Shown piece by piece: positions 1 to 54,997 of a stretch of 54,997 bases of DNA. Both the position numbers and the translations under genes were made by a program. The notes under the pieces are model-generated. The model made no database searches. It saw only the letters and a list, made by a program, of their open reading frames with translations, and was not told the DNA's origin. The stretch spans positions 1 through 54,997 of the forward strand of contig PLYM01000241.1 in assembly GCA_003153375.1 (NCBI GenBank), given 5' to 3'. Numbering within the stretch: the stretch's first letter is position 1; the number at the start of each line of letters is the position of its first letter. The stretch is from Planctomycetaceae bacterium. GTDB taxonomy: Bacteria > Planctomycetota > Planctomycetia > Pirellulales > PALSA-1355.

Positions 1-2
1 CG

Positions 3-248
3 ACACCCACGGCCTCGGCCAGTGGCGCCGTGTCGAGTGGCTTGAGTATCTTGAACAGCGGTTCGATCAACGTGCCCACCTGGCTGAGTGGTCGTCTGCA
101 AAGCATTTTGACCAGCCCGCCGGTGACCAAGGCGATTCAAAGCGCCTTGCAAAACCCGCAAATCCTCAACGCCGTCGAGCAGGTTGCCAGCAAGCTGCAC
201 CTGAACGAAGACGTGCTGGATGGCCTGCTGAAGGATCTGGGTATCTAA
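3..248 (+). CDS. Hypothetical protein, C-terminal part (5' end outside window)
   Basis: The frame is open from the left edge to the TAA at 246-248, so this is the last 81 codons of a gene that starts outside the window. A GTG at 30 could be an internal start, but nothing resembling a ribosome-binding site precedes it. The visible part is rich in Ser, Leu, Asn and Gln, ends in a predicted helix (NEDVLDGLLKDLGI), and has no recognisable catalytic motif or membrane segment. A strong rho-independent terminator follows 27 bp after the stop, which supports it being the real end of a transcribed gene. I cannot assign a family. Confidence 0.5.
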   Translation, partial: TPTASASGAVSSGLSILNSGSINVPTWLSGRLQSILTSPPVTKAIQSALQNPQILNAVEQVASKLHLNEDVLDGLLKDLGI

Positions 249-274
249 GCAGGCAGGGTTTTAAGCCGTCAAAT

Positions 275-336
275 ACCGCTCAAACTCGTGCATCTGTCAG
301 CCCCCGGGCTGCCGGGTGCACGAGTTGCGGTTTTTT
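275..336 (+). terminator. Rho-independent terminator
   Basis: AACTCGTGCA (283-292) pairs perfectly with TGCACGAGTT (317-326). After a 3-nt bulge, ACCGC (275-279) extends the stem against GCGGT (327-331). A run of six T (331-336) follows. This ends transcription of the partial gene on the left and separates it from the next operon. Confidence 0.85.
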
Positions 337-486
337 ATGGGGGGCCGTCAGGGGCGGACTTTATCGAGATAGCGGCACCAGGTCCATTGGGTAGCTTGAA
401 TGGGATTCGCGCAGCTAAACTGAGACAGGCGTGGCGCGCGCATTACCGGAAGTCGGCTAGCTCAATCTTTGGTGAGTCCAGGCCCG

Positions 487-3321
487 ATGAAGCAAGCATT
501 TTGGCTAGGGCTGGCTTTGACCGTCCTATGCGGTTGCCCGACGGAAGTCACGTCGCAAGAGGAGCGCGAAGCCGCGGCGCAAGCGACGAACGCCGGCCAG
601 ACAGAGTTCTTTGAGAGCCGCATCCGACCGCTGCTGGTTGAACACTGCATCACTTGTCATGGTTCCCAGAAACAACAGAGCGGTCTGCGTCTTGATTCAC
701 GCGCTGGACTGCTGGCGGGCGGCGACAGCGGCGCCGTCTTGGACCTCGCGCATCCGCGTGCCAGTCGGTTGCTCACGGCCGTCGGTTACGAAGACCCCGA
801 TCTGCAAATGCCCCCCGCGCCGGCCGGCAAACTACCCTCGGCGGCGATCGCGGCGTTCTCAACTTGGATCGAGCAAGGGGCCTTCTGGCCCGCGGGCGAG
901 CGTCCCGGGAAGCCGGCAGCACTCGCATCCGATAAAACACACTGGGCCTTTGAGCCCGTTCGCCCGCGACCAATTCCATCGGTTCAAGACCGCGCCTGGC
1001 CGCGTTCACCAGTCGATTATTTCGTGCTGAGCCGACTGGAAGGGCAGGGGATGACACCCGCGCCCGACGCCGATCGAACTGCGCTCATTCGCCGCGTCAC
1101 ATTCGACTTGATCGGGCTGCCGCCAAGCGACGCCGAGGTGGCGGCATTCGTCGACGATCCACGTCCCGATGCTTATGCGAGATTGATCGATCGACTGCTC
1201 GATTCGCCCCACTATGGTGAGCGTTGGGGCCGCTATTGGCTGGACGTGGCCCGCTATGCGGACACCAAGGGCTACGTGCGGTTGCAAGAAGAGCGGCGAT
1301 TCTATTGTGCGTTCACCTATCGCGACTACGTCATTGCCGCCTTCAACGAGGATCTGCCTTACGACCGATTTCTCGTGGAACAGCTGGCCGCCGATCAGTT
1401 GCCGCCGGGCACCGACCCGCGAGCCTTGGCGGCGCTTGGGTTTCTGACCCTGGGCCGGCAATTCACGGGCAACAAGCACGATGTGATCGACGATCGGATT
1501 GACGTCGTGACACGCGGGTTGTTAGGGCTGACGGTCACCTGCGCCCGCTGCCACGACCACAAATACGATCCGATTCCAACGGCCGACTACTACTCACTGT
1601 ACGGCGTTTTTGCCAGCTCCGAAGACGTGATTTTTCCCACTCCGTTGGGCAAACCCACGGCCGGCGCGGCCGCGAAGCAATACGAATCGGATCTCGCGGC
1701 CCGCCAACGAGAGCTCGACGATTATGAACCCAAGCAGTATGCCGCCTTGCTGAACGAGTTTCGTTCGAGAGTGGCCGATTACCTGATCAAAGCAATTGCC
1801 GGCCGCGAGCCTCCGCAGCAGCCGCTGCCGAAGGCGGCCGGCGAGATTCGGCAAATCGTGGTCGAGCGCTGGATCGAATACCTGGAACGAACGGGACCGA
1901 CCCATCCTGTCTGGGGTCCGTGGCATGCCTTCGCTGCCTTGCAGCCGGAGCAATTCGAAACGGCAGCCGGCGCGATCATTGCCGGCTGGTCGACGCCTGG
2001 CGGCGAGCGGCAAGCGCCCCGGGTGCATGCGACGGTGAAGAGTTATTTTGCCTCCGATCCGCCCCATTCGATGGCGGACGTGGCTCGCGGCTACGGCGAA
2101 CTGCTGGCCCAAGTTCACCAGCGGTGGCAAACCCTGCTGGCCTCGACCGCCGCCGCGGGATCCGGCGCACTGGGTCGGTTGAGTGACCCGGACGAAGAAG
2201 AACTGCGCCAGGTGCTTTATGGCGACGACTCGCCCGTGGCGGTGCGGCCGCTCGAGGCGCTGGCTGAGTATCTCTATGACGCGCCAATCAACGAAGAGAT
2301 CGTGCGGCGGCGCAATGCGATTCATCAATACTTGTCGCACGCCGCTGGGGGGCCGCCGCGCGCCCATACCTTGATCGAATTGCCCGTCCCCTGCGAGCCT
2401 CGCGTCTTCGTCCGCGGCAATCCGACCCGGCCCGGCCGCCAGGTGCCGCGACAATTCCTCAAAGCTCTCAGCCCCGGCCAGCGGAAGCCGTTTGCCCAAG
2501 GCGGCGGACGATTGGAACTTGCCCGAGCCATTACGAGCCGCGACAATCCGCTGACGGCTCGCGTGGCCGTCAATCGCGTTTGGGAGCATCATTTCGGCAC
2601 GGGCCTGGTGCGATCGCCCAGCAACTTCGGCCTCCGCGGCGAGGCTCCCACGCATCCCGAATTGCTGGATTATCTGGCGGCGCGTTTCATGGAAGAGGGT
2701 TGGTCGATCAAGCAGCTTCATCGCTGGATTCTGCTGTCGCACACCTATCAGCAGGGAAGCGGCGACGACGTCCTGCGCTCTCGCGATCCGGAAAATCGGC
2801 TGTATGGGCGCATGAATCGGCGGCGGCTCGATTTCGAGGCCCTGCGCGACGCGCTGCTGGCCACGGCCGGTCGGCTCGATCGGACGTTGGGAGGACCGAG
2901 CGCCGAACTGACCGTGCCCGGGGCGAATCGCCGAACGGTTTATGGCCTGATCGATCGCCAGGGACTGCCCGGCATGCTGGCGACGTTCGACTTTGCCAGT
3001 CCCGATGCACACAGTCCGCAGCGGTACACGACCATCGTACCGCAACAGGCGCTGTTCCTGATGAATAGCCCCTTGATGGCTGACCTGGCGCGGGCGTTCG
3101 CCGGCCGGGCCGATCTCAAGAGCCTGCCCGCTGGGGCCGACCGGGCGGCGGCGATGATTCGCGGGGCGTGGGGGCGACCCGCCAGCGAGCGTGAAATCAA
3201 GCTCTCGCTGGAGTACATTGCCAGGGAGCCGGCCGATGCCCCGGCCGACGCGTCGCTCAGCGGCTGGGAGGCGTTCGCCCAAGCCTTGCTCTTGGCCAAC
3301 GAGTTCAGTTATGTCGACTAA
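487..3321 (+). CDS. PSCyt1/DUF1549/DUF1553 domain protein
   Basis: A 944-residue exported protein of the planctomycete-typical PSCyt1-PSD1 type. The ATG at 487 is preferred over a TTG at 469 because it puts a hydrophobic signal directly at the N-terminus. LCGC at about residues 14-17 could be a lipobox. A haem-c motif CITCH lies at 54-58 in the PSCyt1 region. DUF1549 follows, with the GLPPS and DSPHYGERW signatures at roughly 200-245. A second CARCH motif sits near 354 in TCARCHDHKYDP. DUF1553 begins near 678 (RDNPLTARVAVNRVWEHHF). The C-terminus overlaps the next gene by 11 bp, so the two are co-translated. The family has no established reaction; a role in periplasmic redox-linked carbohydrate or polymer degradation is only suggested by family genomics. 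Confidence 0.93.
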   Translation: MKQAFWLGLALTVLCGCPTEVTSQEEREAAAQATNAGQTEFFESRIRPLLVEHCITCHGSQKQQSGLRLDSRAGLLAGGDSGAVLDLAHPRASRLLTAVGYEDPDLQMPPAPAGKLPSAAIAAFSTWIEQGAFWPAGERPGKPAALASDKTHWAFEPVRPRPIPSVQDRAWPRSPVDYFVLSRLEGQGMTPAPDADRTALIRRVTFDLIGLPPSDAEVAAFVDDPRPDAYARLIDRLLDSPHYGERWGRYWLDVARYADTKGYVRLQEERRFYCAFTYRDYVIAAFNEDLPYDRFLVEQLAADQLPPGTDPRALAALGFLTLGRQFTGNKHDVIDDRIDVVTRGLLGLTVTCARCHDHKYDPIPTADYYSLYGVFASSEDVIFPTPLGKPTAGAAAKQYESDLAARQRELDDYEPKQYAALLNEFRSRVADYLIKAIAGREPPQQPLPKAAGEIRQIVVERWIEYLERTGPTHPVWGPWHAFAALQPEQFETAAGAIIAGWSTPGGERQAPRVHATVKSYFASDPPHSMADVARGYGELLAQVHQRWQTLLASTAAAGSGALGRLSDPDEEELRQVLYGDDSPVAVRPLEALAEYLYDAPINEEIVRRRNAIHQYLSHAAGGPPRAHTLIELPVPCEPRVFVRGNPTRPGRQVPRQFLKALSPGQRKPFAQGGGRLELARAITSRDNPLTARVAVNRVWEHHFGTGLVRSPSNFGLRGEAPTHPELLDYLAARFMEEGWSIKQLHRWILLSHTYQQGSGDDVLRSRDPENRLYGRMNRRRLDFEALRDALLATAGRLDRTLGGPSAELTVPGANRRTVYGLIDRQGLPGMLATFDFASPDAHSPQRYTTIVPQQALFLMNSPLMADLARAFAGRADLKSLPAGADRAAAMIRGAWGRPASEREIKLSLEYIAREPADAPADASLSGWEAFAQALLLANEFSYVD

Positions 3322-4753
3322 TCCCAAGCGAAACAGCGATCGCACGCATCGCGAGCCCCCGAGCGTCTCACGGCGCGAGCTACTGCGCCGCTCGGGAATG
3401 GGCCTGGCCGCGTTGGCGATGCTGCCGCTGCTGGAAGGAGAAGCCGCGCGGGCGGGTACGGTTGCCGATGCGCGGCGCTCGCATTTTCCCGGCAAGGCCA
3501 AGCGGATCATCCACCTGTTCATGAACGGCGGTCCGTCGCAGGTCGACACCTTCGACCCCAAGCCCTTGCTGGAAAAGTACGCCGGCCGCGAATTGCCCAC
3601 CGGCAACTTGCAAACCGAGCGCCGCACGGGGGCCGCGTTCCCTTCGCCGTTCAAGTTTCAGAAGTACGGCCAAAGCGGCATCGAGGTCAGCGAGCTGTTT
3701 CCCCACGTGGCCGAGAGCATCGACGACATCGCGGTCATTCGCTCGATGGTGGCCGATATTCCGAATCATGAGCCTTCGCTGTTATTGATGAATTGCGGCG
3801 AGGCACGGCTGCCGCGGCCCAGCATGGGAAGCTGGCTGACCTATGGGCTAGGGAGCGAAAACCAGAACCTGCCCGGCTTCGTGGCCCTTTGCCCGGGCGG
3901 CCTGCCGATCCAAGGGGCTCAGAACTGGCAGTCGGGCTTTCTGCCCGGCATTCATCAAGGCACCTACATCGATACACAGCACACGCAAGTCGAAAAGCTG
4001 ATCGAACACATCCAAAGCCGGTTGGGCAGCGAGCGCCAACGGCGGCAGCTCGACCTGTTGGCGGCGTTGAACCAGGACCATCTCAATCGATCGCAACATG
4101 ATCGTGATCTGGAAGCGCGAATCGAATCGTTCGAGCTCGCCTATCGCATGCAAAGCGAGGCCACCGAAGCGTTTGACGTCAGCCGCGAGCCGCAGCACGT
4201 CCTGGACATGTACGGCCCCGGCACGCAGGCGCGGCAGATTCTGATTGCGCGGCGGTTGGTCGAACGGGGCGTGCGGTTCGTGCAAGTGTGGCATGGTGCC
4301 CAGCAACCGTGGGACTCCCACAACGACATTCAGGACCACGCCCGGCTGGCGCGCGAGTGCGATCAAGCCATCGGTGCGCTGTTGAAGGATCTCAAGCAAC
4401 GGGGCCTGCTTGACGAGACGCTGGTGATCTGGGGAGGCGAATTCGGCCGCACGCCCTCGGTCGAACTGCCCAATCCGCTGATCGGTCAGGCCAAGGCCAA
4501 CGGCCGCGACCACAATCATTATGGCTTCAGCATGTGGCTGGCCGGCGGGGGCGTGAAGGGGGGGATCACGCACGGAGCCACCGACGAGTTTGGCTTCCGG
4601 GCGGTGGAAAAGCCGGTGCACGTGCATGATCTGCACGCCACGATTCTGCACCTGATGGGCTTCGATCACGAGCGATTCACGTTTCCCTATGCCGGACGCG
4701 ACTTCCGCTTGACCGACGTGCATGGCCAAGTCGTTGGCGAGTTACTGGCGTGA
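3311..4753 (+). CDS. DUF1501 family Tat-exported protein
   Basis: A 480-residue protein of the DUF1501 family, which has a sulfatase/alkaline-phosphatase-like fold. The N-terminus carries a twin-arginine signal, SRRELLRRSG with RR at 21-22, followed by a hydrophobic stretch and Ala-rich cleavage region, so it should be exported folded by Tat. Recognisable family segments are FMNGGPSQVDTFDPK near the start of the mature protein, VWGGEFGRTP, and GRDHNHYGFSMWLAGGG near the C-terminus. The start at 3311 lies inside the last codons of the upstream DUF1553 gene. Pairing of DUF1501 with PSCyt1/PSD1 genes is a hallmark of planctomycete genomes and suggests that the two products act together outside the cytoplasm. 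The substrate is unknown. Confidence 0.93.
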   Translation: MSTNPKRNSDRTHREPPSVSRRELLRRSGMGLAALAMLPLLEGEAARAGTVADARRSHFPGKAKRIIHLFMNGGPSQVDTFDPKPLLEKYAGRELPTGNLQTERRTGAAFPSPFKFQKYGQSGIEVSELFPHVAESIDDIAVIRSMVADIPNHEPSLLLMNCGEARLPRPSMGSWLTYGLGSENQNLPGFVALCPGGLPIQGAQNWQSGFLPGIHQGTYIDTQHTQVEKLIEHIQSRLGSERQRRQLDLLAALNQDHLNRSQHDRDLEARIESFELAYRMQSEATEAFDVSREPQHVLDMYGPGTQARQILIARRLVERGVRFVQVWHGAQQPWDSHNDIQDHARLARECDQAIGALLKDLKQRGLLDETLVIWGGEFGRTPSVELPNPLIGQAKANGRDHNHYGFSMWLAGGGVKGGITHGATDEFGFRAVEKPVHVHDLHATILHLMGFDHERFTFPYAGRDFRLTDVHGQVVGELLA

Positions 4754-4878
4754 GCGCGCGTGCTAGCAGCGATGGCTGTCCCGTGCCCCCGCGGCAAGAA
4801 ATGGTTATCTCGCCCCGCCTGACGGACCGATACGATCGGTAGGTCCGTTAAAGTCTGGACGCACGCGATGGGTGGGGC

Positions 4879-5088
4879 ATGAGACGGTTTGCCGGGTGGA
4901 TGGCGATCTTGGTACTAGCCAGCGGCGCGGGCTGTTGCGCGTCGCCCTATCGCTATTACCAGAACGCCTATGGCTGGAATTGCCCGGTGCCCGACTACTT
5001 CGTCAATGCTCCTCCCGCCCCGCGCACCACGCCGCCGGGTCCGACCATGCCGGCGGTCGAATCCATTTCGTCCACTGTCGCGCGGTAA
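4879..5088 (+). CDS. Small putative lipoprotein
   Basis: A 69-residue protein with an N-terminal signal: two arginines, then a hydrophobic core ending in LASGAGC, which fits a lipobox with the acylated Cys near residue 19. The mature part is short and Pro/Tyr-rich (SPYRYYQNAYGWNCP), without a known domain. GGTGGGG at 4870-4876 is a possible ribosome-binding site just upstream of the ATG. It stands alone, 125 bp after the DUF1501 gene and convergent with the minus-strand lipid-metabolism operon. It is probably anchored to a membrane on the periplasmic side; its role is unknown. Confidence 0.6.
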   Translation: MRRFAGWMAILVLASGAGCCASPYRYYQNAYGWNCPVPDYFVNAPPAPRTTPPGPTMPAVESISSTVAR

Positions 5089-5152
5089 TCGACCGTCGCG
5101 CGGCAATTAACGCCCCGCATAGCGTGCCCAGGCGACCTCGGCTCGTGGCAGT

Positions 5153-6100
5153 TCAAACGGCCGAAAACCGGCCATCGTGTTCGCGCACCTGCCCATCGTC
5201 GATCGACTTCTCGAGGTGGGCGTTCACTTCCGACGTGCCGAGCACGAGGTGATAGCCCGGCAGTTTGGACCACAGCGAGCGGGCGACTTCATAGACGGTC
5301 TTGGGATCGCCCTGCCGTAGCACTTCGAGAATCGCCCGTTCGCGCTGGCCGTGGTGGGCCTTGAGTTGCTCGATCCGCTCGAGCAGCGTGGAAAAGGGCT
5401 GGCCGTGACCGGGCAGCACGATCAGGTCCTCGCTCGCCAACGGAGCAACGCGGTCGAGCGAATTCAGAAATCGCGTCATCATGCCGCGACGTCGCATCTC
5501 GCCGGCGCCGATGTTCGGCGAAATGGTCGGCAACACGTGGTCGCCGCTGAACAGGTGCCGCCCGTAGCTCAGGCAGATGCTCCCTTGCGTGTGCCCCGGA
5601 GTATGAATGACTTCCAAGTCGACACCGCTGATGGGCAGACGATCGCCGCCTCGCAGCTTTTCCGCTTCGGTCTGCCGCGCCAGGCGTTTTCCCTTGCCCA
5701 GCGTCTTGGCCAGGTTTTCGATTTCGGACTCGGGCACGTGGAACGATTGCAGTCGACGGCGCACCAGCGGCACGAACTCTTCGTGCCGCGCATCGAGATT
5801 GGCCACGCCGTCCCAGTCGTCCTCGTGTACGAACACCGGCGCGCCCGAGCGATCGTGAATCTCGCGCGCCAGGCCGATGTGGTCGGCGTGCTTGTGGGTT
5901 AACACGACGCGCCGCACGTCTTCAACCGAAAAACCTCGCGCGGCCAGCCCCGCTTCGAGCACCACCAGCGCCTCGGGCGTGCCAATGCCCGTATCGATCA
6001 CGGTCAGCGGATCGCCGGCGATGACGTACAGATTCAAATCGCCTTCGAACATCGGGTTCGGAATCCCGATGTGATAGACGGGGGCTTCGTTTGCGATCAC
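5153..6100 (-). CDS. MBL-fold metallo-hydrolase
   Basis: A 315-residue metallo-beta-lactamase-fold hydrolase. The metal-binding motif HKHADH lies at about residues 68-73, followed by the downstream ligands in HTPGHTQGS, FSGDHV and LPGHGQP. A C-terminal winged-helix-like segment of about 90 residues gives an LACTB2-like layout. The GTG start at 6100 lies 4 bp past the stop of the enoyl-CoA hydratase gene; the frame continues upstream, but only inside that gene. As the last gene of the acyl-CoA ligase/hydratase operon it may hydrolyse a thioester such as an acyl-CoA or a glutathione-type adduct, which is inference. The fold is certain and the substrate is not. Confidence 0.88.
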   Translation of the reverse strand: MIANEAPVYHIGIPNPMFEGDLNLYVIAGDPLTVIDTGIGTPEALVVLEAGLAARGFSVEDVRRVVLTHKHADHIGLAREIHDRSGAPVFVHEDDWDGVANLDARHEEFVPLVRRRLQSFHVPESEIENLAKTLGKGKRLARQTEAEKLRGGDRLPISGVDLEVIHTPGHTQGSICLSYGRHLFSGDHVLPTISPNIGAGEMRRRGMMTRFLNSLDRVAPLASEDLIVLPGHGQPFSTLLERIEQLKAHHGQRERAILEVLRQGDPKTVYEVARSLWSKLPGYHLVLGTSEVNAHLEKSIDDGQVREHDGRFSAV

Positions 6101-6104
6101 GTGA

Positions 6105-6941
6105 TTATCGTCCGGTAAAGGCAGGGGGGCGTTTTTCGAGAAAGTGGGCAACCCCCTCCTTGAAATCTTCGCTGGTAAAGCTCTTGGCCATCTCCTCGTT
6201 TGCGGTTTCGATCGCTTCGCCCAAGGTTTGAAACAGCGCGTTGTACACTTGCCGCTTGATGACTCGCATCGATCGCGGCGAGGCCGAGCCAGCCAACTCG
6301 ACGGCATACTTGCGGGCTTCGGCCTCGAAGTGTTCGCTGGGCAGGACGCGACTGATCAGGCCGATGCGCAAAGCCTCGGCGGCGTCGATCACGCGGGCCG
6401 AATAGAGCAAGTCGAGTGCATTGGCCACGCCCACGATGCGCGGCAGCAGCCAACTGATGCCGTGCTCGGCGATCAGCCCGCGTCGGGCGAAAGCGGTACC
6501 GAACTTGGCCTGATCCGAAGCGAGGCGAATGTCGCAGTAGAGCGAGATCACCAGGCCCAACCCGACGGCTGTGCCGTTGATGGCACCGATGATCGGCTTT
6601 TCGATGGCCGGCATATAGGAGTACGTTTTTTGAAAATCCGTGCGTACTCCTTCGCGCGGCGTGCCGGCCAGGTGCTTGCCCAGAATCTTCTGGATCGTGT
6701 CCGGCGAGTTATTCGCCTGGGCCAGGCCGGCCAGATTGGCCATGTCGGCCCCGGCACAAAATCCGCGTCCCGCGCCCGTCAACATGATCACGCGAACCTG
6801 GGGGTCCTTCTCGGCCGCGAACATGGCATGCTGTACATCCTGTTCCATGGTCATGGTCCAGGCATTGAGCTTGGCCGGCCGATTCAGCGTGATCGTGGCG
6901 ACGTGGTCCGAAACGTCGTAAAGAATCTCTTCGTAACCCAT
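6105..6941 (-). CDS. Enoyl-CoA hydratase/isomerase family protein
   Basis: A 278-residue crotonase-superfamily enzyme. LNRPAKLNAW is near the N-terminus, the CoA-binding/oxyanion segment GAGRGFCAGADMANL is at about 63-77, and RRGLIAEHGISWLLPR carries the glutamate expected of a hydratase. It should add water to trans-2-enoyl-CoA or isomerise the double bond in beta-oxidation. The ATG at 6941 is chosen because AGGAGCG lies 7 bp upstream; more distal in-frame starts have no ribosome-binding site. It is the middle gene of a three-gene minus-strand operon, 102 bp after the acyl-CoA ligase and 4 bp before the MBL hydrolase. Substrate chain length cannot be read from sequence. Confidence 0.92.
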   Translation of the reverse strand: MGYEEILYDVSDHVATITLNRPAKLNAWTMTMEQDVQHAMFAAEKDPQVRVIMLTGAGRGFCAGADMANLAGLAQANNSPDTIQKILGKHLAGTPREGVRTDFQKTYSYMPAIEKPIIGAINGTAVGLGLVISLYCDIRLASDQAKFGTAFARRGLIAEHGISWLLPRIVGVANALDLLYSARVIDAAEALRIGLISRVLPSEHFEAEARKYAVELAGSASPRSMRVIKRQVYNALFQTLGEAIETANEEMAKSFTSEDFKEGVAHFLEKRPPAFTGR

Positions 6942-7043
6942 GCTTCGCTCCTGGGGGTGGTTCATTGGCGGCCTGATCGCGGCAGGTGTCGGGTCTACCG
7001 CCGGGCTGGGCAATTTTCTGTTACGTGGCCTTCGTACACGGCC

Positions 7044-8609
7044 TTAGTGCGTGGTGGCGTTCCGAGCCCGCTCGTGCTCGTCGATCAATTCGCGTTTCAG
7101 AATCTTGGCCGAGGGGCCCTTGGGCAGTGGAGTATCGCGAATCTGCACGATGCGCGGATACTTGAAGGCCGCGATGCGTTCCTTGCAATACGCCTGAATC
7201 TCGTTCTCGGTGGCCGAGCAGCCGGGCTTCAGATAGACCACGGCCTTCACTTCCTCGCCCAACTCTTCGTGCTTCACCCCCACGACGGCCGCCTCGGCCA
7301 CCGCGGGATGCTCGTACAGCAACTCTTCGATCTCGCGCGGATAGATGTTGAAGCCGCCGCGCAGAATCATGTCCTTCTTGCGACCGACGATATACAGGTA
7401 GCCCTCTTCGTCGAGCTTGCCAATGTCGCCCGAATAGAACCAGCCATTCTTCAGGATCTGGGCCGTGGCCTCGGGCTGCTTGTAGTAGCCTTTCATCACG
7501 TTGACACCGCGAATGAGCACTTCGCCTTCCTTGCCCGGCGGCAGCGTGTTGCCTTCGTCGTCGACCACCTTGATCTGACAGCCCCAAATCGCCTTGCCGC
7601 AGGAGCCGAACTTCGGCTCGACCGGGCCTTGGCTCCAAGTGGCCGTCGGCGAGGTTTCGGTCAGGCCATAGCCTTCGCGAATCGTCGGCTCGTAATGGCG
7701 AGCCCAGGTTTCCAGGGTTTCCAACGGCAGTGGGGCGCCGCCGCTGCCGCACATCCGCAGCGTGCCGAGGTCATAGTTCGCTCGCTCCGGATGATTGAGC
7801 ATCGTCAGGTACATGGTCGGCACGGCCGCGAAGTGCGTGACCCGATCGCGGTCGATCATTTCCATGGCTTTGGTCGGATCGAAGCGGGCCATCAACGTCA
7901 TTGTGCTGCCCATCGCCAGCACCGTGTTCATCACGCACGACTGGCCGAACGAATGAAACAGCGGCAACACGGCCATCCGCACTTCGTCGGTCTGCCGCGG
8001 CTCGTCGATCAACTCGGGCAGCACCCGGCATTGATAGAACAGATTGAAGTGCGACAACTCAGCCCCCTTGGGCTTGCCGGTGGTGCCGCTGGTGTAGCCG
8101 ATCACGGCCGTGTCGTCGGCTCCCGTGGCGACGATCTCAAACTCGGGCGAGCCGGTTTCGATCAAATCGTCGAGCCGATGCACGCCCACGTCGTCGACCG
8201 CGGGCATGGGCCGCGGAAAATCGACCACGATCAGATGTTTGCAGGTTGGGACATTGCGGTAGGCCTCGAGCGCTTCGCTGAGGAATTCGGTGCAGGCGAT
8301 CAGGCCGATGGCTTCGCTGTCTTCCAGCAAGAATTCAATCTCGCGGGCCTTGTACAACACGTTGATCGGCACCACTACGCCGCCTGGCTTGAGAATGCCA
8401 TAGTAGGCGATGACGAACTCGGGAATGTTCGGCAACATGATCAGCATCTTCTGACCCTGGTGCAGCCCGAGTCGTGTCAGCGAGTTGGCGAGCCGGTTGG
8501 TGATCGTTTCCAGTTGTCCGTACGTCAGCTTGCGATCGTCGCTGATGACCGCGGTACGTTGGGGAAAGCGCTGGGCGTTTTCCGTGAGCACGATCGACAG
8601 ATTCAACAT
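7044..8609 (-). CDS. AMP-dependent acyl-CoA synthetase
   Basis: A 521-residue adenylate-forming ligase of the long-chain fatty-acid-CoA ligase type, which activates a carboxylic acid to its CoA thioester through an acyl-AMP. The P-loop YTSGTTGKPKG is at about 170-180, GYGLTETSPT near 306, the hinge region YSGDIGKLDEEGY followed by GRKKDMILRGGFNIYP at about 395-420, and the catalytic lysine in KGPSAKILKREL near 500. The start at 8609 follows AGGAGA by 8 bp; upstream in-frame codons lie in the intergenic promoter region. It is the first gene of the minus-strand operon and lies downstream of a promoter with a palindromic operator at 8816-8843. It should feed the beta-oxidation genes around it. 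Confidence 0.95.
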   Translation of the reverse strand: MLNLSIVLTENAQRFPQRTAVISDDRKLTYGQLETITNRLANSLTRLGLHQGQKMLIMLPNIPEFVIAYYGILKPGGVVVPINVLYKAREIEFLLEDSEAIGLIACTEFLSEALEAYRNVPTCKHLIVVDFPRPMPAVDDVGVHRLDDLIETGSPEFEIVATGADDTAVIGYTSGTTGKPKGAELSHFNLFYQCRVLPELIDEPRQTDEVRMAVLPLFHSFGQSCVMNTVLAMGSTMTLMARFDPTKAMEMIDRDRVTHFAAVPTMYLTMLNHPERANYDLGTLRMCGSGGAPLPLETLETWARHYEPTIREGYGLTETSPTATWSQGPVEPKFGSCGKAIWGCQIKVVDDEGNTLPPGKEGEVLIRGVNVMKGYYKQPEATAQILKNGWFYSGDIGKLDEEGYLYIVGRKKDMILRGGFNIYPREIEELLYEHPAVAEAAVVGVKHEELGEEVKAVVYLKPGCSATENEIQAYCKERIAAFKYPRIVQIRDTPLPKGPSAKILKRELIDEHERARNATTH

Positions 8610-8815
8610 GTCACACGTCTCCTGGTCTCGAAAGCGTCTCGTAAGCCTGGTGTGATTCGCGCCGCAAGCCTCACGACAGGTGCGTGACGCGCCTTGTCTG
8701 CGCATGAGCGCCACCAGCGCGCAGCATGAGGCTCGGCGACCGCACGGCGCGCGGCGACGAAAAAATCGCGGCGTCTTCCGACCGGTCCCTTCCCAGTTCA
8801 GCACCGACAGAGTAC

Positions 8816-8843
8816 ATTCTACCGAACGGACGGTAGGCGCCAA
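8816..8843 (-). promoter_or_regulatory. Promoter with TetR-type operator for the acyl-CoA synthetase operon
   Basis: Read on the minus strand: TTGGCG (8843-8838), a 16-bp spacer, then TAGAAT (8821-8816). The palindrome TACCGTCCGTTCGGTA (8835-8820) fills the spacer, so a bound protein would block RNA polymerase. The same palindrome and -10 recur at 14913-14932. The ACCG-N6-CGGT pattern resembles operators of TetR-family fatty-acid regulators, but no regulator gene is in the window. The rest of the divergent gap 8610-9065 shows only an 8-bp GACCGGTC palindrome at 8780-8787 and a GGGAG before the thiolase. Confidence 0.72.
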
Positions 8844-9065
8844 TGAGGTCCGTGGATTTTCGGGCGAAACAGGCAACGCCGGGCCACGCCAGGGGGCCAA
8901 TTACCGCAATTACGGGGGCTGGCGAGCCGATCCGATGGCTCGGTTTGCCGGCGTCGCCAGCCGAGCCCTCAAGTGGGCGGTTGCCCAGACCAACGAAATT
9001 CGCGGCACAGGCACGCGGGCCTTATCCGCGCGATCCTTGAAATTCAATTCGGGAGATTTCGATCG

Positions 9066-10256
<1,191 letters not shown>

Positions 10257-10328
10257 TACGGCAAAGACCATCCAAAAGACATTCATCGAATCCATCGAAT
10301 CACTTGTTTTAGCGCGAGGACGAAGCAC

Positions 10329-12458
10329 ATGAGCGACCTGGTTTCACTCACCAAAGACGGCGACATCGCGGTCATCACGATCAACAACCCGCCGGTCAAT
10401 GCCATGAGCCCCGGCGTGCCCGAGGGCATTCTGGCCTCGGTTCAGGCGGCCGAAAAAGACAGCGCGATCAAAGGCATGGTGCTGATCGGCGGCGGCCGCA
10501 CCTTCATCGCCGGCGCCGATATCAAGGAATTCGGCAAGATCACCGCGGGTCAGAAGGACCGCAAGCTGGGCATTCATCCGATCCTGGCCGTGATCGAGAA
10601 CTGTGCCAAGCCGATCGTCTGCGCCATTCATGGCACGGCCTTTGGCGGCGGGTTGGAAACGGCCATGGCCTGTCATTATCGGGTCGCGGTGCCCTCGGCC
10701 CTGGTGGGCCAGCCCGAGTGCAAGTTGGGCATCATTCCGGGCGCCGCCGGCACGCAGCGTCTGCCGCGTTTGGCTGGTGTGGCCGTGGCCGCCGAGATGT
10801 GCGCGTTTGGCGATCCGGTGCCGGCGCCCAAGGCTCTGGAAGCCGGCATTATCGACAAGCTGATCGAAGGCGATCTGCTCGCCGGCGCCGTGGCCTTTGC
10901 CCGCGAGAAGGCCGCCAGCGGCAAACCGCCCCGCAAGACCTGTGATCAGACCGACAAGATCTCGAACGCCCAGGAAAACGAAACAGCCCTGGCCGCGGCC
11001 CGGGCGAACGTGAAGAAGCGCTCACGCAATTTGCTGGCCCCGCGCAAGGCGGTCGACGCCGTCGAAGCGGCCACGAAGCTGCCGTTCGAGCAAGGCATCG
11101 CCAAGGAAGCCGAGCTGTTCAACGATTGCCTCTTCTCCGATCAATCGAAGGCCCTGATTCACGTCTTCTTCGGCGAACGCGCCGTGGCCAAGGTTCCCGG
11201 CATCGCCAAGGACCAGGCCCTGATTCCCATCAAGCGCGCGGCCGTGGTCGGCGGCGGCACCATGGGGGGCGGCATCACGATGAACTATGCTAATGCCGGC
11301 ATTCCGGTGCTGTTCAAGGAGATTTCGCAGGAAGCCCTCGACCGCGGCCTGGGCATCATCAAAAAGAATTATGCCGCCACCGTGGCCAAGGGCCGGCTGA
11401 CGCAAAAACAGATGGACGAGCGGTTGGCCCTGATCGAGCCGGTGCTGTCGTTCGACCGTTTCAAGGAAGCCGACATCGTGACCGAAGCCGTGTTCGAGGA
11501 GATGGCGCTCAAGAAGAAGGTGTTCGCCGAGCTCGATAAAGTGACGCGGCCCGACGCCATCCTGGCCAGCAATACCTCGACGTTGAACGTCAACGAAATC
11601 GCCTCGGCCACGTCGCGGCCCGCACAGGTGATCGGCCACCATTACTTCAGCCCCGCCAATGTGATGCGCGTCATCGAGGTCGTCCGCGGCGACAAGTCGA
11701 GTGATGCCGTGATCGCCACGTCGATGGCCCTTTCGAAAAAGCTCAGCAAGGTCGGCATCCTGGTCGGCAACTGCCGCGGGTTTGTCGGCAACCGCATGTT
11801 CCACTGCTACCAGCGCGAGGCCCAGTTCCTGGCCGAAGAGGGGGCCACGATCGAGCAGATTGACGGCGCCTTGTATGAGTTCGGCATGGCGATGGGCCCG
11901 CTGGCCGTCGGCGACCTGGCCGGTTTGGACGTCGGCTGGCGCATCCGCAAGGAGTACAAGCATCTGGAGCCGGCCGGCATCCGGCAGCCGGAAGTTGCCG
12001 ATCAGCTTTGCGAGCAAGGCCGTTATGGCCAGAAGACGGGCGCGGGCTGGTACAAGTACGACTTGCCCAACCGCACGCCAATCGCCGATCCGGCCGTGCA
12101 AAAGATCATCGAAGAGACCGCGGCCAAGGCCGGCATCAAGCGGCGCACGATCTCCAGCGAGGAAATTCTCGAGCGCACGCTCTATGCCTTGGTGAACGAA
12201 GGCGCCACGATCCTGGCCGAGGGCATCGCCCTGCGAGCCGTCGATATCGACATGCTCTACATCCTGGGCTATGGCTTCCCGGCCTTCCGCGGCGGCCCGA
12301 TGTGGTATGCCGACACCGTGGGCCTCAAAAAGGTCTATGACAAGGTCTGCGAGTTCGAGAAACAGCACGGCAGCCTGTGGGAGCCGTCGCCGTTGCTCAA
12401 GGAACTGGCAACCAGCGGCAAGACCTTCGCCGATTTCGACAAGACCAAGGAGAGTTAG
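10329..12458 (+). CDS. Bifunctional enoyl-CoA hydratase / 3-hydroxyacyl-CoA dehydrogenase
   Basis: A 709-residue fusion of the FadB/FadJ or peroxisomal multifunctional type. Residues 1-190 are a crotonase domain ([40 protein letters not shown]). A linker is followed by an NAD-binding Rossmann fold with [11 protein letters not shown] near 307, the dehydrogenase signature [14 protein letters not shown] near 437, and two C-terminal helical domains ([27 protein letters not shown]). It converts trans-2-enoyl-CoA to 3-hydroxyacyl-CoA and then to 3-ketoacyl-CoA. It lies 72 bp after the thiolase that would take its product, with GAGGA about 9 bp before the ATG. Whether it acts on straight or branched chains is unknown. 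Confidence 0.95.
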
Positions 12459-12485
12459 TCGAACTACGCGCTAACAACGGGGTGC

Positions 12486-12509
12486 CATGCCCACGCTCGC
12501 GTGGGCATG
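12486..12509. repeat. Intergenic palindrome (REP-like)
   Basis: CATGCCCACGC (12486-12496) and GCGTGGGCATG (12499-12509) form a perfect 11-bp inverted repeat around 2 bp, 27 bp after the bifunctional FAO gene. No T-run follows, so it is not a typical terminator. It may be a dispersed extragenic palindrome or an attenuating mRNA hairpin. Confidence 0.6.
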
Positions 12510-12565
12510 CCCTCGCAGACTCGCACCGTCACTTTTTCTCGATCGTCTCGCTTGTTGTGCGTCGC

Positions 12566-13054
12566 ATGAAGATTCCGCCGCTGAACCTGGAACCGCTGCC
12601 GATCACGCTTCGCCGGGAGATTCCCGAAAGCTATCGTGACGAGATGGGCCACATGAACGTGATGTGGTACACGCATCTGTTCAGCGAAGCTTTTGGCGGT
12701 TTTGCCGATCTGTTCGGTTTCGGCGAAGCCTATTTTCGCGAGAACCACACCGGCAGCTTTGCCTTGGAAACGCACGTGCGGTACTTGTCCGAGGTTCACA
12801 TCGGCCGGCACATCACCGTCCGCAGCCGGGCCGTGGGCCGCAGTGCCAAGCGGATCCATTTCATGCACTTCATGACGATCGACGAAACGGGCGCGCTGGC
12901 CGCGACCCAGGAGCACGTCGGCGCCCACATTGACATGCGCACTCGCCGCATGTCGCCGATGCCGGAATCGATCACCGAGCGTTTCGACCGGCTGGTCGCG
13001 GAGCAAAACCAAGTCGGCGGGGATCCGCCGGTGTGTGGCGTGATGCGCCCCTGA
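12566..13054 (+). CDS. Acyl-CoA thioesterase-like hot-dog protein
   Basis: A 162-residue single hot-dog domain of the 4HBT/thioesterase group. DEMGHMNVMWYTHLFSEAF near residues 29-47 is the typical active-site helix region with Asn and His, and the later strands RYLSEVHIGRHITVRSR and IHFMHFMTIDE fit the fold. It would hydrolyse acyl-CoA thioesters and so free CoA or remove dead-end intermediates. The ATG at 12566 is used; a GTG at 12557 in the same frame is an equally short alternative, and no clear ribosome-binding site decides. It lies 107 bp after the FAO fusion gene and 26 bp before the SRPBCC gene, probably in the same transcript. Confidence 0.82.
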   Translation: MKIPPLNLEPLPITLRREIPESYRDEMGHMNVMWYTHLFSEAFGGFADLFGFGEAYFRENHTGSFALETHVRYLSEVHIGRHITVRSRAVGRSAKRIHFMHFMTIDETGALAATQEHVGAHIDMRTRRMSPMPESITERFDRLVAEQNQVGGDPPVCGVMRP

Positions 13055-13080
13055 TCGGCCCACAAGTCGAGAGTTTTTCA

Positions 13081-13533
13081 ATGGCCAACAACCTCGAATT
13101 CGGCGGCACGGAGCAATTCGCGGCCGCGCCGGAAAGGCTCTACGCGCTGTTGACCGATCTCGACGCCATGGCGGGCACGATTCCCGATCTGGTTTCGTCC
13201 GAACGCGTCGACCCGCGAACGCTCAAGTGTGTCGTGCGGCCTGGATTCTCGTTTTTGCGCGGGACGATGCGGCTGACCATTTCATTGGGCGAAACGACTC
13301 CGGCCACGAGTGCCGCGATGAGCGTGGCGGCGCAGGGCATCGGGGTGGGCATGAACATCGTCTCGCAGTTGACGATCTCGTCCCAGGGCGCCGGGTCGCA
13401 ACTCGATTGGAAGGCGCAGATTACCGAGCGTAAGGGGCTAATCTCGGCCGTCAGCCCGGCGTTGATCTCGGCAGCCGCCGACCAGGTGATTCGCCACGCC
13501 TGGGGACGGGTGCGCCACCAGTTGGCCGAGTGA
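13081..13533 (+). CDS. SRPBCC (CoxG-like) family protein
   Basis: A 150-residue protein with the START/SRPBCC helix-grip fold, most like the CoxG branch. Recognisable elements are FAAAPERLYALLTDLDAMAGTIPDL at the N-terminus and the strand pattern ending in a long C-terminal helix (ISAAADQVIRHAWGRVRHQL). Such proteins bind hydrophobic ligands or, as CoxG, tether enzymes to the membrane. Here it ends the plus-strand thiolase set and faces an acyl-CoA dehydrogenase gene tail to tail with 55 bp between. A lipid or acyl ligand is plausible from context but not shown. Confidence 0.8.
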   Translation: MANNLEFGGTEQFAAAPERLYALLTDLDAMAGTIPDLVSSERVDPRTLKCVVRPGFSFLRGTMRLTISLGETTPATSAAMSVAAQGIGVGMNIVSQLTISSQGAGSQLDWKAQITERKGLISAVSPALISAAADQVIRHAWGRVRHQLAE

Positions 13534-13588
13534 TCGGCCCGCTGACACCGACAACCGCGCCCCGGTCATGCCCCGGTGAATTCGCCGC

Positions 13589-14770
13589 TCAACCGAAGGC
13601 GGCGAAATCCTTGCCTAGCAGCGACGAAGCGATCTTCAGCTTCATGATCTCGTCGGTGCCTTCATAGATCCGGCACACACGCACGTCTTGCAGGTGCCGG
13701 CCCACGCGGTAAAGCTCCGACCAGCCGCGGCCGCCATAAACCTGTACCGCATGGTCGGCAGCCTGCCAGGCTGCGTTCGACGCAAAAAACTTGGCCTTGG
13801 CCACGGCCATGTCGGCTTCCGCATAGAGCTTCTTGTCACCCAGCGCCGCGTCGCTGGCCGCCTTGGCTTCGGCAGCCCGTTCGACCAGCGCGTCGCTGCC
13901 CGCGCGGCCCATTTCAATCTCAGCGATGTGCGCCTGCACGAGCTGATGCTTGCCGATCGGCTTGCCGTGCTGGTGCCGCGTGCGGGCGTAGGAGAGCGTC
14001 TCCTCCAAACAATCCTCGATCACGCCCAGGCAGCCCGCCGCCACGCTCAAGCGGCCCGAAACCAGGGCCCCCATCGCGATGCGAAAACCGTTGCCCTCCT
14101 CGCCCAGCATGTTTTCCAGCGGCACCGGGTGATCGGTCATCTGAAACATGCCGGTGTTGGCCGTGAACATGCCCGGCTTGGCGTGCAGATCTTCGGCCTC
14201 GAAGGTGTCACCGGCCGTGTCGACGATAAAGGCGCTCATCCGCCGTTCCGCGCCCATTGGATCTTCCGGATAGGCGAACACCACCACGGCGTCGGCGATA
14301 CCGCCGTTGGAAATCAAATACTTCACGCCATTGAGCAGAAACTTGTCGCCCGCGCGGCGATAGGTCGACGTGGCCTCGAGCGGATTGGAGCCGGCGTCCG
14401 GTTCGGTTAGCCCAAAGGCCAGAATCTTTTCGCCGCGACACGAGGCGGGCAAATACCGTTTGTGCTGGTCGGCGTTGCCATAGCGCAGGATCGGATACTG
14501 ACCGATCGAGGTTTGTCCGGAGAAGAACGTCCGCACGCCAGTCCCTTCGCGGCCGATGCGGGCCAGCGCGCGGGAATAGGCCACGGCGTCCGCGCCGCGG
14601 CCGCCCAGCTCGATCGGCACCGGCATGCCCAGCAGGTTGTATTTTTTGGCCAGCGAAACGGTCGCCTCGTTGTAGCGGTGCTCCAAATAGCACAACTCCT
14701 CGATCGGCCGCAACTCCTGGCAGTAGGCTTCGACGTCGGCCAGCAGCTTGTCGCGCATGTCGCTCTTCAT
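13589..14770 (-). CDS. Acyl-CoA dehydrogenase
   Basis: A 393-residue FAD-dependent acyl-CoA dehydrogenase that makes the trans-2 double bond and passes electrons to ETF. Family segments: FGLTEPDAGSNPLEA (FAD/substrate binding), the middle beta domain with GVKYLISNGGIADAVVVFAY, and the C-terminal helical domain with VYGGRGWSELYRVGRHLQDVR and IYEGTDEIMKL. The region of the YEGTDEI glutamate is intact. ATG 14770 is preferred because GAGAA lies about 9 bp upstream; residues encoded further upstream are Pro/Arg-rich and look non-coding. It is divergent from the ACAD11-like gene at 15081, with the shared operator region between them. Confidence 0.93.
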   Translation of the reverse strand: MKSDMRDKLLADVEAYCQELRPIEELCYLEHRYNEATVSLAKKYNLLGMPVPIELGGRGADAVAYSRALARIGREGTGVRTFFSGQTSIGQYPILRYGNADQHKRYLPASCRGEKILAFGLTEPDAGSNPLEATSTYRRAGDKFLLNGVKYLISNGGIADAVVVFAYPEDPMGAERRMSAFIVDTAGDTFEAEDLHAKPGMFTANTGMFQMTDHPVPLENMLGEEGNGFRIAMGALVSGRLSVAAGCLGVIEDCLEETLSYARTRHQHGKPIGKHQLVQAHIAEIEMGRAGSDALVERAAEAKAASDAALGDKKLYAEADMAVAKAKFFASNAAWQAADHAVQVYGGRGWSELYRVGRHLQDVRVCRIYEGTDEIMKLKIASSLLGKDFAAFG

Positions 14771-14902
14771 CGCAGTTCTCGCAGCAGTTGGGGATTGGGC
14801 GCGCGGCCGAGGTGGGGCCGCAATCGCGAACGACGACAGATCGAGATCAACCAGGGTCATTCTATGCGGCACGCCTGGCCGCGAATTTCCGAGGCCGCCC
14901 GA

Positions 14903-14932
14903 TTGGCGACCCTACCGTCCGTTCGGTAGAAT
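14903..14932 (+). promoter_or_regulatory. Promoter with the same TetR-type operator, for the ACAD11-like operon
   Basis: TTGGCG (14903-14908), an 18-bp spacer, then TAGAAT (14927-14932). The palindrome TACCGTCCGTTCGGTA at 14913-14928 overlaps the spacer and -10. It is identical to the element at 8820-8835, including the -10 and the flanking GTACT. It sits 143 bp from the divergent acyl-CoA dehydrogenase start and could control both directions. Confidence 0.74.
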
Positions 14933-15080
14933 GTACTCCTCGCGCCACGACTCGGCAAGCGTGGCGAGACAGCGCATGGTCCACGCTTGCTGCGCAGCCG
15001 CATGTTTGGCGACCGCGCCGACTCGTCGGCCACGAACCGAATGCAATCCCCAGTAAACTCCCCAGAAAGGAACGACAGGT

Positions 15081-16283
15081 ATGCAGTTCGAGCATTCCGC
15101 CAAGACCAAGGACCTGCAACGACGGCTCACGGACTTCGTCGACGAGCATGTCTATCCCAACGAGAAGAAGTGGCACGAGCAGATCAGCGCCGGAGATCGC
15201 TGGCAGCCCGCAGCCATCATTGAAGAACTCAAGGGCAAGGCTCGCGCCGCCGGACTTTGGAACTTATTCCTGCCCGATCGCGATCACGGCGCCGGATTGA
15301 CGAACCTGGAGTACGCGCCGCTGTGCGAGATCATGGGCCGCTCGCCGATGGCGCCCGAGGTGTTCAACTGCTCGGCCCCCGACACCGGCAACATGGAAGT
15401 GCTGGCACAATATGGCACGCCCGAACAACAAGCACGCTGGCTGAAGCCGCTGCTGGCCGGCGAGATTCGCTCCTGCTTTGCCATGACCGAGCCCAACGTG
15501 GCTTCGTCCGATGCCACGAACATCCAGTCGAGCATCGTTCGCGACGGCGATCATTATGTGATCAACGGTCGCAAATGGTGGAGCTCCGGCGCCGGCGATC
15601 CGCGCTGCAAGATCGCGATCTTCATGGGAAAAACGGACCCCAAGGCCGAAACACACAGGCAGCAATCGATGATCCTGGTGCCGATGGACACGCCCGGCGT
15701 GAAGATCGAACGCATGCTGACCGTGTTTGGCTACGACCACGCGCCCCACGGCCACGCCGAAGTGACCTACAACAACGTCCGCGTGCCGGTGTCGAATCTG
15801 CTGCTGGGCGAGGGCAGGGGGTTCGAAATCGCACAAGGCCGTCTGGGCCCCGGGCGGATTCATCATTGCATGCGGCTGATCGGCCTGGCCGAGCGAGCGC
15901 TCGAATTGATGTGCCGTCGCGTCAAGCAACGCGTCGCTTTCGGCCGCCCAATTGCCGACCAGGGTACCATCCGGGCCGACATCGCCGACTCGCGGATCGA
16001 AATCGAACAAGCCCGGCTGCTGACACTGAAGGCAGCCGCCATGATGGACACCGCCGGCAACAAGAGTGCGCGGGCCGAGATCGCGATGATCAAAGTCGTG
16101 GCCCCGAACATGGCCCTACGCGTGATCGATCGCGCGATTCAGACGCATGGCGGCGGCGGCGTCAGCGGCGACTTTCCGCTGGCCGAAGCCTGGGCCAACG
16201 CCCGCACGCTGCGGCTGGCCGACGGCCCGGATGAAGTCCACCGCGAATCCATTGCCAAGATCGAACTCAAAAAGCACGGGTAA
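15081..16283 (+). CDS. Acyl-CoA dehydrogenase, ACAD10/11 type
   Basis: A 400-residue acyl-CoA dehydrogenase closest in pattern to the dehydrogenase half of ACAD10/ACAD11. [51 protein letters not shown] and the C-terminal [19 protein letters not shown] are seen, the last being typical of that clade. In animals and in levulinate-degrading bacteria, relatives act on 4-phosphorylated hydroxyacyl-CoA and remove phosphate during desaturation. AAAGGAACG precedes the ATG. A separate kinase-like gene (17960) supplies the half that is fused in animal ACAD11. It is the first gene of a plus-strand operon with SDR, histidine-phosphatase-fold and kinase genes, behind the 14903 promoter. Confidence 0.92.
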
Positions 16284-16294
16284 CGAACCAGATT

Positions 16295-17089
16295 ATGCAG
16301 CTTCAAGATAAAGTCGCGGTCGTCACCGGCGGAGCCAACGGCATCGGCGCGGCGCTCTGCCGTCGTTTTGCCGCCGAAGGCGCACGGGGCGTGGTTGTGG
16401 CCGACCGCGATGCCGCGGGGGCCAAGCAAGTGGCGGACGAAATCGGCGGACTGGCCGTCGCGGGCGACGTTGGGCGCGAAGCCGATGTTCGCCGGCTGGT
16501 CGATGCGGCGGTCGAGAAATTTGGACCGATCGATTTGTTTTGCTCGAATGCCGGCATTGCCACCGGCGGCAGTGTCGACGCGCCCGACAGCGAATGGCAA
16601 AAGATCTGGGACGTCAATGTGATGGCCCACATCTATGCGGCCCGGGCCGTGTTGCCGTCGATGGTCGAGCGTAGCGCGGGCTACCTGTTGCAAACCGCCT
16701 CGGCCGCCGGATTGTTGACCTCGATCGGTTCGGCTCCCTACGCAGTGACCAAGCACGCGGCCGTGGCCTTGGCCGAATGGCTGGCGATTACCTATGGTCC
16801 GCTGGGCATCAAGGTCTCATGCCTGTGCCCGCAGGGCGTGCTCACGAATATGCTCATGCGGCCCGACGCCGGACCGGCAACCGAAGCCCTGCGGCCCGAG
16901 GCCATCACGACCGAACAAGTGGCCGACGCCGTGATCGCGGGCCTGGCGAGCGAGAAGTTCCTGATTCTGCCACACCCGATCGTAGCCAAGTATATGTCGC
17001 ACAAAGCCTCGGATTATGATCGCTGGCTCAACGGCATGCGCCGCTTGCAGCTCGAAATCCAAACCGCCAGCGGCGGCACATTGATGTAA
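16295..17089 (+). CDS. Short-chain dehydrogenase/reductase (SDR)
   Basis: A 264-residue classical SDR. The cofactor loop [13 protein letters not shown] is at the N-terminus, NAG-type stabilising segment [10 protein letters not shown] follows, and the catalytic Ser plus YAVTK are present in the segment from TASAAG to [17 protein letters not shown] after strand 2 has an acidic residue, suggesting NAD(H) rather than NADP(H). It starts 11 bp after the ACAD11-like gene. By analogy with levulinate operons it could interconvert a keto- and hydroxyacyl-CoA (for example 4-oxo to 4-hydroxy), which is inference from context. Confidence 0.92.
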
Positions 17090-17206
17090 ACCTGGCTCGC
17101 GGCTCCGCCGAATCGACAGACAATTTCCAGCCGAGCAGACCATTCCGCACGACCCCAAATCCTCTCCGCCTGGCGGAGCGGCAGCAATCCACTCGAGATT
17201 TTCGCG

Positions 17207-17926
17207 ATGAGCACGTTGGCGTTGGTGCGGCATGGGCAGGCCTCTTTTTTTTCGGACAACTACGACCAGCTTTCTCCGCTGGGCGAGCAGCAGTCTCGGC
17301 TGCTGGGCCAGTATTGGGTGCGCCGCGGCATTCGCTTCGACGAGGTCTTCACTGGGCCTCGCGTGCGGCAGATCGAGACGGCCGCGCTGGCCGGTGAGGC
17401 CTTTGCCAAGGCCGGCCTGCCCTGGCCCGAAGCCCAGCGTTTGCCGGAGCTCGATGAACACCAGGTCGACCGGCTGATCAAAGTCGCCATGCCCCAGATC
17501 ATCCGCGACTTTCCCCAGATCGCGCCCTTGCACGCGGCCTATCAGGCGGCCCAGGAGCCGCGCGATCGACATCGCACGTTTCAGTTGATGTTCGAGCAGC
17601 TTGTGATGCTGTGGGTCGAAGGTCGCATCGCAGCGCCCGGGGTGGAACCCTGGCAGGCGTTTCACGAGCGGATCGCCTCCGGACTGCGCAAGATGACCGA
17701 GAGCGAGCAGCGCGGCCGCCAGGTCGTGGCCTTCACCTCGGTCGGCGCGGTGACGGTCAGCCTGCAAATCGCCTTGGGATGCGGCGACCGCACGGCACTC
17801 GATCTCGGTTGGCGGCTACGAAATTGTTCGATCACCGATTATATTTTCAGCCGCCAGCGGTTGACGCTCGAAGGCTTCAACGCGTGTCCGCATCTGGAAG
17901 ACGCCAGCTTGTTGACCTTTCGTTAA
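17207..17926 (+). CDS. Histidine phosphatase superfamily protein with altered second motif
   Basis: A 239-residue protein of the histidine phosphatase/phosphoglycerate mutase fold. The catalytic LVRHGQAS at residues 6-13 is intact, and PRVRQIETA follows with the usual Arg. The second conserved histidine, normally in an SHGG-like motif, is missing: the equivalent stretch reads VAFTSVGAVTVSL. Activity may be reduced or use another residue. Its place between the SDR and the ACAD11-type kinase suggests it acts on the phosphorylated hydroxyacyl intermediate or recycles a phospho-dead-end product. ATG 17207 is 118 bp after the SDR stop. Confidence 0.85.
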   Translation: MSTLALVRHGQASFFSDNYDQLSPLGEQQSRLLGQYWVRRGIRFDEVFTGPRVRQIETAALAGEAFAKAGLPWPEAQRLPELDEHQVDRLIKVAMPQIIRDFPQIAPLHAAYQAAQEPRDRHRTFQLMFEQLVMLWVEGRIAAPGVEPWQAFHERIASGLRKMTESEQRGRQVVAFTSVGAVTVSLQIALGCGDRTALDLGWRLRNCSITDYIFSRQRLTLEGFNACPHLEDASLLTFR

Positions 17927-17959
17927 GCGATTGGGTGCGACACTAAGGGGAAGACAATC

Positions 17960-19027
17960 ATGAGTAGCTTGATCGACACCACAAAACCCATACGAGCCGG
18001 CGAAGAACTCAACGTTCCGGCGCTCGAGGCCTATCTGCTCGCCCACTTGCCAGGCACGAAGGGCCCGCTGACCGTCGAGCAGTTTCCTGGAGGGGCGTCG
18101 AATCTGACGTATTTGTTGCGCCTGGGCGATCAGGAACTGGTGCTGCGTCGGCCTCCCTTTGGCAATCGCGTCAAAAGCGCGCACGACATGGGCCGCGAAT
18201 TTCGCGTGCTATCGAAGCTGCACGTGGTCTATGAACCGGCACCGCGGCCGCTGCTGTATTGCGAGGACGAGTCCGTGCTCGGCGCGCCGTTCTATTGCAT
18301 GGAGCGACGCCACGGCGTCATCCTGCGCCGCAAGCTGCCCGTGGGCTTTGCGCCCGACGCGGCGATGGTCGCTCGGCTCAATCGCTCGTTCGTCGACAAC
18401 CTGGTGCGGTTCCACAAAATCGATTACGAAGCCGCGGGGCTTGGCGACTTGGGCAAGCCGGCCGGCTTCGTGCAGCGTCAGGTCGAAGGCTGGGCCAAGC
18501 GCTACGTGGCCTGTCGCACCGAGGACGTGAAGGAAATGGAATTCCTCATGGAGTGGTTTCCGCAAAACCTGCCGGCGGAGACGCACTCGTCGCTGGTACA
18601 CAACGACTACAAATTCGACAACCTGATGCTCGACCCTCATGACTTGACGCGGATCGTCGCCGTGCTCGATTGGGAGATGTGTACACTGGGCGACCCGCTG
18701 ATGGATCTGGGCACGGTGCTCTCCTATTGGGTCGAAGCCAAGGACCCCGCGCCGCTGCAAGTTCACGCCTTCGGGCCCACGCAACTGCCCGGCAGCATGA
18801 CCCGCCGCGAGTTGGCCGAATACTATGGCCAACAATCGGGCTTTGACACCTCGAACGTCCTGTTCTATTACGCCTTCGGACTGTTCAAAACGGCCGTGAT
18901 CGTGCAGCAGATCTATTACCGCTACGTGCAGGGCTTCACCAAGGACGAACGCTTCGCGCACTTCAACATCCAGGTCGCCGCCATGAGCAAGGAAGCGCAT
19001 CGCGCGGTTCAAGAAGGCACCTACTAG
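17960..19027 (+). CDS. ACAD11-type phosphotransferase (APH-fold kinase)
   Basis: A 355-residue aminoglycoside-phosphotransferase-fold kinase. Nucleotide-binding features: FPGGASNLTYLLRLGDQELVLRR at the N-terminus. The catalytic loop HNDYKFDNLML and the metal-binding DWEMCTLGDPLMDLG are both intact. Segments such as SAHDMGREFRVLSKL and GAPFYCMERRHG are those of the kinase half of ACAD10/ACAD11, so it probably phosphorylates the 4-hydroxyl of a hydroxyacyl-CoA rather than an antibiotic. It ends the operon started by the matching dehydrogenase at 15081, 33 bp after the histidine-phosphatase-fold gene. Confidence 0.9.
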   Translation: MSSLIDTTKPIRAGEELNVPALEAYLLAHLPGTKGPLTVEQFPGGASNLTYLLRLGDQELVLRRPPFGNRVKSAHDMGREFRVLSKLHVVYEPAPRPLLYCEDESVLGAPFYCMERRHGVILRRKLPVGFAPDAAMVARLNRSFVDNLVRFHKIDYEAAGLGDLGKPAGFVQRQVEGWAKRYVACRTEDVKEMEFLMEWFPQNLPAETHSSLVHNDYKFDNLMLDPHDLTRIVAVLDWEMCTLGDPLMDLGTVLSYWVEAKDPAPLQVHAFGPTQLPGSMTRRELAEYYGQQSGFDTSNVLFYYAFGLFKTAVIVQQIYYRYVQGFTKDERFAHFNIQVAAMSKEAHRAVQEGTY

Positions 19028-19038
19028 GAGCCAACGCC

Positions 19039-19977
19039 ATGCCTCGTTCGCCGCTGCAGTTTTCGTTGATGGCGCTCCTCGCGATGGTCTGTTGGCTGAT
19101 TAGTACTGCGTTCGCGATCGCCGCCGAACCGCCGATTGCCGACGATCAAATCGTGTTGCTCGGCGATCTGCGCTATCGGGAGGGGTGCAAGGCCTGCACG
19201 CTCGACCTGGCGATGCAGAAGGATTATCAGGGTCCGCCGCGGCCGGCGCTGCTGGTGATCCATGGCGGCGGCTGGATCGAAGGTGACAAGTCGAGCTTCG
19301 CCACGATGACCAACCGCAACCCGGCGAACATTCGAGACTTTGCCCGGCTCGGCCTGGTGGTCCTGGGAATCAATTATCGCCTGGCTCGAGAGGCGCCCTT
19401 TCCGGCCGGATTGGATGATTGCCGCGCGGCCGTCCGCTGGCTGCGTGCCCATGCGGCCGAGTATCAGGTCGACCCCGCGCGAATCGGCGCCTACGGCAAC
19501 TCGGCCGGGGGTCACCTGGCATTACTACTGGCCCTGATGCCGCCCGAGCCCGTCGGGCCGGGGGAGTCTTTCTCCGAGCAGTCGAGCCAGGTGCAGGCAG
19601 CCGCCAGTGACAGTGGCCCGTTGGATTTGCTCGGGCAACATCGCGACGGCCAGTTGCGCGGCGTCGTCGAGCTCTTTATGGGCGGACCGCCCGAGAAGGC
19701 AGGGGAGGGCACCTACAAGCGGGCCTCCCCCAGCAGCCACGTCACCGGCAACGGGCCGCCCCTGCTGCTCATTTATGGCGAAGTCGACGGCCAGGTGCCG
19801 GTGTCGAGCGCTGACCGATTCGTGGCCGCGCTCAGCCAGGCTGGAGCCAAGGACGTCAGCTACTTTCGCCTGGCCACAGTCGACCATTGCCCTCATTCGC
19901 TCATCGGCGTGCCCTACTTGCGGCCGGTGGTGAACGAGTTCTTCCTGCGGACTCTCAAGGCTAAGCAGGGACCCTAG
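19039..19977 (+). CDS. Exported alpha/beta hydrolase (esterase/lipase type)
   Basis: A 312-residue secreted hydrolase of the BD-FAE/hormone-sensitive-lipase-like group. A Sec signal peptide occupies about residues 1-31 and ends AFAIAAEPP. The oxyanion motif HGGGW lies near 75, the nucleophile elbow GNSAGG at about 154-159, an acid candidate in YGEVDGQVP, and a His in VDHCPHSLI near the C-terminus. The triad is complete, so an active carboxylesterase is likely. AGGAG lies 8 bp before the ATG and the gene begins 11 bp after the kinase stop, so it may be transcribed with the ACAD11-type operon although its product leaves the cytoplasm. It converges with the DinB gene with 2 bp between. Confidence 0.88.
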   Translation: MPRSPLQFSLMALLAMVCWLISTAFAIAAEPPIADDQIVLLGDLRYREGCKACTLDLAMQKDYQGPPRPALLVIHGGGWIEGDKSSFATMTNRNPANIRDFARLGLVVLGINYRLAREAPFPAGLDDCRAAVRWLRAHAAEYQVDPARIGAYGNSAGGHLALLLALMPPEPVGPGESFSEQSSQVQAAASDSGPLDLLGQHRDGQLRGVVELFMGGPPEKAGEGTYKRASPSSHVTGNGPPLLLIYGEVDGQVPVSSADRFVAALSQAGAKDVSYFRLATVDHCPHSLIGVPYLRPVVNEFFLRTLKAKQGP

Positions 19978-19979
19978 CG

Positions 19980-20471
19980 CTAAAACAGCGGTGCGCGGCC
20001 CAACTTGCGCCGCACCACGGCCCATTGGCCGGCGTGCATCATCCAATGGCTCCCTTGCATCGAAAACACCTCGCCGACAGTCTTCAAGAAGTTCCGTAGC
20101 GGTTCGGGGGCCGGCTGGTCGAGATCTGCCTCGCTCAACTTGTCGAGCACCGCCAGGGTGCCGGCCCGTTGCTTCTTCATCGCGGCCACATACTCGGCCT
20201 TGCTGCAAAACGCCTTGGCGTCGTCGCTCGTGTTCGTACCGCGATCGTGCTTCTCGCGAAAACCCGCCGGCAGCTCGGGCATCGAGTTGGGCCGCACCAT
20301 GTTGATCATATCGTGCTCGCCGACGATCAAGTGCCCCAGCTGCCAGGCGATGTGATTGATGCCGGGCACCACACGCACCATCAACTCGGAGTCGGTCAAG
20401 TCTTTCAAGTAGGAATCGGAAACCATCTCGCTCGAGGCAATTCCGGTTTTGAGCGCTTGCTGGGCATTCAT
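19980..20471 (-). CDS. DinB-family four-helix protein
   Basis: A 163-residue DinB/YfiT-like protein, a four-helix bundle that usually binds a divalent metal with three histidines. Candidate ligands are in HIAWQLGHLIVGEHDM (helix 2) and HWMMHAGQW (C-terminal helix). Relatives serve as thiol-dependent S-transferases or as damage-inducible proteins of unknown role. AGGAACC precedes the ATG at 20471. The gene ends within 3 bp of the convergent hydrolase stop, so there is no room for separate terminators. The reaction and thiol cofactor are unknown. Confidence 0.8.
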   Translation of the reverse strand: MNAQQALKTGIASSEMVSDSYLKDLTDSELMVRVVPGINHIAWQLGHLIVGEHDMINMVRPNSMPELPAGFREKHDRGTNTSDDAKAFCSKAEYVAAMKKQRAGTLAVLDKLSEADLDQPAPEPLRNFLKTVGEVFSMQGSHWMMHAGQWAVVRRKLGRAPLF

Positions 20472-20546
20472 GGGGCAGGTTCCTGGAAGGGGGATTAATT
20501 AGTCAAACTCAAAAACGGCTCTGATCCTTTGCAATCTTCCGCGCCC

Positions 20547-22820
20547 TCAGGGCGCCGTTCCGATCATGCGAGCCAACTCCGCTTCCATGCGAGCAATCGG
20601 ATCGCTCCAATCGTCAAACATCTTTTGACGGAACAGTCGCATCGACGGATACCAGGGAGTCGTGTCGCCCTCGAGCATCCACCGCCAATCAGGCAGCGTC
20701 GCAATCGCCACCCAGACCGGCACGCCGAGCGCCCCGGCCAGGTGCGCCGGCGACGAATCGCAGGAGATCACCAGGTCGAGATTGCGCATGATCGCGGCCG
20801 TGTTGTAGAAGTCGCCCAGTCGATCGGCCAGATCCGTGATCGGCCAATCGCGGCCAACCTGCTCCAACTGTTCGCGGCCCTCGTCCAGTTGCAGACTATA
20901 GAGCCGCACGCCACGCAATTCGGCAATGCCAGCGAATTGCTCCAGCGGCAGCGAGCGATAACGATCTCGACTGTGGGCCGTGCTGCCTTGCCAGGCGATG
21001 CCGATCTTGAAGGCCTTCTCGTGGCTCAACTCGTCGCGCCATTGGGCAACCAGCGCCTCGTCCGTCGAGAGGTAGGGGATGTTGGCCGGAATCGTTTCGA
21101 GCGTCGTGCGAAAAATGCCCGGCAAGGTCAGCAGCGGGGCCCAGCAGTCATACTCCGGCAGCGGCTCGCCGCGAACCGCCACGCCGTCGACGCCCGGGCA
21201 AGTGGCCAGAATGCGTGCCAATTGCGGTTTGCACTCCACGATCACGCGGCCGCCGCGCTGCTTGACCAGTTCGGCGTAGCGGACGAATTGCAAATTGTCG
21301 CCCAAGCCTTGCTCGCCATAGAGCAAGATGGTCTGGCCGTCCAGCGGCTTGCCCGTCCAGCCGGGCTTCGGCAGCTTGACCTGCGAAATGCCCGGCCGCC
21401 TCCAGCGCCATTCGTATTCGGGCCAGGCCTCGAGCAGCCGACCCATCAACAGCAACAGCACGCTGAGGTTGTAATGCGCGTCGGCATAGCCGGGTTCGAT
21501 CGAGATCACGCGATGATAGAGGTCCATCGCCTCGGCCAGCTTGCCGCGGTTGATCAGCGATCCGCCCAGGTTGTTATAGGCGTTGGCAAAATCGGGCTTC
21601 AATTCCAGTCCCTTGCGATAGGCGGCTTCCTCTTCGTCGAAACGCTCGAGACTGGCCAGGGCCGCGCCCAAGTTGTTGTAGGCGCTGGCATAGTTGGGAT
21701 TCAACTCGATGGCGCGCCGGCAACAGCCTTCGGCGCCGGAAAAATCGCCTTGCTTCTGCAACACCGCGCCATAGTTGCTGAACACCTCGGCGTCGCGCGG
21801 CAAGAGTTGCGCCATGCGCTGGTAGCAAGCCGCGGCTTCGTCCAGTCGGTCTTGCTTGGCCCACACGGCCGCCAGGCCTTTGAGCGTCACCGGGTCGTCT
21901 GGCGCCAATTCCAGCGACCGCTGGTAGTGCGTCTCGGCCTCGGCCAGCTCCCCCTGATTCGCCAAGATCGTGGCCAGGTTGCCGTGCGCGTCGGCGAAAT
22001 CGGGTTTGAGTTCGATCGCCCGCCGCAAACTGGCCACGGCGTCGACATACTTGAGTTGTTTGCCCAGCGCCACGCCCAGGTTGCTGTGCAATCGGGCATC
22101 GTTCGGATTCCGCAAAATCGCCTGTCGATAATGATCGACGACCTCGGACAGCCGCCCCATCCGCTGCAGCAGCGAACAGAGATTGTTCATCGGGTCGGCA
22201 GCGGCCGGGTTCAACTCCAATGCCCTGCGATAGCTGGCCACTGCTTCGACGGGCTTATTTTGTCGCTCGAGCAACGTGCCGAGGTTGTTGTGGGCGTCGG
22301 CATTCTGGGGCGCGAATTCGAGAAGCCGCCGCACGTTGGCGGCCGACTCGTCGATCTTGCCCTGCTGCTGCAAGACGGCCGCCAGATTGGCATAGGCATT
22401 CACGTTGTCGGCCTTCAGCTCGATGGCTCGCCGCAAGCAATCAGCCGCCTCATCCAGTTTGCCCTGATTGGCCAGCACGGCGCCCAGAATCTGGTGCGCG
22501 TCGGAGAAGCCCGGCTTCAATTGCACCGCTCGCCGGCAGTAGTCCAGTGCCGCTTCCAGGTTGCCGTTTTGGGCCAGCACCAGGCCCAGGTAGTGATTGG
22601 CCTCGGCGTGCTGGGAGTCGCGCATCACGGCCAGCGACAGGTTGGCAATCGCTTCGCGCTTCTTGCCCAGGACATGCGAGACCACGCCCAGCAGGTACAG
22701 GCCCTCGACGTGGGTGGGATCGGTCTGGACCACGCGTTGATAGAGCTGTTCGGCCGTGCGCAAGTCGCCGGCCAGGTGGCAACTCTTGGCTTGGGCAATC
22801 ATATCGGCGATCGTGGCCAC
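20547..22820 (-). CDS. TPR-repeat protein with GT9/GT41-like C-terminal domain
   Basis: A 757-residue protein. Residues 1 to about 470 are a chain of about 13 TPR units with the usual W/LG/Y/A/P spacing (for example NLGAALASLERFDEEEAAY). From about 490 a Rossmann-type glycosyltransferase-like domain follows: GEQGLGDNLQFVRY, IGIAWQGS, and DLVISCDSSPAHLAGALGV, which resemble the GT9 heptosyltransferase/TPR fusions common in planctomycetes. No signal or membrane segment is seen, so it is probably cytoplasmic. It may modify proteins or build a cell-surface glycan. A second TPR-glycosyltransferase is divergent at 23164. Confidence 0.88.
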   Translation of the reverse strand: MATIADMIAQAKSCHLAGDLRTAEQLYQRVVQTDPTHVEGLYLLGVVSHVLGKKREAIANLSLAVMRDSQHAEANHYLGLVLAQNGNLEAALDYCRRAVQLKPGFSDAHQILGAVLANQGKLDEAADCLRRAIELKADNVNAYANLAAVLQQQGKIDESAANVRRLLEFAPQNADAHNNLGTLLERQNKPVEAVASYRRALELNPAAADPMNNLCSLLQRMGRLSEVVDHYRQAILRNPNDARLHSNLGVALGKQLKYVDAVASLRRAIELKPDFADAHGNLATILANQGELAEAETHYQRSLELAPDDPVTLKGLAAVWAKQDRLDEAAACYQRMAQLLPRDAEVFSNYGAVLQKQGDFSGAEGCCRRAIELNPNYASAYNNLGAALASLERFDEEEAAYRKGLELKPDFANAYNNLGGSLINRGKLAEAMDLYHRVISIEPGYADAHYNLSVLLLLMGRLLEAWPEYEWRWRRPGISQVKLPKPGWTGKPLDGQTILLYGEQGLGDNLQFVRYAELVKQRGGRVIVECKPQLARILATCPGVDGVAVRGEPLPEYDCWAPLLTLPGIFRTTLETIPANIPYLSTDEALVAQWRDELSHEKAFKIGIAWQGSTAHSRDRYRSLPLEQFAGIAELRGVRLYSLQLDEGREQLEQVGRDWPITDLADRLGDFYNTAAIMRNLDLVISCDSSPAHLAGALGVPVWVAIATLPDWRWMLEGDTTPWYPSMRLFRQKMFDDWSDPIARMEAELARMIGTAP

Positions 22821-22867
22821 ACCCAGCTCCCAAGTGGCGCCGCTCGACGTCGCGGCCCATCAATGAC

Positions 22868-23044
22868 TCAAATACGCCGGCCGCGTGTCAAAACGGCGGT
22901 GACCACGAACGCCATGACCGCCACGCCGAACAACAGCAGCCAACCTTCCCAGGTCGGATCGAAAAAAAATGCCGGCACGGCCTCGGCGATCAGCACCCAG
23001 ATGCCGACCTTTTCAGCCAAATGGGATTTCTTGTGTTGCTCCAT
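22868..23044 (-). CDS. Small membrane protein (58 aa)
   Basis: A short unrecognised gene on the minus strand. The translation has a charged N-terminus (MEQHKKSHLAEKVG), two hydrophobic stretches (about residues 13-28 and 35-52, the second LLLFGVAVMAFVVTAVL), and a basic end TRGRRI, which suggests a two-helix inner-membrane protein. There is no ribosome-binding site. A TAGAAT -10 box at 23056-23051 leaves 6 bp to the ATG, so the mRNA would start at the ATG itself. It lies 47 bp upstream of the TPR-glycosyltransferase gene on the same strand. Its function is unknown. Confidence 0.6.
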   Translation of the reverse strand: MEQHKKSHLAEKVGIWVLIAEAVPAFFFDPTWEGWLLLFGVAVMAFVVTAVLTRGRRI

Positions 23045-23050
23045 TGCGTC

Positions 23051-23056
23051 ATTCTA
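23051..23056 (-). promoter_or_regulatory. -10 box 6 bp before the ATG (leaderless geometry)
   Basis: TAGAAT on the minus strand (23056-23051), with 6 bp to the ATG at 23044. A start site at the usual distance from a -10 box would coincide with the initiation codon. No convincing -35 is seen. Confidence 0.5.
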
Positions 23057-23163
23057 TCAAATCAGGCCCGCGGCGCGAGGGGGGTTAGCCTAAGTCTTGT
23101 GACGCGCAAGTCTTGACGATGCGTTAGACTGATGGAAACCACCTCCCCAGGAGCCGCATCGCT

Positions 23164-25953
23164 TTGTCCAGTGTCGCTGAGTTCATTGCCCGCGCGCAAG
23201 CCGCTCAACGGGCCGGGCAAATGCAGGCAGCCGCGGAACATTATCAGCAGGCGCTGCGCATCGACGCCGGTTGCGCGCAAGCGCACGAAGAGCTCGGCAA
23301 CCTGCTGGCTCAGGCCGGTCAGCCCGAACAGGCGATCGAGTGCTTGCGGCGTGCCACGCAACTCAATCCCCATGCGCTGGCCGCCTTCGGAAACCTGGGC
23401 AACCTGCTGCGATACTTGGGGCGGCTCGACGAGGCCGCCTCCTGCTATCGACGCGTATTGGAGTTGCAACCCGCTTCGGCGCTGGCGCACAACGACCTGG
23501 GCCTGATCGCACAAGCACAAGGCCGGCTCGATGAAGCCGTGGCCAAATTCTCGCGAGCGATCGAGCTCGACGCCGCGTTTGTCGAAGCGCACACGAACCT
23601 GGCTACCGCTCTGGCCCAGATGGGGCGGCTCGACGCGGCCGTGCCGATTTTTCGCCGAGCAACGGAATTGCGGCCCGACTCGCCCGACGCGCACGGCAAC
23701 CTGGCAACGGTGCTGGCGAATCTGGGGCAATGGGATGCGGCCGCGGCCAGTTGTCGGCGCGCGATCGGCCTGAAGCCCGACTCCGCACCGCCTTGGTTCA
23801 TCCTTGGATTCATCTTAATGCGGCTGGGCCGGCTCGACGACGCCGCTGCCCACTTTCGCCGTGCGATCGAATTGCGACCCGATCATGCCGAGGCCCACAA
23901 CAGCCTGGCGGTCGTGCTTCGCAATCTGAATCAGCTTGAGCAGGCGGCGGACTGCTGCCGGCGAGCGATCGAGCTCAAACCTGGCTTTGCCGAGGCGCAC
24001 GACATTCTGGGCACCGTGCGGGCGGCGCAGGGCCTGCTCACAGATGCCGTGGTCAGCTACCGTCACGCGCTCGAGCTGAAGCCCCACGATCCGGAAATCC
24101 ACCTCAACCTGGGCCTGGCATTGGCGGCGCAAGATCAACTCGACGACGCTGTGGCGAGTTACCTCCGGGCCCTGGATTATCGGCCCGACTACGCCGAAGC
24201 GCACAGCAACCTGGCCCTGGCCCTGGTGCGGCAAGACAAGCTCGCCGAAGCGATCGCCAGATATCGGCGGGCGATTCAGCTGCAGCCCAACTTTGCCGAA
24301 GCGCACAACAACCTCGCGGTCGCGCTGGTGGCACACGGCCGGCCCGAGGAGGCCATCGCCAGCTATCGCCGCGCCTTGAAGCTGCGCCCTGATCTGGTCG
24401 AGGCGCACTACACGCTGTCCGGTTTGCTGGCCCGGCAAGGAGACTTGGAAGATGCGGCCGCCTCGTGCCGCAGGGCGTGCGAACTGAAACCGCAAATGGC
24501 CGAAGCGCATCACGCCCTGGGCGCCATCCTGGCAAAGCTCGGAAACGCCGCCGAGGCCAGGCAGTGCTATCGGAGGGCGATCGCGCTCAAGCCTCACGAA
24601 GTTGCCTGGCAATTCAACCTCATTTCGCTTTGCCCGCCCGTCTTCAGCAGCAATGCCGAGATCGATGCCTATCGCCAGAATCTGCTCAACGAACTTGATG
24701 AGTTCGCGCGTCGCGAACTGAAACTTGATCTCTCGACGCTGGTGAAGGCAGATTGCCGCCCGGCGTTCAATTTGCAGTTCCACGGCCGCGACGACCGGCC
24801 GGTCCGCGAAGCGTTCGCCCGCGTGTTTTCGCACCTGGACCCCGGCAAGTGTGGGCCGACCAACCCAGGCCGGCCGCGGCTCGGATTTGTCGTCACCGAC
24901 CGGCACGAGTCGATCTTCTTGAAATCAATGGCCGGGGTGCTGGAGCGAATGGACTCCGGGCGATTCGAGGTCTTCGTCGTGGGATCGGCCCGTGGCACGG
25001 CGCTGATGCGGCCCGAGCTGCGCAGTGCGGCGATTCGATTTGTTGCGCTACCCGATTCGATCGATCAAGCGGCCGAAACCATCCGCCAGGAGCGATTCGA
25101 CCTGCTCTACTATTGGGAAGTCGCTACCGACAGCACGAACTATTTCCTGCCGTTCTTGCGATTGGCGCCCGTGCAATGCACGTCCTGGGGCATTCAAGTG
25201 ACCTCGGGGATTCCGCAACTCGACTGTTACCTGTCGAGCGAGTTAGTCGAGCCGCCCGACGCTCAACAGCACTACAGCGAGCGGGTGGTGCTGGCCAGCA
25301 CGCTGCTAACCTATCAGCGACGTCTTGCTCCGCCGGCAGCGCCCAAACCGCGCGAACATTTTGGATTCTCCTCGGCACAGCACCTTTACCTTTGCGCGCA
25401 GCAGCTCGGCAAGTTCCAGCCAGACTTCGATCCGATCTTGTCCGACATTCTGCGGAGCGACCCGCGGGGGGTGATCGTGATCGCCGAAGAGCGTCACGGA
25501 CGATTCCCTGGCAACGCCCTTCGACAACGGTTCGCGGCAACAATGCCGGACGTGGTTGATCGAATCGTGTTTCTGCCGTTTCAACCGGCCGATGACTACC
25601 TGAGCTTGATCGCCGCGGCCGACGTGCTGTTGGACCCGTTGCACTTCGGCGGCGTCAATTCGACCTACGACGCCCTCTCGCTGAATCAGCCCATCGTCAC
25701 CTTGCCTTCGACCTTGCACCGCGGCCGCTACACTCTCGGTTGCTATCGCAAGATGGGCCTGAGCGACTGCATTGCCAATTCGCCCGCGCAGTATGTGGAG
25801 ATTGTGCTGCGACTCGCCCACGACGTCGATTTTCGCGCCTCGGTCGTGGCGGCAATTCGCGACACGAGCCCGCTGTTGTTCGACGACCCAGTGGCCGTCA
25901 GCGAGCACGAACGGATCTTCAGCATATTGATCGACGAAATACGCGCCCGTTGA
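23164..25953 (+). CDS. TPR-repeat O-GlcNAc-transferase-like glycosyltransferase (GT41-like)
   Basis: A 929-residue protein. About 14 TPR units fill residues 1 to about 480. A C-terminal domain of about 390 residues resembles the catalytic part of SPINDLY/O-GlcNAc transferases: GFVVTDRHESIFLKSMAGVL, TSWGIQVTSGIPQLDCYLSS, and the nucleotide-sugar site in DVLLDPLHFGGVNSTYDALS followed by PIVTLPSTLHRGRYT. It probably glycosylates proteins or a small acceptor. The TTG start at 23164 is supported by AGGAG at 23149-23153, 10 bp upstream, and by similarity of the first residues to the paralogue at 22820. The C-methyltransferase-like gene follows. Confidence 0.87.
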   Translation: MSSVAEFIARAQAAQRAGQMQAAAEHYQQALRIDAGCAQAHEELGNLLAQAGQPEQAIECLRRATQLNPHALAAFGNLGNLLRYLGRLDEAASCYRRVLELQPASALAHNDLGLIAQAQGRLDEAVAKFSRAIELDAAFVEAHTNLATALAQMGRLDAAVPIFRRATELRPDSPDAHGNLATVLANLGQWDAAAASCRRAIGLKPDSAPPWFILGFILMRLGRLDDAAAHFRRAIELRPDHAEAHNSLAVVLRNLNQLEQAADCCRRAIELKPGFAEAHDILGTVRAAQGLLTDAVVSYRHALELKPHDPEIHLNLGLALAAQDQLDDAVASYLRALDYRPDYAEAHSNLALALVRQDKLAEAIARYRRAIQLQPNFAEAHNNLAVALVAHGRPEEAIASYRRALKLRPDLVEAHYTLSGLLARQGDLEDAAASCRRACELKPQMAEAHHALGAILAKLGNAAEARQCYRRAIALKPHEVAWQFNLISLCPPVFSSNAEIDAYRQNLLNELDEFARRELKLDLSTLVKADCRPAFNLQFHGRDDRPVREAFARVFSHLDPGKCGPTNPGRPRLGFVVTDRHESIFLKSMAGVLERMDSGRFEVFVVGSARGTALMRPELRSAAIRFVALPDSIDQAAETIRQERFDLLYYWEVATDSTNYFLPFLRLAPVQCTSWGIQVTSGIPQLDCYLSSELVEPPDAQQHYSERVVLASTLLTYQRRLAPPAAPKPREHFGFSSAQHLYLCAQQLGKFQPDFDPILSDILRSDPRGVIVIAEERHGRFPGNALRQRFAATMPDVVDRIVFLPFQPADDYLSLIAAADVLLDPLHFGGVNSTYDALSLNQPIVTLPSTLHRGRYTLGCYRKMGLSDCIANSPAQYVEIVLRLAHDVDFRASVVAAIRDTSPLLFDDPVAVSEHERIFSILIDEIRAR

Positions 25954-26112
25954 TGCTCCGGAATAAGGGCGCACGATCCAACGATCGGCCCTTGCCTGGC
26001 CGGTTTCGAGATTGACCCAATCGTCGCATTTCCCTACGATCCTGGCCGCGTTCCTCAGACTCCCAGCCCCATCGCCGGCGGTCCCAGCTTCCGCCGCTTC
26101 GAGCAAGGTTCG

Positions 26113-27336
26113 ATGCTCACTGGCGCCGCCTGTCCGGTTTGTCACACCGCGTCGACCGTCGAGTTTCTTCACCGCGAGAACGTGCCGGTCCACCAACATT
26201 CCCTGCTATCGAGCCGCCAGGCGGCCCGTTCGCTGACGCGCGGCGTACTCGGCATGCGCGTCTGCGAGGGATGTGGTTTTGTGTTCAATAGCCAATTCGA
26301 CCCGACGCTGCTCGACTATGGCGCGGCGTACGACAATACCCAATCGTGCTCGCCGGCCTTCGATCGGTATCTCGATGAGACGGTTCGGCACTTAATCCAC
26401 GAGCGGGACGTCCAAGGATCGCGAATCGTCGAAGTCGGTTGCGGCAAGGGAACGTTTTTGCGAAAGCTCGTGGCCGATCCGACGGCAGACAATCGTGGCG
26501 TGGGATTTGATCCGAGTTACCTGGGAGCGGAAAACGAGTTCGACGGTCGCCTGCAATTCATCACGCGGTTTTTCGATGGCGCCGGCCTGACGCTGGCACC
26601 AAACGTCGTCCTCTGCCGGCACGTGATCGAGCACGTCGAACGGCCCGTCGAATTTCTGCAAACCATTGCTGCGGCGCTGCGCGCCACTGGCAGCACCAGC
26701 GCGCGTGTGTTCTTCGAGACACCGTGCATCGAGTGGATCCTGCGCAACCAGGTCGTGTGGGACTTTTTCTACGAGCACTGCTCACTGTTCAGCGCCGCGT
26801 CGTTGGCCGCGACATTTCGCCGCGCGGGCTTCGACGTGCGGCAAGTCACCCACCTGTTCGGCGGCCAGTATTTGTGGCTGGAAGCGAACTGGACTCGCGA
26901 CGTGCAGCAACAGGCGGGCACGGCCGGCAGCGCAGCCGAGCCAGGCCTCGTGCCCGAGTTGGCCGCGCAGTTCGTCGCGGCCGAAAGTGCGCAGTTGGCC
27001 GCCTGGACCGAACAGGCCGGGCGCTTGCGGCGCCAGGGGCGCGTCGCCTTGTGGGGCGGCGGCGCCAAGGGAGTGACGTTCGCCAATTTGGTCGATCCGG
27101 CAGCCGAACTGATTTCGGCGGTAGTCGACGTGAACCCCCAAAAGCAAGGAAAATTCCTTCCGGGCACCGGTCACCCGCTGATCGCTCCGGCCGAACTCGA
27201 CTCCTTGGGCATCTCCAGTGCCCTGGTGCTGAACTCGAATTACATCAATGAAATCCGCGCCACGCTCTGCCAAGCTGGCTCGTCGGTCACGGCCATTGAT
27301 CTGATGGCCCAGATCGAGTGCCAGTCCCTCTCCTAG
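26113..27336 (+). CDS. SAM-dependent C-methyltransferase with zinc-binding N-terminus
   Basis: A 407-residue protein with the three-part layout of sugar C-methyltransferases. An N-terminal zinc site is formed by CPVC (residues 7-10) and CEGC (51-54). A class I SAM-binding domain follows, with VEVGCGKGTFL near 106-116 and NVVLCRHVIEHVERP. The C-terminal NAD-like Rossmann domain contains LWGGGAKGVTFANLV. Relatives methylate keto-deoxysugar nucleotides or related compounds. Its place behind two TPR-glycosyltransferases fits glycan or glycoconjugate synthesis, but the substrate is unknown. The ATG at 26113 has no strong ribosome-binding site; the start is supported by the position of CPVC. Confidence 0.88.
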   Translation: MLTGAACPVCHTASTVEFLHRENVPVHQHSLLSSRQAARSLTRGVLGMRVCEGCGFVFNSQFDPTLLDYGAAYDNTQSCSPAFDRYLDETVRHLIHERDVQGSRIVEVGCGKGTFLRKLVADPTADNRGVGFDPSYLGAENEFDGRLQFITRFFDGAGLTLAPNVVLCRHVIEHVERPVEFLQTIAAALRATGSTSARVFFETPCIEWILRNQVVWDFFYEHCSLFSAASLAATFRRAGFDVRQVTHLFGGQYLWLEANWTRDVQQQAGTAGSAAEPGLVPELAAQFVAAESAQLAAWTEQAGRLRRQGRVALWGGGAKGVTFANLVDPAAELISAVVDVNPQKQGKFLPGTGHPLIAPAELDSLGISSALVLNSNYINEIRATLCQAGSSVTAIDLMAQIECQSLS

Positions 27337-27545
27337 CCGGCGGTCTAACTGTTCAATCGCGTGCCGATTGATACAATTCCCTGCCAGAGAAAGGCTTAGT
27401 GGTCAGAATAACTGGGCAAATCGCGCGCCCAGAATCGCGCAATGCGATCACCGGCCAATCGTGGCTGGTACGCACGGCCGGAATGGCCAGAATCAAGGCG
27501 GCGACGTTGCCAGGCGTTTGAATTTGGAAGAAACGACAGACCGAA

Positions 27546-28472
27546 ATGGCCCCATCACCACTGCGGATCGGCACCCGCGCCAGCAAACTGGCCCGCTGGC
27601 AGGCCAATTGGGTGGCCGCACAACTCTCCGCCGCGGGCGTGGAAGTCGAGTTGGTACCGATCACCACGCGGGGCGACGTCGACCATGGTCGCATCGACCA
27701 GCTGGGCGGTGTCGGACTGTTTACCAAAGAGCTGCAGCGCGCTCTGCTCGACGACCAGATCGACCTGGCGGTGCATAGCCTCAAAGACTTGCCGACCGAT
27801 GTGATTGCCGGGTTGGCCATCGCCGCCGTCGCCGAGCGCGAGGACGTTCGTGACGTGCTCATCAGCCGCGGCGGCGAGCCGCTCGACAAGCTGCCGGCCG
27901 GCGCCGGCCTGGGCACCAGCAGCCTGCGGCGCAAGGCCCAACTACTGCACGCGCGACGCGATCTCGAGATGAGAGACATTCGCGGCAACGTCGACACCCG
28001 GCTGCAAAAACTGGCCGACGGTCAATACGATGCCATTGTGTTGGCGTACGCCGGCCTCAAACGCCTGGGCTTGGACGGACAGATCACGCAGATTCTTGCC
28101 ACCGGCGTCATGCTGCCCGCGGTGGGGCAGGGGGCCCTGGCTATCGAGGCTCGCGACGACGACCAGCGCACGCGCCAAGCCGTCGCGCCGCTGGACCACG
28201 CGGCGACTCACCAGGCGGTGATCGCCGAACGGACCCTGTTGGCCGAACTGGCCGGCGGCTGCCTGGCGCCGGTGGGCGCCTGGGGCCGCCAACAACCCGA
28301 TGGCCAGCTTGCCTTGGATGCCGTGGTGCTGAGTCCCGATGGACGGCAACGGCTGGCGGCCACCGGGGCAGCAAGCTGGAGCGAGGCCGAGCGGTTGGGA
28401 GCCGACGTCGCCCATCAACTCCTGGACCAGGGCGCCGCGGCCCTGATTGATTTGGCGCGCCAGCCTGGCTAA
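27546..28472 (+). CDS. hemC: Hydroxymethylbilane synthase
   Basis: A 308-residue porphobilinogen deaminase that joins four porphobilinogens into hydroxymethylbilane for haem and other tetrapyrroles in the cytoplasm. RIGTRASKLARWQ is the classic N-terminus; VHSLKDLPT, LGTSSLRRKAQL and RDIRGNVDTRL bind the polypyrrole chain. The cofactor-attachment Cys is in ELAGGCLAPVGAW near residue 239. The length is normal. No clear ribosome-binding site is seen, with GGAAG lying unusually far upstream. It is not next to other hem genes in this window; fliW-csrA follow after a 344-bp gap. Confidence 0.97.
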   Translation: MAPSPLRIGTRASKLARWQANWVAAQLSAAGVEVELVPITTRGDVDHGRIDQLGGVGLFTKELQRALLDDQIDLAVHSLKDLPTDVIAGLAIAAVAEREDVRDVLISRGGEPLDKLPAGAGLGTSSLRRKAQLLHARRDLEMRDIRGNVDTRLQKLADGQYDAIVLAYAGLKRLGLDGQITQILATGVMLPAVGQGALAIEARDDDQRTRQAVAPLDHAATHQAVIAERTLLAELAGGCLAPVGAWGRQQPDGQLALDAVVLSPDGRQRLAATGAASWSEAERLGADVAHQLLDQGAAALIDLARQPG

Positions 28473-28816
28473 ATGGCACCGTCGACCGCCGTGGTGGTCG
28501 TCGATTTTCATGGCGGCGACCTTGCGGGGCAGCGTGACTTTTACGGTTGCACCGCGTGGCGCCTCGCCGCCGTCCCGGGCTGCAGGCGTCAAGGTCTCAC
28601 TGGCGGGCAGATTTGGTCGATTCGCGAAGGCAATTTCGCGCCGTGCGTGAGGCCGATTCGGGGGGCCATGTTTTTTCTCGCGTCCCGCGCTGGACAGGGC
28701 CGATCTAGCCTATGTGCGCCGTCGGCGGAAATGCGCAAGCTTGGCAGTTAGGAGTTCCCACAAGCGGATGCGTTCGTTTGCCCCAAGGCAGTGCCGTTGT
28801 TCACGGATGAGTTCCG
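28473..28816. other. Gap between hemC and fliW
   Basis: A 92-codon frame begins at 28473 immediately after the hemC TAA, but its composition (many Arg, Cys and Gly, no recognisable pattern) does not support a gene. No clear terminator hairpin with a T-run or convincing -35/-10 pair is visible to me. The stretch probably holds the fliW promoter. Confidence 0.4.
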
Positions 28817-29266
28817 ATGCCCACCACGCCAATCCTCACGAGCCGCTTCGGTCGCCTCGAGATTGAATCTCTCGACGTGATCTGCTTCCCGGCCGGACTG
28901 CTGGGATTGGATGGCTGTTTGCATTGGGTGCTCTTGGCCGACGCCGACAATGATGCCGTGGGTTGGCTGCAAGCCACGACCCAAGCCGACGTCGCTCTGG
29001 CCGTGGTCAGTCCGCGCCGCTTCGTGCCCGACTACCAGGTGCGCGTGAATCGCAGCGAGTTGGAGCCGCTCGGCTTGGATCTCAAGAACAAGGTCTCGGT
29101 GCTGGCCATCGTCAGCAGCAACGAGCACCAGTTGACATTGAACCTCAAGGCCCCTTTGATCATCCACCGCGAGCGTCGATTGGGACGCCAGGTGATCGTC
29201 AACGGCGAAGAGCCTTTGCAATACGAATTGGTTTCCGATCATTCGAACCGCAAGAGAATCGCTTAA
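28817..29266 (+). CDS. fliW: Flagellar assembly factor FliW
   Basis: A 149-residue FliW. Family signatures are FPAGLLGLDG near the N-terminus, LQATTQADVALAVVSPR, and the C-terminal LNLKAPLIIHRERRLGRQVI. FliW binds flagellin and CsrA; when flagellin is exported, free FliW sequesters CsrA and relieves translational repression. The csrA gene follows 170 bp downstream on the same strand, the usual partner arrangement. This implies the organism makes flagella or at least kept the switch, although no flagellar structural gene lies in the window. Confidence 0.95.
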   Translation: MPTTPILTSRFGRLEIESLDVICFPAGLLGLDGCLHWVLLADADNDAVGWLQATTQADVALAVVSPRRFVPDYQVRVNRSELEPLGLDLKNKVSVLAIVSSNEHQLTLNLKAPLIIHRERRLGRQVIVNGEEPLQYELVSDHSNRKRIA

Positions 29267-29436
29267 CGGCGATCGCGACCCGAGACAACGATCCCCCAAC
29301 AACCACCCACGCTTTCGTTCGTCGCGGCTCGCCCAAGCCACGGCGGCGGAAGCCCACCTTCTGAAAAGCATCGCCACTTTTCAGGCAGTATAAGGACCGG
29401 CCTTGCGCCGGCCCCGGAGAAAGAAGGAGAGCATCG

Positions 29437-29688
29437 ATGCTTGTCTTGTCGAGACAGCGCGACGAAAGCATCATGATTGGCGATAACATCGTCGTCACGA
29501 TCGTCGATATCCGCGGCGACAAAGTCCGCCTGGGAATCAACGCCCCCACCGACATCCCGGTGCATCGCCAGGAGATCTACGAGGCGATTCAGCGCGAGAA
29601 CCTGCGGGCCACCCGGGTCGATGCCAAAGAGACCCGCAATCTGGGTGCTCCTGCCCCGCGGCCCAAAGGCGCCGAAAACGACCGTTAG
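29437..29688 (+). CDS. csrA: Carbon storage regulator CsrA
   Basis: An 83-residue RNA-binding translational regulator. MLVLSRQRDESIMIGDNI and VRLGINAPTDIPVHRQEIY are diagnostic; the RNA-binding Arg of the C-terminal strand region is present. Compared with the usual 60-75 residues, the C-terminal tail is extended (about 20 residues ending RPKGAENDR). GAAGGAG lies 8 bp before the ATG. The leader contains at least three GGA triplets (AAGGACC, CCGGAGA, AAGGAGA) between about 29390 and 29430, one overlapping the ribosome-binding site, which would allow autoregulation by CsrA binding. Confidence 0.97.
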   Translation: MLVLSRQRDESIMIGDNIVVTIVDIRGDKVRLGINAPTDIPVHRQEIYEAIQRENLRATRVDAKETRNLGAPAPRPKGAENDR

Positions 29689-30063
29689 CCCGTGGGGCGA
29701 ATGCCTTCATGCGGGCCCATGAACGCCCGGCCCGATCGACTGGCCGCGTCGCGGCGCCGTGCCTCCCACGCGCCTTTTCCAGTCCAGCGGTTCGGCGCCA
29801 AAAACTCGCGGCGAATCGCGACTTTCCTGCTGACTCTGCGCCCAACCTTCCAAACGGCCGGCGAAGCGCACTCCTCAAGGTCCCCCGACATCTTTATGAT
29901 GACGGTACGGACAGGCCACGGGCCAGACGCGGGAATCAGGCTCATGTGGCCTGGCTGCTCCCAAGGCGTCCCCGCCACCGCCCTGACGCCCCTGTCTGAT
30001 GAACCCTCATCCGCGCATGGAGAGAGGGCCCGGAACCTGTTGGCACGCTTTGAGGAAACCTCG
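29689..30063. other. Gap between csrA and the MqnA/MqnD-family gene
   Basis: The frame of the following gene stays open through this stretch, but the translation is Arg/Pro-rich and unlike the family, so the GTG at 30064 is taken as the start. I see no hairpin with a T-run and no clear promoter. Confidence 0.4.
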
Positions 30064-30927
30064 GTGAGCACCACGAAAATCAGTATTCGCGTCGGTCATA
30101 GCCCCGATCCCGACGATGCGTTTATGTTCCATGCCCTGGCCAATGGAAAAATCGATACGGGACCCTACGAGTTTCATCACGAGCTGGTCGATATCGAAAC
30201 GCTCAACCGCCGGGCCTTTGCCGGCGATTTGGAACTGACGGCCGTCAGCCTGCACGCTTACGCCCACCTGACCGACCACTACATGCTGTGCCCGTGCGGG
30301 GCCAGCATGGGCGACGGTTACGGCCCGATGGTGATTGCCCAACACGCCTTTTGCACGAGCGACCTGCGGCGTATGACGATTGCCGTCCCGGGCACGCTCA
30401 CGACGGCCTACTTGGCGTTGCGGCTGTGCCTCGGCACCGATTTCAAGTACGTGATCGTGCCTTTCGACGAGATCATCGCGGCCGTCGTCGCCGGCGAGTT
30501 CGAGGGGCAAAAAATCGATGCGGGTTTGATCATCCACGAAGGCCAGCTCACCTATGCCGATCGCGGTCTGACGCTGATCGTCGACACGGGCAAGTGGTGG
30601 CAGGACACCACCGGGTTACCACTGCCGCTGGGCGCCAACGCGATTCGCAAGGACCTGGGCCCGCAAGTCATCGCGGATGTCAACCGGCTGCTCAAGCAGA
30701 GCATCGAATATGGACTGGCCCACCGGGCCGAGGCGCTTGAGTATGCCTTGCGCTATGGCCGTGATCTGGACCGCTCCAAGGCTGACCGTTTCGTGGGCAT
30801 GTACGTGAATGATTGGACGCTCGATTTCGGCCCCCGCGGGCGCGACGCGGTGCGAACGCTGCTAGCCCGAGGCCATGCGGCGGGCGTGATTCCAAAACTG
30901 ATCGTGCCTGAATTCGTAGAAGGTTAA
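30064..30927 (+). CDS. MqnA/MqnD-family protein (futalosine menaquinone pathway type)
   Basis: A 287-residue periplasmic-binding-protein-fold enzyme of the MqnA/MqnD family. HSPDPDDAFMFHAL at the N-terminus, DIETLNRRAFAGDLELTAVS, and GDGYGPMVIA match the MqnD-like substrate cleft; MqnD makes 1,4-dihydroxy-6-naphthoate in the futalosine route to menaquinone. The GTG start at 30064 is supported by GAGGAA 8 bp upstream and by the normal length it gives. The small membrane protein gene starts directly after the TAA. Assignment to MqnD over MqnA or a related binding protein is moderately certain, because no other mqn gene is in the window. Confidence 0.8.
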   Translation: MSTTKISIRVGHSPDPDDAFMFHALANGKIDTGPYEFHHELVDIETLNRRAFAGDLELTAVSLHAYAHLTDHYMLCPCGASMGDGYGPMVIAQHAFCTSDLRRMTIAVPGTLTTAYLALRLCLGTDFKYVIVPFDEIIAAVVAGEFEGQKIDAGLIIHEGQLTYADRGLTLIVDTGKWWQDTTGLPLPLGANAIRKDLGPQVIADVNRLLKQSIEYGLAHRAEALEYALRYGRDLDRSKADRFVGMYVNDWTLDFGPRGRDAVRTLLARGHAAGVIPKLIVPEFVEG

Positions 30928-31188
30928 ATGGCTGACGCGGGCCGCGGCAAACCGGACTTTTCCCAGCGCCGGCCGACGGGTTCCCTGCTGCCCGTGATCG
31001 TGGTGGCCGGCTGCGTCGTGGCACTGGGCGTGGTCGTGGTGTCCTGCGCCGGCGCGGCTGGCATCTTTGCACTCGTGGCCATCGGAGGCGTCATCGGCTT
31101 CGTGGCGCTGCACTACCTGTTATGGGGCGCCTGGCTCGGCAACAAGCTTCGCCAATCGCGGGAAGCCGATCGAGAGGCGGACGAGTAA
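30928..31188 (+). CDS. Small membrane protein (86 aa)
   Basis: An 86-residue protein with two hydrophobic segments, about residues 19-52 (long, possibly a helical hairpin: VIVVAGCVVALGVVVV then GIFALVAIGGVIGFVAL) and a charged C-terminus SREADREADE. The ATG at 30928 touches the stop of the MqnA/MqnD-family gene, so translation is probably coupled. No known domain is recognised. It may be a membrane partner of the neighbouring pathway or simply co-transcribed. Confidence 0.7.
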   Translation: MADAGRGKPDFSQRRPTGSLLPVIVVAGCVVALGVVVVSCAGAAGIFALVAIGGVIGFVALHYLLWGAWLGNKLRQSREADREADE

Positions 31189-31252
31189 CGGCCAAAACGG
31201 ACGAGCACGCGGCGGACCGGGCATTTTCGCCCCCGAAGAGAAGGAGCGTTCC

Positions 31253-32731
31253 ATGGTCATGCTAACTCCGGCCGAAGAACTGGGGCTCAGCGGCCTGCAC
31301 CTCGACAGCCGCGTGCGCAAAGTCTTCTATGCCATGCCCGCCGAAAAGATCATCGAACTCTCGCGCCGCCTGCACGACGAGTCGCTGAACCGTCACCTGC
31401 TCTACCTGCGCGAAGGCGAGCCGGAAGTGATCCACATCATGCTGCGGCCGATCGCGGTGATGCCCGATCAGTTGACCTATTTGAATTTCGTCTCGTTGAC
31501 CATTCTCAACGCGCTCAAGCGACTTCCGGACTTGTACCTGCACGACTTTTCGGTCCGTGAAATCGTACCGCTGTCGCCCGACGAAGAGAAATGGCTTTGG
31601 GACTGCTGGGGACCAAGCCACCGCGAGAACAATCCGGTGCTGGGCCGCTTGGATGCCGTGGCCGAATTCACCAGCCCGATGTGGAAAGACTCGCTACGCT
31701 TCATGGAGCCTAATCTGTGCGGTGTCGGTGGGCTGCACATGGGCCCCACCTGCGAGCAATTGTTGGCCGACATCGTGCTGCCGGCCATTGAACAAAGCGA
31801 CCCGCAAATGCGGATGGAAGTGGGGCAAGACCTGCGCGAGATCTTCATTCAGGAAGTCTTTGATCACCTGCAAGCCATCGGCCGCGCGGGCCAGAACATT
31901 TGCTTTGTCGAGCCCAAATACGCGGGGCAGGGGCCCGACGAGCAGGAAGCGCTCGCGCAATACTATCACGATCGCCACGGCCTGAAGATCATGCACGCCG
32001 ACCCTCGCGAGTTGTCGATCTCCGATGGCGAGGTGCGCTACGAAGGCAACGTGGTCGACATCGCTTATCGCGATTACGAAGTGCGCGACCTGATTCGGCT
32101 GGAACGTGAGGACCAGGTCGACGTCGAGCCGATTCGACGGCTATTTCGCGAGAATCGGATGATCTCTTCGATGGCTGGCGACTTCGACCACAAAAGCTGC
32201 TGGGAGCTGCTCACCGAGCCGAGTCTGGTCAACAGGTACTTCACGGCCGAGGAGCGGCAGATTTTCCGCCGCCACGTGCTGTGGACCCGCGTGCTCGGCG
32301 AGCGTAACACGACCTTGCCCGAGGGCGAAACGGGCGATCTGCTCGACTATGTGCGCGGCGAGCGCGAACTGCTGGTGCTCAAGCCCAACCGTTCCTATGG
32401 CGGCGACCGCGTCGTCATCGGCCACTTGATCGACCAGGCCGAGTGGGAGCGTTCGATCAATACGGCCCTGGCCGATAGCGACAAGTGGGTCGTGCAACGC
32501 CTGGCGAGCCTGCCGGTACACGAGTTTCCGGTGGTGGCCACCGACGGCAGCGTCCACATGGAGCCGTTTTACACCGTGATGGGTTTCGCTCCCAGCAAGT
32601 ACGGCCTGTGCATTCTCGGCCGCGCGTCCCAAAAGCAGGTAGTCAACGTCGCCCAGCGCGGCGGCATGTGCGGCATCCTGGTGGGCCGCCCCTCGGGTCG
32701 GTTGCTCGGCCCCGGCGGCCGATTGAAGTAG
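31253..32731 (+). CDS. Conserved protein with ATP-grasp-like C-terminal region
   Basis: A 492-residue cytoplasmic protein without a signal peptide. AAGGAG lies 7 bp before ATG 31253. Near residue 377, LVLKPNRSYGGDRVVIG looks like the nucleotide-binding strand and flexible loop of circularly permuted ATP-grasp ligases, and the C-terminal GMCGILVGRPSGRLL fits the end of such a fold. The N-terminal half, with a CWGPSHRENNPVLGRLDAV region, is not recognised. If the ATP-grasp reading is right, it would ligate a carboxylate to an amine or thiol. It follows the 86-residue membrane-protein gene by 64 bp. The function is uncertain. Confidence 0.7.
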   Translation: MVMLTPAEELGLSGLHLDSRVRKVFYAMPAEKIIELSRRLHDESLNRHLLYLREGEPEVIHIMLRPIAVMPDQLTYLNFVSLTILNALKRLPDLYLHDFSVREIVPLSPDEEKWLWDCWGPSHRENNPVLGRLDAVAEFTSPMWKDSLRFMEPNLCGVGGLHMGPTCEQLLADIVLPAIEQSDPQMRMEVGQDLREIFIQEVFDHLQAIGRAGQNICFVEPKYAGQGPDEQEALAQYYHDRHGLKIMHADPRELSISDGEVRYEGNVVDIAYRDYEVRDLIRLEREDQVDVEPIRRLFRENRMISSMAGDFDHKSCWELLTEPSLVNRYFTAEERQIFRRHVLWTRVLGERNTTLPEGETGDLLDYVRGERELLVLKPNRSYGGDRVVIGHLIDQAEWERSINTALADSDKWVVQRLASLPVHEFPVVATDGSVHMEPFYTVMGFAPSKYGLCILGRASQKQVVNVAQRGGMCGILVGRPSGRLLGPGGRLK

Positions 32732-32759
32732 TCCGCCCGACTCGTCGCGGGCGAGACGG

Positions 32760-33830
32760 TCAGGGATTGGTGATCGCCCAACGGACGGTGGCCGCGAAGG
32801 CGAGATAGACCACCAGCGCAATTGCCGTCCAGCCAATCGCCGGTCGGCCAACGCGATTGGCCGCTGCCAGGCTCGCGGGTGGCGACTCTCCAGTAACGTA
32901 ACCGGGCGACCACTCCCGGCCGTCCGGCAGAATCCACCGCAATCGCATCTGATAGAACAACACGCCCAACGTCGCCAGTGCCAGGCCGGCGGCCAAAACT
33001 ACCGGCCAAGGCGAATGCGGCGTCGCGTCCAACGAGTCATCATATTTCATGATTGCGAAGCTCAGCGCATTGTTGAGACCGTGCAACAGGATCGGCGCGA
33101 ACAGAGACCGGGTGGCGATAAAAACTCCCTGCAGCACAACGCCCATCGCCATCACACCCACCGCTTGGGGCGGATCAATGTGTACCAGGCCAAACATCAA
33201 CGAGCTCAGCAGCGCGCCGTAGAAGATCCCATAGCGGGCCAGCAGGCCACGCCCCAGGAATCCGCGAAAAAAAATCTCCTCGCCCATCGCTGGCAACACG
33301 CAGCCAACGAACACGACGAACAGGTAGGGCCAGGTGGCCAATTCGGCATACTCTTCATTTTCCAGCGACGGCAGCACCTCGGCCGCCCAGGCGCCGACCT
33401 CGGAGGCGATGATCGCCATTGGCAAAACCGCCAGCAAGACCAGCAAGGCATGATCAACTCGTAAGACCCGCAGGCCCAGCACTCGGGGGGTTCGCCAGCC
33501 GAACAGCAGCGCGCTCAGGGCCAAGGCCGACACGAGGATGACCATTGTGCCAAACAGAAACAACAAGCCTGATAGAATCGGCTTCGGCACTTGGAACACG
33601 GTCAGCGGGATCACCACGAAGATCGCGGCACCGAGTTGAGTCCCCATGAGCAGGAGTGTCCAGCCAACACTTGCCCAAAATCCTGGGCCTGGCAAGCGAT
33701 GCACAGGCTCCGCGACCAAGCTCGCCAGGATCGGCTCCTCGGTCAGCAGCAGAACATCGATCGGTTGCTCAACGCGCGCTGCAAGCGTGTCGACGTCGCC
33801 CAGCGGCGAGCGCACCGGATCGGATTCCAT
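32760..33830 (-). CDS. CPBP-family intramembrane glutamic protease
   Basis: A 356-residue multi-spanning protein of the CAAX/Abi (CPBP) family. The three active-site motifs are intact: GEEIFFRGFLG (EExxxR) near residue 183, FGLVHIDPPQA near 214, and HGLNNAL near 250. About eight hydrophobic helices are visible, preceded by a cytoplasmic N-terminal stretch of about 45 residues. Such enzymes cleave within membranes and can process prenylated or peptide substrates. The gene starts 27 bp after the stop of the thioredoxin-fold gene on the same strand, so the two probably form an operon. The substrate is unknown. Confidence 0.9.
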   Translation of the reverse strand: MESDPVRSPLGDVDTLAARVEQPIDVLLLTEEPILASLVAEPVHRLPGPGFWASVGWTLLLMGTQLGAAIFVVIPLTVFQVPKPILSGLLFLFGTMVILVSALALSALLFGWRTPRVLGLRVLRVDHALLVLLAVLPMAIIASEVGAWAAEVLPSLENEEYAELATWPYLFVVFVGCVLPAMGEEIFFRGFLGRGLLARYGIFYGALLSSLMFGLVHIDPPQAVGVMAMGVVLQGVFIATRSLFAPILLHGLNNALSFAIMKYDDSLDATPHSPWPVVLAAGLALATLGVLFYQMRLRWILPDGREWSPGYVTGESPPASLAAANRVGRPAIGWTAIALVVYLAFAATVRWAITNP

Positions 33831-33856
33831 CGCTGTATTCTCTGAGGAGTAGCGGC

Positions 33857-34435
33857 CTATTTAAAATAGGCAGGCTCTTTGCCGGCAGTCCACTTGATGT
33901 TGCAGCCGATGCTCGGCTTCTGATCGGCCGGAACCGGCCTGCCGGCCAACACGGCGTCGAGCGCGGCCCGCAAATCCGTGCCCGTGACCGGAATACCCGA
34001 GTCGGGGCGGCTCGAGTCCATCTGTCCCCGATAGACCAACTGGTGGTTCTTGTCGAACACGTAGAAATCGGGCGTGCAAGCGGCCTTGTAGGCCTGGGCC
34101 ACGCGCTGGGTTGCGTCGTACAGATAAGGAAACGTGTAGCCGCGAGCCTTGGCCTCGGCAGCCATCTTTTCCGGTGAGTCGTCGGGGTGCGAGGAGACGT
34201 CGTTCGAGCTGATTCCCACGACGGCCGCGCCCTTGGCCTGATACTCGCGTCCCAAGATGGCCAACTCGGGCGCCACGTGTTTCACATAGGGGCAATGGTT
34301 GCACATGAAGATGACCAGCAGGGCCGGCTTGTCGGCAAAATCTGCCAACGAAACGGTTCGGCCATCCACGTTGGGCAGGGAAAAATCCGGCGCCTTCGTG
34401 CCCAGCGGCAACATCGTACTTGGGGTCAAAACCAC
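33857..34435 (-). CDS. Thioredoxin-fold (AhpC/TSA-redoxin) protein
   Basis: A 192-residue peroxiredoxin/thioredoxin-like protein of the group with an MCNHCPYVKH active-site helix (Cys 45 and Cys 48). APDFSLPNVDGRTVSL precedes it and CTPDFYVFDKNHQLVYRGQ follows, giving a complete redoxin domain. The GTG at 34435 is chosen because AGGAGG lies 8 bp upstream; the open frame further upstream has no such site. No signal peptide is seen, so it should act in the cytoplasm as a thiol reductant or peroxidase-like enzyme. It precedes the CPBP protease gene. Confidence 0.9.
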   Translation of the reverse strand: MVLTPSTMLPLGTKAPDFSLPNVDGRTVSLADFADKPALLVIFMCNHCPYVKHVAPELAILGREYQAKGAAVVGISSNDVSSHPDDSPEKMAAEAKARGYTFPYLYDATQRVAQAYKAACTPDFYVFDKNHQLVYRGQMDSSRPDSGIPVTGTDLRAALDAVLAGRPVPADQKPSIGCNIKWTAGKEPAYFK

Positions 34436-34651
34436 GGCAAAATCCTCCTGGCAAGAACCGAATCGGCAGTTTTGGCGCTCATTTGTTCCGACAACTGCCG
34501 GCGACACGGGACCACGGGGCCTCCGCCGTCCCCTGAACTCCCCAGATCAGCTTTCGGGCAAATCGAGCTATGATATCTTAGCAACCTGCCGGGCTGCACA
34601 AGCCCCTGTTTCTGCGAGGTCGGACGGTTGGTCCGCGGCCAGCCGCCTTTC

Positions 34652-34679
34652 TTGACAGGCTATTACGAAGCACTAGAGT
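34652..34679 (+). promoter_or_regulatory. Promoter of the Bax-inhibitor-1 gene
   Basis: TTGACA at 34652-34657, a 16-bp spacer, and TAGAGT at 34674-34679, 52 bp before the ATG at 34732. The perfect -35 makes this one of the clearest sigma-70-type promoters in the window. Confidence 0.6.
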
Positions 34680-34731
34680 AAATCCTCGGCACTGCCCGGG
34701 ATTTTGAACCCATCACGCAAAGGAAGACCCT

Positions 34732-35460
34732 ATGAACGATGCCGCAAATCCTTACCGAAGTTGGGGCATGGTTGCCGCTGACGCCGAAGTCAACGAGCGG
34801 GCCCAATTCATCCGCCAAACCTATCTGCACCTGGCCGGCGCCGTGGTCGCGTTCATGGCGATCGAAGCCTTCCTGCTGAGTCTGCCAGGCGTGGGCGAAG
34901 TCACGATGTCGCTGTTGGGCAACCGTTTTGGTTGGCTGCTGGTCCTGGGCGGGTTCATGGGCGTCAGCTATATCGCCAGCTCATGGGCCAACTCGGCCAC
35001 GTCGGTCAGCACACAATATATGGGCCTGGCGCTGTATGTCGTGGCCGAGGCCATAATCTTCGTGCCGCTGCTCTATGTCGCCGAGAATTTCGCACCCGAG
35101 AATTCACACGTCATCGCCACCGCGGGCGTCTTGACGCTGGTCGTTTTCACCGGTCTGACGGCGGTCGTGCTGCTCACCGGGGCCGACTTCTCGTTCCTCC
35201 GCACGGTGCTGGCCTTGGGCGGCTTTGTGGCGTTGGGCGTGATCATTTGCGGCATGATCTTCCAGTTCAACTTGGGCCTGTTTTTCATGGGCGCCATGAT
35301 CGCCTTGGCGAGCGGCTATATCCTCTACGACACATCCAACGTCCTGCACCACTATCGCATCGGCCAGCACGTGGCGGCAGCCTTGGCCTTGTTCGCCTCG
35401 GTGGCGCTGTTGTTCTGGTACATCTTGCAGTTTGTCCTGTCCGTCACCTCGCGCCGCTAA
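34732..35460 (+). CDS. Bax inhibitor-1 / YccA family membrane protein
   Basis: A 242-residue integral membrane protein with about seven hydrophobic helices. The N-terminal FIRQTYLHLAGAVVAFM, the middle GVLTLVVFTGLTAVVL, and the family-typical ASGYILYDTSNVLHHY near the C-terminus, with the conserved Asp, identify the BI-1/YccA/YbhL family. Bacterial members are proton- or calcium-leak channels or modulators of the FtsH protease. AAGGAAG precedes the ATG. It is monocistronic between the convergently placed thioredoxin operon and the DUF309 gene. The physiological role is uncertain. Confidence 0.93.
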   Translation: MNDAANPYRSWGMVAADAEVNERAQFIRQTYLHLAGAVVAFMAIEAFLLSLPGVGEVTMSLLGNRFGWLLVLGGFMGVSYIASSWANSATSVSTQYMGLALYVVAEAIIFVPLLYVAENFAPENSHVIATAGVLTLVVFTGLTAVVLLTGADFSFLRTVLALGGFVALGVIICGMIFQFNLGLFFMGAMIALASGYILYDTSNVLHHYRIGQHVAAALALFASVALLFWYILQFVLSVTSRR

Positions 35461-35540
35461 CCGAGGGGCCAGCGACCGCGCGTGTTGTTCATGAATTGGG
35501 CTTTGAAAGCGTGCTGGCACGCGCTCGGTTGCCGGCGCGA

Positions 35541-35570
35541 TTGGCCGGCTCGGGCGAGCGCGCCTATAAT
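35541..35570 (+). promoter_or_regulatory. Promoter of the DUF309 gene
   Basis: TTGGCC at 35541-35546, an 18-bp spacer, and a perfect TATAAT at 35565-35570, 44 bp before the ATG at 35615. Confidence 0.6.
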
Positions 35571-35614
35571 GCCGCCGGGCTGGCCACTGGGGCCCCTTCG
35601 CACTTCGACCGCAG

Positions 35615-36022
35615 ATGAATCCTCCGATGTCCGACGCTGACGACGAGTATCCGGCCCTTTATCTGGAAGGAATCGAACACTTCAACGTGTGCGATTTCTA
35701 CGAAAGCCACGAAGTGTGGGAAGAGCTTTGGACCGACTATCGCGGACCCTCGCGCAAGTTCTTCCAGGGACTCATCCAGGCGGCCGTGGCACTCTATCAT
35801 TTTGGCAACGGAAACATTCGCGGCGCCCGCAAGTTGTTTCAGAGCACCTGTGGCTATCTCGACCCCTATCGGCCGTGGCACATGGGCATTGATCTGGAGA
35901 AGTTCCTGCGAGAGTTCGGCGACTGTTTCGAGGTCGTGAATGCCAGCCAGGAGGAATTCCCGCAAATTGACATTGATCCCGAGCTGATTCCGGAGATTCA
36001 TCTCGCGGCGGCCCCTTCCTGA
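35615..36022 (+). CDS. DUF309 domain protein
   Basis: A 135-residue protein whose core is a DUF309 helical domain: LEGIEHFNVCDFYESHEVWEELW with the characteristic H-E-W cluster, then FFQGLIQAAVALYHFGNGNIRGARKLF. The His/Glu residues could bind metal, but no reaction is established for the family. ATG 35615 and ATG 35627 are both possible; the first is used, 44 bp after the TATAAT. It lies alone between the BI-1 gene and the LON-domain gene. Confidence 0.88.
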   Translation: MNPPMSDADDEYPALYLEGIEHFNVCDFYESHEVWEELWTDYRGPSRKFFQGLIQAAVALYHFGNGNIRGARKLFQSTCGYLDPYRPWHMGIDLEKFLREFGDCFEVVNASQEEFPQIDIDPELIPEIHLAAAPS

Positions 36023-36140
36023 AGGGACCGCCAGGCCGGAAATAAGCTATGTTTTCATTTGGACGGACAAGCTGATTGGCGCGATCCTGCACGCCAGTCA
36101 CCCCTGCTGCTCAAGGATCGTTCTTACGAGGCGGACCATC

Positions 36141-36848
36141 ATGTCGCAGCTTGGCGATGAATTGGCTTTCGTGCCCGAGCAGTTTTCGGGCCGGGCGAGG
36201 CTCTTTCCCTTGCCCAATCTGGTCCTGTTTCCCAACGTCGTGCAGCCGCTGCACATCTTCGAGCCGCGCTACGTCGATCTGCTGCACGATGCGCTGGAAG
36301 ACGACCGATTGATCGCAATGTCGTTGCTGGAGCCGGGCTGGGAGCAAGATTACGATGGTCGGCCGCCCATCGCACCGATTGCCTGCCTGGCCCGCGTGCT
36401 GACCTGGCAAGCCCAGAGCAATAACCGCTACAACGTCTTGTTGATGGGCGTGCGCCGTGTGCGCGTGCTCAACGAATTGCCGCCGCAGCGCATGTTTCGC
36501 GCCGCCGAAGTGAAGATTCTCGAGGACGAGTATCCCTCGGCCGCGTCCGCACAACGTTCGACGCTGCATCGCAAGCTGATCGCTGCCTTCGAGAAAATGC
36601 TGCCGCAAATTCGCGATGCCGAAGAGTTGTTCAACCAACTTTCAGTGAACAGCATTTCGTTGGGCGCCCTCACCGACGTGATCAGCTATGCACTGGACCT
36701 GGACGTGCCGGCAAAACAGTTGCTGCTCTCCGAGCCCAACGTCGATCGCCGCTCGAAGATGCTGCTCTCGCACTTGCAGAGCGCCACGCACGACGCCCGG
36801 CCTTGCAGCGTGGCCGGCGGCTATCCGCCCCCCTTTAGCTGCAACTGA
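36141..36848 (+). CDS. LON substrate-binding-domain protein
   Basis: A 235-residue protein with a free-standing Lon N-terminal (PUA-like) domain and no ATPase or protease part. LFPLPNLVLFPNVVQPLHIFEPRYVDLL is the standard opening, then IACLARVLTWQAQSNNRYNVLLMGVRRVR, and a helical segment with LTDVISYALDL follows. GAGGCGG lies just before the ATG. Stand-alone LON domains are conserved in bacteria and may bind unfolded proteins or act as adaptors; the exact role is unknown. The C-terminal YPPPFSCN tail is not typical. Confidence 0.9.
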   Translation: MSQLGDELAFVPEQFSGRARLFPLPNLVLFPNVVQPLHIFEPRYVDLLHDALEDDRLIAMSLLEPGWEQDYDGRPPIAPIACLARVLTWQAQSNNRYNVLLMGVRRVRVLNELPPQRMFRAAEVKILEDEYPSAASAQRSTLHRKLIAAFEKMLPQIRDAEELFNQLSVNSISLGALTDVISYALDLDVPAKQLLLSEPNVDRRSKMLLSHLQSATHDARPCSVAGGYPPPFSCN

Positions 36849-36909
36849 ATTTCAGCATAAAGGGCTCGCCCACCGCGTCTTCGAGCCGAATCGCGGGCTT
36901 TGGGGGTCC

Positions 36910-36939
36910 TTGACCATCCCCTCGGCCGCTTCCTAAGAT
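36910..36939 (+). promoter_or_regulatory. Promoter of folE with leaderless geometry
   Basis: TTGACC at 36910-36915, an 18-bp spacer, and TAAGAT at 36934-36939, followed by 6 bp and then the ATG at 36946. The transcript would begin at or within a base or two of the start codon, and no ribosome-binding site is present. Confidence 0.6.
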
Positions 36940-36945
36940 CGACAC

Positions 36946-37614
36946 ATGCACGCACGCGCCCGAGAGCAAGCTGAAAAACTAAGCAACTCCCACGACCTGG
37001 GCAGCCTGTCCGGCGAAGCCGATGCGACGGCCCAGCCAGGGTCGAACAAGGTCGATGAGGCTCGGATCGTGCGGGCCGTGCGCGAAATCCTGGCCGCCGT
37101 GGGCGAAGATCCGGACCGCGAAGGACTGCTGGAAACGCCGGCTCGCGTGGCCCGCATGTATGCCGAGCTGTTCAGCGGCTTGCACGAAGACCCGCGGATT
37201 CACCTGCGCAAGTTCTTTTCAGAACAGTACGACGAAGTCGTGCTGGTGCGCGACATCAGCTTCAACAGCATGTGCGAGCATCACATGCTCCCTTTCATGG
37301 GCCAGGCCCACATTGGCTATGTGCCCAACGGCCGCGTAATCGGTCTGAGCAAGTTGGCCCGCGTGGTCGAGGTGGTCTCGCGCCGCCCGCAGGTGCAAGA
37401 GCGAATGACCGAGACGATCGCCAACCTGCTCGTCGAGGAGTTGGACGTCAAAGGCGTGGCCGTGGTGATCGAAGCCACGCACACCTGCATGACCATTCGC
37501 GGCATTCGCAAGCCGGGCAGCTTGTGTGTCACGTCGGCGATGAAGGGCATCTTCCGCTCGAATCTGTCGAGCCGCTCGGAAGTGATGAACCTGATTTACG
37601 GCGGGCGGCAATAG
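36946..37614 (+). CDS. folE: GTP cyclohydrolase I
   Basis: A 222-residue GTP cyclohydrolase I, which opens GTP to 7,8-dihydroneopterin triphosphate for folate or other pterins. Zinc ligands are Cys 110 with His 113 in MCEHHMLPF and Cys 181 in [29 protein letters not shown] is the substrate-binding helix region. The first about 35 residues are extra and poorly conserved. There is no ribosome-binding site; the promoter -10 box sits 6 bp upstream of the ATG, so the message is probably leaderless. It is followed closely by a membrane-protein gene. Confidence 0.97.
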
Positions 37615-37625
37615 GGCCGATTGCC

Positions 37626-38411
37626 GTGTCCATTCTGACTTCCATCCTGACGCAGTTTATTTTTCGGCTGTCGTTTGGTTTGGCCTTCGGCATGGCCCTG
37701 ACCAACCCGCGCGAGGTGACCAGCGGCTACTATCGCAATCATCTCTATGTGCTGCTGGGGCTCACGGTTTTGGCCACGATGGTCGCGCTGGGCGACCGCA
37801 CGCAGTTCGCCCTGGCGCCTCCCTTGATCGCCGCCATCCTCAGCTACGTCGGCTCGGCGATCTGGCTCTATGAAAGGCCACGCGCCGGTCGTCTGACTCT
37901 CTTGCTGGTGGCCGGTGTCGCGTTGTGGGGTGCCTGGTCGGCCACCGATTTCGCGCGCCTCGAGCAGTCGACGTCGGGCCCGTTCTCGGTCGCCTTGGTG
38001 CTGGCCGCTCTCGATCCGCTGACCAGCGGCCTGCTCCTGGGCATCACGATCGCGGCCATGTTTCTTGGCCATTGGTATCTCAACACGCCCACGATGGCTC
38101 TCCGCCCGCTGGAGCGGCTGATCGTGCTGATGGGCGTGGCCACGTGTCTGCGAGCCGCCGTGTCGGGCACCGGGCTCGTCTGCTTGCTGAGCACCGGATC
38201 TTGGCCCGCTACCGAACAACTGCTGTTCATCGCCCTGCGTTGGCTCTCAGGTATCATGGGCGTGCTGCTACTGACCGTAATGGCCTGGAAAACGCTGAAA
38301 ATACCCAATACCCAGAGCGCGACGGGCATTCTCTATGTGGCCGTCATCGCCACGTTTCTCGGTGAGCTAACGAGCATGTTGCTCTGCGTTCGTTCGACAT
38401 ATCCCCTGTGA
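37626..38411 (+). CDS. Multi-pass membrane protein, unknown
   Basis: A 261-residue protein with about eight hydrophobic helices across its whole length and an N-terminal FRLSFGLAFGMALTNPREVTSGYYRNHLYVLLGLT pattern. No catalytic motif is recognised. The GTG at 37626 lies 11 bp after the folE stop and is chosen because the preceding frame overlaps folE and is Arg-rich. The short distance implies co-transcription with folE. A transporter-like or integral assembly role is possible but not shown. Confidence 0.75.
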   Translation: MSILTSILTQFIFRLSFGLAFGMALTNPREVTSGYYRNHLYVLLGLTVLATMVALGDRTQFALAPPLIAAILSYVGSAIWLYERPRAGRLTLLLVAGVALWGAWSATDFARLEQSTSGPFSVALVLAALDPLTSGLLLGITIAAMFLGHWYLNTPTMALRPLERLIVLMGVATCLRAAVSGTGLVCLLSTGSWPATEQLLFIALRWLSGIMGVLLLTVMAWKTLKIPNTQSATGILYVAVIATFLGELTSMLLCVRSTYPL

Positions 38412-38440
38412 GCCCTGAACAGGTTCGACCTGGAGCTTGA

Positions 38441-39445
38441 ATGGTGAAGCTCTCCGAATATCCTCGGACCCTGCTGGCCCACCTTCCCACTCCGCTGGAG
38501 TTCTTGCCACGGCTGACCGATTTTCTCGGCGGCCCGCCGATTTACGTCAAGCGCGACGACCAGACCGGCCTGGCGATGGGCGGCAATAAGGCCCGCAAGC
38601 TCGAGTATCTGGTGGCCGAGGCCCTCGCACTGGGCTGCGATACGCTGCTCACGACCGGCGGCCCGCAATCGAATCACGCTCGCCAGACCGCGGCGGCGGC
38701 CGCCCGATTGGGCCTCGGCTGCGAGATCGTGCTGCCGCGCGTCGTGCCGATCTCGACACCCGAGTACGAACACTCTGGCAACATCCTGCTCGATCGATTG
38801 CTCGGCGCGAACCTCGATTTTCCCTCAGCTAGCCAGGCATCGGCGGCCATCGACGCGCGCCGAGAACAGCTCATCGCCGCCGGCAAACGCCCCTACCTCA
38901 TCCCCATCGGCGGCAGCACTCCGCTGGGAGCTTTGGGTTACGTCCGGGCCGTCGACGAATTGCTGGAACAAGCCCGGGCCGAGCGAATCGAATTCAGCCA
39001 TCTCGTCGTACCGACCGGTAGCGGTGGCACGCACGCCGGCATTCTCGCCGGCTTGCTCATGGCCGGTCATTCGGCCCAAGTCAACGGCATTGCCGTCAGT
39101 GGCACGCAACGAGAGAAAGCACCGCTCGTCCGGGACCTGGCCGAGCAAGTTCTACGACTGCTGGACGAAACGACCCTCTTGCCGGTCGACCGGGTGCAGG
39201 TCGACGACCGCTTCGTCGGCCCCGCTTACGGTCTGCCCACACCCGCGATGATCGAAGCCGTGACCCTGGTCGCGCGGCTGGAAGGCCTGTTGCTCGACCC
39301 AGTGTACACCGGCAAGGCCATGGCCGGCTTAATCCACTCGGTGCGCAGCGGCCGGTTCTCTCCGTCCGACCGAATCCTCTTCTGGCACACCGGCGGCACG
39401 CCTGCCCTATTCGCCTATCAAGAGATTTTTGCGAGATTTGATTGA
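38441..39445 (+). CDS. PLP-dependent D-cysteine desulfhydrase / ACC deaminase family
   Basis: A 334-residue fold-type II PLP enzyme. YVKRDDQTGLAMGGNKARKLEYL places the cofactor Lys at residue 50, and TTGGPQSNHARQTAAAA (Ser 77, Asn 78, His 79) is the carboxylate-binding loop. VVPTGSGGTHAGILAGLL binds the PLP phosphate. The pattern fits D-cysteine desulfhydrase, which releases H2S, pyruvate and ammonia, better than ACC deaminase, but the two are hard to tell apart by eye. The ATG lies 30 bp after the membrane protein stop. This is the last ordinary core gene before the accessory region. Confidence 0.9.
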   Translation: MVKLSEYPRTLLAHLPTPLEFLPRLTDFLGGPPIYVKRDDQTGLAMGGNKARKLEYLVAEALALGCDTLLTTGGPQSNHARQTAAAAARLGLGCEIVLPRVVPISTPEYEHSGNILLDRLLGANLDFPSASQASAAIDARREQLIAAGKRPYLIPIGGSTPLGALGYVRAVDELLEQARAERIEFSHLVVPTGSGGTHAGILAGLLMAGHSAQVNGIAVSGTQREKAPLVRDLAEQVLRLLDETTLLPVDRVQVDDRFVGPAYGLPTPAMIEAVTLVARLEGLLLDPVYTGKAMAGLIHSVRSGRFSPSDRILFWHTGGTPALFAYQEIFARFD

Positions 39446-39476
39446 CTGTGTATTTCGGGCACGATAAAAGCGATTT

Positions 39477-40268
39477 ATGGTCATTGCGTGCCCAAACTAC
39501 CGCATCTATTTGTTGGTCGATCGGCCTCCTTTCACGGTGCTGATCTGCCCGCAATGCTCCCATCATTTTCAGATGTCGCCCTCGGTGGACATTATCGGCA
39601 GCCAGGACCGCACGCCCACCTTCGCGCCCGAAGCCTTCGAAGTCGCGTCGCGCGAGCTTGCAATGTCCGTGATCATGACGGAGGAGCCTGGTACGACGAC
39701 AGCGGAACGATGGAACTTTGAGACAAGATTCTCAATCGATGACATCGGTCGGCACCTGAATTTGGACGCCCGGCACTGCGTGCTCGATTTCGGCTGTGGT
39801 ATTGGCCGGGTCGCCAGGCCGCTGATCGAGCGCTACGGCTGTCGGGTCGTGGGCGTCGACACCAGCGAGTCGATGCGGAACCTGGCGACCGACTACGTGC
39901 GATCGGACCGTTTCGAGGTCTGGTCACCTGAGGAGTTGGCAGAGCAGGTTCGTCGCGGATTCCAGGCTGATTTCTGCATCTGCCTGTGGGTGATCCAACA
40001 CGCATTCGACGCGTCAGAGGTCATCGCCAGCATCGCGAGCGCCTTGCGCGCCGACGGGCTCGTGTACGCCATGAATCAGTCCGAGCGGGCTGTGCCGACG
40101 AGTCACGGTTGGCACAACGACGGAATCGACGTGATCGAGCTACTGCGTCGGAGTTTTTCGGAAGTGAGTTGCCATTCGCTGCCGCTCCACATAGCCACCG
40201 CGCGGATGTCCGCAATCACGAAAATCCAGGTGTTGCGGAACCCGCCCAAGAGCTGCGCCACACCATGA
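39477..40268 (+). CDS. Class I SAM-dependent methyltransferase
   Basis: A 263-residue protein. The SAM motif VLDFGCGIGRVARPL lies at about 102-116, VVGVDTSESM follows as motif II, and FCICLWVIQHAFD fits motif IV. The N-terminus has three cysteines (Cys 5, Cys 24, Cys 27) in ACPNY and LICPQCSHHF, which look like a degenerate zinc ribbon, so the ATG at 39477 is preferred over the internal ATG at 39663. The substrate is unknown. It begins the less conserved right-hand part of the window, just before the tRNA-like fragment. Confidence 0.78.
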   Translation: MVIACPNYRIYLLVDRPPFTVLICPQCSHHFQMSPSVDIIGSQDRTPTFAPEAFEVASRELAMSVIMTEEPGTTTAERWNFETRFSIDDIGRHLNLDARHCVLDFGCGIGRVARPLIERYGCRVVGVDTSESMRNLATDYVRSDRFEVWSPEELAEQVRRGFQADFCICLWVIQHAFDASEVIASIASALRADGLVYAMNQSERAVPTSHGWHNDGIDVIELLRRSFSEVSCHSLPLHIATARMSAITKIQVLRNPPKSCATP

Positions 40269-40295
40269 TCGCGAAGCCCGCGACGCGTCCGTATT

Positions 40296-40318
40296 ACGCC
40301 TGGCAGGATTCGAACTAC
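40296..40318 (-). other. tRNA 3'-end-like fragment (possible attachment site)
   Basis: On the minus strand the segment contains GTTCGAATCCTGC, like a tRNA T-loop and 3' stem strand. The 5' T-stem strand (GGTAG) does not pair fully with CCTGC, and no matching acceptor or anticodon arm is found in the following 80 bp. It is therefore a remnant or chance match rather than a working tRNA. Its place at the switch from core genes to small accessory genes fits a former integration site. Confidence 0.35.
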
Positions 40319-40451
40319 CCCCAAAAACACGAAGGAAACCGACGATCCTTCGGAAGGCAGGGCTAAATGTCGGGCTATTTCGCCCGATTCCGATCTCGCT
40401 ACGGTAGTTGAGGCTTGGCCCTCCCTACCGAAGCGTGCTAGGAAGCGGATC

Positions 40452-40565
40452 ATGGCCGACCTACAAAATCGTCAACAGCCTTGTCGGGCCCTGGAAAAGG
40501 TCGTCACCGCTTGGCCCGCGCTTCCAGAGCCCATCCGCCGAGCCATGCTTGCCCTAATCCAGTGA
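40452..40565 (+). CDS. Short ORF ending in the WPALPEPIRRAMLALI motif
   Basis: A 37-codon ORF, ATG at 40452 to TGA at 40563-40565. The second half reads AWPALPEPIRRAMLALIQ. Very similar peptides recur at 41572-41625, 45385-45435 and 54649-54699, in three cases without a good start codon. This copy has an ATG but no ribosome-binding site and no -10 box nearby. It may be a genuine micro-protein, or the leftover C-terminus of a mobile-element gene such as a recombinase; I cannot decide. The rest of the 40269-40634 gap shows nothing else that I can support. Confidence 0.4.
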   Translation: MADLQNRQQPCRALEKVVTAWPALPEPIRRAMLALIQ

Positions 40566-40634
40566 CCACTTCGACGTGCGGCACGGCGTCGAGATTCCCC
40601 CTGTTTCCTGTGCCTGACAACTCGGATTTCAATT

Positions 40635-41057
40635 ATGCGTCGTGAAGATATTCTAGCGGTCATCGACCGCGTTCCAGAACTCACCTATTTCGGAGTTGGG
40701 CTGTACGAGGGCCCATGCGAAGACTACGAGGAAAAATTACGCCAAAAACAAGAGCAGCTTCTCGAATCCTCAGCCATCTGCACGAAAGTCTGCGAGTGGC
40801 TCGCAACCGTAAAGCCCTCCAAGACAATCAATCGCTACCCCACGAGCTATGGCTTAAAGCACACAGCCGAGTGGCACATCGGCGAATATGTCTCGAATGG
40901 CGTCTTTATCGCCGCCGCGATTCACTGCGGATTTCGTTACCGACGTGACGGTGACTCGGCAAACATGCTGTTTGCCATGTCAGAGCGGTCGTTGAATCGC
41001 CCAACTCGTATAACCGTTACAACCGGACCGCAAGAGCTAGGATCAGCGATCCGATAG
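40635..41057 (+). CDS. Conserved hypothetical protein (140 aa)
   Basis: A 140-residue soluble protein. The central segment TSYGLKHTAEWHIGEYVSNGVFIAAAIHCGF is well structured and looks like a conserved core, preceded by a charged helix (EDYEEKLRQKQEQLLESS). No catalytic motif or membrane segment is recognised. The ATG has neither a ribosome-binding site nor an adjacent -10 box. A strong terminator follows 49 bp downstream, supporting a real transcription unit. Similar short proteins are often found in phage- or plasmid-like regions, which fits the surroundings, but no function can be given. Confidence 0.68.
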   Translation: MRREDILAVIDRVPELTYFGVGLYEGPCEDYEEKLRQKQEQLLESSAICTKVCEWLATVKPSKTINRYPTSYGLKHTAEWHIGEYVSNGVFIAAAIHCGFRYRRDGDSANMLFAMSERSLNRPTRITVTTGPQELGSAIR

Positions 41058-41105
41058 AACAAATAGCTCCGACTGCTCTTCGCTCAGGAATGGCGTGTCG
41101 GACTT

Positions 41106-41144
41106 GCCCGCTCTGATCTCTCATGGGGTCGGAGCGGGCTTTTT
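41106..41144 (+). terminator. Rho-independent terminator after the 140-aa gene
   Basis: GCCCGCTCTGA (41106-41116) pairs with TCGGAGCGGGC (41129-41139) with one G-T, followed by TTTTT (41140-41144). Confidence 0.82.
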
Positions 41145-41244
41145 ATTGCGCGAACTGGCATGTCGGTTCGGCGATCCGTTCGTTGATTAAAGGGCTGCGG
41201 GTGGCCCCGGCGTTCCTAGTGGGCAGCCGCCGGCCACTTTACAG

Positions 41245-41276
41245 CCCGTCCTGTGTAGGGCGGGTCTTTTCGTTTT
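41245..41276 (+). terminator. Second rho-independent terminator
   Basis: CCCGTCCT (41245-41252), a GTGT loop, and AGGGCGGG (41257-41264) form an 8-bp stem with one G-T pair, followed by TCTTTTCGTTTT. It lies 100 bp after the previous terminator with no convincing ORF between, so it may end a small RNA. Confidence 0.75.
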
Positions 41277-41356
41277 ATGCCATTCGGCCTACGCCCGAAC
41301 TGCCCCAATGGTGATAGACTGCGCTCTGCGGTCCTATGACCTTCTAGGTGTCTGCC

Positions 41357-41548
41357 ATGCTGGGTATCCACGAACGCGAAGCACTTGAAAAACGAGCGCA
41401 AGAGCTAGTGCGTCAACTCGACGCCGTAGCCGCCAGTCGGATCGAGCCCTCGTTTAGCATTTCGCTCCAGGTTCGTCTGTGCAAAGAACTCGCCAAGATC
41501 AAGATGACTCTGCGGCGAGCGCCACGTCACTTCGCGGCGACCGAATAA
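41357..41548 (+). CDS. Short helical protein (63 aa)
   Basis: A 63-residue, highly charged protein, mostly helical by composition (REALEKRAQELVRQLDAVAASR, then LCKELAKIKMTLRR). No domain is recognised. ATG 41357 is used; a GTG at 41348 is an alternative. TAGACT at 41314-41319 could be a -10 box, but it is too far for leaderless start, and there is no ribosome-binding site. The frame after its stop, in another register, carries the LPEAIGRAMLVLIG motif. It could be a regulator of a mobile element, but there is no direct evidence. Confidence 0.5.
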   Translation: MLGIHEREALEKRAQELVRQLDAVAASRIEPSFSISLQVRLCKELAKIKMTLRRAPRHFAATE

Positions 41549-41571
41549 GGGCTGCCCGAATCGTCGCCGCG

Positions 41572-41625
41572 TGGCCTACGCTGCCCGAGGCCATTGGCCG
41601 CGCGATGCTCGTGCTGATCGGCTAG
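41572..41625 (+). repeat. LPEPIR-tail copy (WPTLPEAIGRAMLVLIG)
   Basis: Tail-type peptide motif in an open frame with no start codon of its own, ending at TAG 41623-41625. The palindrome CTAG (41622-41625) serves as stop for this frame and for the convergent HAF gene. This is one of four copies in the right part of the window. Confidence 0.5.
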
Positions 41626-42689
41626 GCGCTTTTCCGTCGCCAGCCCCAGGCAGCCAGGCCGGTGAGGCCCAGGGCGGCGAGCGCGACGCTACTGGGCTCG
41701 GGGACTGGCGTGAGCAGAAATGCATGGGTTTGACCATCGATCGACGTGCCAATACCGGTGATCTGGCCCAAATCGTTAATGGCCAACGCCTCGTTCAAAG
41801 TCCAGCCGGACGGCAGCTTGACCAACGTGTTCAAATCGACCATTCCGTGGACGGTATCGTACAGAAATGCGCGGTCCCCCCCAAACGCCGTATTAGAGAA
41901 GCCAACCACTCGTCCGCTGCCGTTGACGCCATACGCCTGACTAGTCGTGCCGCCGAGGGTTCCTAAATCGTGCATCGTGCCATCGTACAGAAATGCGTGA
42001 TGGGTGGTATTCGCCGTCGTCGTGTAGGACCAGCCCGCCACTTGGCCATTAGTATTGATTGCCTCTCCGTAACTATTTCCGCCGAGTGTACCAAGGTCAT
42101 GCATCGTTCCGTCGTACAGAAATGCATGCGTGGTGAGGTCTCCGACCGTGCCGGAATAGCCTGCTACTTGCCCACTGGCATTGATGCCCGTCGCCCAGCT
42201 AGACGCCGACGTTCCACCAAGCGATCCTAGGTCGTGCATCGTGCCATCGTACAGAAATGCGTGGTTGGCCCCCGTCTTCGTATTGGAGCTGCCAACCACT
42301 TGTCCGTTGTCGTTGATGCCAAACGCAGAGCTACCTGAGCCGCCGAGCGTTCCCAAATCGCGGATTCCGTGGGTCTCGTCGCCCAAAAATGCGTGGGTGG
42401 TATTACTTGAAGTGTCGGCAAAGCCCGCTACTTGGACGCTGGCATTAATGCCCGACACATAGCTATTCGCCCCACCGAACGAGCCGATGCCCCACAACGT
42501 GCCGTTGTCGGAAAAAAAACCACCGTTGCTATTAGGCCCAAGTGACTCATAGCCCGCCACGTCGCCGCGGGAGTTGATGGCGATCCCACGGAGGCCGTCG
42601 CCCAGATCAGTGAAGGTGTAGCTTGCCGCCGAGCAAGGCAAGGGCACGGCTAATGCCGTCAAGAAAAGCGTTGCGATTAATCGCCGCAT
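41622..42689 (-). CDS. HAF-repeat PEP-CTERM exported protein, copy 1
   Basis: A 355-residue exported protein. A signal peptide (about residues 1-22) is followed by about seven HAF repeats of the HAFLYDGTMHDLGTLGG type with GINxxGQVVG connectors, which probably form a beta-propeller-like surface. At the C-terminus the PEP-CTERM sorting signal reads VPEPSSVALAALGLTGLAAW and ends in basic RRKSA, so it should be sorted by an exosortase-type system. The ATG (42689) overlaps the stop of the upstream paralogue by 1 bp (TAATG), so translation is coupled. The ligand or role is unknown. Confidence 0.9.
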   Translation of the reverse strand: MRRLIATLFLTALAVPLPCSAASYTFTDLGDGLRGIAINSRGDVAGYESLGPNSNGGFFSDNGTLWGIGSFGGANSYVSGINASVQVAGFADTSSNTTHAFLGDETHGIRDLGTLGGSGSSAFGINDNGQVVGSSNTKTGANHAFLYDGTMHDLGSLGGTSASSWATGINASGQVAGYSGTVGDLTTHAFLYDGTMHDLGTLGGNSYGEAINTNGQVAGWSYTTTANTTHHAFLYDGTMHDLGTLGGTTSQAYGVNGSGRVVGFSNTAFGGDRAFLYDTVHGMVDLNTLVKLPSGWTLNEALAINDLGQITGIGTSIDGQTHAFLLTPVPEPSSVALAALGLTGLAAWGWRRKSA

Positions 42690-43810
42690 TATCGTTCTCT
42701 CCTGTAACGGAGCGGCCGGCGTCCGCGCGAGGCAATGGCAGCCAGGCCGATTAGGCCAAGAGCGGCGAGCGCTATGCTGTTGGGCTCGGGGATGGGGGTC
42801 AGCAGAAACCCGTGCGTTGCACCTTGTATCGTTCCGTAGCCCGTAATCTGTCCCGAGTCATTAATCGCCCGCGCCAAAACTAGTGTCCATCCTGCCGACG
42901 GGCTAATGAGTGTATTGAGGTCGATCATCCCGTGAGTGGTGTCGTAAATAAATGCGTGTTGGACCGCATTCCCGGTGATGTCCGACTGACCCACGATTTG
43001 CCCGCTAGCGTTGATCGACAGGGCATTGCTGTTAGTCCCGCCCAGAGTGCTCAAATCATGCATCGTGCCGTCGTATCGAAAGGCATGCATGGTTGGACTT
43101 CCTAGCAGGTTTGAGTTTCCGGCAATGTTTCCGCTGGCATTGATGGATATCCCCGCGGCGGAAGTACCACCAAGCGTCCCGATGTCGTGCATCTGACCAT
43201 CGTAGAAAAAAGCATGCTGGCTGGCGTTTCCTGAAGTGTCTGCGGCCCCCGTAACCTGACCACTCGCGTTGATGCCGAACGCATAGCTTTCGATTCCGCC
43301 AAGTGTTCCCAAATCATGCATCGAAGTGTCATAGACGATCGCGTGATAAAGGTAACTGCTGCCGGCAGGAGTGGGAATTGCGGCATCGCCGGCGACCGTT
43401 CCCGCATCGTTGATCGCAAGTCCGTAGCTAGTGGGACCCCCAAGCGTGCCGAGGTCGTGTACGGTGCCGTCGTAACGAAATGCGTGGTCGAACAGGGGAT
43501 TCGCAGCCGACTCAAAGACCCCCGTAATCTTTCCGGTCGCATTGATTCCAAACGCCGTACTTTGCATTCCCAGCGTGCCAATCGAGTGCATCGTACCGTC
43601 ATAGAGGAATGCAGTGCTGTTATTCTGATCGTAATCTCCACCCACGACTTTACCTTGGGCGTTGATTCCGTAGCCCGAACTGGTAGTTGCGTTAAACGTC
43701 CCTAAATCTGTCACTGCATAACTTGCCCCGCTGCCTACTGCGGGGTGCAAGACCATCGCGCATCCAAACACAATTCCCAAAATGCGTTGATTCAATTGAG
43801 CATCTCTCAC
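42689..43810 (-). CDS. HAF-repeat PEP-CTERM exported protein, copy 2
   Basis: A 373-residue paralogue of the neighbouring gene with the same plan: a hydrophobic signal (about residues 10-28), about seven HAF repeats (HAFFYDGQMHDIGTLGG; HAFRYDGTMHDLSTLGG), a YDTTHGMIDLNTL segment, and PIPEPNSIALAALGLIGLAA followed by a basic tail as the PEP-CTERM signal. The start is a GTG at 43810 with a purine-rich AATTAGTGAGAG context but no strong ribosome-binding site. The two genes look like a tandem duplication transcribed together. Confidence 0.88.
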   Translation of the reverse strand: MRDAQLNQRILGIVFGCAMVLHPAVGSGASYAVTDLGTFNATTSSGYGINAQGKVVGGDYDQNNSTAFLYDGTMHSIGTLGMQSTAFGINATGKITGVFESAANPLFDHAFRYDGTVHDLGTLGGPTSYGLAINDAGTVAGDAAIPTPAGSSYLYHAIVYDTSMHDLGTLGGIESYAFGINASGQVTGAADTSGNASQHAFFYDGQMHDIGTLGGTSAAGISINASGNIAGNSNLLGSPTMHAFRYDGTMHDLSTLGGTNSNALSINASGQIVGQSDITGNAVQHAFIYDTTHGMIDLNTLISPSAGWTLVLARAINDSGQITGYGTIQGATHGFLLTPIPEPNSIALAALGLIGLAAIASRGRRPLRYRRER

Positions 43811-44196
43811 TAATTGGAATGTTCTTGACCACAGAAGCGAAACCGATTGCGACGGCCGAAGAAAACCGCGAATGCATTAGCACGGGTCGCAGGCGCAACA
43901 GGTGAACCGCAAAGAAGAAGGTCAAACGTATTGAGATCGTTTGGCTAGCGGCACCAGGGCTCGGGGAGAGATTGGCGCTATGTTAGTCGCGCGGCGAGGG
44001 GCCTGCAAGGAAAAATCTGGGGATTCGTTGACGGTGGGCACCCTGGGAACAAACTCGCAGCCTCCGGCCCACGGGAATTCAACCGTCCGTGAAAAATTCT
44101 CCGGGATAGCTTGTCGCAGCGAGGGTCGATTTGTTGATCTCTCCATAGGGTAGTGCGCGCACGCCCCTGATTTACCGCTGGACCTCGGGGTCAAGT
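43811..44196. other. Divergent gap between the HAF operon and the ArsR-like gene
   Basis: Must contain promoters for both directions, but no clear -35/-10 pair, operator palindrome or hairpin is visible. Short frames in it have no good start and are Arg-rich, so none is called. Confidence 0.4.
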
Positions 44197-44604
44197 ATGA
44201 AGCACCGTCCTGCGGTCCAGGCCGAGGGCGGCCCTGCCACGGCTACAAGCCGGCGGAAAATGCCACGTGATTTTGAAACGTGCGCAGCCCAACTCACGGC
44301 ATTGGGAGACCCCTGCCGGCTCTGTATCGTCGCCTGCCTCTTTAGAGGGCCGAAAAATGTTTCCGAACTTGCCGCTCTGACTGAAACCCACATTGCCAAG
44401 GTCTCCCATCATCTGCGCGTGCTCCGCGAGGCAGATTTAGTGCTGTCCGAAAAGCACGGCAGATATGTGGTTTATTCGCTTCATCCCGAAGTTGTCGCCA
44501 GCGGGACGGCGATAGGTGAGCCGAACGTAATCAACTTGGGGCTGGCACGCCTATCGCTGTACCAGTCGACAGTATTGCCTCCGGTCCGGTCACCACAGTT
44601 TTGA
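44197..44604 (+). CDS. ArsR-family winged-helix transcription regulator
   Basis: A 135-residue protein with an ArsR/SmtB winged helix: CAAQLTALGDPCRLCIVACLF, the recognition helix in ETHIAKVSHHLRVLREADLV, and the wing EKHGRYVVYSLHPEVV. There is no typical CxC metal site in the recognition helix region, although Cys residues lie near the N-terminus (DPCRLC). ATG 44197 is used; the internal ATG at 44260 would also give a full domain. It stands between the divergent HAF genes and PEP-CTERM remnants and may control the HAF operon, which is inference. Confidence 0.85.
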   Translation: MKHRPAVQAEGGPATATSRRKMPRDFETCAAQLTALGDPCRLCIVACLFRGPKNVSELAALTETHIAKVSHHLRVLREADLVLSEKHGRYVVYSLHPEVVASGTAIGEPNVINLGLARLSLYQSTVLPPVRSPQF

Positions 44605-44642
44605 GATCGTCGAGCAGCTTCCCCGGTCGTAATCGACAAGGT

Positions 44643-44713
44643 CCCTCGACCTGGGCGCTACTGGCGATGGGGGCCGGTGCGTTGCTCTTGGGTCGACGGC
44701 GGCGGGGATCGTG
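44643..44713 (+). pseudogene. PEP-CTERM tail remnant
   Basis: The frame reads PSTWALLAMGAGALLLGRRR and ends at TGA 44711-44713. This is a textbook PEP-CTERM end (PEP-like start, hydrophobic helix, Arg cluster), but the frame upstream encodes no HAF repeat or signal peptide, so it looks like the remainder of a deleted exported-protein gene. Confidence 0.55.
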
Positions 44714-44788
44714 ATCGGGACTCGAAGCGAGGTTGCTGTACAATCGAGCTGTGCGCCAAGTCATTTCACTCGGCAGGAGGCTTTTGTT

Positions 44789-45256
44789 ATGAAACAGCGA
44801 ACCGTCTTCAATGTGGGCCTTGGGGGCCTATTTGGCTTGAGCTTGGCTGTTGCAATTATGGCATCGGCAGGCCCGCCGTCTCAAAAAGGCTATTCACGCG
44901 ATATACCTCCCGACGCAAAACCTCAGAACGATTTACCTGCCTTGCTTCGGCCCGCCCAGACTAAGTCATCACGTGAAGCGGCCCGGATACTACGCGCCGA
45001 CTTGTCGGACGCGGCCAACATGGCGATCGCTGAAGCGGATGCCGCCGAATTGGAATACCGAAACGCAATCGACACGAACAAAAAGCAGCCCGGCAGTATT
45101 CCAGAAGCCGAAGTCGAGCGACTGCACCGAGTTCATTCTGACCGACTCCTCGGGGCAACCAGCAAGCAAGTTAAATTCCTGCAAGCCGAGGTCAACTACC
45201 TTGGTGACGAGGTATTGGACTTGAGGACGGTCAAGGTCCGCCCCGTGAAGAACTAG
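44789..45256 (+). CDS. Exported helical protein (155 aa)
   Basis: A 155-residue protein with a signal peptide at about residues 1-27 (GLFGLSLAVAIMASAG) and a mature part rich in Glu, Ala and Lys that should be helical (REAARILRADLSDAANMAIAEADAAELEYRNAI). No domain is recognised. CAGGAGG lies 8 bp before ATG 44789, and TACAAT at 44737-44742 is a probable -10 box. This is one of the few genes in the right half with both a proper leader and a ribosome-binding site. A periplasmic role is likely. Confidence 0.75.
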   Translation: MKQRTVFNVGLGGLFGLSLAVAIMASAGPPSQKGYSRDIPPDAKPQNDLPALLRPAQTKSSREAARILRADLSDAANMAIAEADAAELEYRNAIDTNKKQPGSIPEAEVERLHRVHSDRLLGATSKQVKFLQAEVNYLGDEVLDLRTVKVRPVKN

Positions 45257-45318
45257 GCGTCGAACGTTCATCCTGGCCGCCGCCCCAGCTCACGCTTCTC
45301 ACGCTCCGCGAACGCAGG

Positions 45319-45372
45319 CCGACCTGGGCGATGGGGGCCGGTACGCTGCTCTTTCGTCGCCGACGGCGGTGA
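45319..45372 (+). pseudogene. Second PEP-CTERM tail remnant
   Basis: The frame reads PTWAMGAGTLLFRRRRR and stops at TGA 45370-45372. It is the same type of sequence as 44643-44713, with related DNA (GCGATGGGGGCCGGT in both), and is directly followed by an LPEPIR-tail copy. Confidence 0.5.
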
Positions 45373-45384
45373 TCGGGTGCTGCC

Positions 45385-45435
45385 TGGTCCACGCTGCCCG
45401 AGCCCATTCGCAAGGCGGAGAAGTCCGGCGACTGA
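45385..45435 (+). repeat. LPEPIR-tail copy (WSTLPEPIRKAEKSGD)
   Basis: A degenerate copy of the tail motif in an open frame ending at TGA 45433-45435, 13 bp after the PEP-CTERM remnant. There is no start codon near it. The C-terminal part (KAEKSGD) differs from the other copies. Confidence 0.45.
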
Positions 45436-45504
45436 CTCACGGGCCGTTGGTACAATTCCGGGATCGCACGTCTTGGTCTAATCGCGATCGCAGGAGGTCT
45501 ACCA

Positions 45505-46065
45505 ATGAGCAACTGCATCTCTCGTCGCCTGAGATGGTTTCTGCTGTTTGGTGCGATAGTCTTGATGGCTGGGGTTCTACTGACATGCATTGCAGAATTG
45601 CGGAATTCAGAATGGATTGCTGAATTCGCTGGCAAGCCGGAATCGTATCTCGTAGAGGAAGGCAATTACGAACGTTGGTCGTCGCTGGTACAACCCAGCA
45701 TCGTGCTTTTGCGATGGGCCCTGGATGTGCTCATTCCGTTCGGTGCCGGCATGGTACTTTCGGCTATCGGCGCGCTCGTCTGGGTCTCAAGGGGTCGGTT
45801 CAGTTTACGGACGTTGATGATTGGCATGGCTTACTTGAGCCTTCTCATTGGCATACCCTTTGGCATTGTGCGGCCACGGTTGCAAAATCCGCAGATCGTG
45901 TATCGCCCAGCGATTGGCGACGTTTTTTTCGAGCAGCATTTGGAATCATCAAGGTCTGGCGCATCGTTGATAAACGGTGGGAAAGTTCCCATTGCTGCGG
46001 CCCCTCTGCTCGTTTTGCCATTCATCCTTTTCTGGCCCAAACGAAATCCCGGCGAGCCAGAATAA
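45505..46065 (+). CDS. Membrane protein with SLRTL segment (186 aa)
   Basis: A 186-residue inner-membrane protein: a first hydrophobic helix (FLLFGAIVLMAGVLLTC), a periplasmic loop, then two helices around RFSLRTLMIGMAYLSLLIG, and a final helix APLLVLPFILFW before WPKRNPGEPE. The SRGRFSLRTLMIG stretch matches the N-terminal module of the small proteins further right, but here it lies inside the protein. AGGAGG is at 45491-45496, with TACAAT (45453-45458) upstream. The next gene starts at the base after the TAA. Confidence 0.72.
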   Translation: MSNCISRRLRWFLLFGAIVLMAGVLLTCIAELRNSEWIAEFAGKPESYLVEEGNYERWSSLVQPSIVLLRWALDVLIPFGAGMVLSAIGALVWVSRGRFSLRTLMIGMAYLSLLIGIPFGIVRPRLQNPQIVYRPAIGDVFFEQHLESSRSGASLINGGKVPIAAAPLLVLPFILFWPKRNPGEPE

Positions 46066-46749
46066 ATGTGCGGCCGATTCACGCTCCGCCCCCACCCTCG
46101 CGAGTTTGCCGAAATTTTCGCCGTCGTCCGTGGGCTTGAACAGGAATGGCAACCCGCGTACAACATCGCCCCGACTCAGAACGTCGTGTGCGTGCGTGAC
46201 CGTGATGAGCGGGAGTTATTCAAGGCCCGATGGGGCCTGATCCCGAGTTGGGCCAAAAATGCCACGATCGGCTCCTCGTGCATTAACGCCCGCGTCGAGA
46301 CGGTCGACACCAAGCCCGCCTTTCGTTCAGCATTCAAGAAGCGACGATGCCTGGTTGTGGCCGACGGCTATTACGAGTGGCGACCTGCGGACAAACAGCC
46401 GTTCTACATAAGCTTGAAGTCCGGCGAGCCGATGGCCTTCGCCGGTTTGTGGGAATTCTGGAAGTCGCCGCTCGGTCCAGTGGAGAGTTGCACCATCTGC
46501 ACCACGGACGCGAACGACACGATGGGCCAACTGCATGATCGGATGCCGATCATCCTGCCAACGCATTCCATTGATCATTGGCTCGACCTTTCGGTCAGCG
46601 ATCCCGAGGAACTGAAGCCGATGCTGCATGCGTTGCAAGGCGTTGAGTTGCAAACGTGGCCAGTCGGGAAAGCCGTGGGCAACGTTCGCAACCAAGGTCC
46701 GAAGTTGATCGAACCGATCGACGCTGCTGAAGACTTGAGCTTCGGCTAG
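46066..46749 (+). CDS. SRAP-domain protein (HMCES/YedK family)
   Basis: A 227-residue SOS-response-associated peptidase-domain protein. After Met removal, Cys 2 in MCGRFTL forms a covalent thiazolidine link with abasic sites in single-stranded DNA. NIAPTQ, WGLIPSW, INARVET, the catalytic Glu in GYYEWR, and the His in LHDRMPIIL are all present, so it should be active. It protects abasic sites from cleavage. The ATG follows directly on the TAA of the membrane-protein gene, so the two are coupled. Confidence 0.95.
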   Translation: MCGRFTLRPHPREFAEIFAVVRGLEQEWQPAYNIAPTQNVVCVRDRDERELFKARWGLIPSWAKNATIGSSCINARVETVDTKPAFRSAFKKRRCLVVADGYYEWRPADKQPFYISLKSGEPMAFAGLWEFWKSPLGPVESCTICTTDANDTMGQLHDRMPIILPTHSIDHWLDLSVSDPEELKPMLHALQGVELQTWPVGKAVGNVRNQGPKLIEPIDAAEDLSFG

Positions 46750-46771
46750 CGAATCGGTACTCCAATGGGCA

Positions 46772-46777
46772 TATAAT
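46772..46777 (+). promoter_or_regulatory. -10 box 10 bp before an ATG
   Basis: TATAAT in ATATAATGGGCC. The matching element TATAATGGGCC at 49025-49035 lies 6 bp before its ATG. No ribosome-binding site is present in either. Confidence 0.5.
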
Positions 46778-46787
46778 GGGCCTACCC

Positions 46788-47066
46788 ATGAGCGAAGGCC
46801 CCGCCAAACGCCGCTGGTTCCAATTCACCATTGCCCGATGCCTCTTGGCTACGTTCTGGTTCTCGGTCACCTGCGCGGCTTGGCCCTTCGATGATGCGAG
46901 TTGGCTACTTCAGTGGGTGGCACTGCGTTGGGGATTGCTGATCGTGCCTCCGTTTATCGCCTTTGGTACGTTGTTTGGTCGCGCTAGAATTGCCGCGCTG
47001 ATCGGCATGGTGTGCTATTTTGGCTGGCTTGCTTTCGTGGCATATGAGTTCACGTATGGTTGGTGA
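46788..47066 (+). CDS. Small membrane protein with module-like N-terminus (92 aa)
   Basis: A 92-residue protein. AKRRWFQFTIARCLLATFWF is a diverged form of the KRRWFRFSLRTLFVVV module, followed by a second pair of hydrophobic stretches (LRWGLLIVPPFIAFGTLF and AALIGMVCYFGWLAF). It is probably an integral membrane protein with three helices. ATG 46788 is preferred because ATG 46776 lies inside the TATAAT -10 box. No ribosome-binding site is visible. The function is unknown. Confidence 0.65.
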   Translation: MSEGPAKRRWFQFTIARCLLATFWFSVTCAAWPFDDASWLLQWVALRWGLLIVPPFIAFGTLFGRARIAALIGMVCYFGWLAFVAYEFTYGW

Positions 47067-47077
47067 ATTTCGGGATT

Positions 47078-47158
47078 TCTGATTTCAGACTGATCCACTT
47101 CCGAACGCCCTGGGAATTTCGATGATCAGCCGCCCCCTTGTACAATGGCGTCCATGAG
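47078..47158 (+). repeat. 81-bp promoter block, copy A
   Basis: An ungapped match of 69/81 bp to 49257-49337. It holds the CACTNC-type junction motif (47083-47104), TACAAT (47141-47146) and the ATG (47154) of the next gene. The genes on either side of the two copies encode unrelated proteins. Confidence 0.7.
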
Positions 47159-47651
47159 CGACGAAATAAAAGAACCGCCCCAACCGCACCAGTTTTCCGT
47201 TGCCACACTATTGGCGTATGTAGCTGTTGCGGCAACCGTGATCTTTGGTGTTTTGGGGCGAGGCGAAGTCGTCGTAGGAATTCTATCCGGGGGCGTTGTC
47301 GCCGGGATTGTGACCCTGGTAGCTGTCAAGACAGCGATGTTTCGCAGCGTCGCTGAGTTATCGCGGGCGGCGTTTCTCGTCACGATTGGCAGTCTTGTGA
47401 TTGCGCCGCTGCTGTTCGCAATTGCGATGGCCATGGCCATGCCCATGGGCAACCAGTCTGGAAGCGTTCCAGATTATCTAGCAGCAATCGCATTACTGCT
47501 TGCAGGTATCTCCATTGTTGCAAACCTCGTTGCCTGGATAACCGGCGTCCGCGCGAGGCGCGCCGAGGGGCGAACCTGCGCTTGGATTTATGTCGATGCC
47601 ATTCTGTTTTTGATCACGGTGTGGTGGCTGGGCATGTTGTTGAGCATGTGA
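47154..47651 (+). CDS. Four-helix membrane protein (165 aa), leaderless
   Basis: A 165-residue protein with an N-terminal HQFSVATLLAYVAVAATVIFG module-like segment and about four hydrophobic helices (VVVGILSGGVVAGIVTLVAV; AFLVTIGSLVIAPLLFAIAM; AAIALLLAGISIVANLVAW; YVDAILFLITVWWLGMLL). ATG 47154 is used because ATG 47145 is part of the -10 box TACAAT (47141-47146); 7 bp separate the box from the ATG and no ribosome-binding site exists. A SLRTLFVVV-type gene follows after 42 bp. The function is unknown. Confidence 0.68.
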   Translation: MSDEIKEPPQPHQFSVATLLAYVAVAATVIFGVLGRGEVVVGILSGGVVAGIVTLVAVKTAMFRSVAELSRAAFLVTIGSLVIAPLLFAIAMAMAMPMGNQSGSVPDYLAAIALLLAGISIVANLVAWITGVRARRAEGRTCAWIYVDAILFLITVWWLGMLLSM

Positions 47652-47678
47652 GATTGTCCGTGACCGTCCCTAAACGCC

Positions 47679-47725
47679 GCGCCCCTTAACCGAGTGCCAT
47701 TCACCCCTAAACGCCGCTGGTTCCG
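47679..47725 (+). repeat. 47-bp start-region repeat, copy A
   Basis: Matches 49931-49977 at 46 of 47 positions. It covers the GTG start and first codons (VPFTPKRRWFR) of the module gene at 47694. The second copy leads into a truncated module. Confidence 0.7.
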
Positions 47726-48179
47726 CTTCTCGCTGCGGACGCTGTTCGTCGTGGTGACGGTGTTTGGGGTTTGGTTGGGGTGGAACTTGGACATTGTGCG
47801 GCAGCGAGCGCACATCCGAGACCGTATAAACGCGAGCTGCGCGGACGTGGTCCCCCCAAAGGGCTTCGGGAATTGCGGGATCGAGGAAAACGGTCCAATC
47901 CAGCCGCGTTCAGGCATCGTCTCGTATGCCATATATACGAGGGCGATAGTTCCACCCAATCTTGACATGCCGTCGAATCCGAACCCCCCGCTAGCCTTGA
48001 GGCTGCTTGGCGCCGAACCAACGGCATTGATTGATCTATCGGAGGACGATTTCAGCGAGGCAGAAGCCGAGCACATAAAGCGGCTTTTTCCTGAAGCGAA
48101 AGTCGTTTACTTGACGCGTGCCGCAATGCGCGCAGAAAGGCACGCGTTATTCCATCCGCCCCGAGAACCACGCGAGTAA
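47694..48179 (+). CDS. SLRTLFVVV-module protein (161 aa)
   Basis: A 161-residue protein. The N-terminal module KRRWFRFSLRTLFVVVTVFG forms a basic region and one transmembrane helix that ends VWLGW. The remainder, probably outside or inside the membrane, has no known domain but ends with LIDLSEDDFSEAEAEHIKRL followed by FPEA, which resembles the end of the protein at 49482. The start is GTG 47694; the preceding bases lack a ribosome-binding site and the codons VPF may not be translated. Its DNA module is nearly identical to that of 49482, indicating recent duplication. Confidence 0.7.
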   Translation: MPFTPKRRWFRFSLRTLFVVVTVFGVWLGWNLDIVRQRAHIRDRINASCADVVPPKGFGNCGIEENGPIQPRSGIVSYAIYTRAIVPPNLDMPSNPNPPLALRLLGAEPTALIDLSEDDFSEAEAEHIKRLFPEAKVVYLTRAAMRAERHALFHPPREPRE

Positions 48180-48205
48180 GAAACTCCCCTCCTCGCCCCC
48201 TCCGG

Positions 48206-48211
48206 TAGAAT
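48206..48211 (+). promoter_or_regulatory. -10 box 8 bp before an ATG
   Basis: TAGAAT in GGTAGAATCAGAGGCC, with 8 bp to the ATG at 48220. The similar GGTAGAATCAGGGC at 48385 precedes the next gene. Confidence 0.5.
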
Positions 48212-48219
48212 CAGAGGCC

Positions 48220-48357
48220 ATGAACGACATCGTCACCGAACTCATCTCGGAGGCTCGCCAAGTGCCCTTCTGGCGATGGGCGGTGCTGGCCGTGGTTTTG
48301 TCCGGACTAGCGATCGTGTTAGTCGGACTGTTCGGTTCCATTCGGCGCCGCGACTGA
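48220..48357 (+). CDS. Single-helix membrane micro-protein (45 aa)
   Basis: A 45-residue protein with an amphipathic charged N-terminus (MNDIVTELISEARQ), one hydrophobic helix FWRWAVLAVVLSGLAIVLVG and a basic end IRRRD. ATG 48220 is used although the frame is open further upstream, because TAGAAT lies 8 bp before it and the upstream translation is unlike a protein start. There is no ribosome-binding site. The type resembles small membrane toxins or regulators, but nothing identifies a function. Confidence 0.55.
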   Translation: MNDIVTELISEARQVPFWRWAVLAVVLSGLAIVLVGLFGSIRRRD

Positions 48358-48386
48358 TCCCTAGCCGTCTTTCCATGGCACGCTGG

Positions 48387-48392
48387 TAGAAT
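48387..48392 (+). promoter_or_regulatory. -10 box 6 bp before an ATG
   Basis: TAGAAT in GGTAGAATCAGGGC, with exactly 6 bp to the ATG at 48399. Confidence 0.55.
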
Positions 48393-48398
48393 CAGGGC

Positions 48399-48584
48399 AT
48401 GAGCGAGCTTAGCCCAATAGAACGCGAAGTCCTCCAACGCAAATTGGCGGCAGTGAAGGCCAGCATGAAGGAAATGCCCGGAGTCACTTCCCTGGACATT
48501 GAAGAATTGTCCGCGCGATACGATCGGCTTAATGCCAAGCGCGTAGCCATCGAAAAGCAGCTTGAGGAGAAGGGTGGCAGCTAG
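48399..48584 (+). CDS. Coiled-coil micro-protein (61 aa), leaderless
   Basis: A 61-residue, highly charged protein that should form a helical hairpin or coiled coil (EREVLQRKLAAVKASMKEM, then IEELSARYDRLNAKRVAIEK). No membrane segment. TAGAAT lies 6 bp before the ATG and there is no ribosome-binding site. The type resembles the coiled-coil proteins at 52331 and 52623 on the other strand. No function can be assigned. Confidence 0.6.
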   Translation: MSELSPIEREVLQRKLAAVKASMKEMPGVTSLDIEELSARYDRLNAKRVAIEKQLEEKGGS

Positions 48585-48628
48585 CCGTTTTTTCCCCGAT
48601 GCGAAGCCCCATCCGGCCAGCAACAACT

Positions 48629-48645
48629 TAATGACACACTACCCG
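48629..48645 (+). repeat. CACTACC junction motif
   Basis: TAATGACACACTACCCGA-type element between two small genes. Related copies occur at 47083, 49262, 51366, 51692 and 52095; this is one of the more diverged ones. Confidence 0.4.
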
Positions 48646-48684
48646 AAAACCGGATAGCGTCGAACCGCCCGCAGGCTGGCTTCA

Positions 48685-48720
48685 GGGTTGCTATCCCGAT
48701 CGGTTATGATGGGGGGATGG
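48685..48720 (+). repeat. 36-bp promoter block, copy A
   Basis: Matches 51717-51752 at 34 of 36 positions. It contains TATGAT (48705-48710) followed by 6 G and the ATG at 48717. The downstream proteins are unrelated. Confidence 0.7.
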
Positions 48721-48956
48721 GATTCCCGAAACGGCATATCATCATCGGCACACTTTGGTCGCTCGCAGCCTTGGCGACGTTCGCACTGGCCGCGTGGTGT
48801 AATTCGATGATCCCGCCCGTCACTAAGGCCAACCGATCGCCACCGCAGCCGTATTATGACTCGGCCATAATCGTGCTTGGAATCGCTTCCGCCGTTGCTG
48901 GCTTCGCTGAAGTGGCAGCGGCCGCTAAAGCATTTGCTGGCGGCCCAAATCATTGA
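48717..48956 (+). CDS. Two-helix membrane protein (79 aa), leaderless
   Basis: A 79-residue protein: a basic start MGFPKRH, a helix IIIGTLWSLAALATFALAAW, a short loop, and a second hydrophobic helix SAIIVLGIASAVAGFAEVAA. TATGAT ends 6 bp before the ATG; the six intervening bases are all G, which might also act as a weak ribosome-binding site if transcription starts upstream. The function is unknown. Confidence 0.6.
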   Translation: MGFPKRHIIIGTLWSLAALATFALAAWCNSMIPPVTKANRSPPQPYYDSAIIVLGIASAVAGFAEVAAAAKAFAGGPNH

Positions 48957-49024
48957 TCCACGGCATATTCAAACTGGCCTACCACACGTCAAAGCTGACG
49001 TGATGCAAGACAGCCCTCCCGCTC

Positions 49025-49030
49025 TATAAT
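49025..49030 (+). promoter_or_regulatory. -10 box 6 bp before an ATG
   Basis: A perfect TATAAT followed by GGGCCT and the ATG at 49037. Confidence 0.6.
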
Positions 49031-49036
49031 GGGCCT

Positions 49037-49261
49037 ATGAGCGAAGTCCCGAGACGCAGGCGCGCCGAAGTTCCGTGGTTAGTCCTGGGTGCATTAATCG
49101 GCATCGCTGCATTAATGGGATCGACACCGTGGCGCATCGGCGCGACCCAGAAGGCGGATACAGTTGGGTTGCTTTTACAGATTCTGGCCTATGCTGGTGG
49201 CGGATCGCTCGGTGGCCTGTTGGTAGGCGCGATTCTCAATCGCCTTTTTCCGAAAATCTGA
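49037..49261 (+). CDS. Two-helix membrane protein (74 aa), leaderless
   Basis: A 74-residue protein with basic start MSEVPRRRRAE, a first helix WLVLGALIGIAALMG, and a second LLQILAYAGGGSLGGLLVGA ending NRLFPKI. TATAAT lies 6 bp before the ATG. No ribosome-binding site. Its start context (TATAATGGGCC then ATGAGCGA) matches that of the gene at 46788 although the proteins differ after the first residues, again a shared promoter with a different protein. Confidence 0.62.
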   Translation: MSEVPRRRRAEVPWLVLGALIGIAALMGSTPWRIGATQKADTVGLLLQILAYAGGGSLGGLLVGAILNRLFPKI

Positions 49262-49337
49262 TTTCAAACTGACGCACTACTGAACGTCCTGAGAAATTCG
49301 GCGATCAGCCGCCCCCTGGTACAATGGCGCCCATGAG
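49257..49337 (+). repeat. 81-bp promoter block, copy B
   Basis: The counterpart of 47078-47158. It carries TTTCAAACTGACGCACTAC, TACAAT (49320-49325) and the ATG at 49333 in the same positions. Confidence 0.7.
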
Positions 49338-49485
49338 CCCGCCGATCCTCTATTTTGATTCTGGGAATGTGGCCATTCTCTGGAGCGGCTATCTGTTCTA
49401 CGTCCACTGGACCACGCTCGCAGCCGCAGCCATCTTGATGGCGATCGCAGTCGGCTTGGTGAATGTCTTAGCGCGCAAACCATGA
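49333..49485 (+). CDS. Small membrane protein (50 aa), leaderless
   Basis: A 50-residue protein of which about residues 12-47 are hydrophobic (VAILWSGYLFYVHWTTLAAA, then AILMAIAVGLVNVL), so one long or two short membrane helices. TACAAT lies 7 bp before the ATG. Its TGA overlaps the ATG of the SLRTLFVVV-module gene (ATGA at 49482-49485), so the two are translated together. The same order, membrane protein then module gene, occurs at 47154-48179. Confidence 0.6.
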   Translation: MSPPILYFDSGNVAILWSGYLFYVHWTTLAAAAILMAIAVGLVNVLARKP

Positions 49486-49832
49486 CAGCCCCTAAACGCC
49501 GCAGGTTTCGCTTCTCCCTGCGGACGTTGTTTGTGGTGGTGACGGTGTTTGGGGTTTGGTTGGGCTGGACTCTGCATCATATCCATCTTCGAAGACAAGC
49601 TATTTCCGAGATCGAGGCTCACGGCGGCGACGTTGTATATGGCGTCGACTTATCCGCAACATACCCGGAAGTACCGCCATCCGACTTTCCCAGCATTCCG
49701 TTTTGGAGGGTCTGGTTGGGCGATAAGGCAGTCGCCCAATTGGAGATGCCCGATGAGCACTACGCCGAGAAACACGACGTATTGGATGTGCTGTTCCCGG
49801 AACGTACGATCGGCACGGTGACGTGGCGCTGA
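49482..49832 (+). CDS. SLRTLFVVV-module protein (116 aa)
   Basis: A 116-residue protein. The N-terminal module is KRRRFRFSLRTLFVVVTVFG, ending VWLGW, that is a basic stretch plus one membrane helix. The remaining about 85 residues contain a Pro-rich segment and end QLEMPDEHYAEKHDVLDVLF, similar in layout to the end of the 47694 protein. Expression depends on the overlapping 50-residue gene. The domain outside the module has no known relative. Confidence 0.7.
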   Translation: MTAPKRRRFRFSLRTLFVVVTVFGVWLGWTLHHIHLRRQAISEIEAHGGDVVYGVDLSATYPEVPPSDFPSIPFWRVWLGDKAVAQLEMPDEHYAEKHDVLDVLFPERTIGTVTWR

Positions 49833-49930
49833 GCGGGCCGTTCGCCGCTAGGCCGATCCTGGGCCAGTCGGCCAGCAACACACCAGGCACCCAGTACCCA
49901 TTTTTGCTTTTATCGCTCAGTGGTTTCGGG

Positions 49931-50014
49931 GCGCCCCTTAACCGAGTGCCATTCGCCCCTAAACGCCGCTGGTTCCGATTCAGCCTACGGACATTGTTCG
50001 TGGTGGTGCGATAA
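49931..50014 (+). pseudogene. Truncated SLRTLFVVV module
   Basis: The first 47 bp match the start region of 47694. A frame from GTG 49946 reads VPFAPKRRWFRFSLRTLFVV and stops at TAA 50012-50014 just after the core. The TAA overlaps the ATG of the next gene by one base (TAATG). It is either a broken module or a leader peptide. Confidence 0.55.
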
Positions 50015-50526
50015 TGTGTGCCCAGTTTCCAAATATCGATATTGTTGCGGTTCTATTTGATGGGGCCAATCTGTTGATACTGATGTGCGCCGTTGCGAGT
50101 GCGTTCATAGGTGCTCGCGGCCACCGCCCCCATACCTTAAAACGGTTGCGTACCGCGATCCTTGTCGTCGCCTACGGCAGCGTATGGGTAGCTATCTGCT
50201 TTTACGTGTATTTGTTTGTTCCCGATCTCCGATCCGGACTCGCCCTGCTTGGTGCACTGGCATTTGTGGCGACGGGATGTGCAATACCGACACGTCTTTC
50301 GTTCCCCATCGTTGCGGCCGTGTTGACGGGCGCCACGATTCTGTTGATGCAGGGGGCGCAATTGAAGCTCTTTGTCGATGGCAGCGCCCAGTATCGGTAC
50401 GAAGGAGTACCGCCCGTGTGGGCGCTCCATTGCACAATGCTTGTCGCGCTGATAGCTAGTTACGCAAGAGAACGAGAATCGCGAGGAACCGATCGGATGT
50501 TTGCGCGCCGCCATACAATCGAATGA
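50014..50526 (+). CDS. Membrane protein (170 aa)
   Basis: A 170-residue integral membrane protein with about five hydrophobic helices (LLILMCAVASAFIG; TAILVVAYGSVWVAICFYVY; SGLALLGALAFVATGCAI; FPIVAAVLTGATILLM; ALHCTMLVALIASYA) and a basic C-terminus. It has no own ribosome-binding site; the ATG overlaps the stop of the truncated module. Its TGA overlaps the next module gene (ATGA at 50523-50526). The function is unknown. Confidence 0.65.
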   Translation: MCAQFPNIDIVAVLFDGANLLILMCAVASAFIGARGHRPHTLKRLRTAILVVAYGSVWVAICFYVYLFVPDLRSGLALLGALAFVATGCAIPTRLSFPIVAAVLTGATILLMQGAQLKLFVDGSAQYRYEGVPPVWALHCTMLVALIASYARERESRGTDRMFARRHTIE

Positions 50527-50900
50527 CCGCCAAGCCGAAACACTTCTGGCCGCGATTTACACTGCGCACGTTGTTCGTCGTGGTGGGCACACTGGCGATT
50601 CCACTTGCGTGGCTCGCGTCAGAGGCATCATATGCCCGGCAGCGATTGCGAGAGCGCGATCGCCTCTGCGAGTTAGGGGGCAGCATCAATCGAAATGGAG
50701 AATCCCTCCATATTTGGCCTAAGTGGCGATTGCGTCTGCACCTCCTTTATGATGATTCTGAAATAAGTAGCCTCCACGTACCCGAGGGGACTGATCAAGC
50801 CGAAATCGAGCGCTTGGGCGGCTATTTCCGGAGGCTGGAATTTGGATGGGAAGTGATAGCCAGGGCCGATTTGTTTGGCCACTGGATACGTGGTGAGTGA
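50523..50900 (+). CDS. SLRTLFVVV-module protein, diverged (125 aa)
   Basis: A 125-residue protein whose N-terminus KHFWPRFTLRTLFVVVGTLA is a diverged module with one membrane helix. The following domain (ERDRLCELGGSINRNGESLH, then WPKWRLRLHLLYDDSEISSL and HVPEGTDQAEIERLGGYFRR) has the look of the short repeats that follow this module in planctomycete proteins, with an I/L-rich strand and a helix. It is coupled to the upstream membrane protein. No function is known. Confidence 0.65.
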   Translation: MTAKPKHFWPRFTLRTLFVVVGTLAIPLAWLASEASYARQRLRERDRLCELGGSINRNGESLHIWPKWRLRLHLLYDDSEISSLHVPEGTDQAEIERLGGYFRRLEFGWEVIARADLFGHWIRGE

Positions 50901-51029
50901 CCAACTCACCCCACTAAACCGCCCCAGAAATCAACACACTAATCACACACGGCCTACGAACCCAAATCAACGGGTCCTTTCCCTGACTCGCACAGGCGCG
51001 TGCTTGGGCCCTCCACAGGGATGATCGGC

Positions 51030-51152
51030 TCACAGCAGCGACGACGGCCCGCTCAGGATGAGGCGGAGGGCAGAGCCCAACGGTCGCGAATCACCCGCAC
51101 TCCGCGCAGCGTTGACGTTGGGGTCCGGATTGTGCTGGTGGTCGCGGGTCAT
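51030..51152 (-). CDS. Truncated short ORF (40 aa), DPNVNAAR type
   Basis: A 40-residue ORF whose ATG (51152) overlaps the TGA of the zinc-ribbon gene (ATGA). The N-terminus MTRDHQHNPDPNVNAAR looks like the start of small conserved proteins, but the rest (SGDSRPL-like, Leu/Ser-rich) does not, so a frameshift or truncation is likely. The 50901-51029 stretch next to it shows nothing else. Confidence 0.35.
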   Translation of the reverse strand: MTRDHQHNPDPNVNAARSAGDSRPLGSALRLILSGPSSLL

Positions 51153-51328
51153 GGTTTGGAGAAAGTGAAAGTTAGGTTGCAGCGACGGCAGTAATGCTGT
51201 CGCCCCCGGGGCTTGAGCGGCAAGCAGCAGTAGGGGCACGGGCGCGGCGATTCCTTCCCGGCGGCTTTGTCCCCGCGACACGCCTGCTCCCAAACCACCT
51301 TGTTAAACTCTCGCTCCAATACGTCCAT
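51149..51328 (-). CDS. Zinc-ribbon micro-protein (59 aa), leaderless
   Basis: A 59-residue protein. An N-terminal helix (MDVLEREFNKVVWEQACRG) is followed by a four-Cys zinc ribbon: CPYC at 31-34 and CRRC at 47-50, the last part CNLTFTFSK. It may bind nucleic acid. The start at 51328 is supported by TACAAT (51340-51335) 6 bp upstream; a longer frame exists but would start inside the divergent promoter region. It shares that region with the gene at 51402. Confidence 0.65.
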   Translation of the reverse strand: MDVLEREFNKVVWEQACRGDKAAGKESPRPCPYCCLPLKPRGRQHYCRRCNLTFTFSKP

Positions 51329-51334
51329 GCCCTG

Positions 51335-51340
51335 ATTGTA
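51335..51340 (-). promoter_or_regulatory. -10 box 6 bp before an ATG (minus strand)
   Basis: TACAAT on the minus strand with TCAGGG and then the ATG at 51328. It is divergent from the TATACT at 51390, with 49 bp between the two. Confidence 0.55.
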
Positions 51341-51365
51341 CCGCGCCGCCCGGTGCCCGTCCTGC

Positions 51366-51384
51366 CTCAAAGTGAACCACCCGA
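51366..51384 (+). repeat. CACTACC junction motif
   Basis: CTCAAAGTGAACCACCCGA, between the divergent genes; related to 51692 and 52095. Confidence 0.45.
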
Positions 51385-51389
51385 GCGGC

Positions 51390-51395
51390 TATACT
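51390..51395 (+). promoter_or_regulatory. -10 box 6 bp before an ATG
   Basis: TATACT followed by GGGGCC and the ATG at 51402. Confidence 0.55.
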
Positions 51396-51401
51396 GGGGC
51401 C

Positions 51402-51698
51402 ATGCGTATCCTAGATACCTTGGCGTTCTACGTTTTCGCAGCCATCCTTTTGATTGTGGCCTTCCACCGAATCCTGATCTGGTCCGGCGCAGCGAACGAA
51501 AGCCGCCTCAAATTCCCATGGCTGATTATTGGGGCGCTCACGGGTTTCCTTGTCGGTGTCTTTTTCACGCCAGCACAAGCGATGGCCGGAGTGCCGATGC
51601 GCTACGCTGCGCGAGTCATCGGCGGGGCGATTGCCGGAGTCTTGATTGGCGCCATCATCGAGGCGCGAACCTGTCAGAAAGTCTCAAATCGAGAGTGA
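51402..51698 (+). CDS. Membrane protein (98 aa), leaderless
   Basis: A 98-residue protein with three hydrophobic helices (TLAFYVFAAILLIVAFHRIL; FPWLIIGALTGFLVGVFF; YAARVIGGAIAGVLIGAII). The Gly/Ala-rich helices suggest close packing or oligomerisation. ATG 51402 is set by TATACT 6 bp upstream; the longer open frame in front runs through the divergent promoter. No ribosome-binding site. The function is unknown. Confidence 0.62.
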   Translation: MRILDTLAFYVFAAILLIVAFHRILIWSGAANESRLKFPWLIIGALTGFLVGVFFTPAQAMAGVPMRYAARVIGGAIAGVLIGAIIEARTCQKVSNRE

Positions 51699-51709
51699 AC
51701 CACTACCGA
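51692..51709 (+). repeat. CACTACC junction motif
   Basis: AGAGTGAACCACTACCGA, overlapping the 3' end of the previous gene. Confidence 0.45.
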
Positions 51710-51716
51710 AGATCGT

Positions 51717-51752
51717 GGGTTGCAATCCCGATCGGTTATGATGGGGGAATGG
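51717..51752 (+). repeat. 36-bp promoter block, copy B
   Basis: Matches 48685-48720 at 34 of 36 positions. TATGAT is at 51737-51742 and the ATG at 51749 (6 bp gap). Confidence 0.7.
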
Positions 51753-52072
51753 ATGCCAGCGAAATCACTACCATCATCGAATCTGAAATCGCAGGCGATT
51801 GGACTCGATCGAACTACCACGGCGTTGATCTGCGTGAATGCCTGGTCCCGCCCAGGAAGTGCACCTTCTGCAACGGTTTTCCGCAGCTCAACGAAGGCAA
51901 GCCGGTTGAACTTTGGATCGTCCTGGAAGAACTACCGGGCGAAAAGGAAGGTTACCTGATCGTATGCGATGATTCAGGCACACAATTCGGCCTTGCTGAT
52001 TGGAATGGCAGTAATCCGCCTGTCCTGCTTGGGTTCCACGGCACATTTCTTGATGCCCTAGCTGCGATGTGA
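51749..52072 (+). CDS. Soluble hypothetical protein (107 aa), leaderless
   Basis: A 107-residue protein without membrane segments. It contains CTFCNGF near residues 38-44 (possible metal site) and a well-formed beta pattern LWIVLEELPGEKEGYLIVCD, then FGLADWNGSNPPVLLGFHG and the C-terminal helix FLDALAAM. No known family. TATGAT ends 6 bp before the ATG in a block nearly identical to that at 48685. This shows the shared promoter is not restricted to membrane proteins. Confidence 0.62.
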   Translation: MDASEITTIIESEIAGDWTRSNYHGVDLRECLVPPRKCTFCNGFPQLNEGKPVELWIVLEELPGEKEGYLIVCDDSGTQFGLADWNGSNPPVLLGFHGTFLDALAAM

Positions 52073-52094
52073 GCGGCCAGGATAGGAACTCCGA

Positions 52095-52116
52095 TTTCAA
52101 AGTGAACCACTACCCA
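52095..52116 (+). repeat. CACTACC junction motif
   Basis: TTTCAAAGTGAACCACTACC. This copy is followed by no plus-strand gene, so it may mark a lost cassette. Confidence 0.45.
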
Positions 52117-52158
52117 TAATCGTGGAAATTTGACGACAGTCCCTGCTCTAATAAAGCG

Positions 52159-52191
52159 AGCCGGCCAACTGTTGGAACCACTCAGCCGGCT
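52159..52191 (-). terminator. Possible terminator of the minus-strand small-gene operon
   Basis: AGCCGGC (52159-52165) and GCCGGCT (52185-52191) form a perfect 7-bp stem. Read on the minus strand it is followed by GCTTTATT. It lies 140 bp after the operon end, and the loop is long (19 bp), so it is only a candidate. Confidence 0.4.
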
Positions 52192-52330
52192 CTGCCCAAT
52201 CGCACCCTGGGTGAGAGGGCACTATGGCCTCGGCCAATTCTACGCGAACGCATTAGCCGCACGGCAGCGACCCAAGGTTTGCTCTGCCGGCATCAGGTTG
52301 GGCGGATGGAGAAGTGAAGGTCCTCCGGCA

Positions 52331-52498
52331 TCAGGAATCTCCAAGCCGTCGGCGCAGTACTTCCTGCTGCTGATAGAGGTCGAGCCATTGGTCGATACTC
52401 TCCATCTCCAAAGCTTCGAGCGGCGGTCGCAACTCGGCCATGCGGGCCTGCAACTGGTCAATGCGTAGCTCGATTGCTTTTCGAGTTTCAGACGGCAT
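52331..52498 (-). CDS. Coiled-coil micro-protein (55 aa)
   Basis: A 55-residue, charged, helical protein (MPSETRKAIELRIDQLQARM, then a Leu-rich heptad region and DLYQQQEVLRRRLGD), likely a helical hairpin or coiled coil. The ATG is 5 bp after the stop of the 40-residue gene, so it belongs to a three-gene minus-strand operon. No ribosome-binding site is clear. The type resembles small regulators that bind a protein partner. No family is recognised. Confidence 0.55.
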   Translation of the reverse strand: MPSETRKAIELRIDQLQARMAELRPPLEALEMESIDQWLDLYQQQEVLRRRLGDS

Positions 52499-52503
52499 TT
52501 CGC

Positions 52504-52626
52504 TTATGAGTCCGCCCGCTCGGCATGGTCAACAGGGCACGGCTGCACGGTGTAACTAATGGCAGCTTGCGAGCCACCAATCCTCACGACGTCCTGGACT
52601 TCGACCGTGCGGGTTTCGTACCTCAT
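52504..52626 (-). CDS. Small protein (40 aa) in a coupled operon
   Basis: A 40-residue protein, MRYETRTVEVQDVVRIGGSQ, then AAISYTVQPC and DHAERADS. Beta-strand composition, not membrane. The ATG overlaps the stop of the upstream gene (ATGA at 52626-52623). Upstream in-frame codons overlap that gene. Its role is unknown. Confidence 0.5.
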   Translation of the reverse strand: MRYETRTVEVQDVVRIGGSQAAISYTVQPCPVDHAERADS

Positions 52627-52811
52627 GGTTTTGTGGCCGCGTTGCCATCCTCCAGCTTTTTGCGCAAGTCCGTGAGTTCGCCGAGGATTTTCATCCATTG
52701 ATCGAAAAGCTCGGGTCTAGCAAGCCACTCTTCTGGCCGCTTATTTAACTTCGCGTTAAGTTCTTCGATTCGTCGCTCGGCCGATGCGCGCTCGTGCGGG
52801 TCTAGAACCAT
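52623..52811 (-). CDS. Coiled-coil micro-protein (62 aa)
   Basis: A 62-residue charged helical protein: HERASAERRIEELNAKLNKR, then a segment PEEWLARPELFDQWMKILGE and LTDLRKKLED. It is the first gene of the minus-strand trio and its stop overlaps the next start. No membrane segment, ribosome-binding site or clear -10 box is seen. It resembles in style the 55-residue gene at 52331 (LDLYQ/EELN-type helices) and the 48399 protein, and these could be distant relatives. Confidence 0.55.
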   Translation of the reverse strand: MVLDPHERASAERRIEELNAKLNKRPEEWLARPELFDQWMKILGELTDLRKKLEDGNAATKP

Positions 52812-52900
52812 GGCATGCTCTCTTGCCTGTGAAATCGGAAAGGGATTCCGCCTCTCCCCTGTCCGGTTTCATGGTTGAGCATTTTAGCAGCGCCGTGGGG

Positions 52901-53089
52901 CTAACCGCGCTGGACGATTCCCGCCTGGCGTAGCGCCTCATCCCAAGCCGCTGCCTGAGTCGGTGCCCGAACTACGATCTTGTCGTCGTTCCGATTGCCA
53001 CACCGCCGCTTCTCCGCGCGTCCGGTGGCACATCTCGCCAAACGACCAGCCGAACAGTTTGTGGGCGCGGTCGATGGGGTTGCTTTCAC
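52901..53089 (-). CDS. Small ORF coupled to the 175-aa gene
   Basis: A 62-residue ORF starting at an ATG that overlaps the TGA of the upstream gene (ATGA). The C-terminal half NDDKIVVRAPTQAAAWDEAL looks protein-like, but the N-terminal half is Ala/Arg/Cys-rich. In the alternative frame the same region reads IDRAHKLFGWSFGEMC, which looks more protein-like. A frameshift near 53000 would join the two halves. It is either a broken gene or a wrong frame, so confidence is low. Confidence 0.35.
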   Translation of the reverse strand: MKATPSTAPTNCSAGRLARCATGRAEKRRCGNRNDDKIVVRAPTQAAAWDEALRQAGIVQRG

Positions 53090-53613
53090 TTCTTCTTCCG
53101 CTTCTTCGGCAACTTGTGTTGCGGCTGGGCCATTCCCTCTGATGCCGCGCGGTCGACGTCCGCCGCGTCCCGCTTTCCCTTGGGCCTTGGTGGCTTAGTC
53201 CTCTTCTTCGGCTCTGGCTCGGCCTCTTCATCGAACACAAGGAAGGGCTCGTGCTCATAAGACTCTGCCGCCTCGATGTCATCTTCGGGGTCAGGTCCCT
53301 GCCCAAACATCCGACAAAACTCGCTTTCGTTGTGCGGCAATGAGGCATACATCGTGACGGGTTCTGCGCCCATGCTGAGTGACGCCTTTGTCACAACTCC
53401 CTCGGGCGGAATCTTTTCAAGCTCGATCAAGTGGTCGAGCCAAACGTCCTTCGCGCCATAGGTCAGCGAGTGGTGGCGGGTAAGAATTTGTTCTGCCATT
53501 GCTTCGGCAGCTTCATCCGCGTCCTCGGCTTCAAGCAATAGCGTAAATTCACCGTGATGCGGCCCAAGGCCCGGACGCTCGCACTCGAATCGGAAATGGC
53601 CGACGTAAAGCAT
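53086..53613 (-). CDS. Hypothetical acidic/basic protein (175 aa)
   Basis: A 175-residue protein. The first 85 residues form an alpha/beta domain (MLYVGHFRFECERPGLGPHH, GEFTLLLEAEDADEAAEAMA, with a helix and strand pattern). The centre is acidic (DPEDDIEAAESYEHEPFLVF) and the end Lys-rich (KLPKKRKKK), which suggests nucleic-acid or polyanion binding. The ATG at 53613 is used; the longer upstream frame is Arg-rich. No known domain is recognised. It lies 80 bp after the SLRT-module gene. Confidence 0.68.
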   Translation of the reverse strand: MLYVGHFRFECERPGLGPHHGEFTLLLEAEDADEAAEAMAEQILTRHHSLTYGAKDVWLDHLIELEKIPPEGVVTKASLSMGAEPVTMYASLPHNESEFCRMFGQGPDPEDDIEAAESYEHEPFLVFDEEAEPEPKKRTKPPRPKGKRDAADVDRAASEGMAQPQHKLPKKRKKK

Positions 53614-53693
53614 GGACGCGACTCCGTAGTTGTGGTTGCGGCTACACGTCCCGTCGAAGAAAAGCCGGGCGATCCCGTATCGGCGACGTTGCT

Positions 53694-53975
53694 CTATCCC
53701 TCGGCCTTTTGGTTCTCGGCAAAGCGCCGCCTCACGACGTAAAACCACAACAGGCCCAGTGCGGCTTCGACGGTTGCGATGTAAATGAATCGCTCGGTCG
53801 GAAAGTAGACATAATGCGTTTCGTATCGGCCGGAGTTAATGCCCTGGACGAGAACCTCGTGACCGAGACGCTCCGTGAAGGGATACTGCGACATCAGCGC
53901 GCAGAATGCGAAAATCAGAATCAACATGGTCCGCAGACTGTAGGTGAACCGGCGGCGTTTGGAGGCAGCGTTCAC
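53694..53975 (-). CDS. SLRT-module protein, diverged (93 aa)
   Basis: A 93-residue protein whose N-terminus KRRRFTYSLRTMLILIFAF is a diverged form of the SLRTLFVVV module: basic stretch, then one membrane helix. A second helix, IATVEAALGLLWFYVVRR, lies near the C-terminus, so both ends may be cytoplasmic. The GTG start at 53975 has no clear ribosome-binding site or -10 box. This shows the module also on the minus strand. Confidence 0.65.
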   Translation of the reverse strand: MNAASKRRRFTYSLRTMLILIFAFCALMSQYPFTERLGHEVLVQGINSGRYETHYVYFPTERFIYIATVEAALGLLWFYVVRRRFAENQKAEG

Positions 53976-54024
53976 GATGGGCCAATTCCGTTCAGTTGAA
54001 GTGTTCCTGGAATTGAGATTGAAC

Positions 54025-54450
54025 TCAGTCTAATCGCGAATCTTGAGGTACAGGCGGACTCGTTCGGCGGCTCCAAATTTGACGGCAAATCACGTAAGTG
54101 GTCACCGATAAAGCAAAAACTGCGGCTGCGAGAGCTACCAGAGGTATAGGGGCCTGCGAAAACGATTTCCAGCCGAAGCGATATGCGTCATAGCCAAGAC
54201 CGACGACCAAGAACCCAAGAAAGCCGATCCATGCCCCAAGCCTCGCGAATCCAAATGGTCGGAGAATGCCAGCCCCTACCAAAGGCCCCGCCGCGAGGAT
54301 TTGCACCAATGCCATGAGGGCGCGCCACCAAGTTACTCTACCGACAGTCTCCAGGGTTTCCATCGTTGAGCGACCGGCAAGGTAACAGCCAATACCTGCT
54401 CCGATGAGGGAGGTCGCAAGCAGAAGCGACTTTAGTGAGATTTGGAGCAA
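54025..54450 (-). CDS. Membrane protein with SLKSLL start (141 aa)
   Basis: A 141-residue integral membrane protein with four helices (SLKSLLLATSLIGAGIGCYL; ALMALVQILAAGPLVGAGIL; LGAWIGFLGFLVVGLGY; PLVALAAAVFALSVTTYVIC). The N-terminal MLQISLKSLLLATSLIG resembles the SLRTLL module. TTG 54450 is the start, with GAAGG 8 bp upstream. It is the last gene before the edge region. No function can be assigned. Confidence 0.65.
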   Translation of the reverse strand: MLQISLKSLLLATSLIGAGIGCYLAGRSTMETLETVGRVTWWRALMALVQILAAGPLVGAGILRPFGFARLGAWIGFLGFLVVGLGYDAYRFGWKSFSQAPIPLVALAAAVFALSVTTYVICRQIWSRRTSPPVPQDSRLD

Positions 54451-54648
54451 TCGTGGCCTTCACTCACGCCAAGATACGGACACACTTTGGCGAACAAGTT
54501 AAAGTAATGAGCGTCCGGCTCATCACCTCATTCTATCAACGCCCCGCACCCACGGCTCCACAGCTTGCGTGCCGTTCGTCCGGGCAGCGTTGGTGACGGT
54601 GAGTTACGATCGTGGGGCGTCACGGCTGAAGCCAGATCCTCGCCCGCC

Positions 54649-54699
54649 ACGCCCTCACTCCCTGAGCCCATTCGTCGCGCCATGCTGGCCCTGGTCGGA
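54649..54699 (+). repeat. LPEPIR-tail copy (PSLPEPIRRAMLALVG)
   Basis: The fourth copy of the tail motif, in a frame that continues beyond the motif, so it has no natural stop here and is a fragment. Its closest relative is 40452-40565 (LPEPIRRAMLAL identical). Confidence 0.45.
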
Positions 54700-54750
54700 T
54701 GTTGGGGTGATTCGCTTGCTGGTACCGCCAAATTGGTGGCCGATGGCTGC

Positions 54751-54996
54751 CTATGGCGGAAACGGACCTATTCGTGGGTCTTGGGCAAATAGGTCGCTTT
54801 CGTCGAATGATATCTTTAGGAGGTCTCCGCATTCTTTGGGACTCAAAAGACGACTGTACAACAGGACGCCCGTAACGTTGACAAACGCTTCAGAGTCCTG
54901 ATGGGATTGGGGAGGATTGAATTCACGCGCATCAATCCAGCCGAAGTCGCAATTTACTGCCGGATCATTTTCTTGGGTCCCTAGCGGAATCTGTGG
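54751..54996 (-). CDS. Hypothetical protein, C-terminal part (start outside window)
   Basis: The minus-strand frame is open from the right edge to TAG at 54753-54751, giving 81 codons with no start in the window. The translation looks like a real soluble protein: CDFGWIDAREFNPPQ, EAFVNVTGVLLYSRLLSPKE, and CGDLLKISFDES. No known domain is recognised. The stop leaves only 52 bp before the LPEPIR copy. Confidence 0.55.
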   Translation of the reverse strand, partial: PQIPLGTQENDPAVNCDFGWIDAREFNPPQSHQDSEAFVNVTGVLLYSRLLSPKECGDLLKISFDESDLFAQDPRIGPFPP

Positions 54997-54997
54997 G

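Follow-up and report, generated by a model that had tools for sequence, protein, structure and literature searches.

Features of the locus

The window analysed here is the whole 54,997-nt stretch of a planctomycete draft genome (6.7 Mb in 291 contigs, 96.37 % complete, 4.18 % estimated contamination). It contains an array of small open reading frames (ORFs), in which intergenic spacers of five classes (A to E) precede the start codons. The features of the array are as follows.

47075..47153, +, putative class E promoter, first copy (TACAAT, 7 nt, ATG at 47154)
48192..48219, +, putative class C promoter (TAGAAT, 8 nt, ATG at 48220)
48220..48357, +, 45-aa ORF after class C
48360..48398, +, putative class D promoter (TAGAAT, 6 nt, ATG at 48399)
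48399..48584, +, 61-aa ORF after class D
48613..48716, +, putative class A promoter spacer, full-length copy (copy 1; 92 % over 114 bp to contig C71, 91 % over 106 bp to C85:2176)
48705..48710, +, -10-like hexamer TATGAT, 6 nt 5' of ATG (from sequence)
48717..48956, +, 79-aa ORF, two hydrophobic segments (hydropathy; homologues on C85, 91 %, and C210, 50 %)
48966..49036, +, putative class B promoter (TATAAT, 6 nt, ATG at 49037)
49037..49261, +, 74-aa ORF after class B
49254..49332, +, putative class E promoter, second copy (TACAAT, 7 nt, ATG at 49333)
51402..51698, +, 98-aa ORF, TATACT 6 nt 5' of ATG, outside classes A-E
51717..51748, +, putative class A promoter, short copy (copy 2; match to copy 1 and ATCCCGATCGGTTATGATGGGG search)
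51737..51742, +, -10-like hexamer TATGAT, 6 nt 5' of ATG (from sequence)
51749..52072, +, 107-aa ORF without hydrophobic segment (hydropathy; homologues at 41 % and 37 %)

Class A copies in the genome

An earlier note on this DNA had described a 36-bp promoter block present twice, and direct comparison of 48685-48720 with 51717-51752 confirmed its count of 34 agreeing positions out of 36. Both 36-mers contain TATGAT and the start ATG (at 48717 and 51749) with a gap of 6 nt between them, and the block is indeed distinct from an 81-bp block at 47704/49489. Its length and its copy number had both been underestimated. The 36 bp form the 3'-terminal part of an intergenic spacer of about 105 bp at 48613-48716, here called class A, and the similarity of copy 1 to other copies reaches upstream to about 48613 (nhmmer E 6e-37, with this copy itself among the three seeds).

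In the genome-wide search that the earlier note had proposed, the 22-mer ATCCCGATCGGTTATGATGGGG gave eight matches at up to three mismatches (three exact, one with one mismatch, two with two and two with three), and the same 22-mer read backwards gave none, so the recurrence of class A is not due to chance. In all eight copies a -10-like box is followed, after 6-8 nt, by the start codon of an ORF of 67-107 aa; many copies in non-promoter DNA, which the note had named as the sign of random occurrence, were not seen among these matches. The anatomy of all eight copies supports a putative promoter block before unrelated genes, and at least four further modules of this kind exist. Within the window pair, a weak gapped match continues beyond the ATG (83 % over 65 bp, to 48747/51779), and 14 of 30 ungapped positions are identical in codons 2-11.

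Five spacer classes before unrelated ORFs

The eight class A ORFs fall into seven unrelated groups by BLAST, including one related pair, and the four further spacer classes, B-E, behave in the same way. Among 137 same-class pairs examined, 78 share at least 80 % identity in the 30 nt before the ATG, and in 75 of these 78, across the five classes, BLAST found no protein similarity at E 1e-3, a test of weak power for small membrane proteins, so that remote homology may be hidden in some of the "unrelated" pairs. One class B pair reached E 1.6e-4, and several same-class pairs lay at E 0.01-0.1. The proteins of the remaining three pairs are 90-97 % identical with dN/dS of about 0.07-0.35 (dN 0.047 and dS 0.186 for the 48717 ORF pair), which makes fast divergence of the ORFs unlikely; these three pairs are under purifying selection, as measured on few substitutions.

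The notable point, absent from the earlier note, is the boundary at the start codon. Over the 30 nt that end with the -10 box, 27 non-homologous class A pairs have a mean identity of 0.84, which falls after the ATG to 0.32 in codons 2-3, 0.25 in codons 4-5 and 0.28 in codons 6-11. In classes B-E the average likewise steps down toward chance past the start codon. All these averages exclude the three homologous pairs and, in class B, the 5 weaker matches among its 13 members. Copies of one spacer thus stand before unrelated ORFs and lose their identity at the ATG. The A-B-C-D order of the spacers is largely kept between contigs (C38, C71, C85 and C253) and is cyclic.

The -10 box and its spacing

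Across the 52 ORFs listed, 51 have a hexamer-to-ATG gap of 6-8 nt when gaps of 5-9 nt are scanned. The interval 46001-52200 holds nine -10/ATG pairs at 6-8 nt before ORFs of at least 40 aa, against a mean of 0.10 and a maximum of 2 in 300 shuffles, a comparison that was not blind, the hexamer list having been picked after the array was viewed; positions 1-46000 hold one pair of the same kind. No TTGACA-type -35 box was found, and a consensus promoter scan lists neither window copy (2 promoter-like sites against a shuffle mean of 2.5, no excess). The -10-like hexamer lies where it would stand for a leaderless mRNA, and from its sequence the block is predicted to act as a promoter with leaderless initiation. 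Three copies whose gap is 7 nt have an in-frame ATG within TATGATG, which could be their true start.

Products and relatives of the ORFs

Hydropathy bore out the earlier description of the two products, with hydrophobic segments at residues 7-28 and 48-70 of the 79-aa protein at 48717 and none in the 107-aa soluble protein at 51749. Homologues of the former were found only in its own genome among 57 genomes searched. Two further families of the order, represented by genomes G036 and G017, have homologues of the latter (41 % and 37 %), and neither genome has a match to the class A core; the 51749 gene is therefore probably a later arrival at the class A promoter, and upstream of both homologues no block is visible. 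A longer in-frame open frame (51194-52072, 292 aa) contains copy 2 and ends with the 107-aa ORF, and the protein made at this locus may be longer than 107 aa; the open frame of the G036 homologue, 121 aa, is too short for the 292-aa extent. Pfam gave nothing above cut-off for 10 ORFs and NCBIfam nothing for 6 proteins, a SRAP-like protein scoring 101.8 bits against a cut-off of 349.

Distribution beyond the genome

The core pattern occurs in 3 of 396 genomes of the order, its own included, and the match in the third genome, with two mismatches, may be chance. In an 84,980-species collection the exact pattern was found in one stretch, the G037 locus, the records of the window genome being possibly excluded there, and the class A pattern is absent from 56 relatives at up to one mismatch. 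A phage origin was rejected after 48600-49060 found no match in a phage collection and neither the core pattern nor relatives of the 51749 protein were found in viral contigs. Known RNA families gave two matches up to E 1 in 44000-54997, both below gathering scores, and none at gathering score in the whole window.

Group II introns at start codons

Four of the five group II intron 5' ends found (on C85, C172, C33 and C249) sit directly after the series -10 box, 6-7 nt, ATG. The evidence for C249 is a 21-base match at the edge of its contig (E 1.2). The exception, on C266, is the sole copy with both ends and lacks the 5' ATG. Two of the 5' ends stand behind class B- and class D-like promoters, and both 3' ends seen lead straight into an ATG. 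At C71:2331-2359 a 3'-end piece of the intron separates a TAGAAT box from an ATG, where the reading frame that follows has 18 codons only.

Interpretation and alternative explanations

The 36-bp block probably forms the 3' part of a promoter module that is reused, is anchored at the start codon and recurs in arrays of small genes. Its sigma-70-type -10 box (TATGAT) would set the start of transcription at or next to the ATG, and the gene behind it would be read as a leaderless mRNA for which a ribosome-binding site of its own is unnecessary. Class A and at least four other modules (B-E) would have spread by duplication and recombination within arrays of small, mostly membrane-protein genes, unrelated ORFs coming to sit directly behind the copies, and ORFs would have been replaced by recombination. 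This suggests that the bacterium reuses ready-made switches on taking up new genes. If true, it is a simple route to expression, in which the ATG of a new ORF lands behind a ready-made leaderless promoter, and the route is testable because one genome holds several modules and many unrelated ORFs behind them.

Plain tandem or segmental duplication of an A-B-C-D unit, in which the ORFs decayed or diverged while selection kept the promoters and no promoter moved, is unlikely though conceivable. It agrees with the cyclic spacer order on the four contigs, with a SRAP-like gene beside two arrays at 85 % DNA identity and with the few weakly similar same-class proteins. It does not account well for the 75 of 78 pairs without protein similarity while the other three are nearly identical and under purifying selection, nor for a 51749 gene whose relatives in two other families belong to genomes without the core.

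It is also conceivable, though quite improbable, that a lineage of group II introns homes to the promoter-ORF joint. Its members would insert immediately 3' of the ATG in leaderless promoters, and promoters and ORFs would be exchanged at the start codon when intron copies recombine or are lost. No class A copy precedes any of the five intron 5' ends, and the window has no group II intron at gathering score. Should the placement hold beyond five copies, a promoter plus start codon would be a group II intron target, of which a literature search at the level of titles and the beginnings of abstracts yielded no instance; the nearest precedent found comes from cyanobacteria, where introns sit between two closely spaced start codons of an intron ORF (PMC2882425).

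Returning to the reused module, its conservation could also be that of a regulator site (CCGATCGG) kept by selection before unrelated genes of one regulon, an explanation of very low probability. The core is on average better conserved than the DNA 5' of it (0.84 against 0.40), and one exact copy precedes an ORF in another family. However, the palindrome CCGATCGG is intact in four of nine copies and broken in five, which also weakens the earlier proposal of a regulator bound to ATCCCGATCGG; the other classes share the architecture with different sequences, and matches occur in just 2 of 395 other genomes of the order, one with two mismatches.

That the block is a coding remnant (one frame reads AIPIGYDGGM) and no promoter is hardly credible. 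At the two window copies, 44 and 191 codons 5' of the ATG are open in the frame, and the G037 copy is, by eye, in frame with its ORF; against this, the TATGAT-ATG gap is 6, 7 or 8 nt, the peptide frame is shifted relative to the ORF in four of eight copies, copy 1 has no upstream in-frame start codon, the C264 copy has 3 open codons only, and four other classes of unrelated sequence keep the same -10/ATG spacing. The coding and duplication explanations gain slightly, and the main reading loses slightly, from the long frame that surrounds copy 2 and from the weak similarities in class B.

An integron-like cassette array with the spacers as attC sites, which looks similar in that small orphan ORFs lie on one strand with conserved spacers, has next to no probability and is largely refuted, because no integron integrase exceeds the cut-off in the draft genome (TIGR02249 best 82 bits against 265, where 14 of 14 control genomes also score below and none above), RYYYAAC and GTTRRRY are absent from both strands of all 11 spacers in a motif test rather than a structural attC model (the one pair in 46001-52200, at 51075/51171, lies outside the spacers), and the spacers bear promoter-like boxes in several classes of mostly fixed order. 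Five spacer strands folded as DNA gave z values of -0.26, -1.64, -0.33, -2.10 and -0.75; all lie near shuffles except class B (-2.10, the sole value beyond -2) and the class A bottom strand (-1.64), and a structured spacer was rejected.

Comparison with known systems

The leaderless genes with a Pribnow box just before the start codon in PMC5397173 resemble those of the array in having a -10 box at the start codon and no need of a Shine-Dalgarno sequence, and in the single planctomycete surveyed there SD genes are few and the signature is leaderless or S1; what is described there is a tendency over many genes, whereas here near-identical copies stand before unrelated ORFs. Integron cassette arrays likewise consist of small orphan ORFs in a row on one strand, set apart by conserved spacers, but the present array differs in the promoter-like box of each spacer, the mostly fixed class order and the lack of both an integrase over cut-off and attC core motifs in 11 spacers.

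Putative mobile promoters are near-identical upstream sequences before non-homologous genes in one genome. Such promoters and their propagation were reportedly described by Matus-Garcia, Nijveen and van Passel in NAR 40:10032 in 2012. The likeness is in the near-identical upstream regulatory DNA, which here amounts to eight copies before seven unrelated groups, and to 75 of 78 pairs over five classes. The present case differs in that several classes occur together in same-strand arrays of small genes, and in that the match ends near the start codon with a geometry that implies leaderless mRNA. On the best reading of these sequences, the promoter reuse proposed here would be similar in kind to "putative mobile promoters".

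Promoter-like block and its copies

The 36-bp stretches at 48685-48720 and 51717-51752, which carry the ATGs at 48717 and 51749, agree at 34 of 36 positions and form the 3' end of a spacer designated class A, with the -10-like box TATGAT. The block had been correctly described in the earlier note, and its extent is greater than was given there. The genome-wide search proposed in that note placed a class A 22-mer at 8 sites with up to 3 mismatches in the 6.7-Mb draft (291 contigs): two each in the window (itself contig C38) and on contig C85, and single sites on C71, C92, C253 and C264. The same 22-mer read backwards gave 0 sites in this genome at that tolerance.

Class A copies, by length in common
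48613-48716; C71:8816-8919; C85:2175-2279: ~105 bp of intergenic likeness (three copies)
C85:1053-1109; C253: ~55 bp (two copies)
51717; C92; C264: ~29-35 bp (three copies)

These lengths indicate a variable left end and a right end at, or a few bases from, the start codon. The gaps from TATGAT to ATG over the eight copies are 6, 6, 7, 6, 6, 7, 7 and 8 nt; wherever the gap is 7 nt (three copies), TATGATG includes an in-frame ATG. The downstream ORFs encode 67-107 aa, and homology among them was found only between 48717 and C85:1107, which bears out the claim that the two genes first noticed are unrelated; between the 48717 and 51749 copies a weak match runs beyond the ATG (83% over 65 bp gapped, 14/30 ungapped). 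To the left of one copy, a 26-base stretch (C85:1030-1055) recurs at 25/26 positions in G025, which belongs to a different family (stretch L119:1385-1410).

Of 396 genomes from the order, 3 hold the class A core at up to two mismatches: its own (8), G037 (1, exact) and G376 (1, two mismatches). A collection of 84,980 species yielded one match, at the same locus as the G037 copy, and viral contigs yielded none. The G037 copy precedes a 96-aa ORF whose best match to the 36 array proteins is no better than E 1.5. This sole exact outside copy (stretches L118/L130) adjoins a two-gene pair that by eye resembles a toxin-antitoxin module.

Spacer classes and their order

Four more spacer classes (B to E) precede neighbouring array genes; every class has a distinct sequence and carries a -10-like box. 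Among 36 genes, 137 same-class pairs were compared, and 78 of them share at least 80% identity in the 30 nt upstream of the ATG. Protein similarity is absent at E 1e-3 in 75 of these 78; the remaining three pairs have protein identities of 91%, 90% and 97%. In all five classes, the anchored mean identity steps down at the start codon.

Mean identity anchored at the ATG (five weaker class B members and the three homologous pairs left out)
Class; last 30 nt to -10 box; codons 2-3; codons 4-5; codons 6-11
A; 0.84; 0.32; 0.25; 0.28
B; 0.73; 0.30; 0.30; 0.25
C; 0.82; 0.36; 0.46; 0.26
D; 0.91; 0.50; 0.22; 0.28
E; 0.65; 0.42; 0.20; 0.22

The identity at codons 2-3 is partly fed by ATGAGC as the opening of several ORFs. 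Outside the 78, the class B pair C71:9728 / C148:13136 matches at E 1.6e-4, and several further matches at E 0.002-0.05 occur both inside classes and across them. Some small membrane proteins of the arrays may therefore be distant relatives.

Order of spacer classes along the arrays
C85: A, B, C, D, A, B
Window: E, C, D, A, B, E
C71: 24-bp B match, C, D, A, A fragment, B, C, D, A fragment
C253: A, B
C119 and C41: C then A fragment, with no class D match between (on C119 a D-like stretch is visible there by eye)

The recurrent order indicates duplication of units, tandem or segmental, in which the same spacers enclose different ORFs. Since the three related pairs are near-identical and the others mostly unrelated, replacement of ORFs would fit better than steady divergence; an intermediate case is a C210 protein, 50% identical to the 48717 protein, whose spacer has no class assignment.

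Group II introns

Parts of group II introns were identified with Rfam at both ends of C85. A genome search with the intron 5' end returned sites on C85, C266, C172 and C33, together with one short internal piece (C192); the C249 end was found via class D, its support being 21 intron bases at the contig end, equal to C172.

Intron 5' ends (sequence stretch)
C85:18966 (L017): directly after ATG, -10-like hexamer 6 nt upstream
C172:10422 (L143): directly after ATG, hexamer 6 nt upstream
C33:58 (L144): directly after ATG, hexamer 7 nt upstream
C249:20398 (L105): directly after ATG, hexamer 7 nt upstream
C266:28888 (L142): after ATT

On C85 and on C266, the intron 3' end is immediately followed by ATG. 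A 3'-end fragment at C71:2331-2359 (L016; E 1.4e-4, 29/55 positions), flanked on one side by a TAGAAT box and on the other by an ATG with a frame of 18 codons by eye, is possibly a deletion scar; a second candidate, C71:2970-2989, is not significant (E 1.2). None of the five 5' ends lies directly behind a class A copy, and one 3' end lies ~0.85 kb upstream of the copy at C85:1053. Intron placement at the joint of promoter and ATG may be considered a lead to a possible mechanism.

Coding status of the ORFs

The three homologous ORF pairs gave dN and dS of 0.047 and 0.186, 0.048 and 0.139, and 0.015 and 0.224, from 5 to 18 substitutions per pair. A hydrophobic segment is present in 29 of 36 array products. 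The 48717 protein was found at 3 places, all in its own genome (57 genomes searched, own included), and relatives of the 51749 protein turned up in 2 of 56 other genomes (41% and 37%), where the core gave 0 matches and the block was not visible by eye upstream of the relatives. The 51749 ORF shares its reading frame with a longer one that is open from 51194, which counts against the simple reading; the open frame of the G036 homologue is limited to 121 aa, which would favour a start near 51749.

Other features of the window

The array is flanked by a gene (46066-46749), presumably SRAP/YedK-like, with a match to NCBIfam PRK09951 below the cut-off; an 85% identical copy adjoins the C71 array. 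An 81-bp block forms a separate coding repeat.

47704-47784: 81-bp coding repeat, SLRTLF-like start
49489-49569: same repeat
49956-50036: same repeat
50533-50613: same repeat
8810-8837 / 14911-14938: inverted pair of 28 bases without mismatch, separated by 6 kb

Pieces of the 81-bp block (CCCCTAARCGCCGCTGG) also occur on C119 and C167, fused there to putative class C promoters. The inverted pair contains what is by eye an operator-like palindrome, and has TAGAAT on one strand.

Predicted leaderless geometry

A scan with six -10-like hexamers at gaps of 5-9 nt returned 52 ORFs of at least 25 aa on 14 contigs, some of which may not be genes; the gap is 6 nt in 26, 7 in 18, 8 in 7, 5 in 1 and 9 in 0. 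Within 46001-52200 (gaps 0-30, ORFs of at least 40 aa), 9 of 12 hexamer/ATG pairs lie at 6-8 nt, and shuffles of that region gave 0.10 such pairs on average (maximum 2 in 300), a comparison that is not blind because the hexamers were picked after the arrays had been seen. The first 46 kb of the window hold 4 pairs in all, 1 of them at 6-8 nt. No -35 box was seen at the block copies in a promoter consensus scan. Since a -10 box ends ~6 nt upstream of the transcription start, the mRNA 5' end would fall on the ATG. Judged from sequence, the block most likely represents reuse of a putative promoter in small-gene arrays, with a leaderless design anchored at the start codon. A published survey reports, for the single planctomycete it includes, a small number of SD genes together with a leaderless or S1 signature (PMC5397173).
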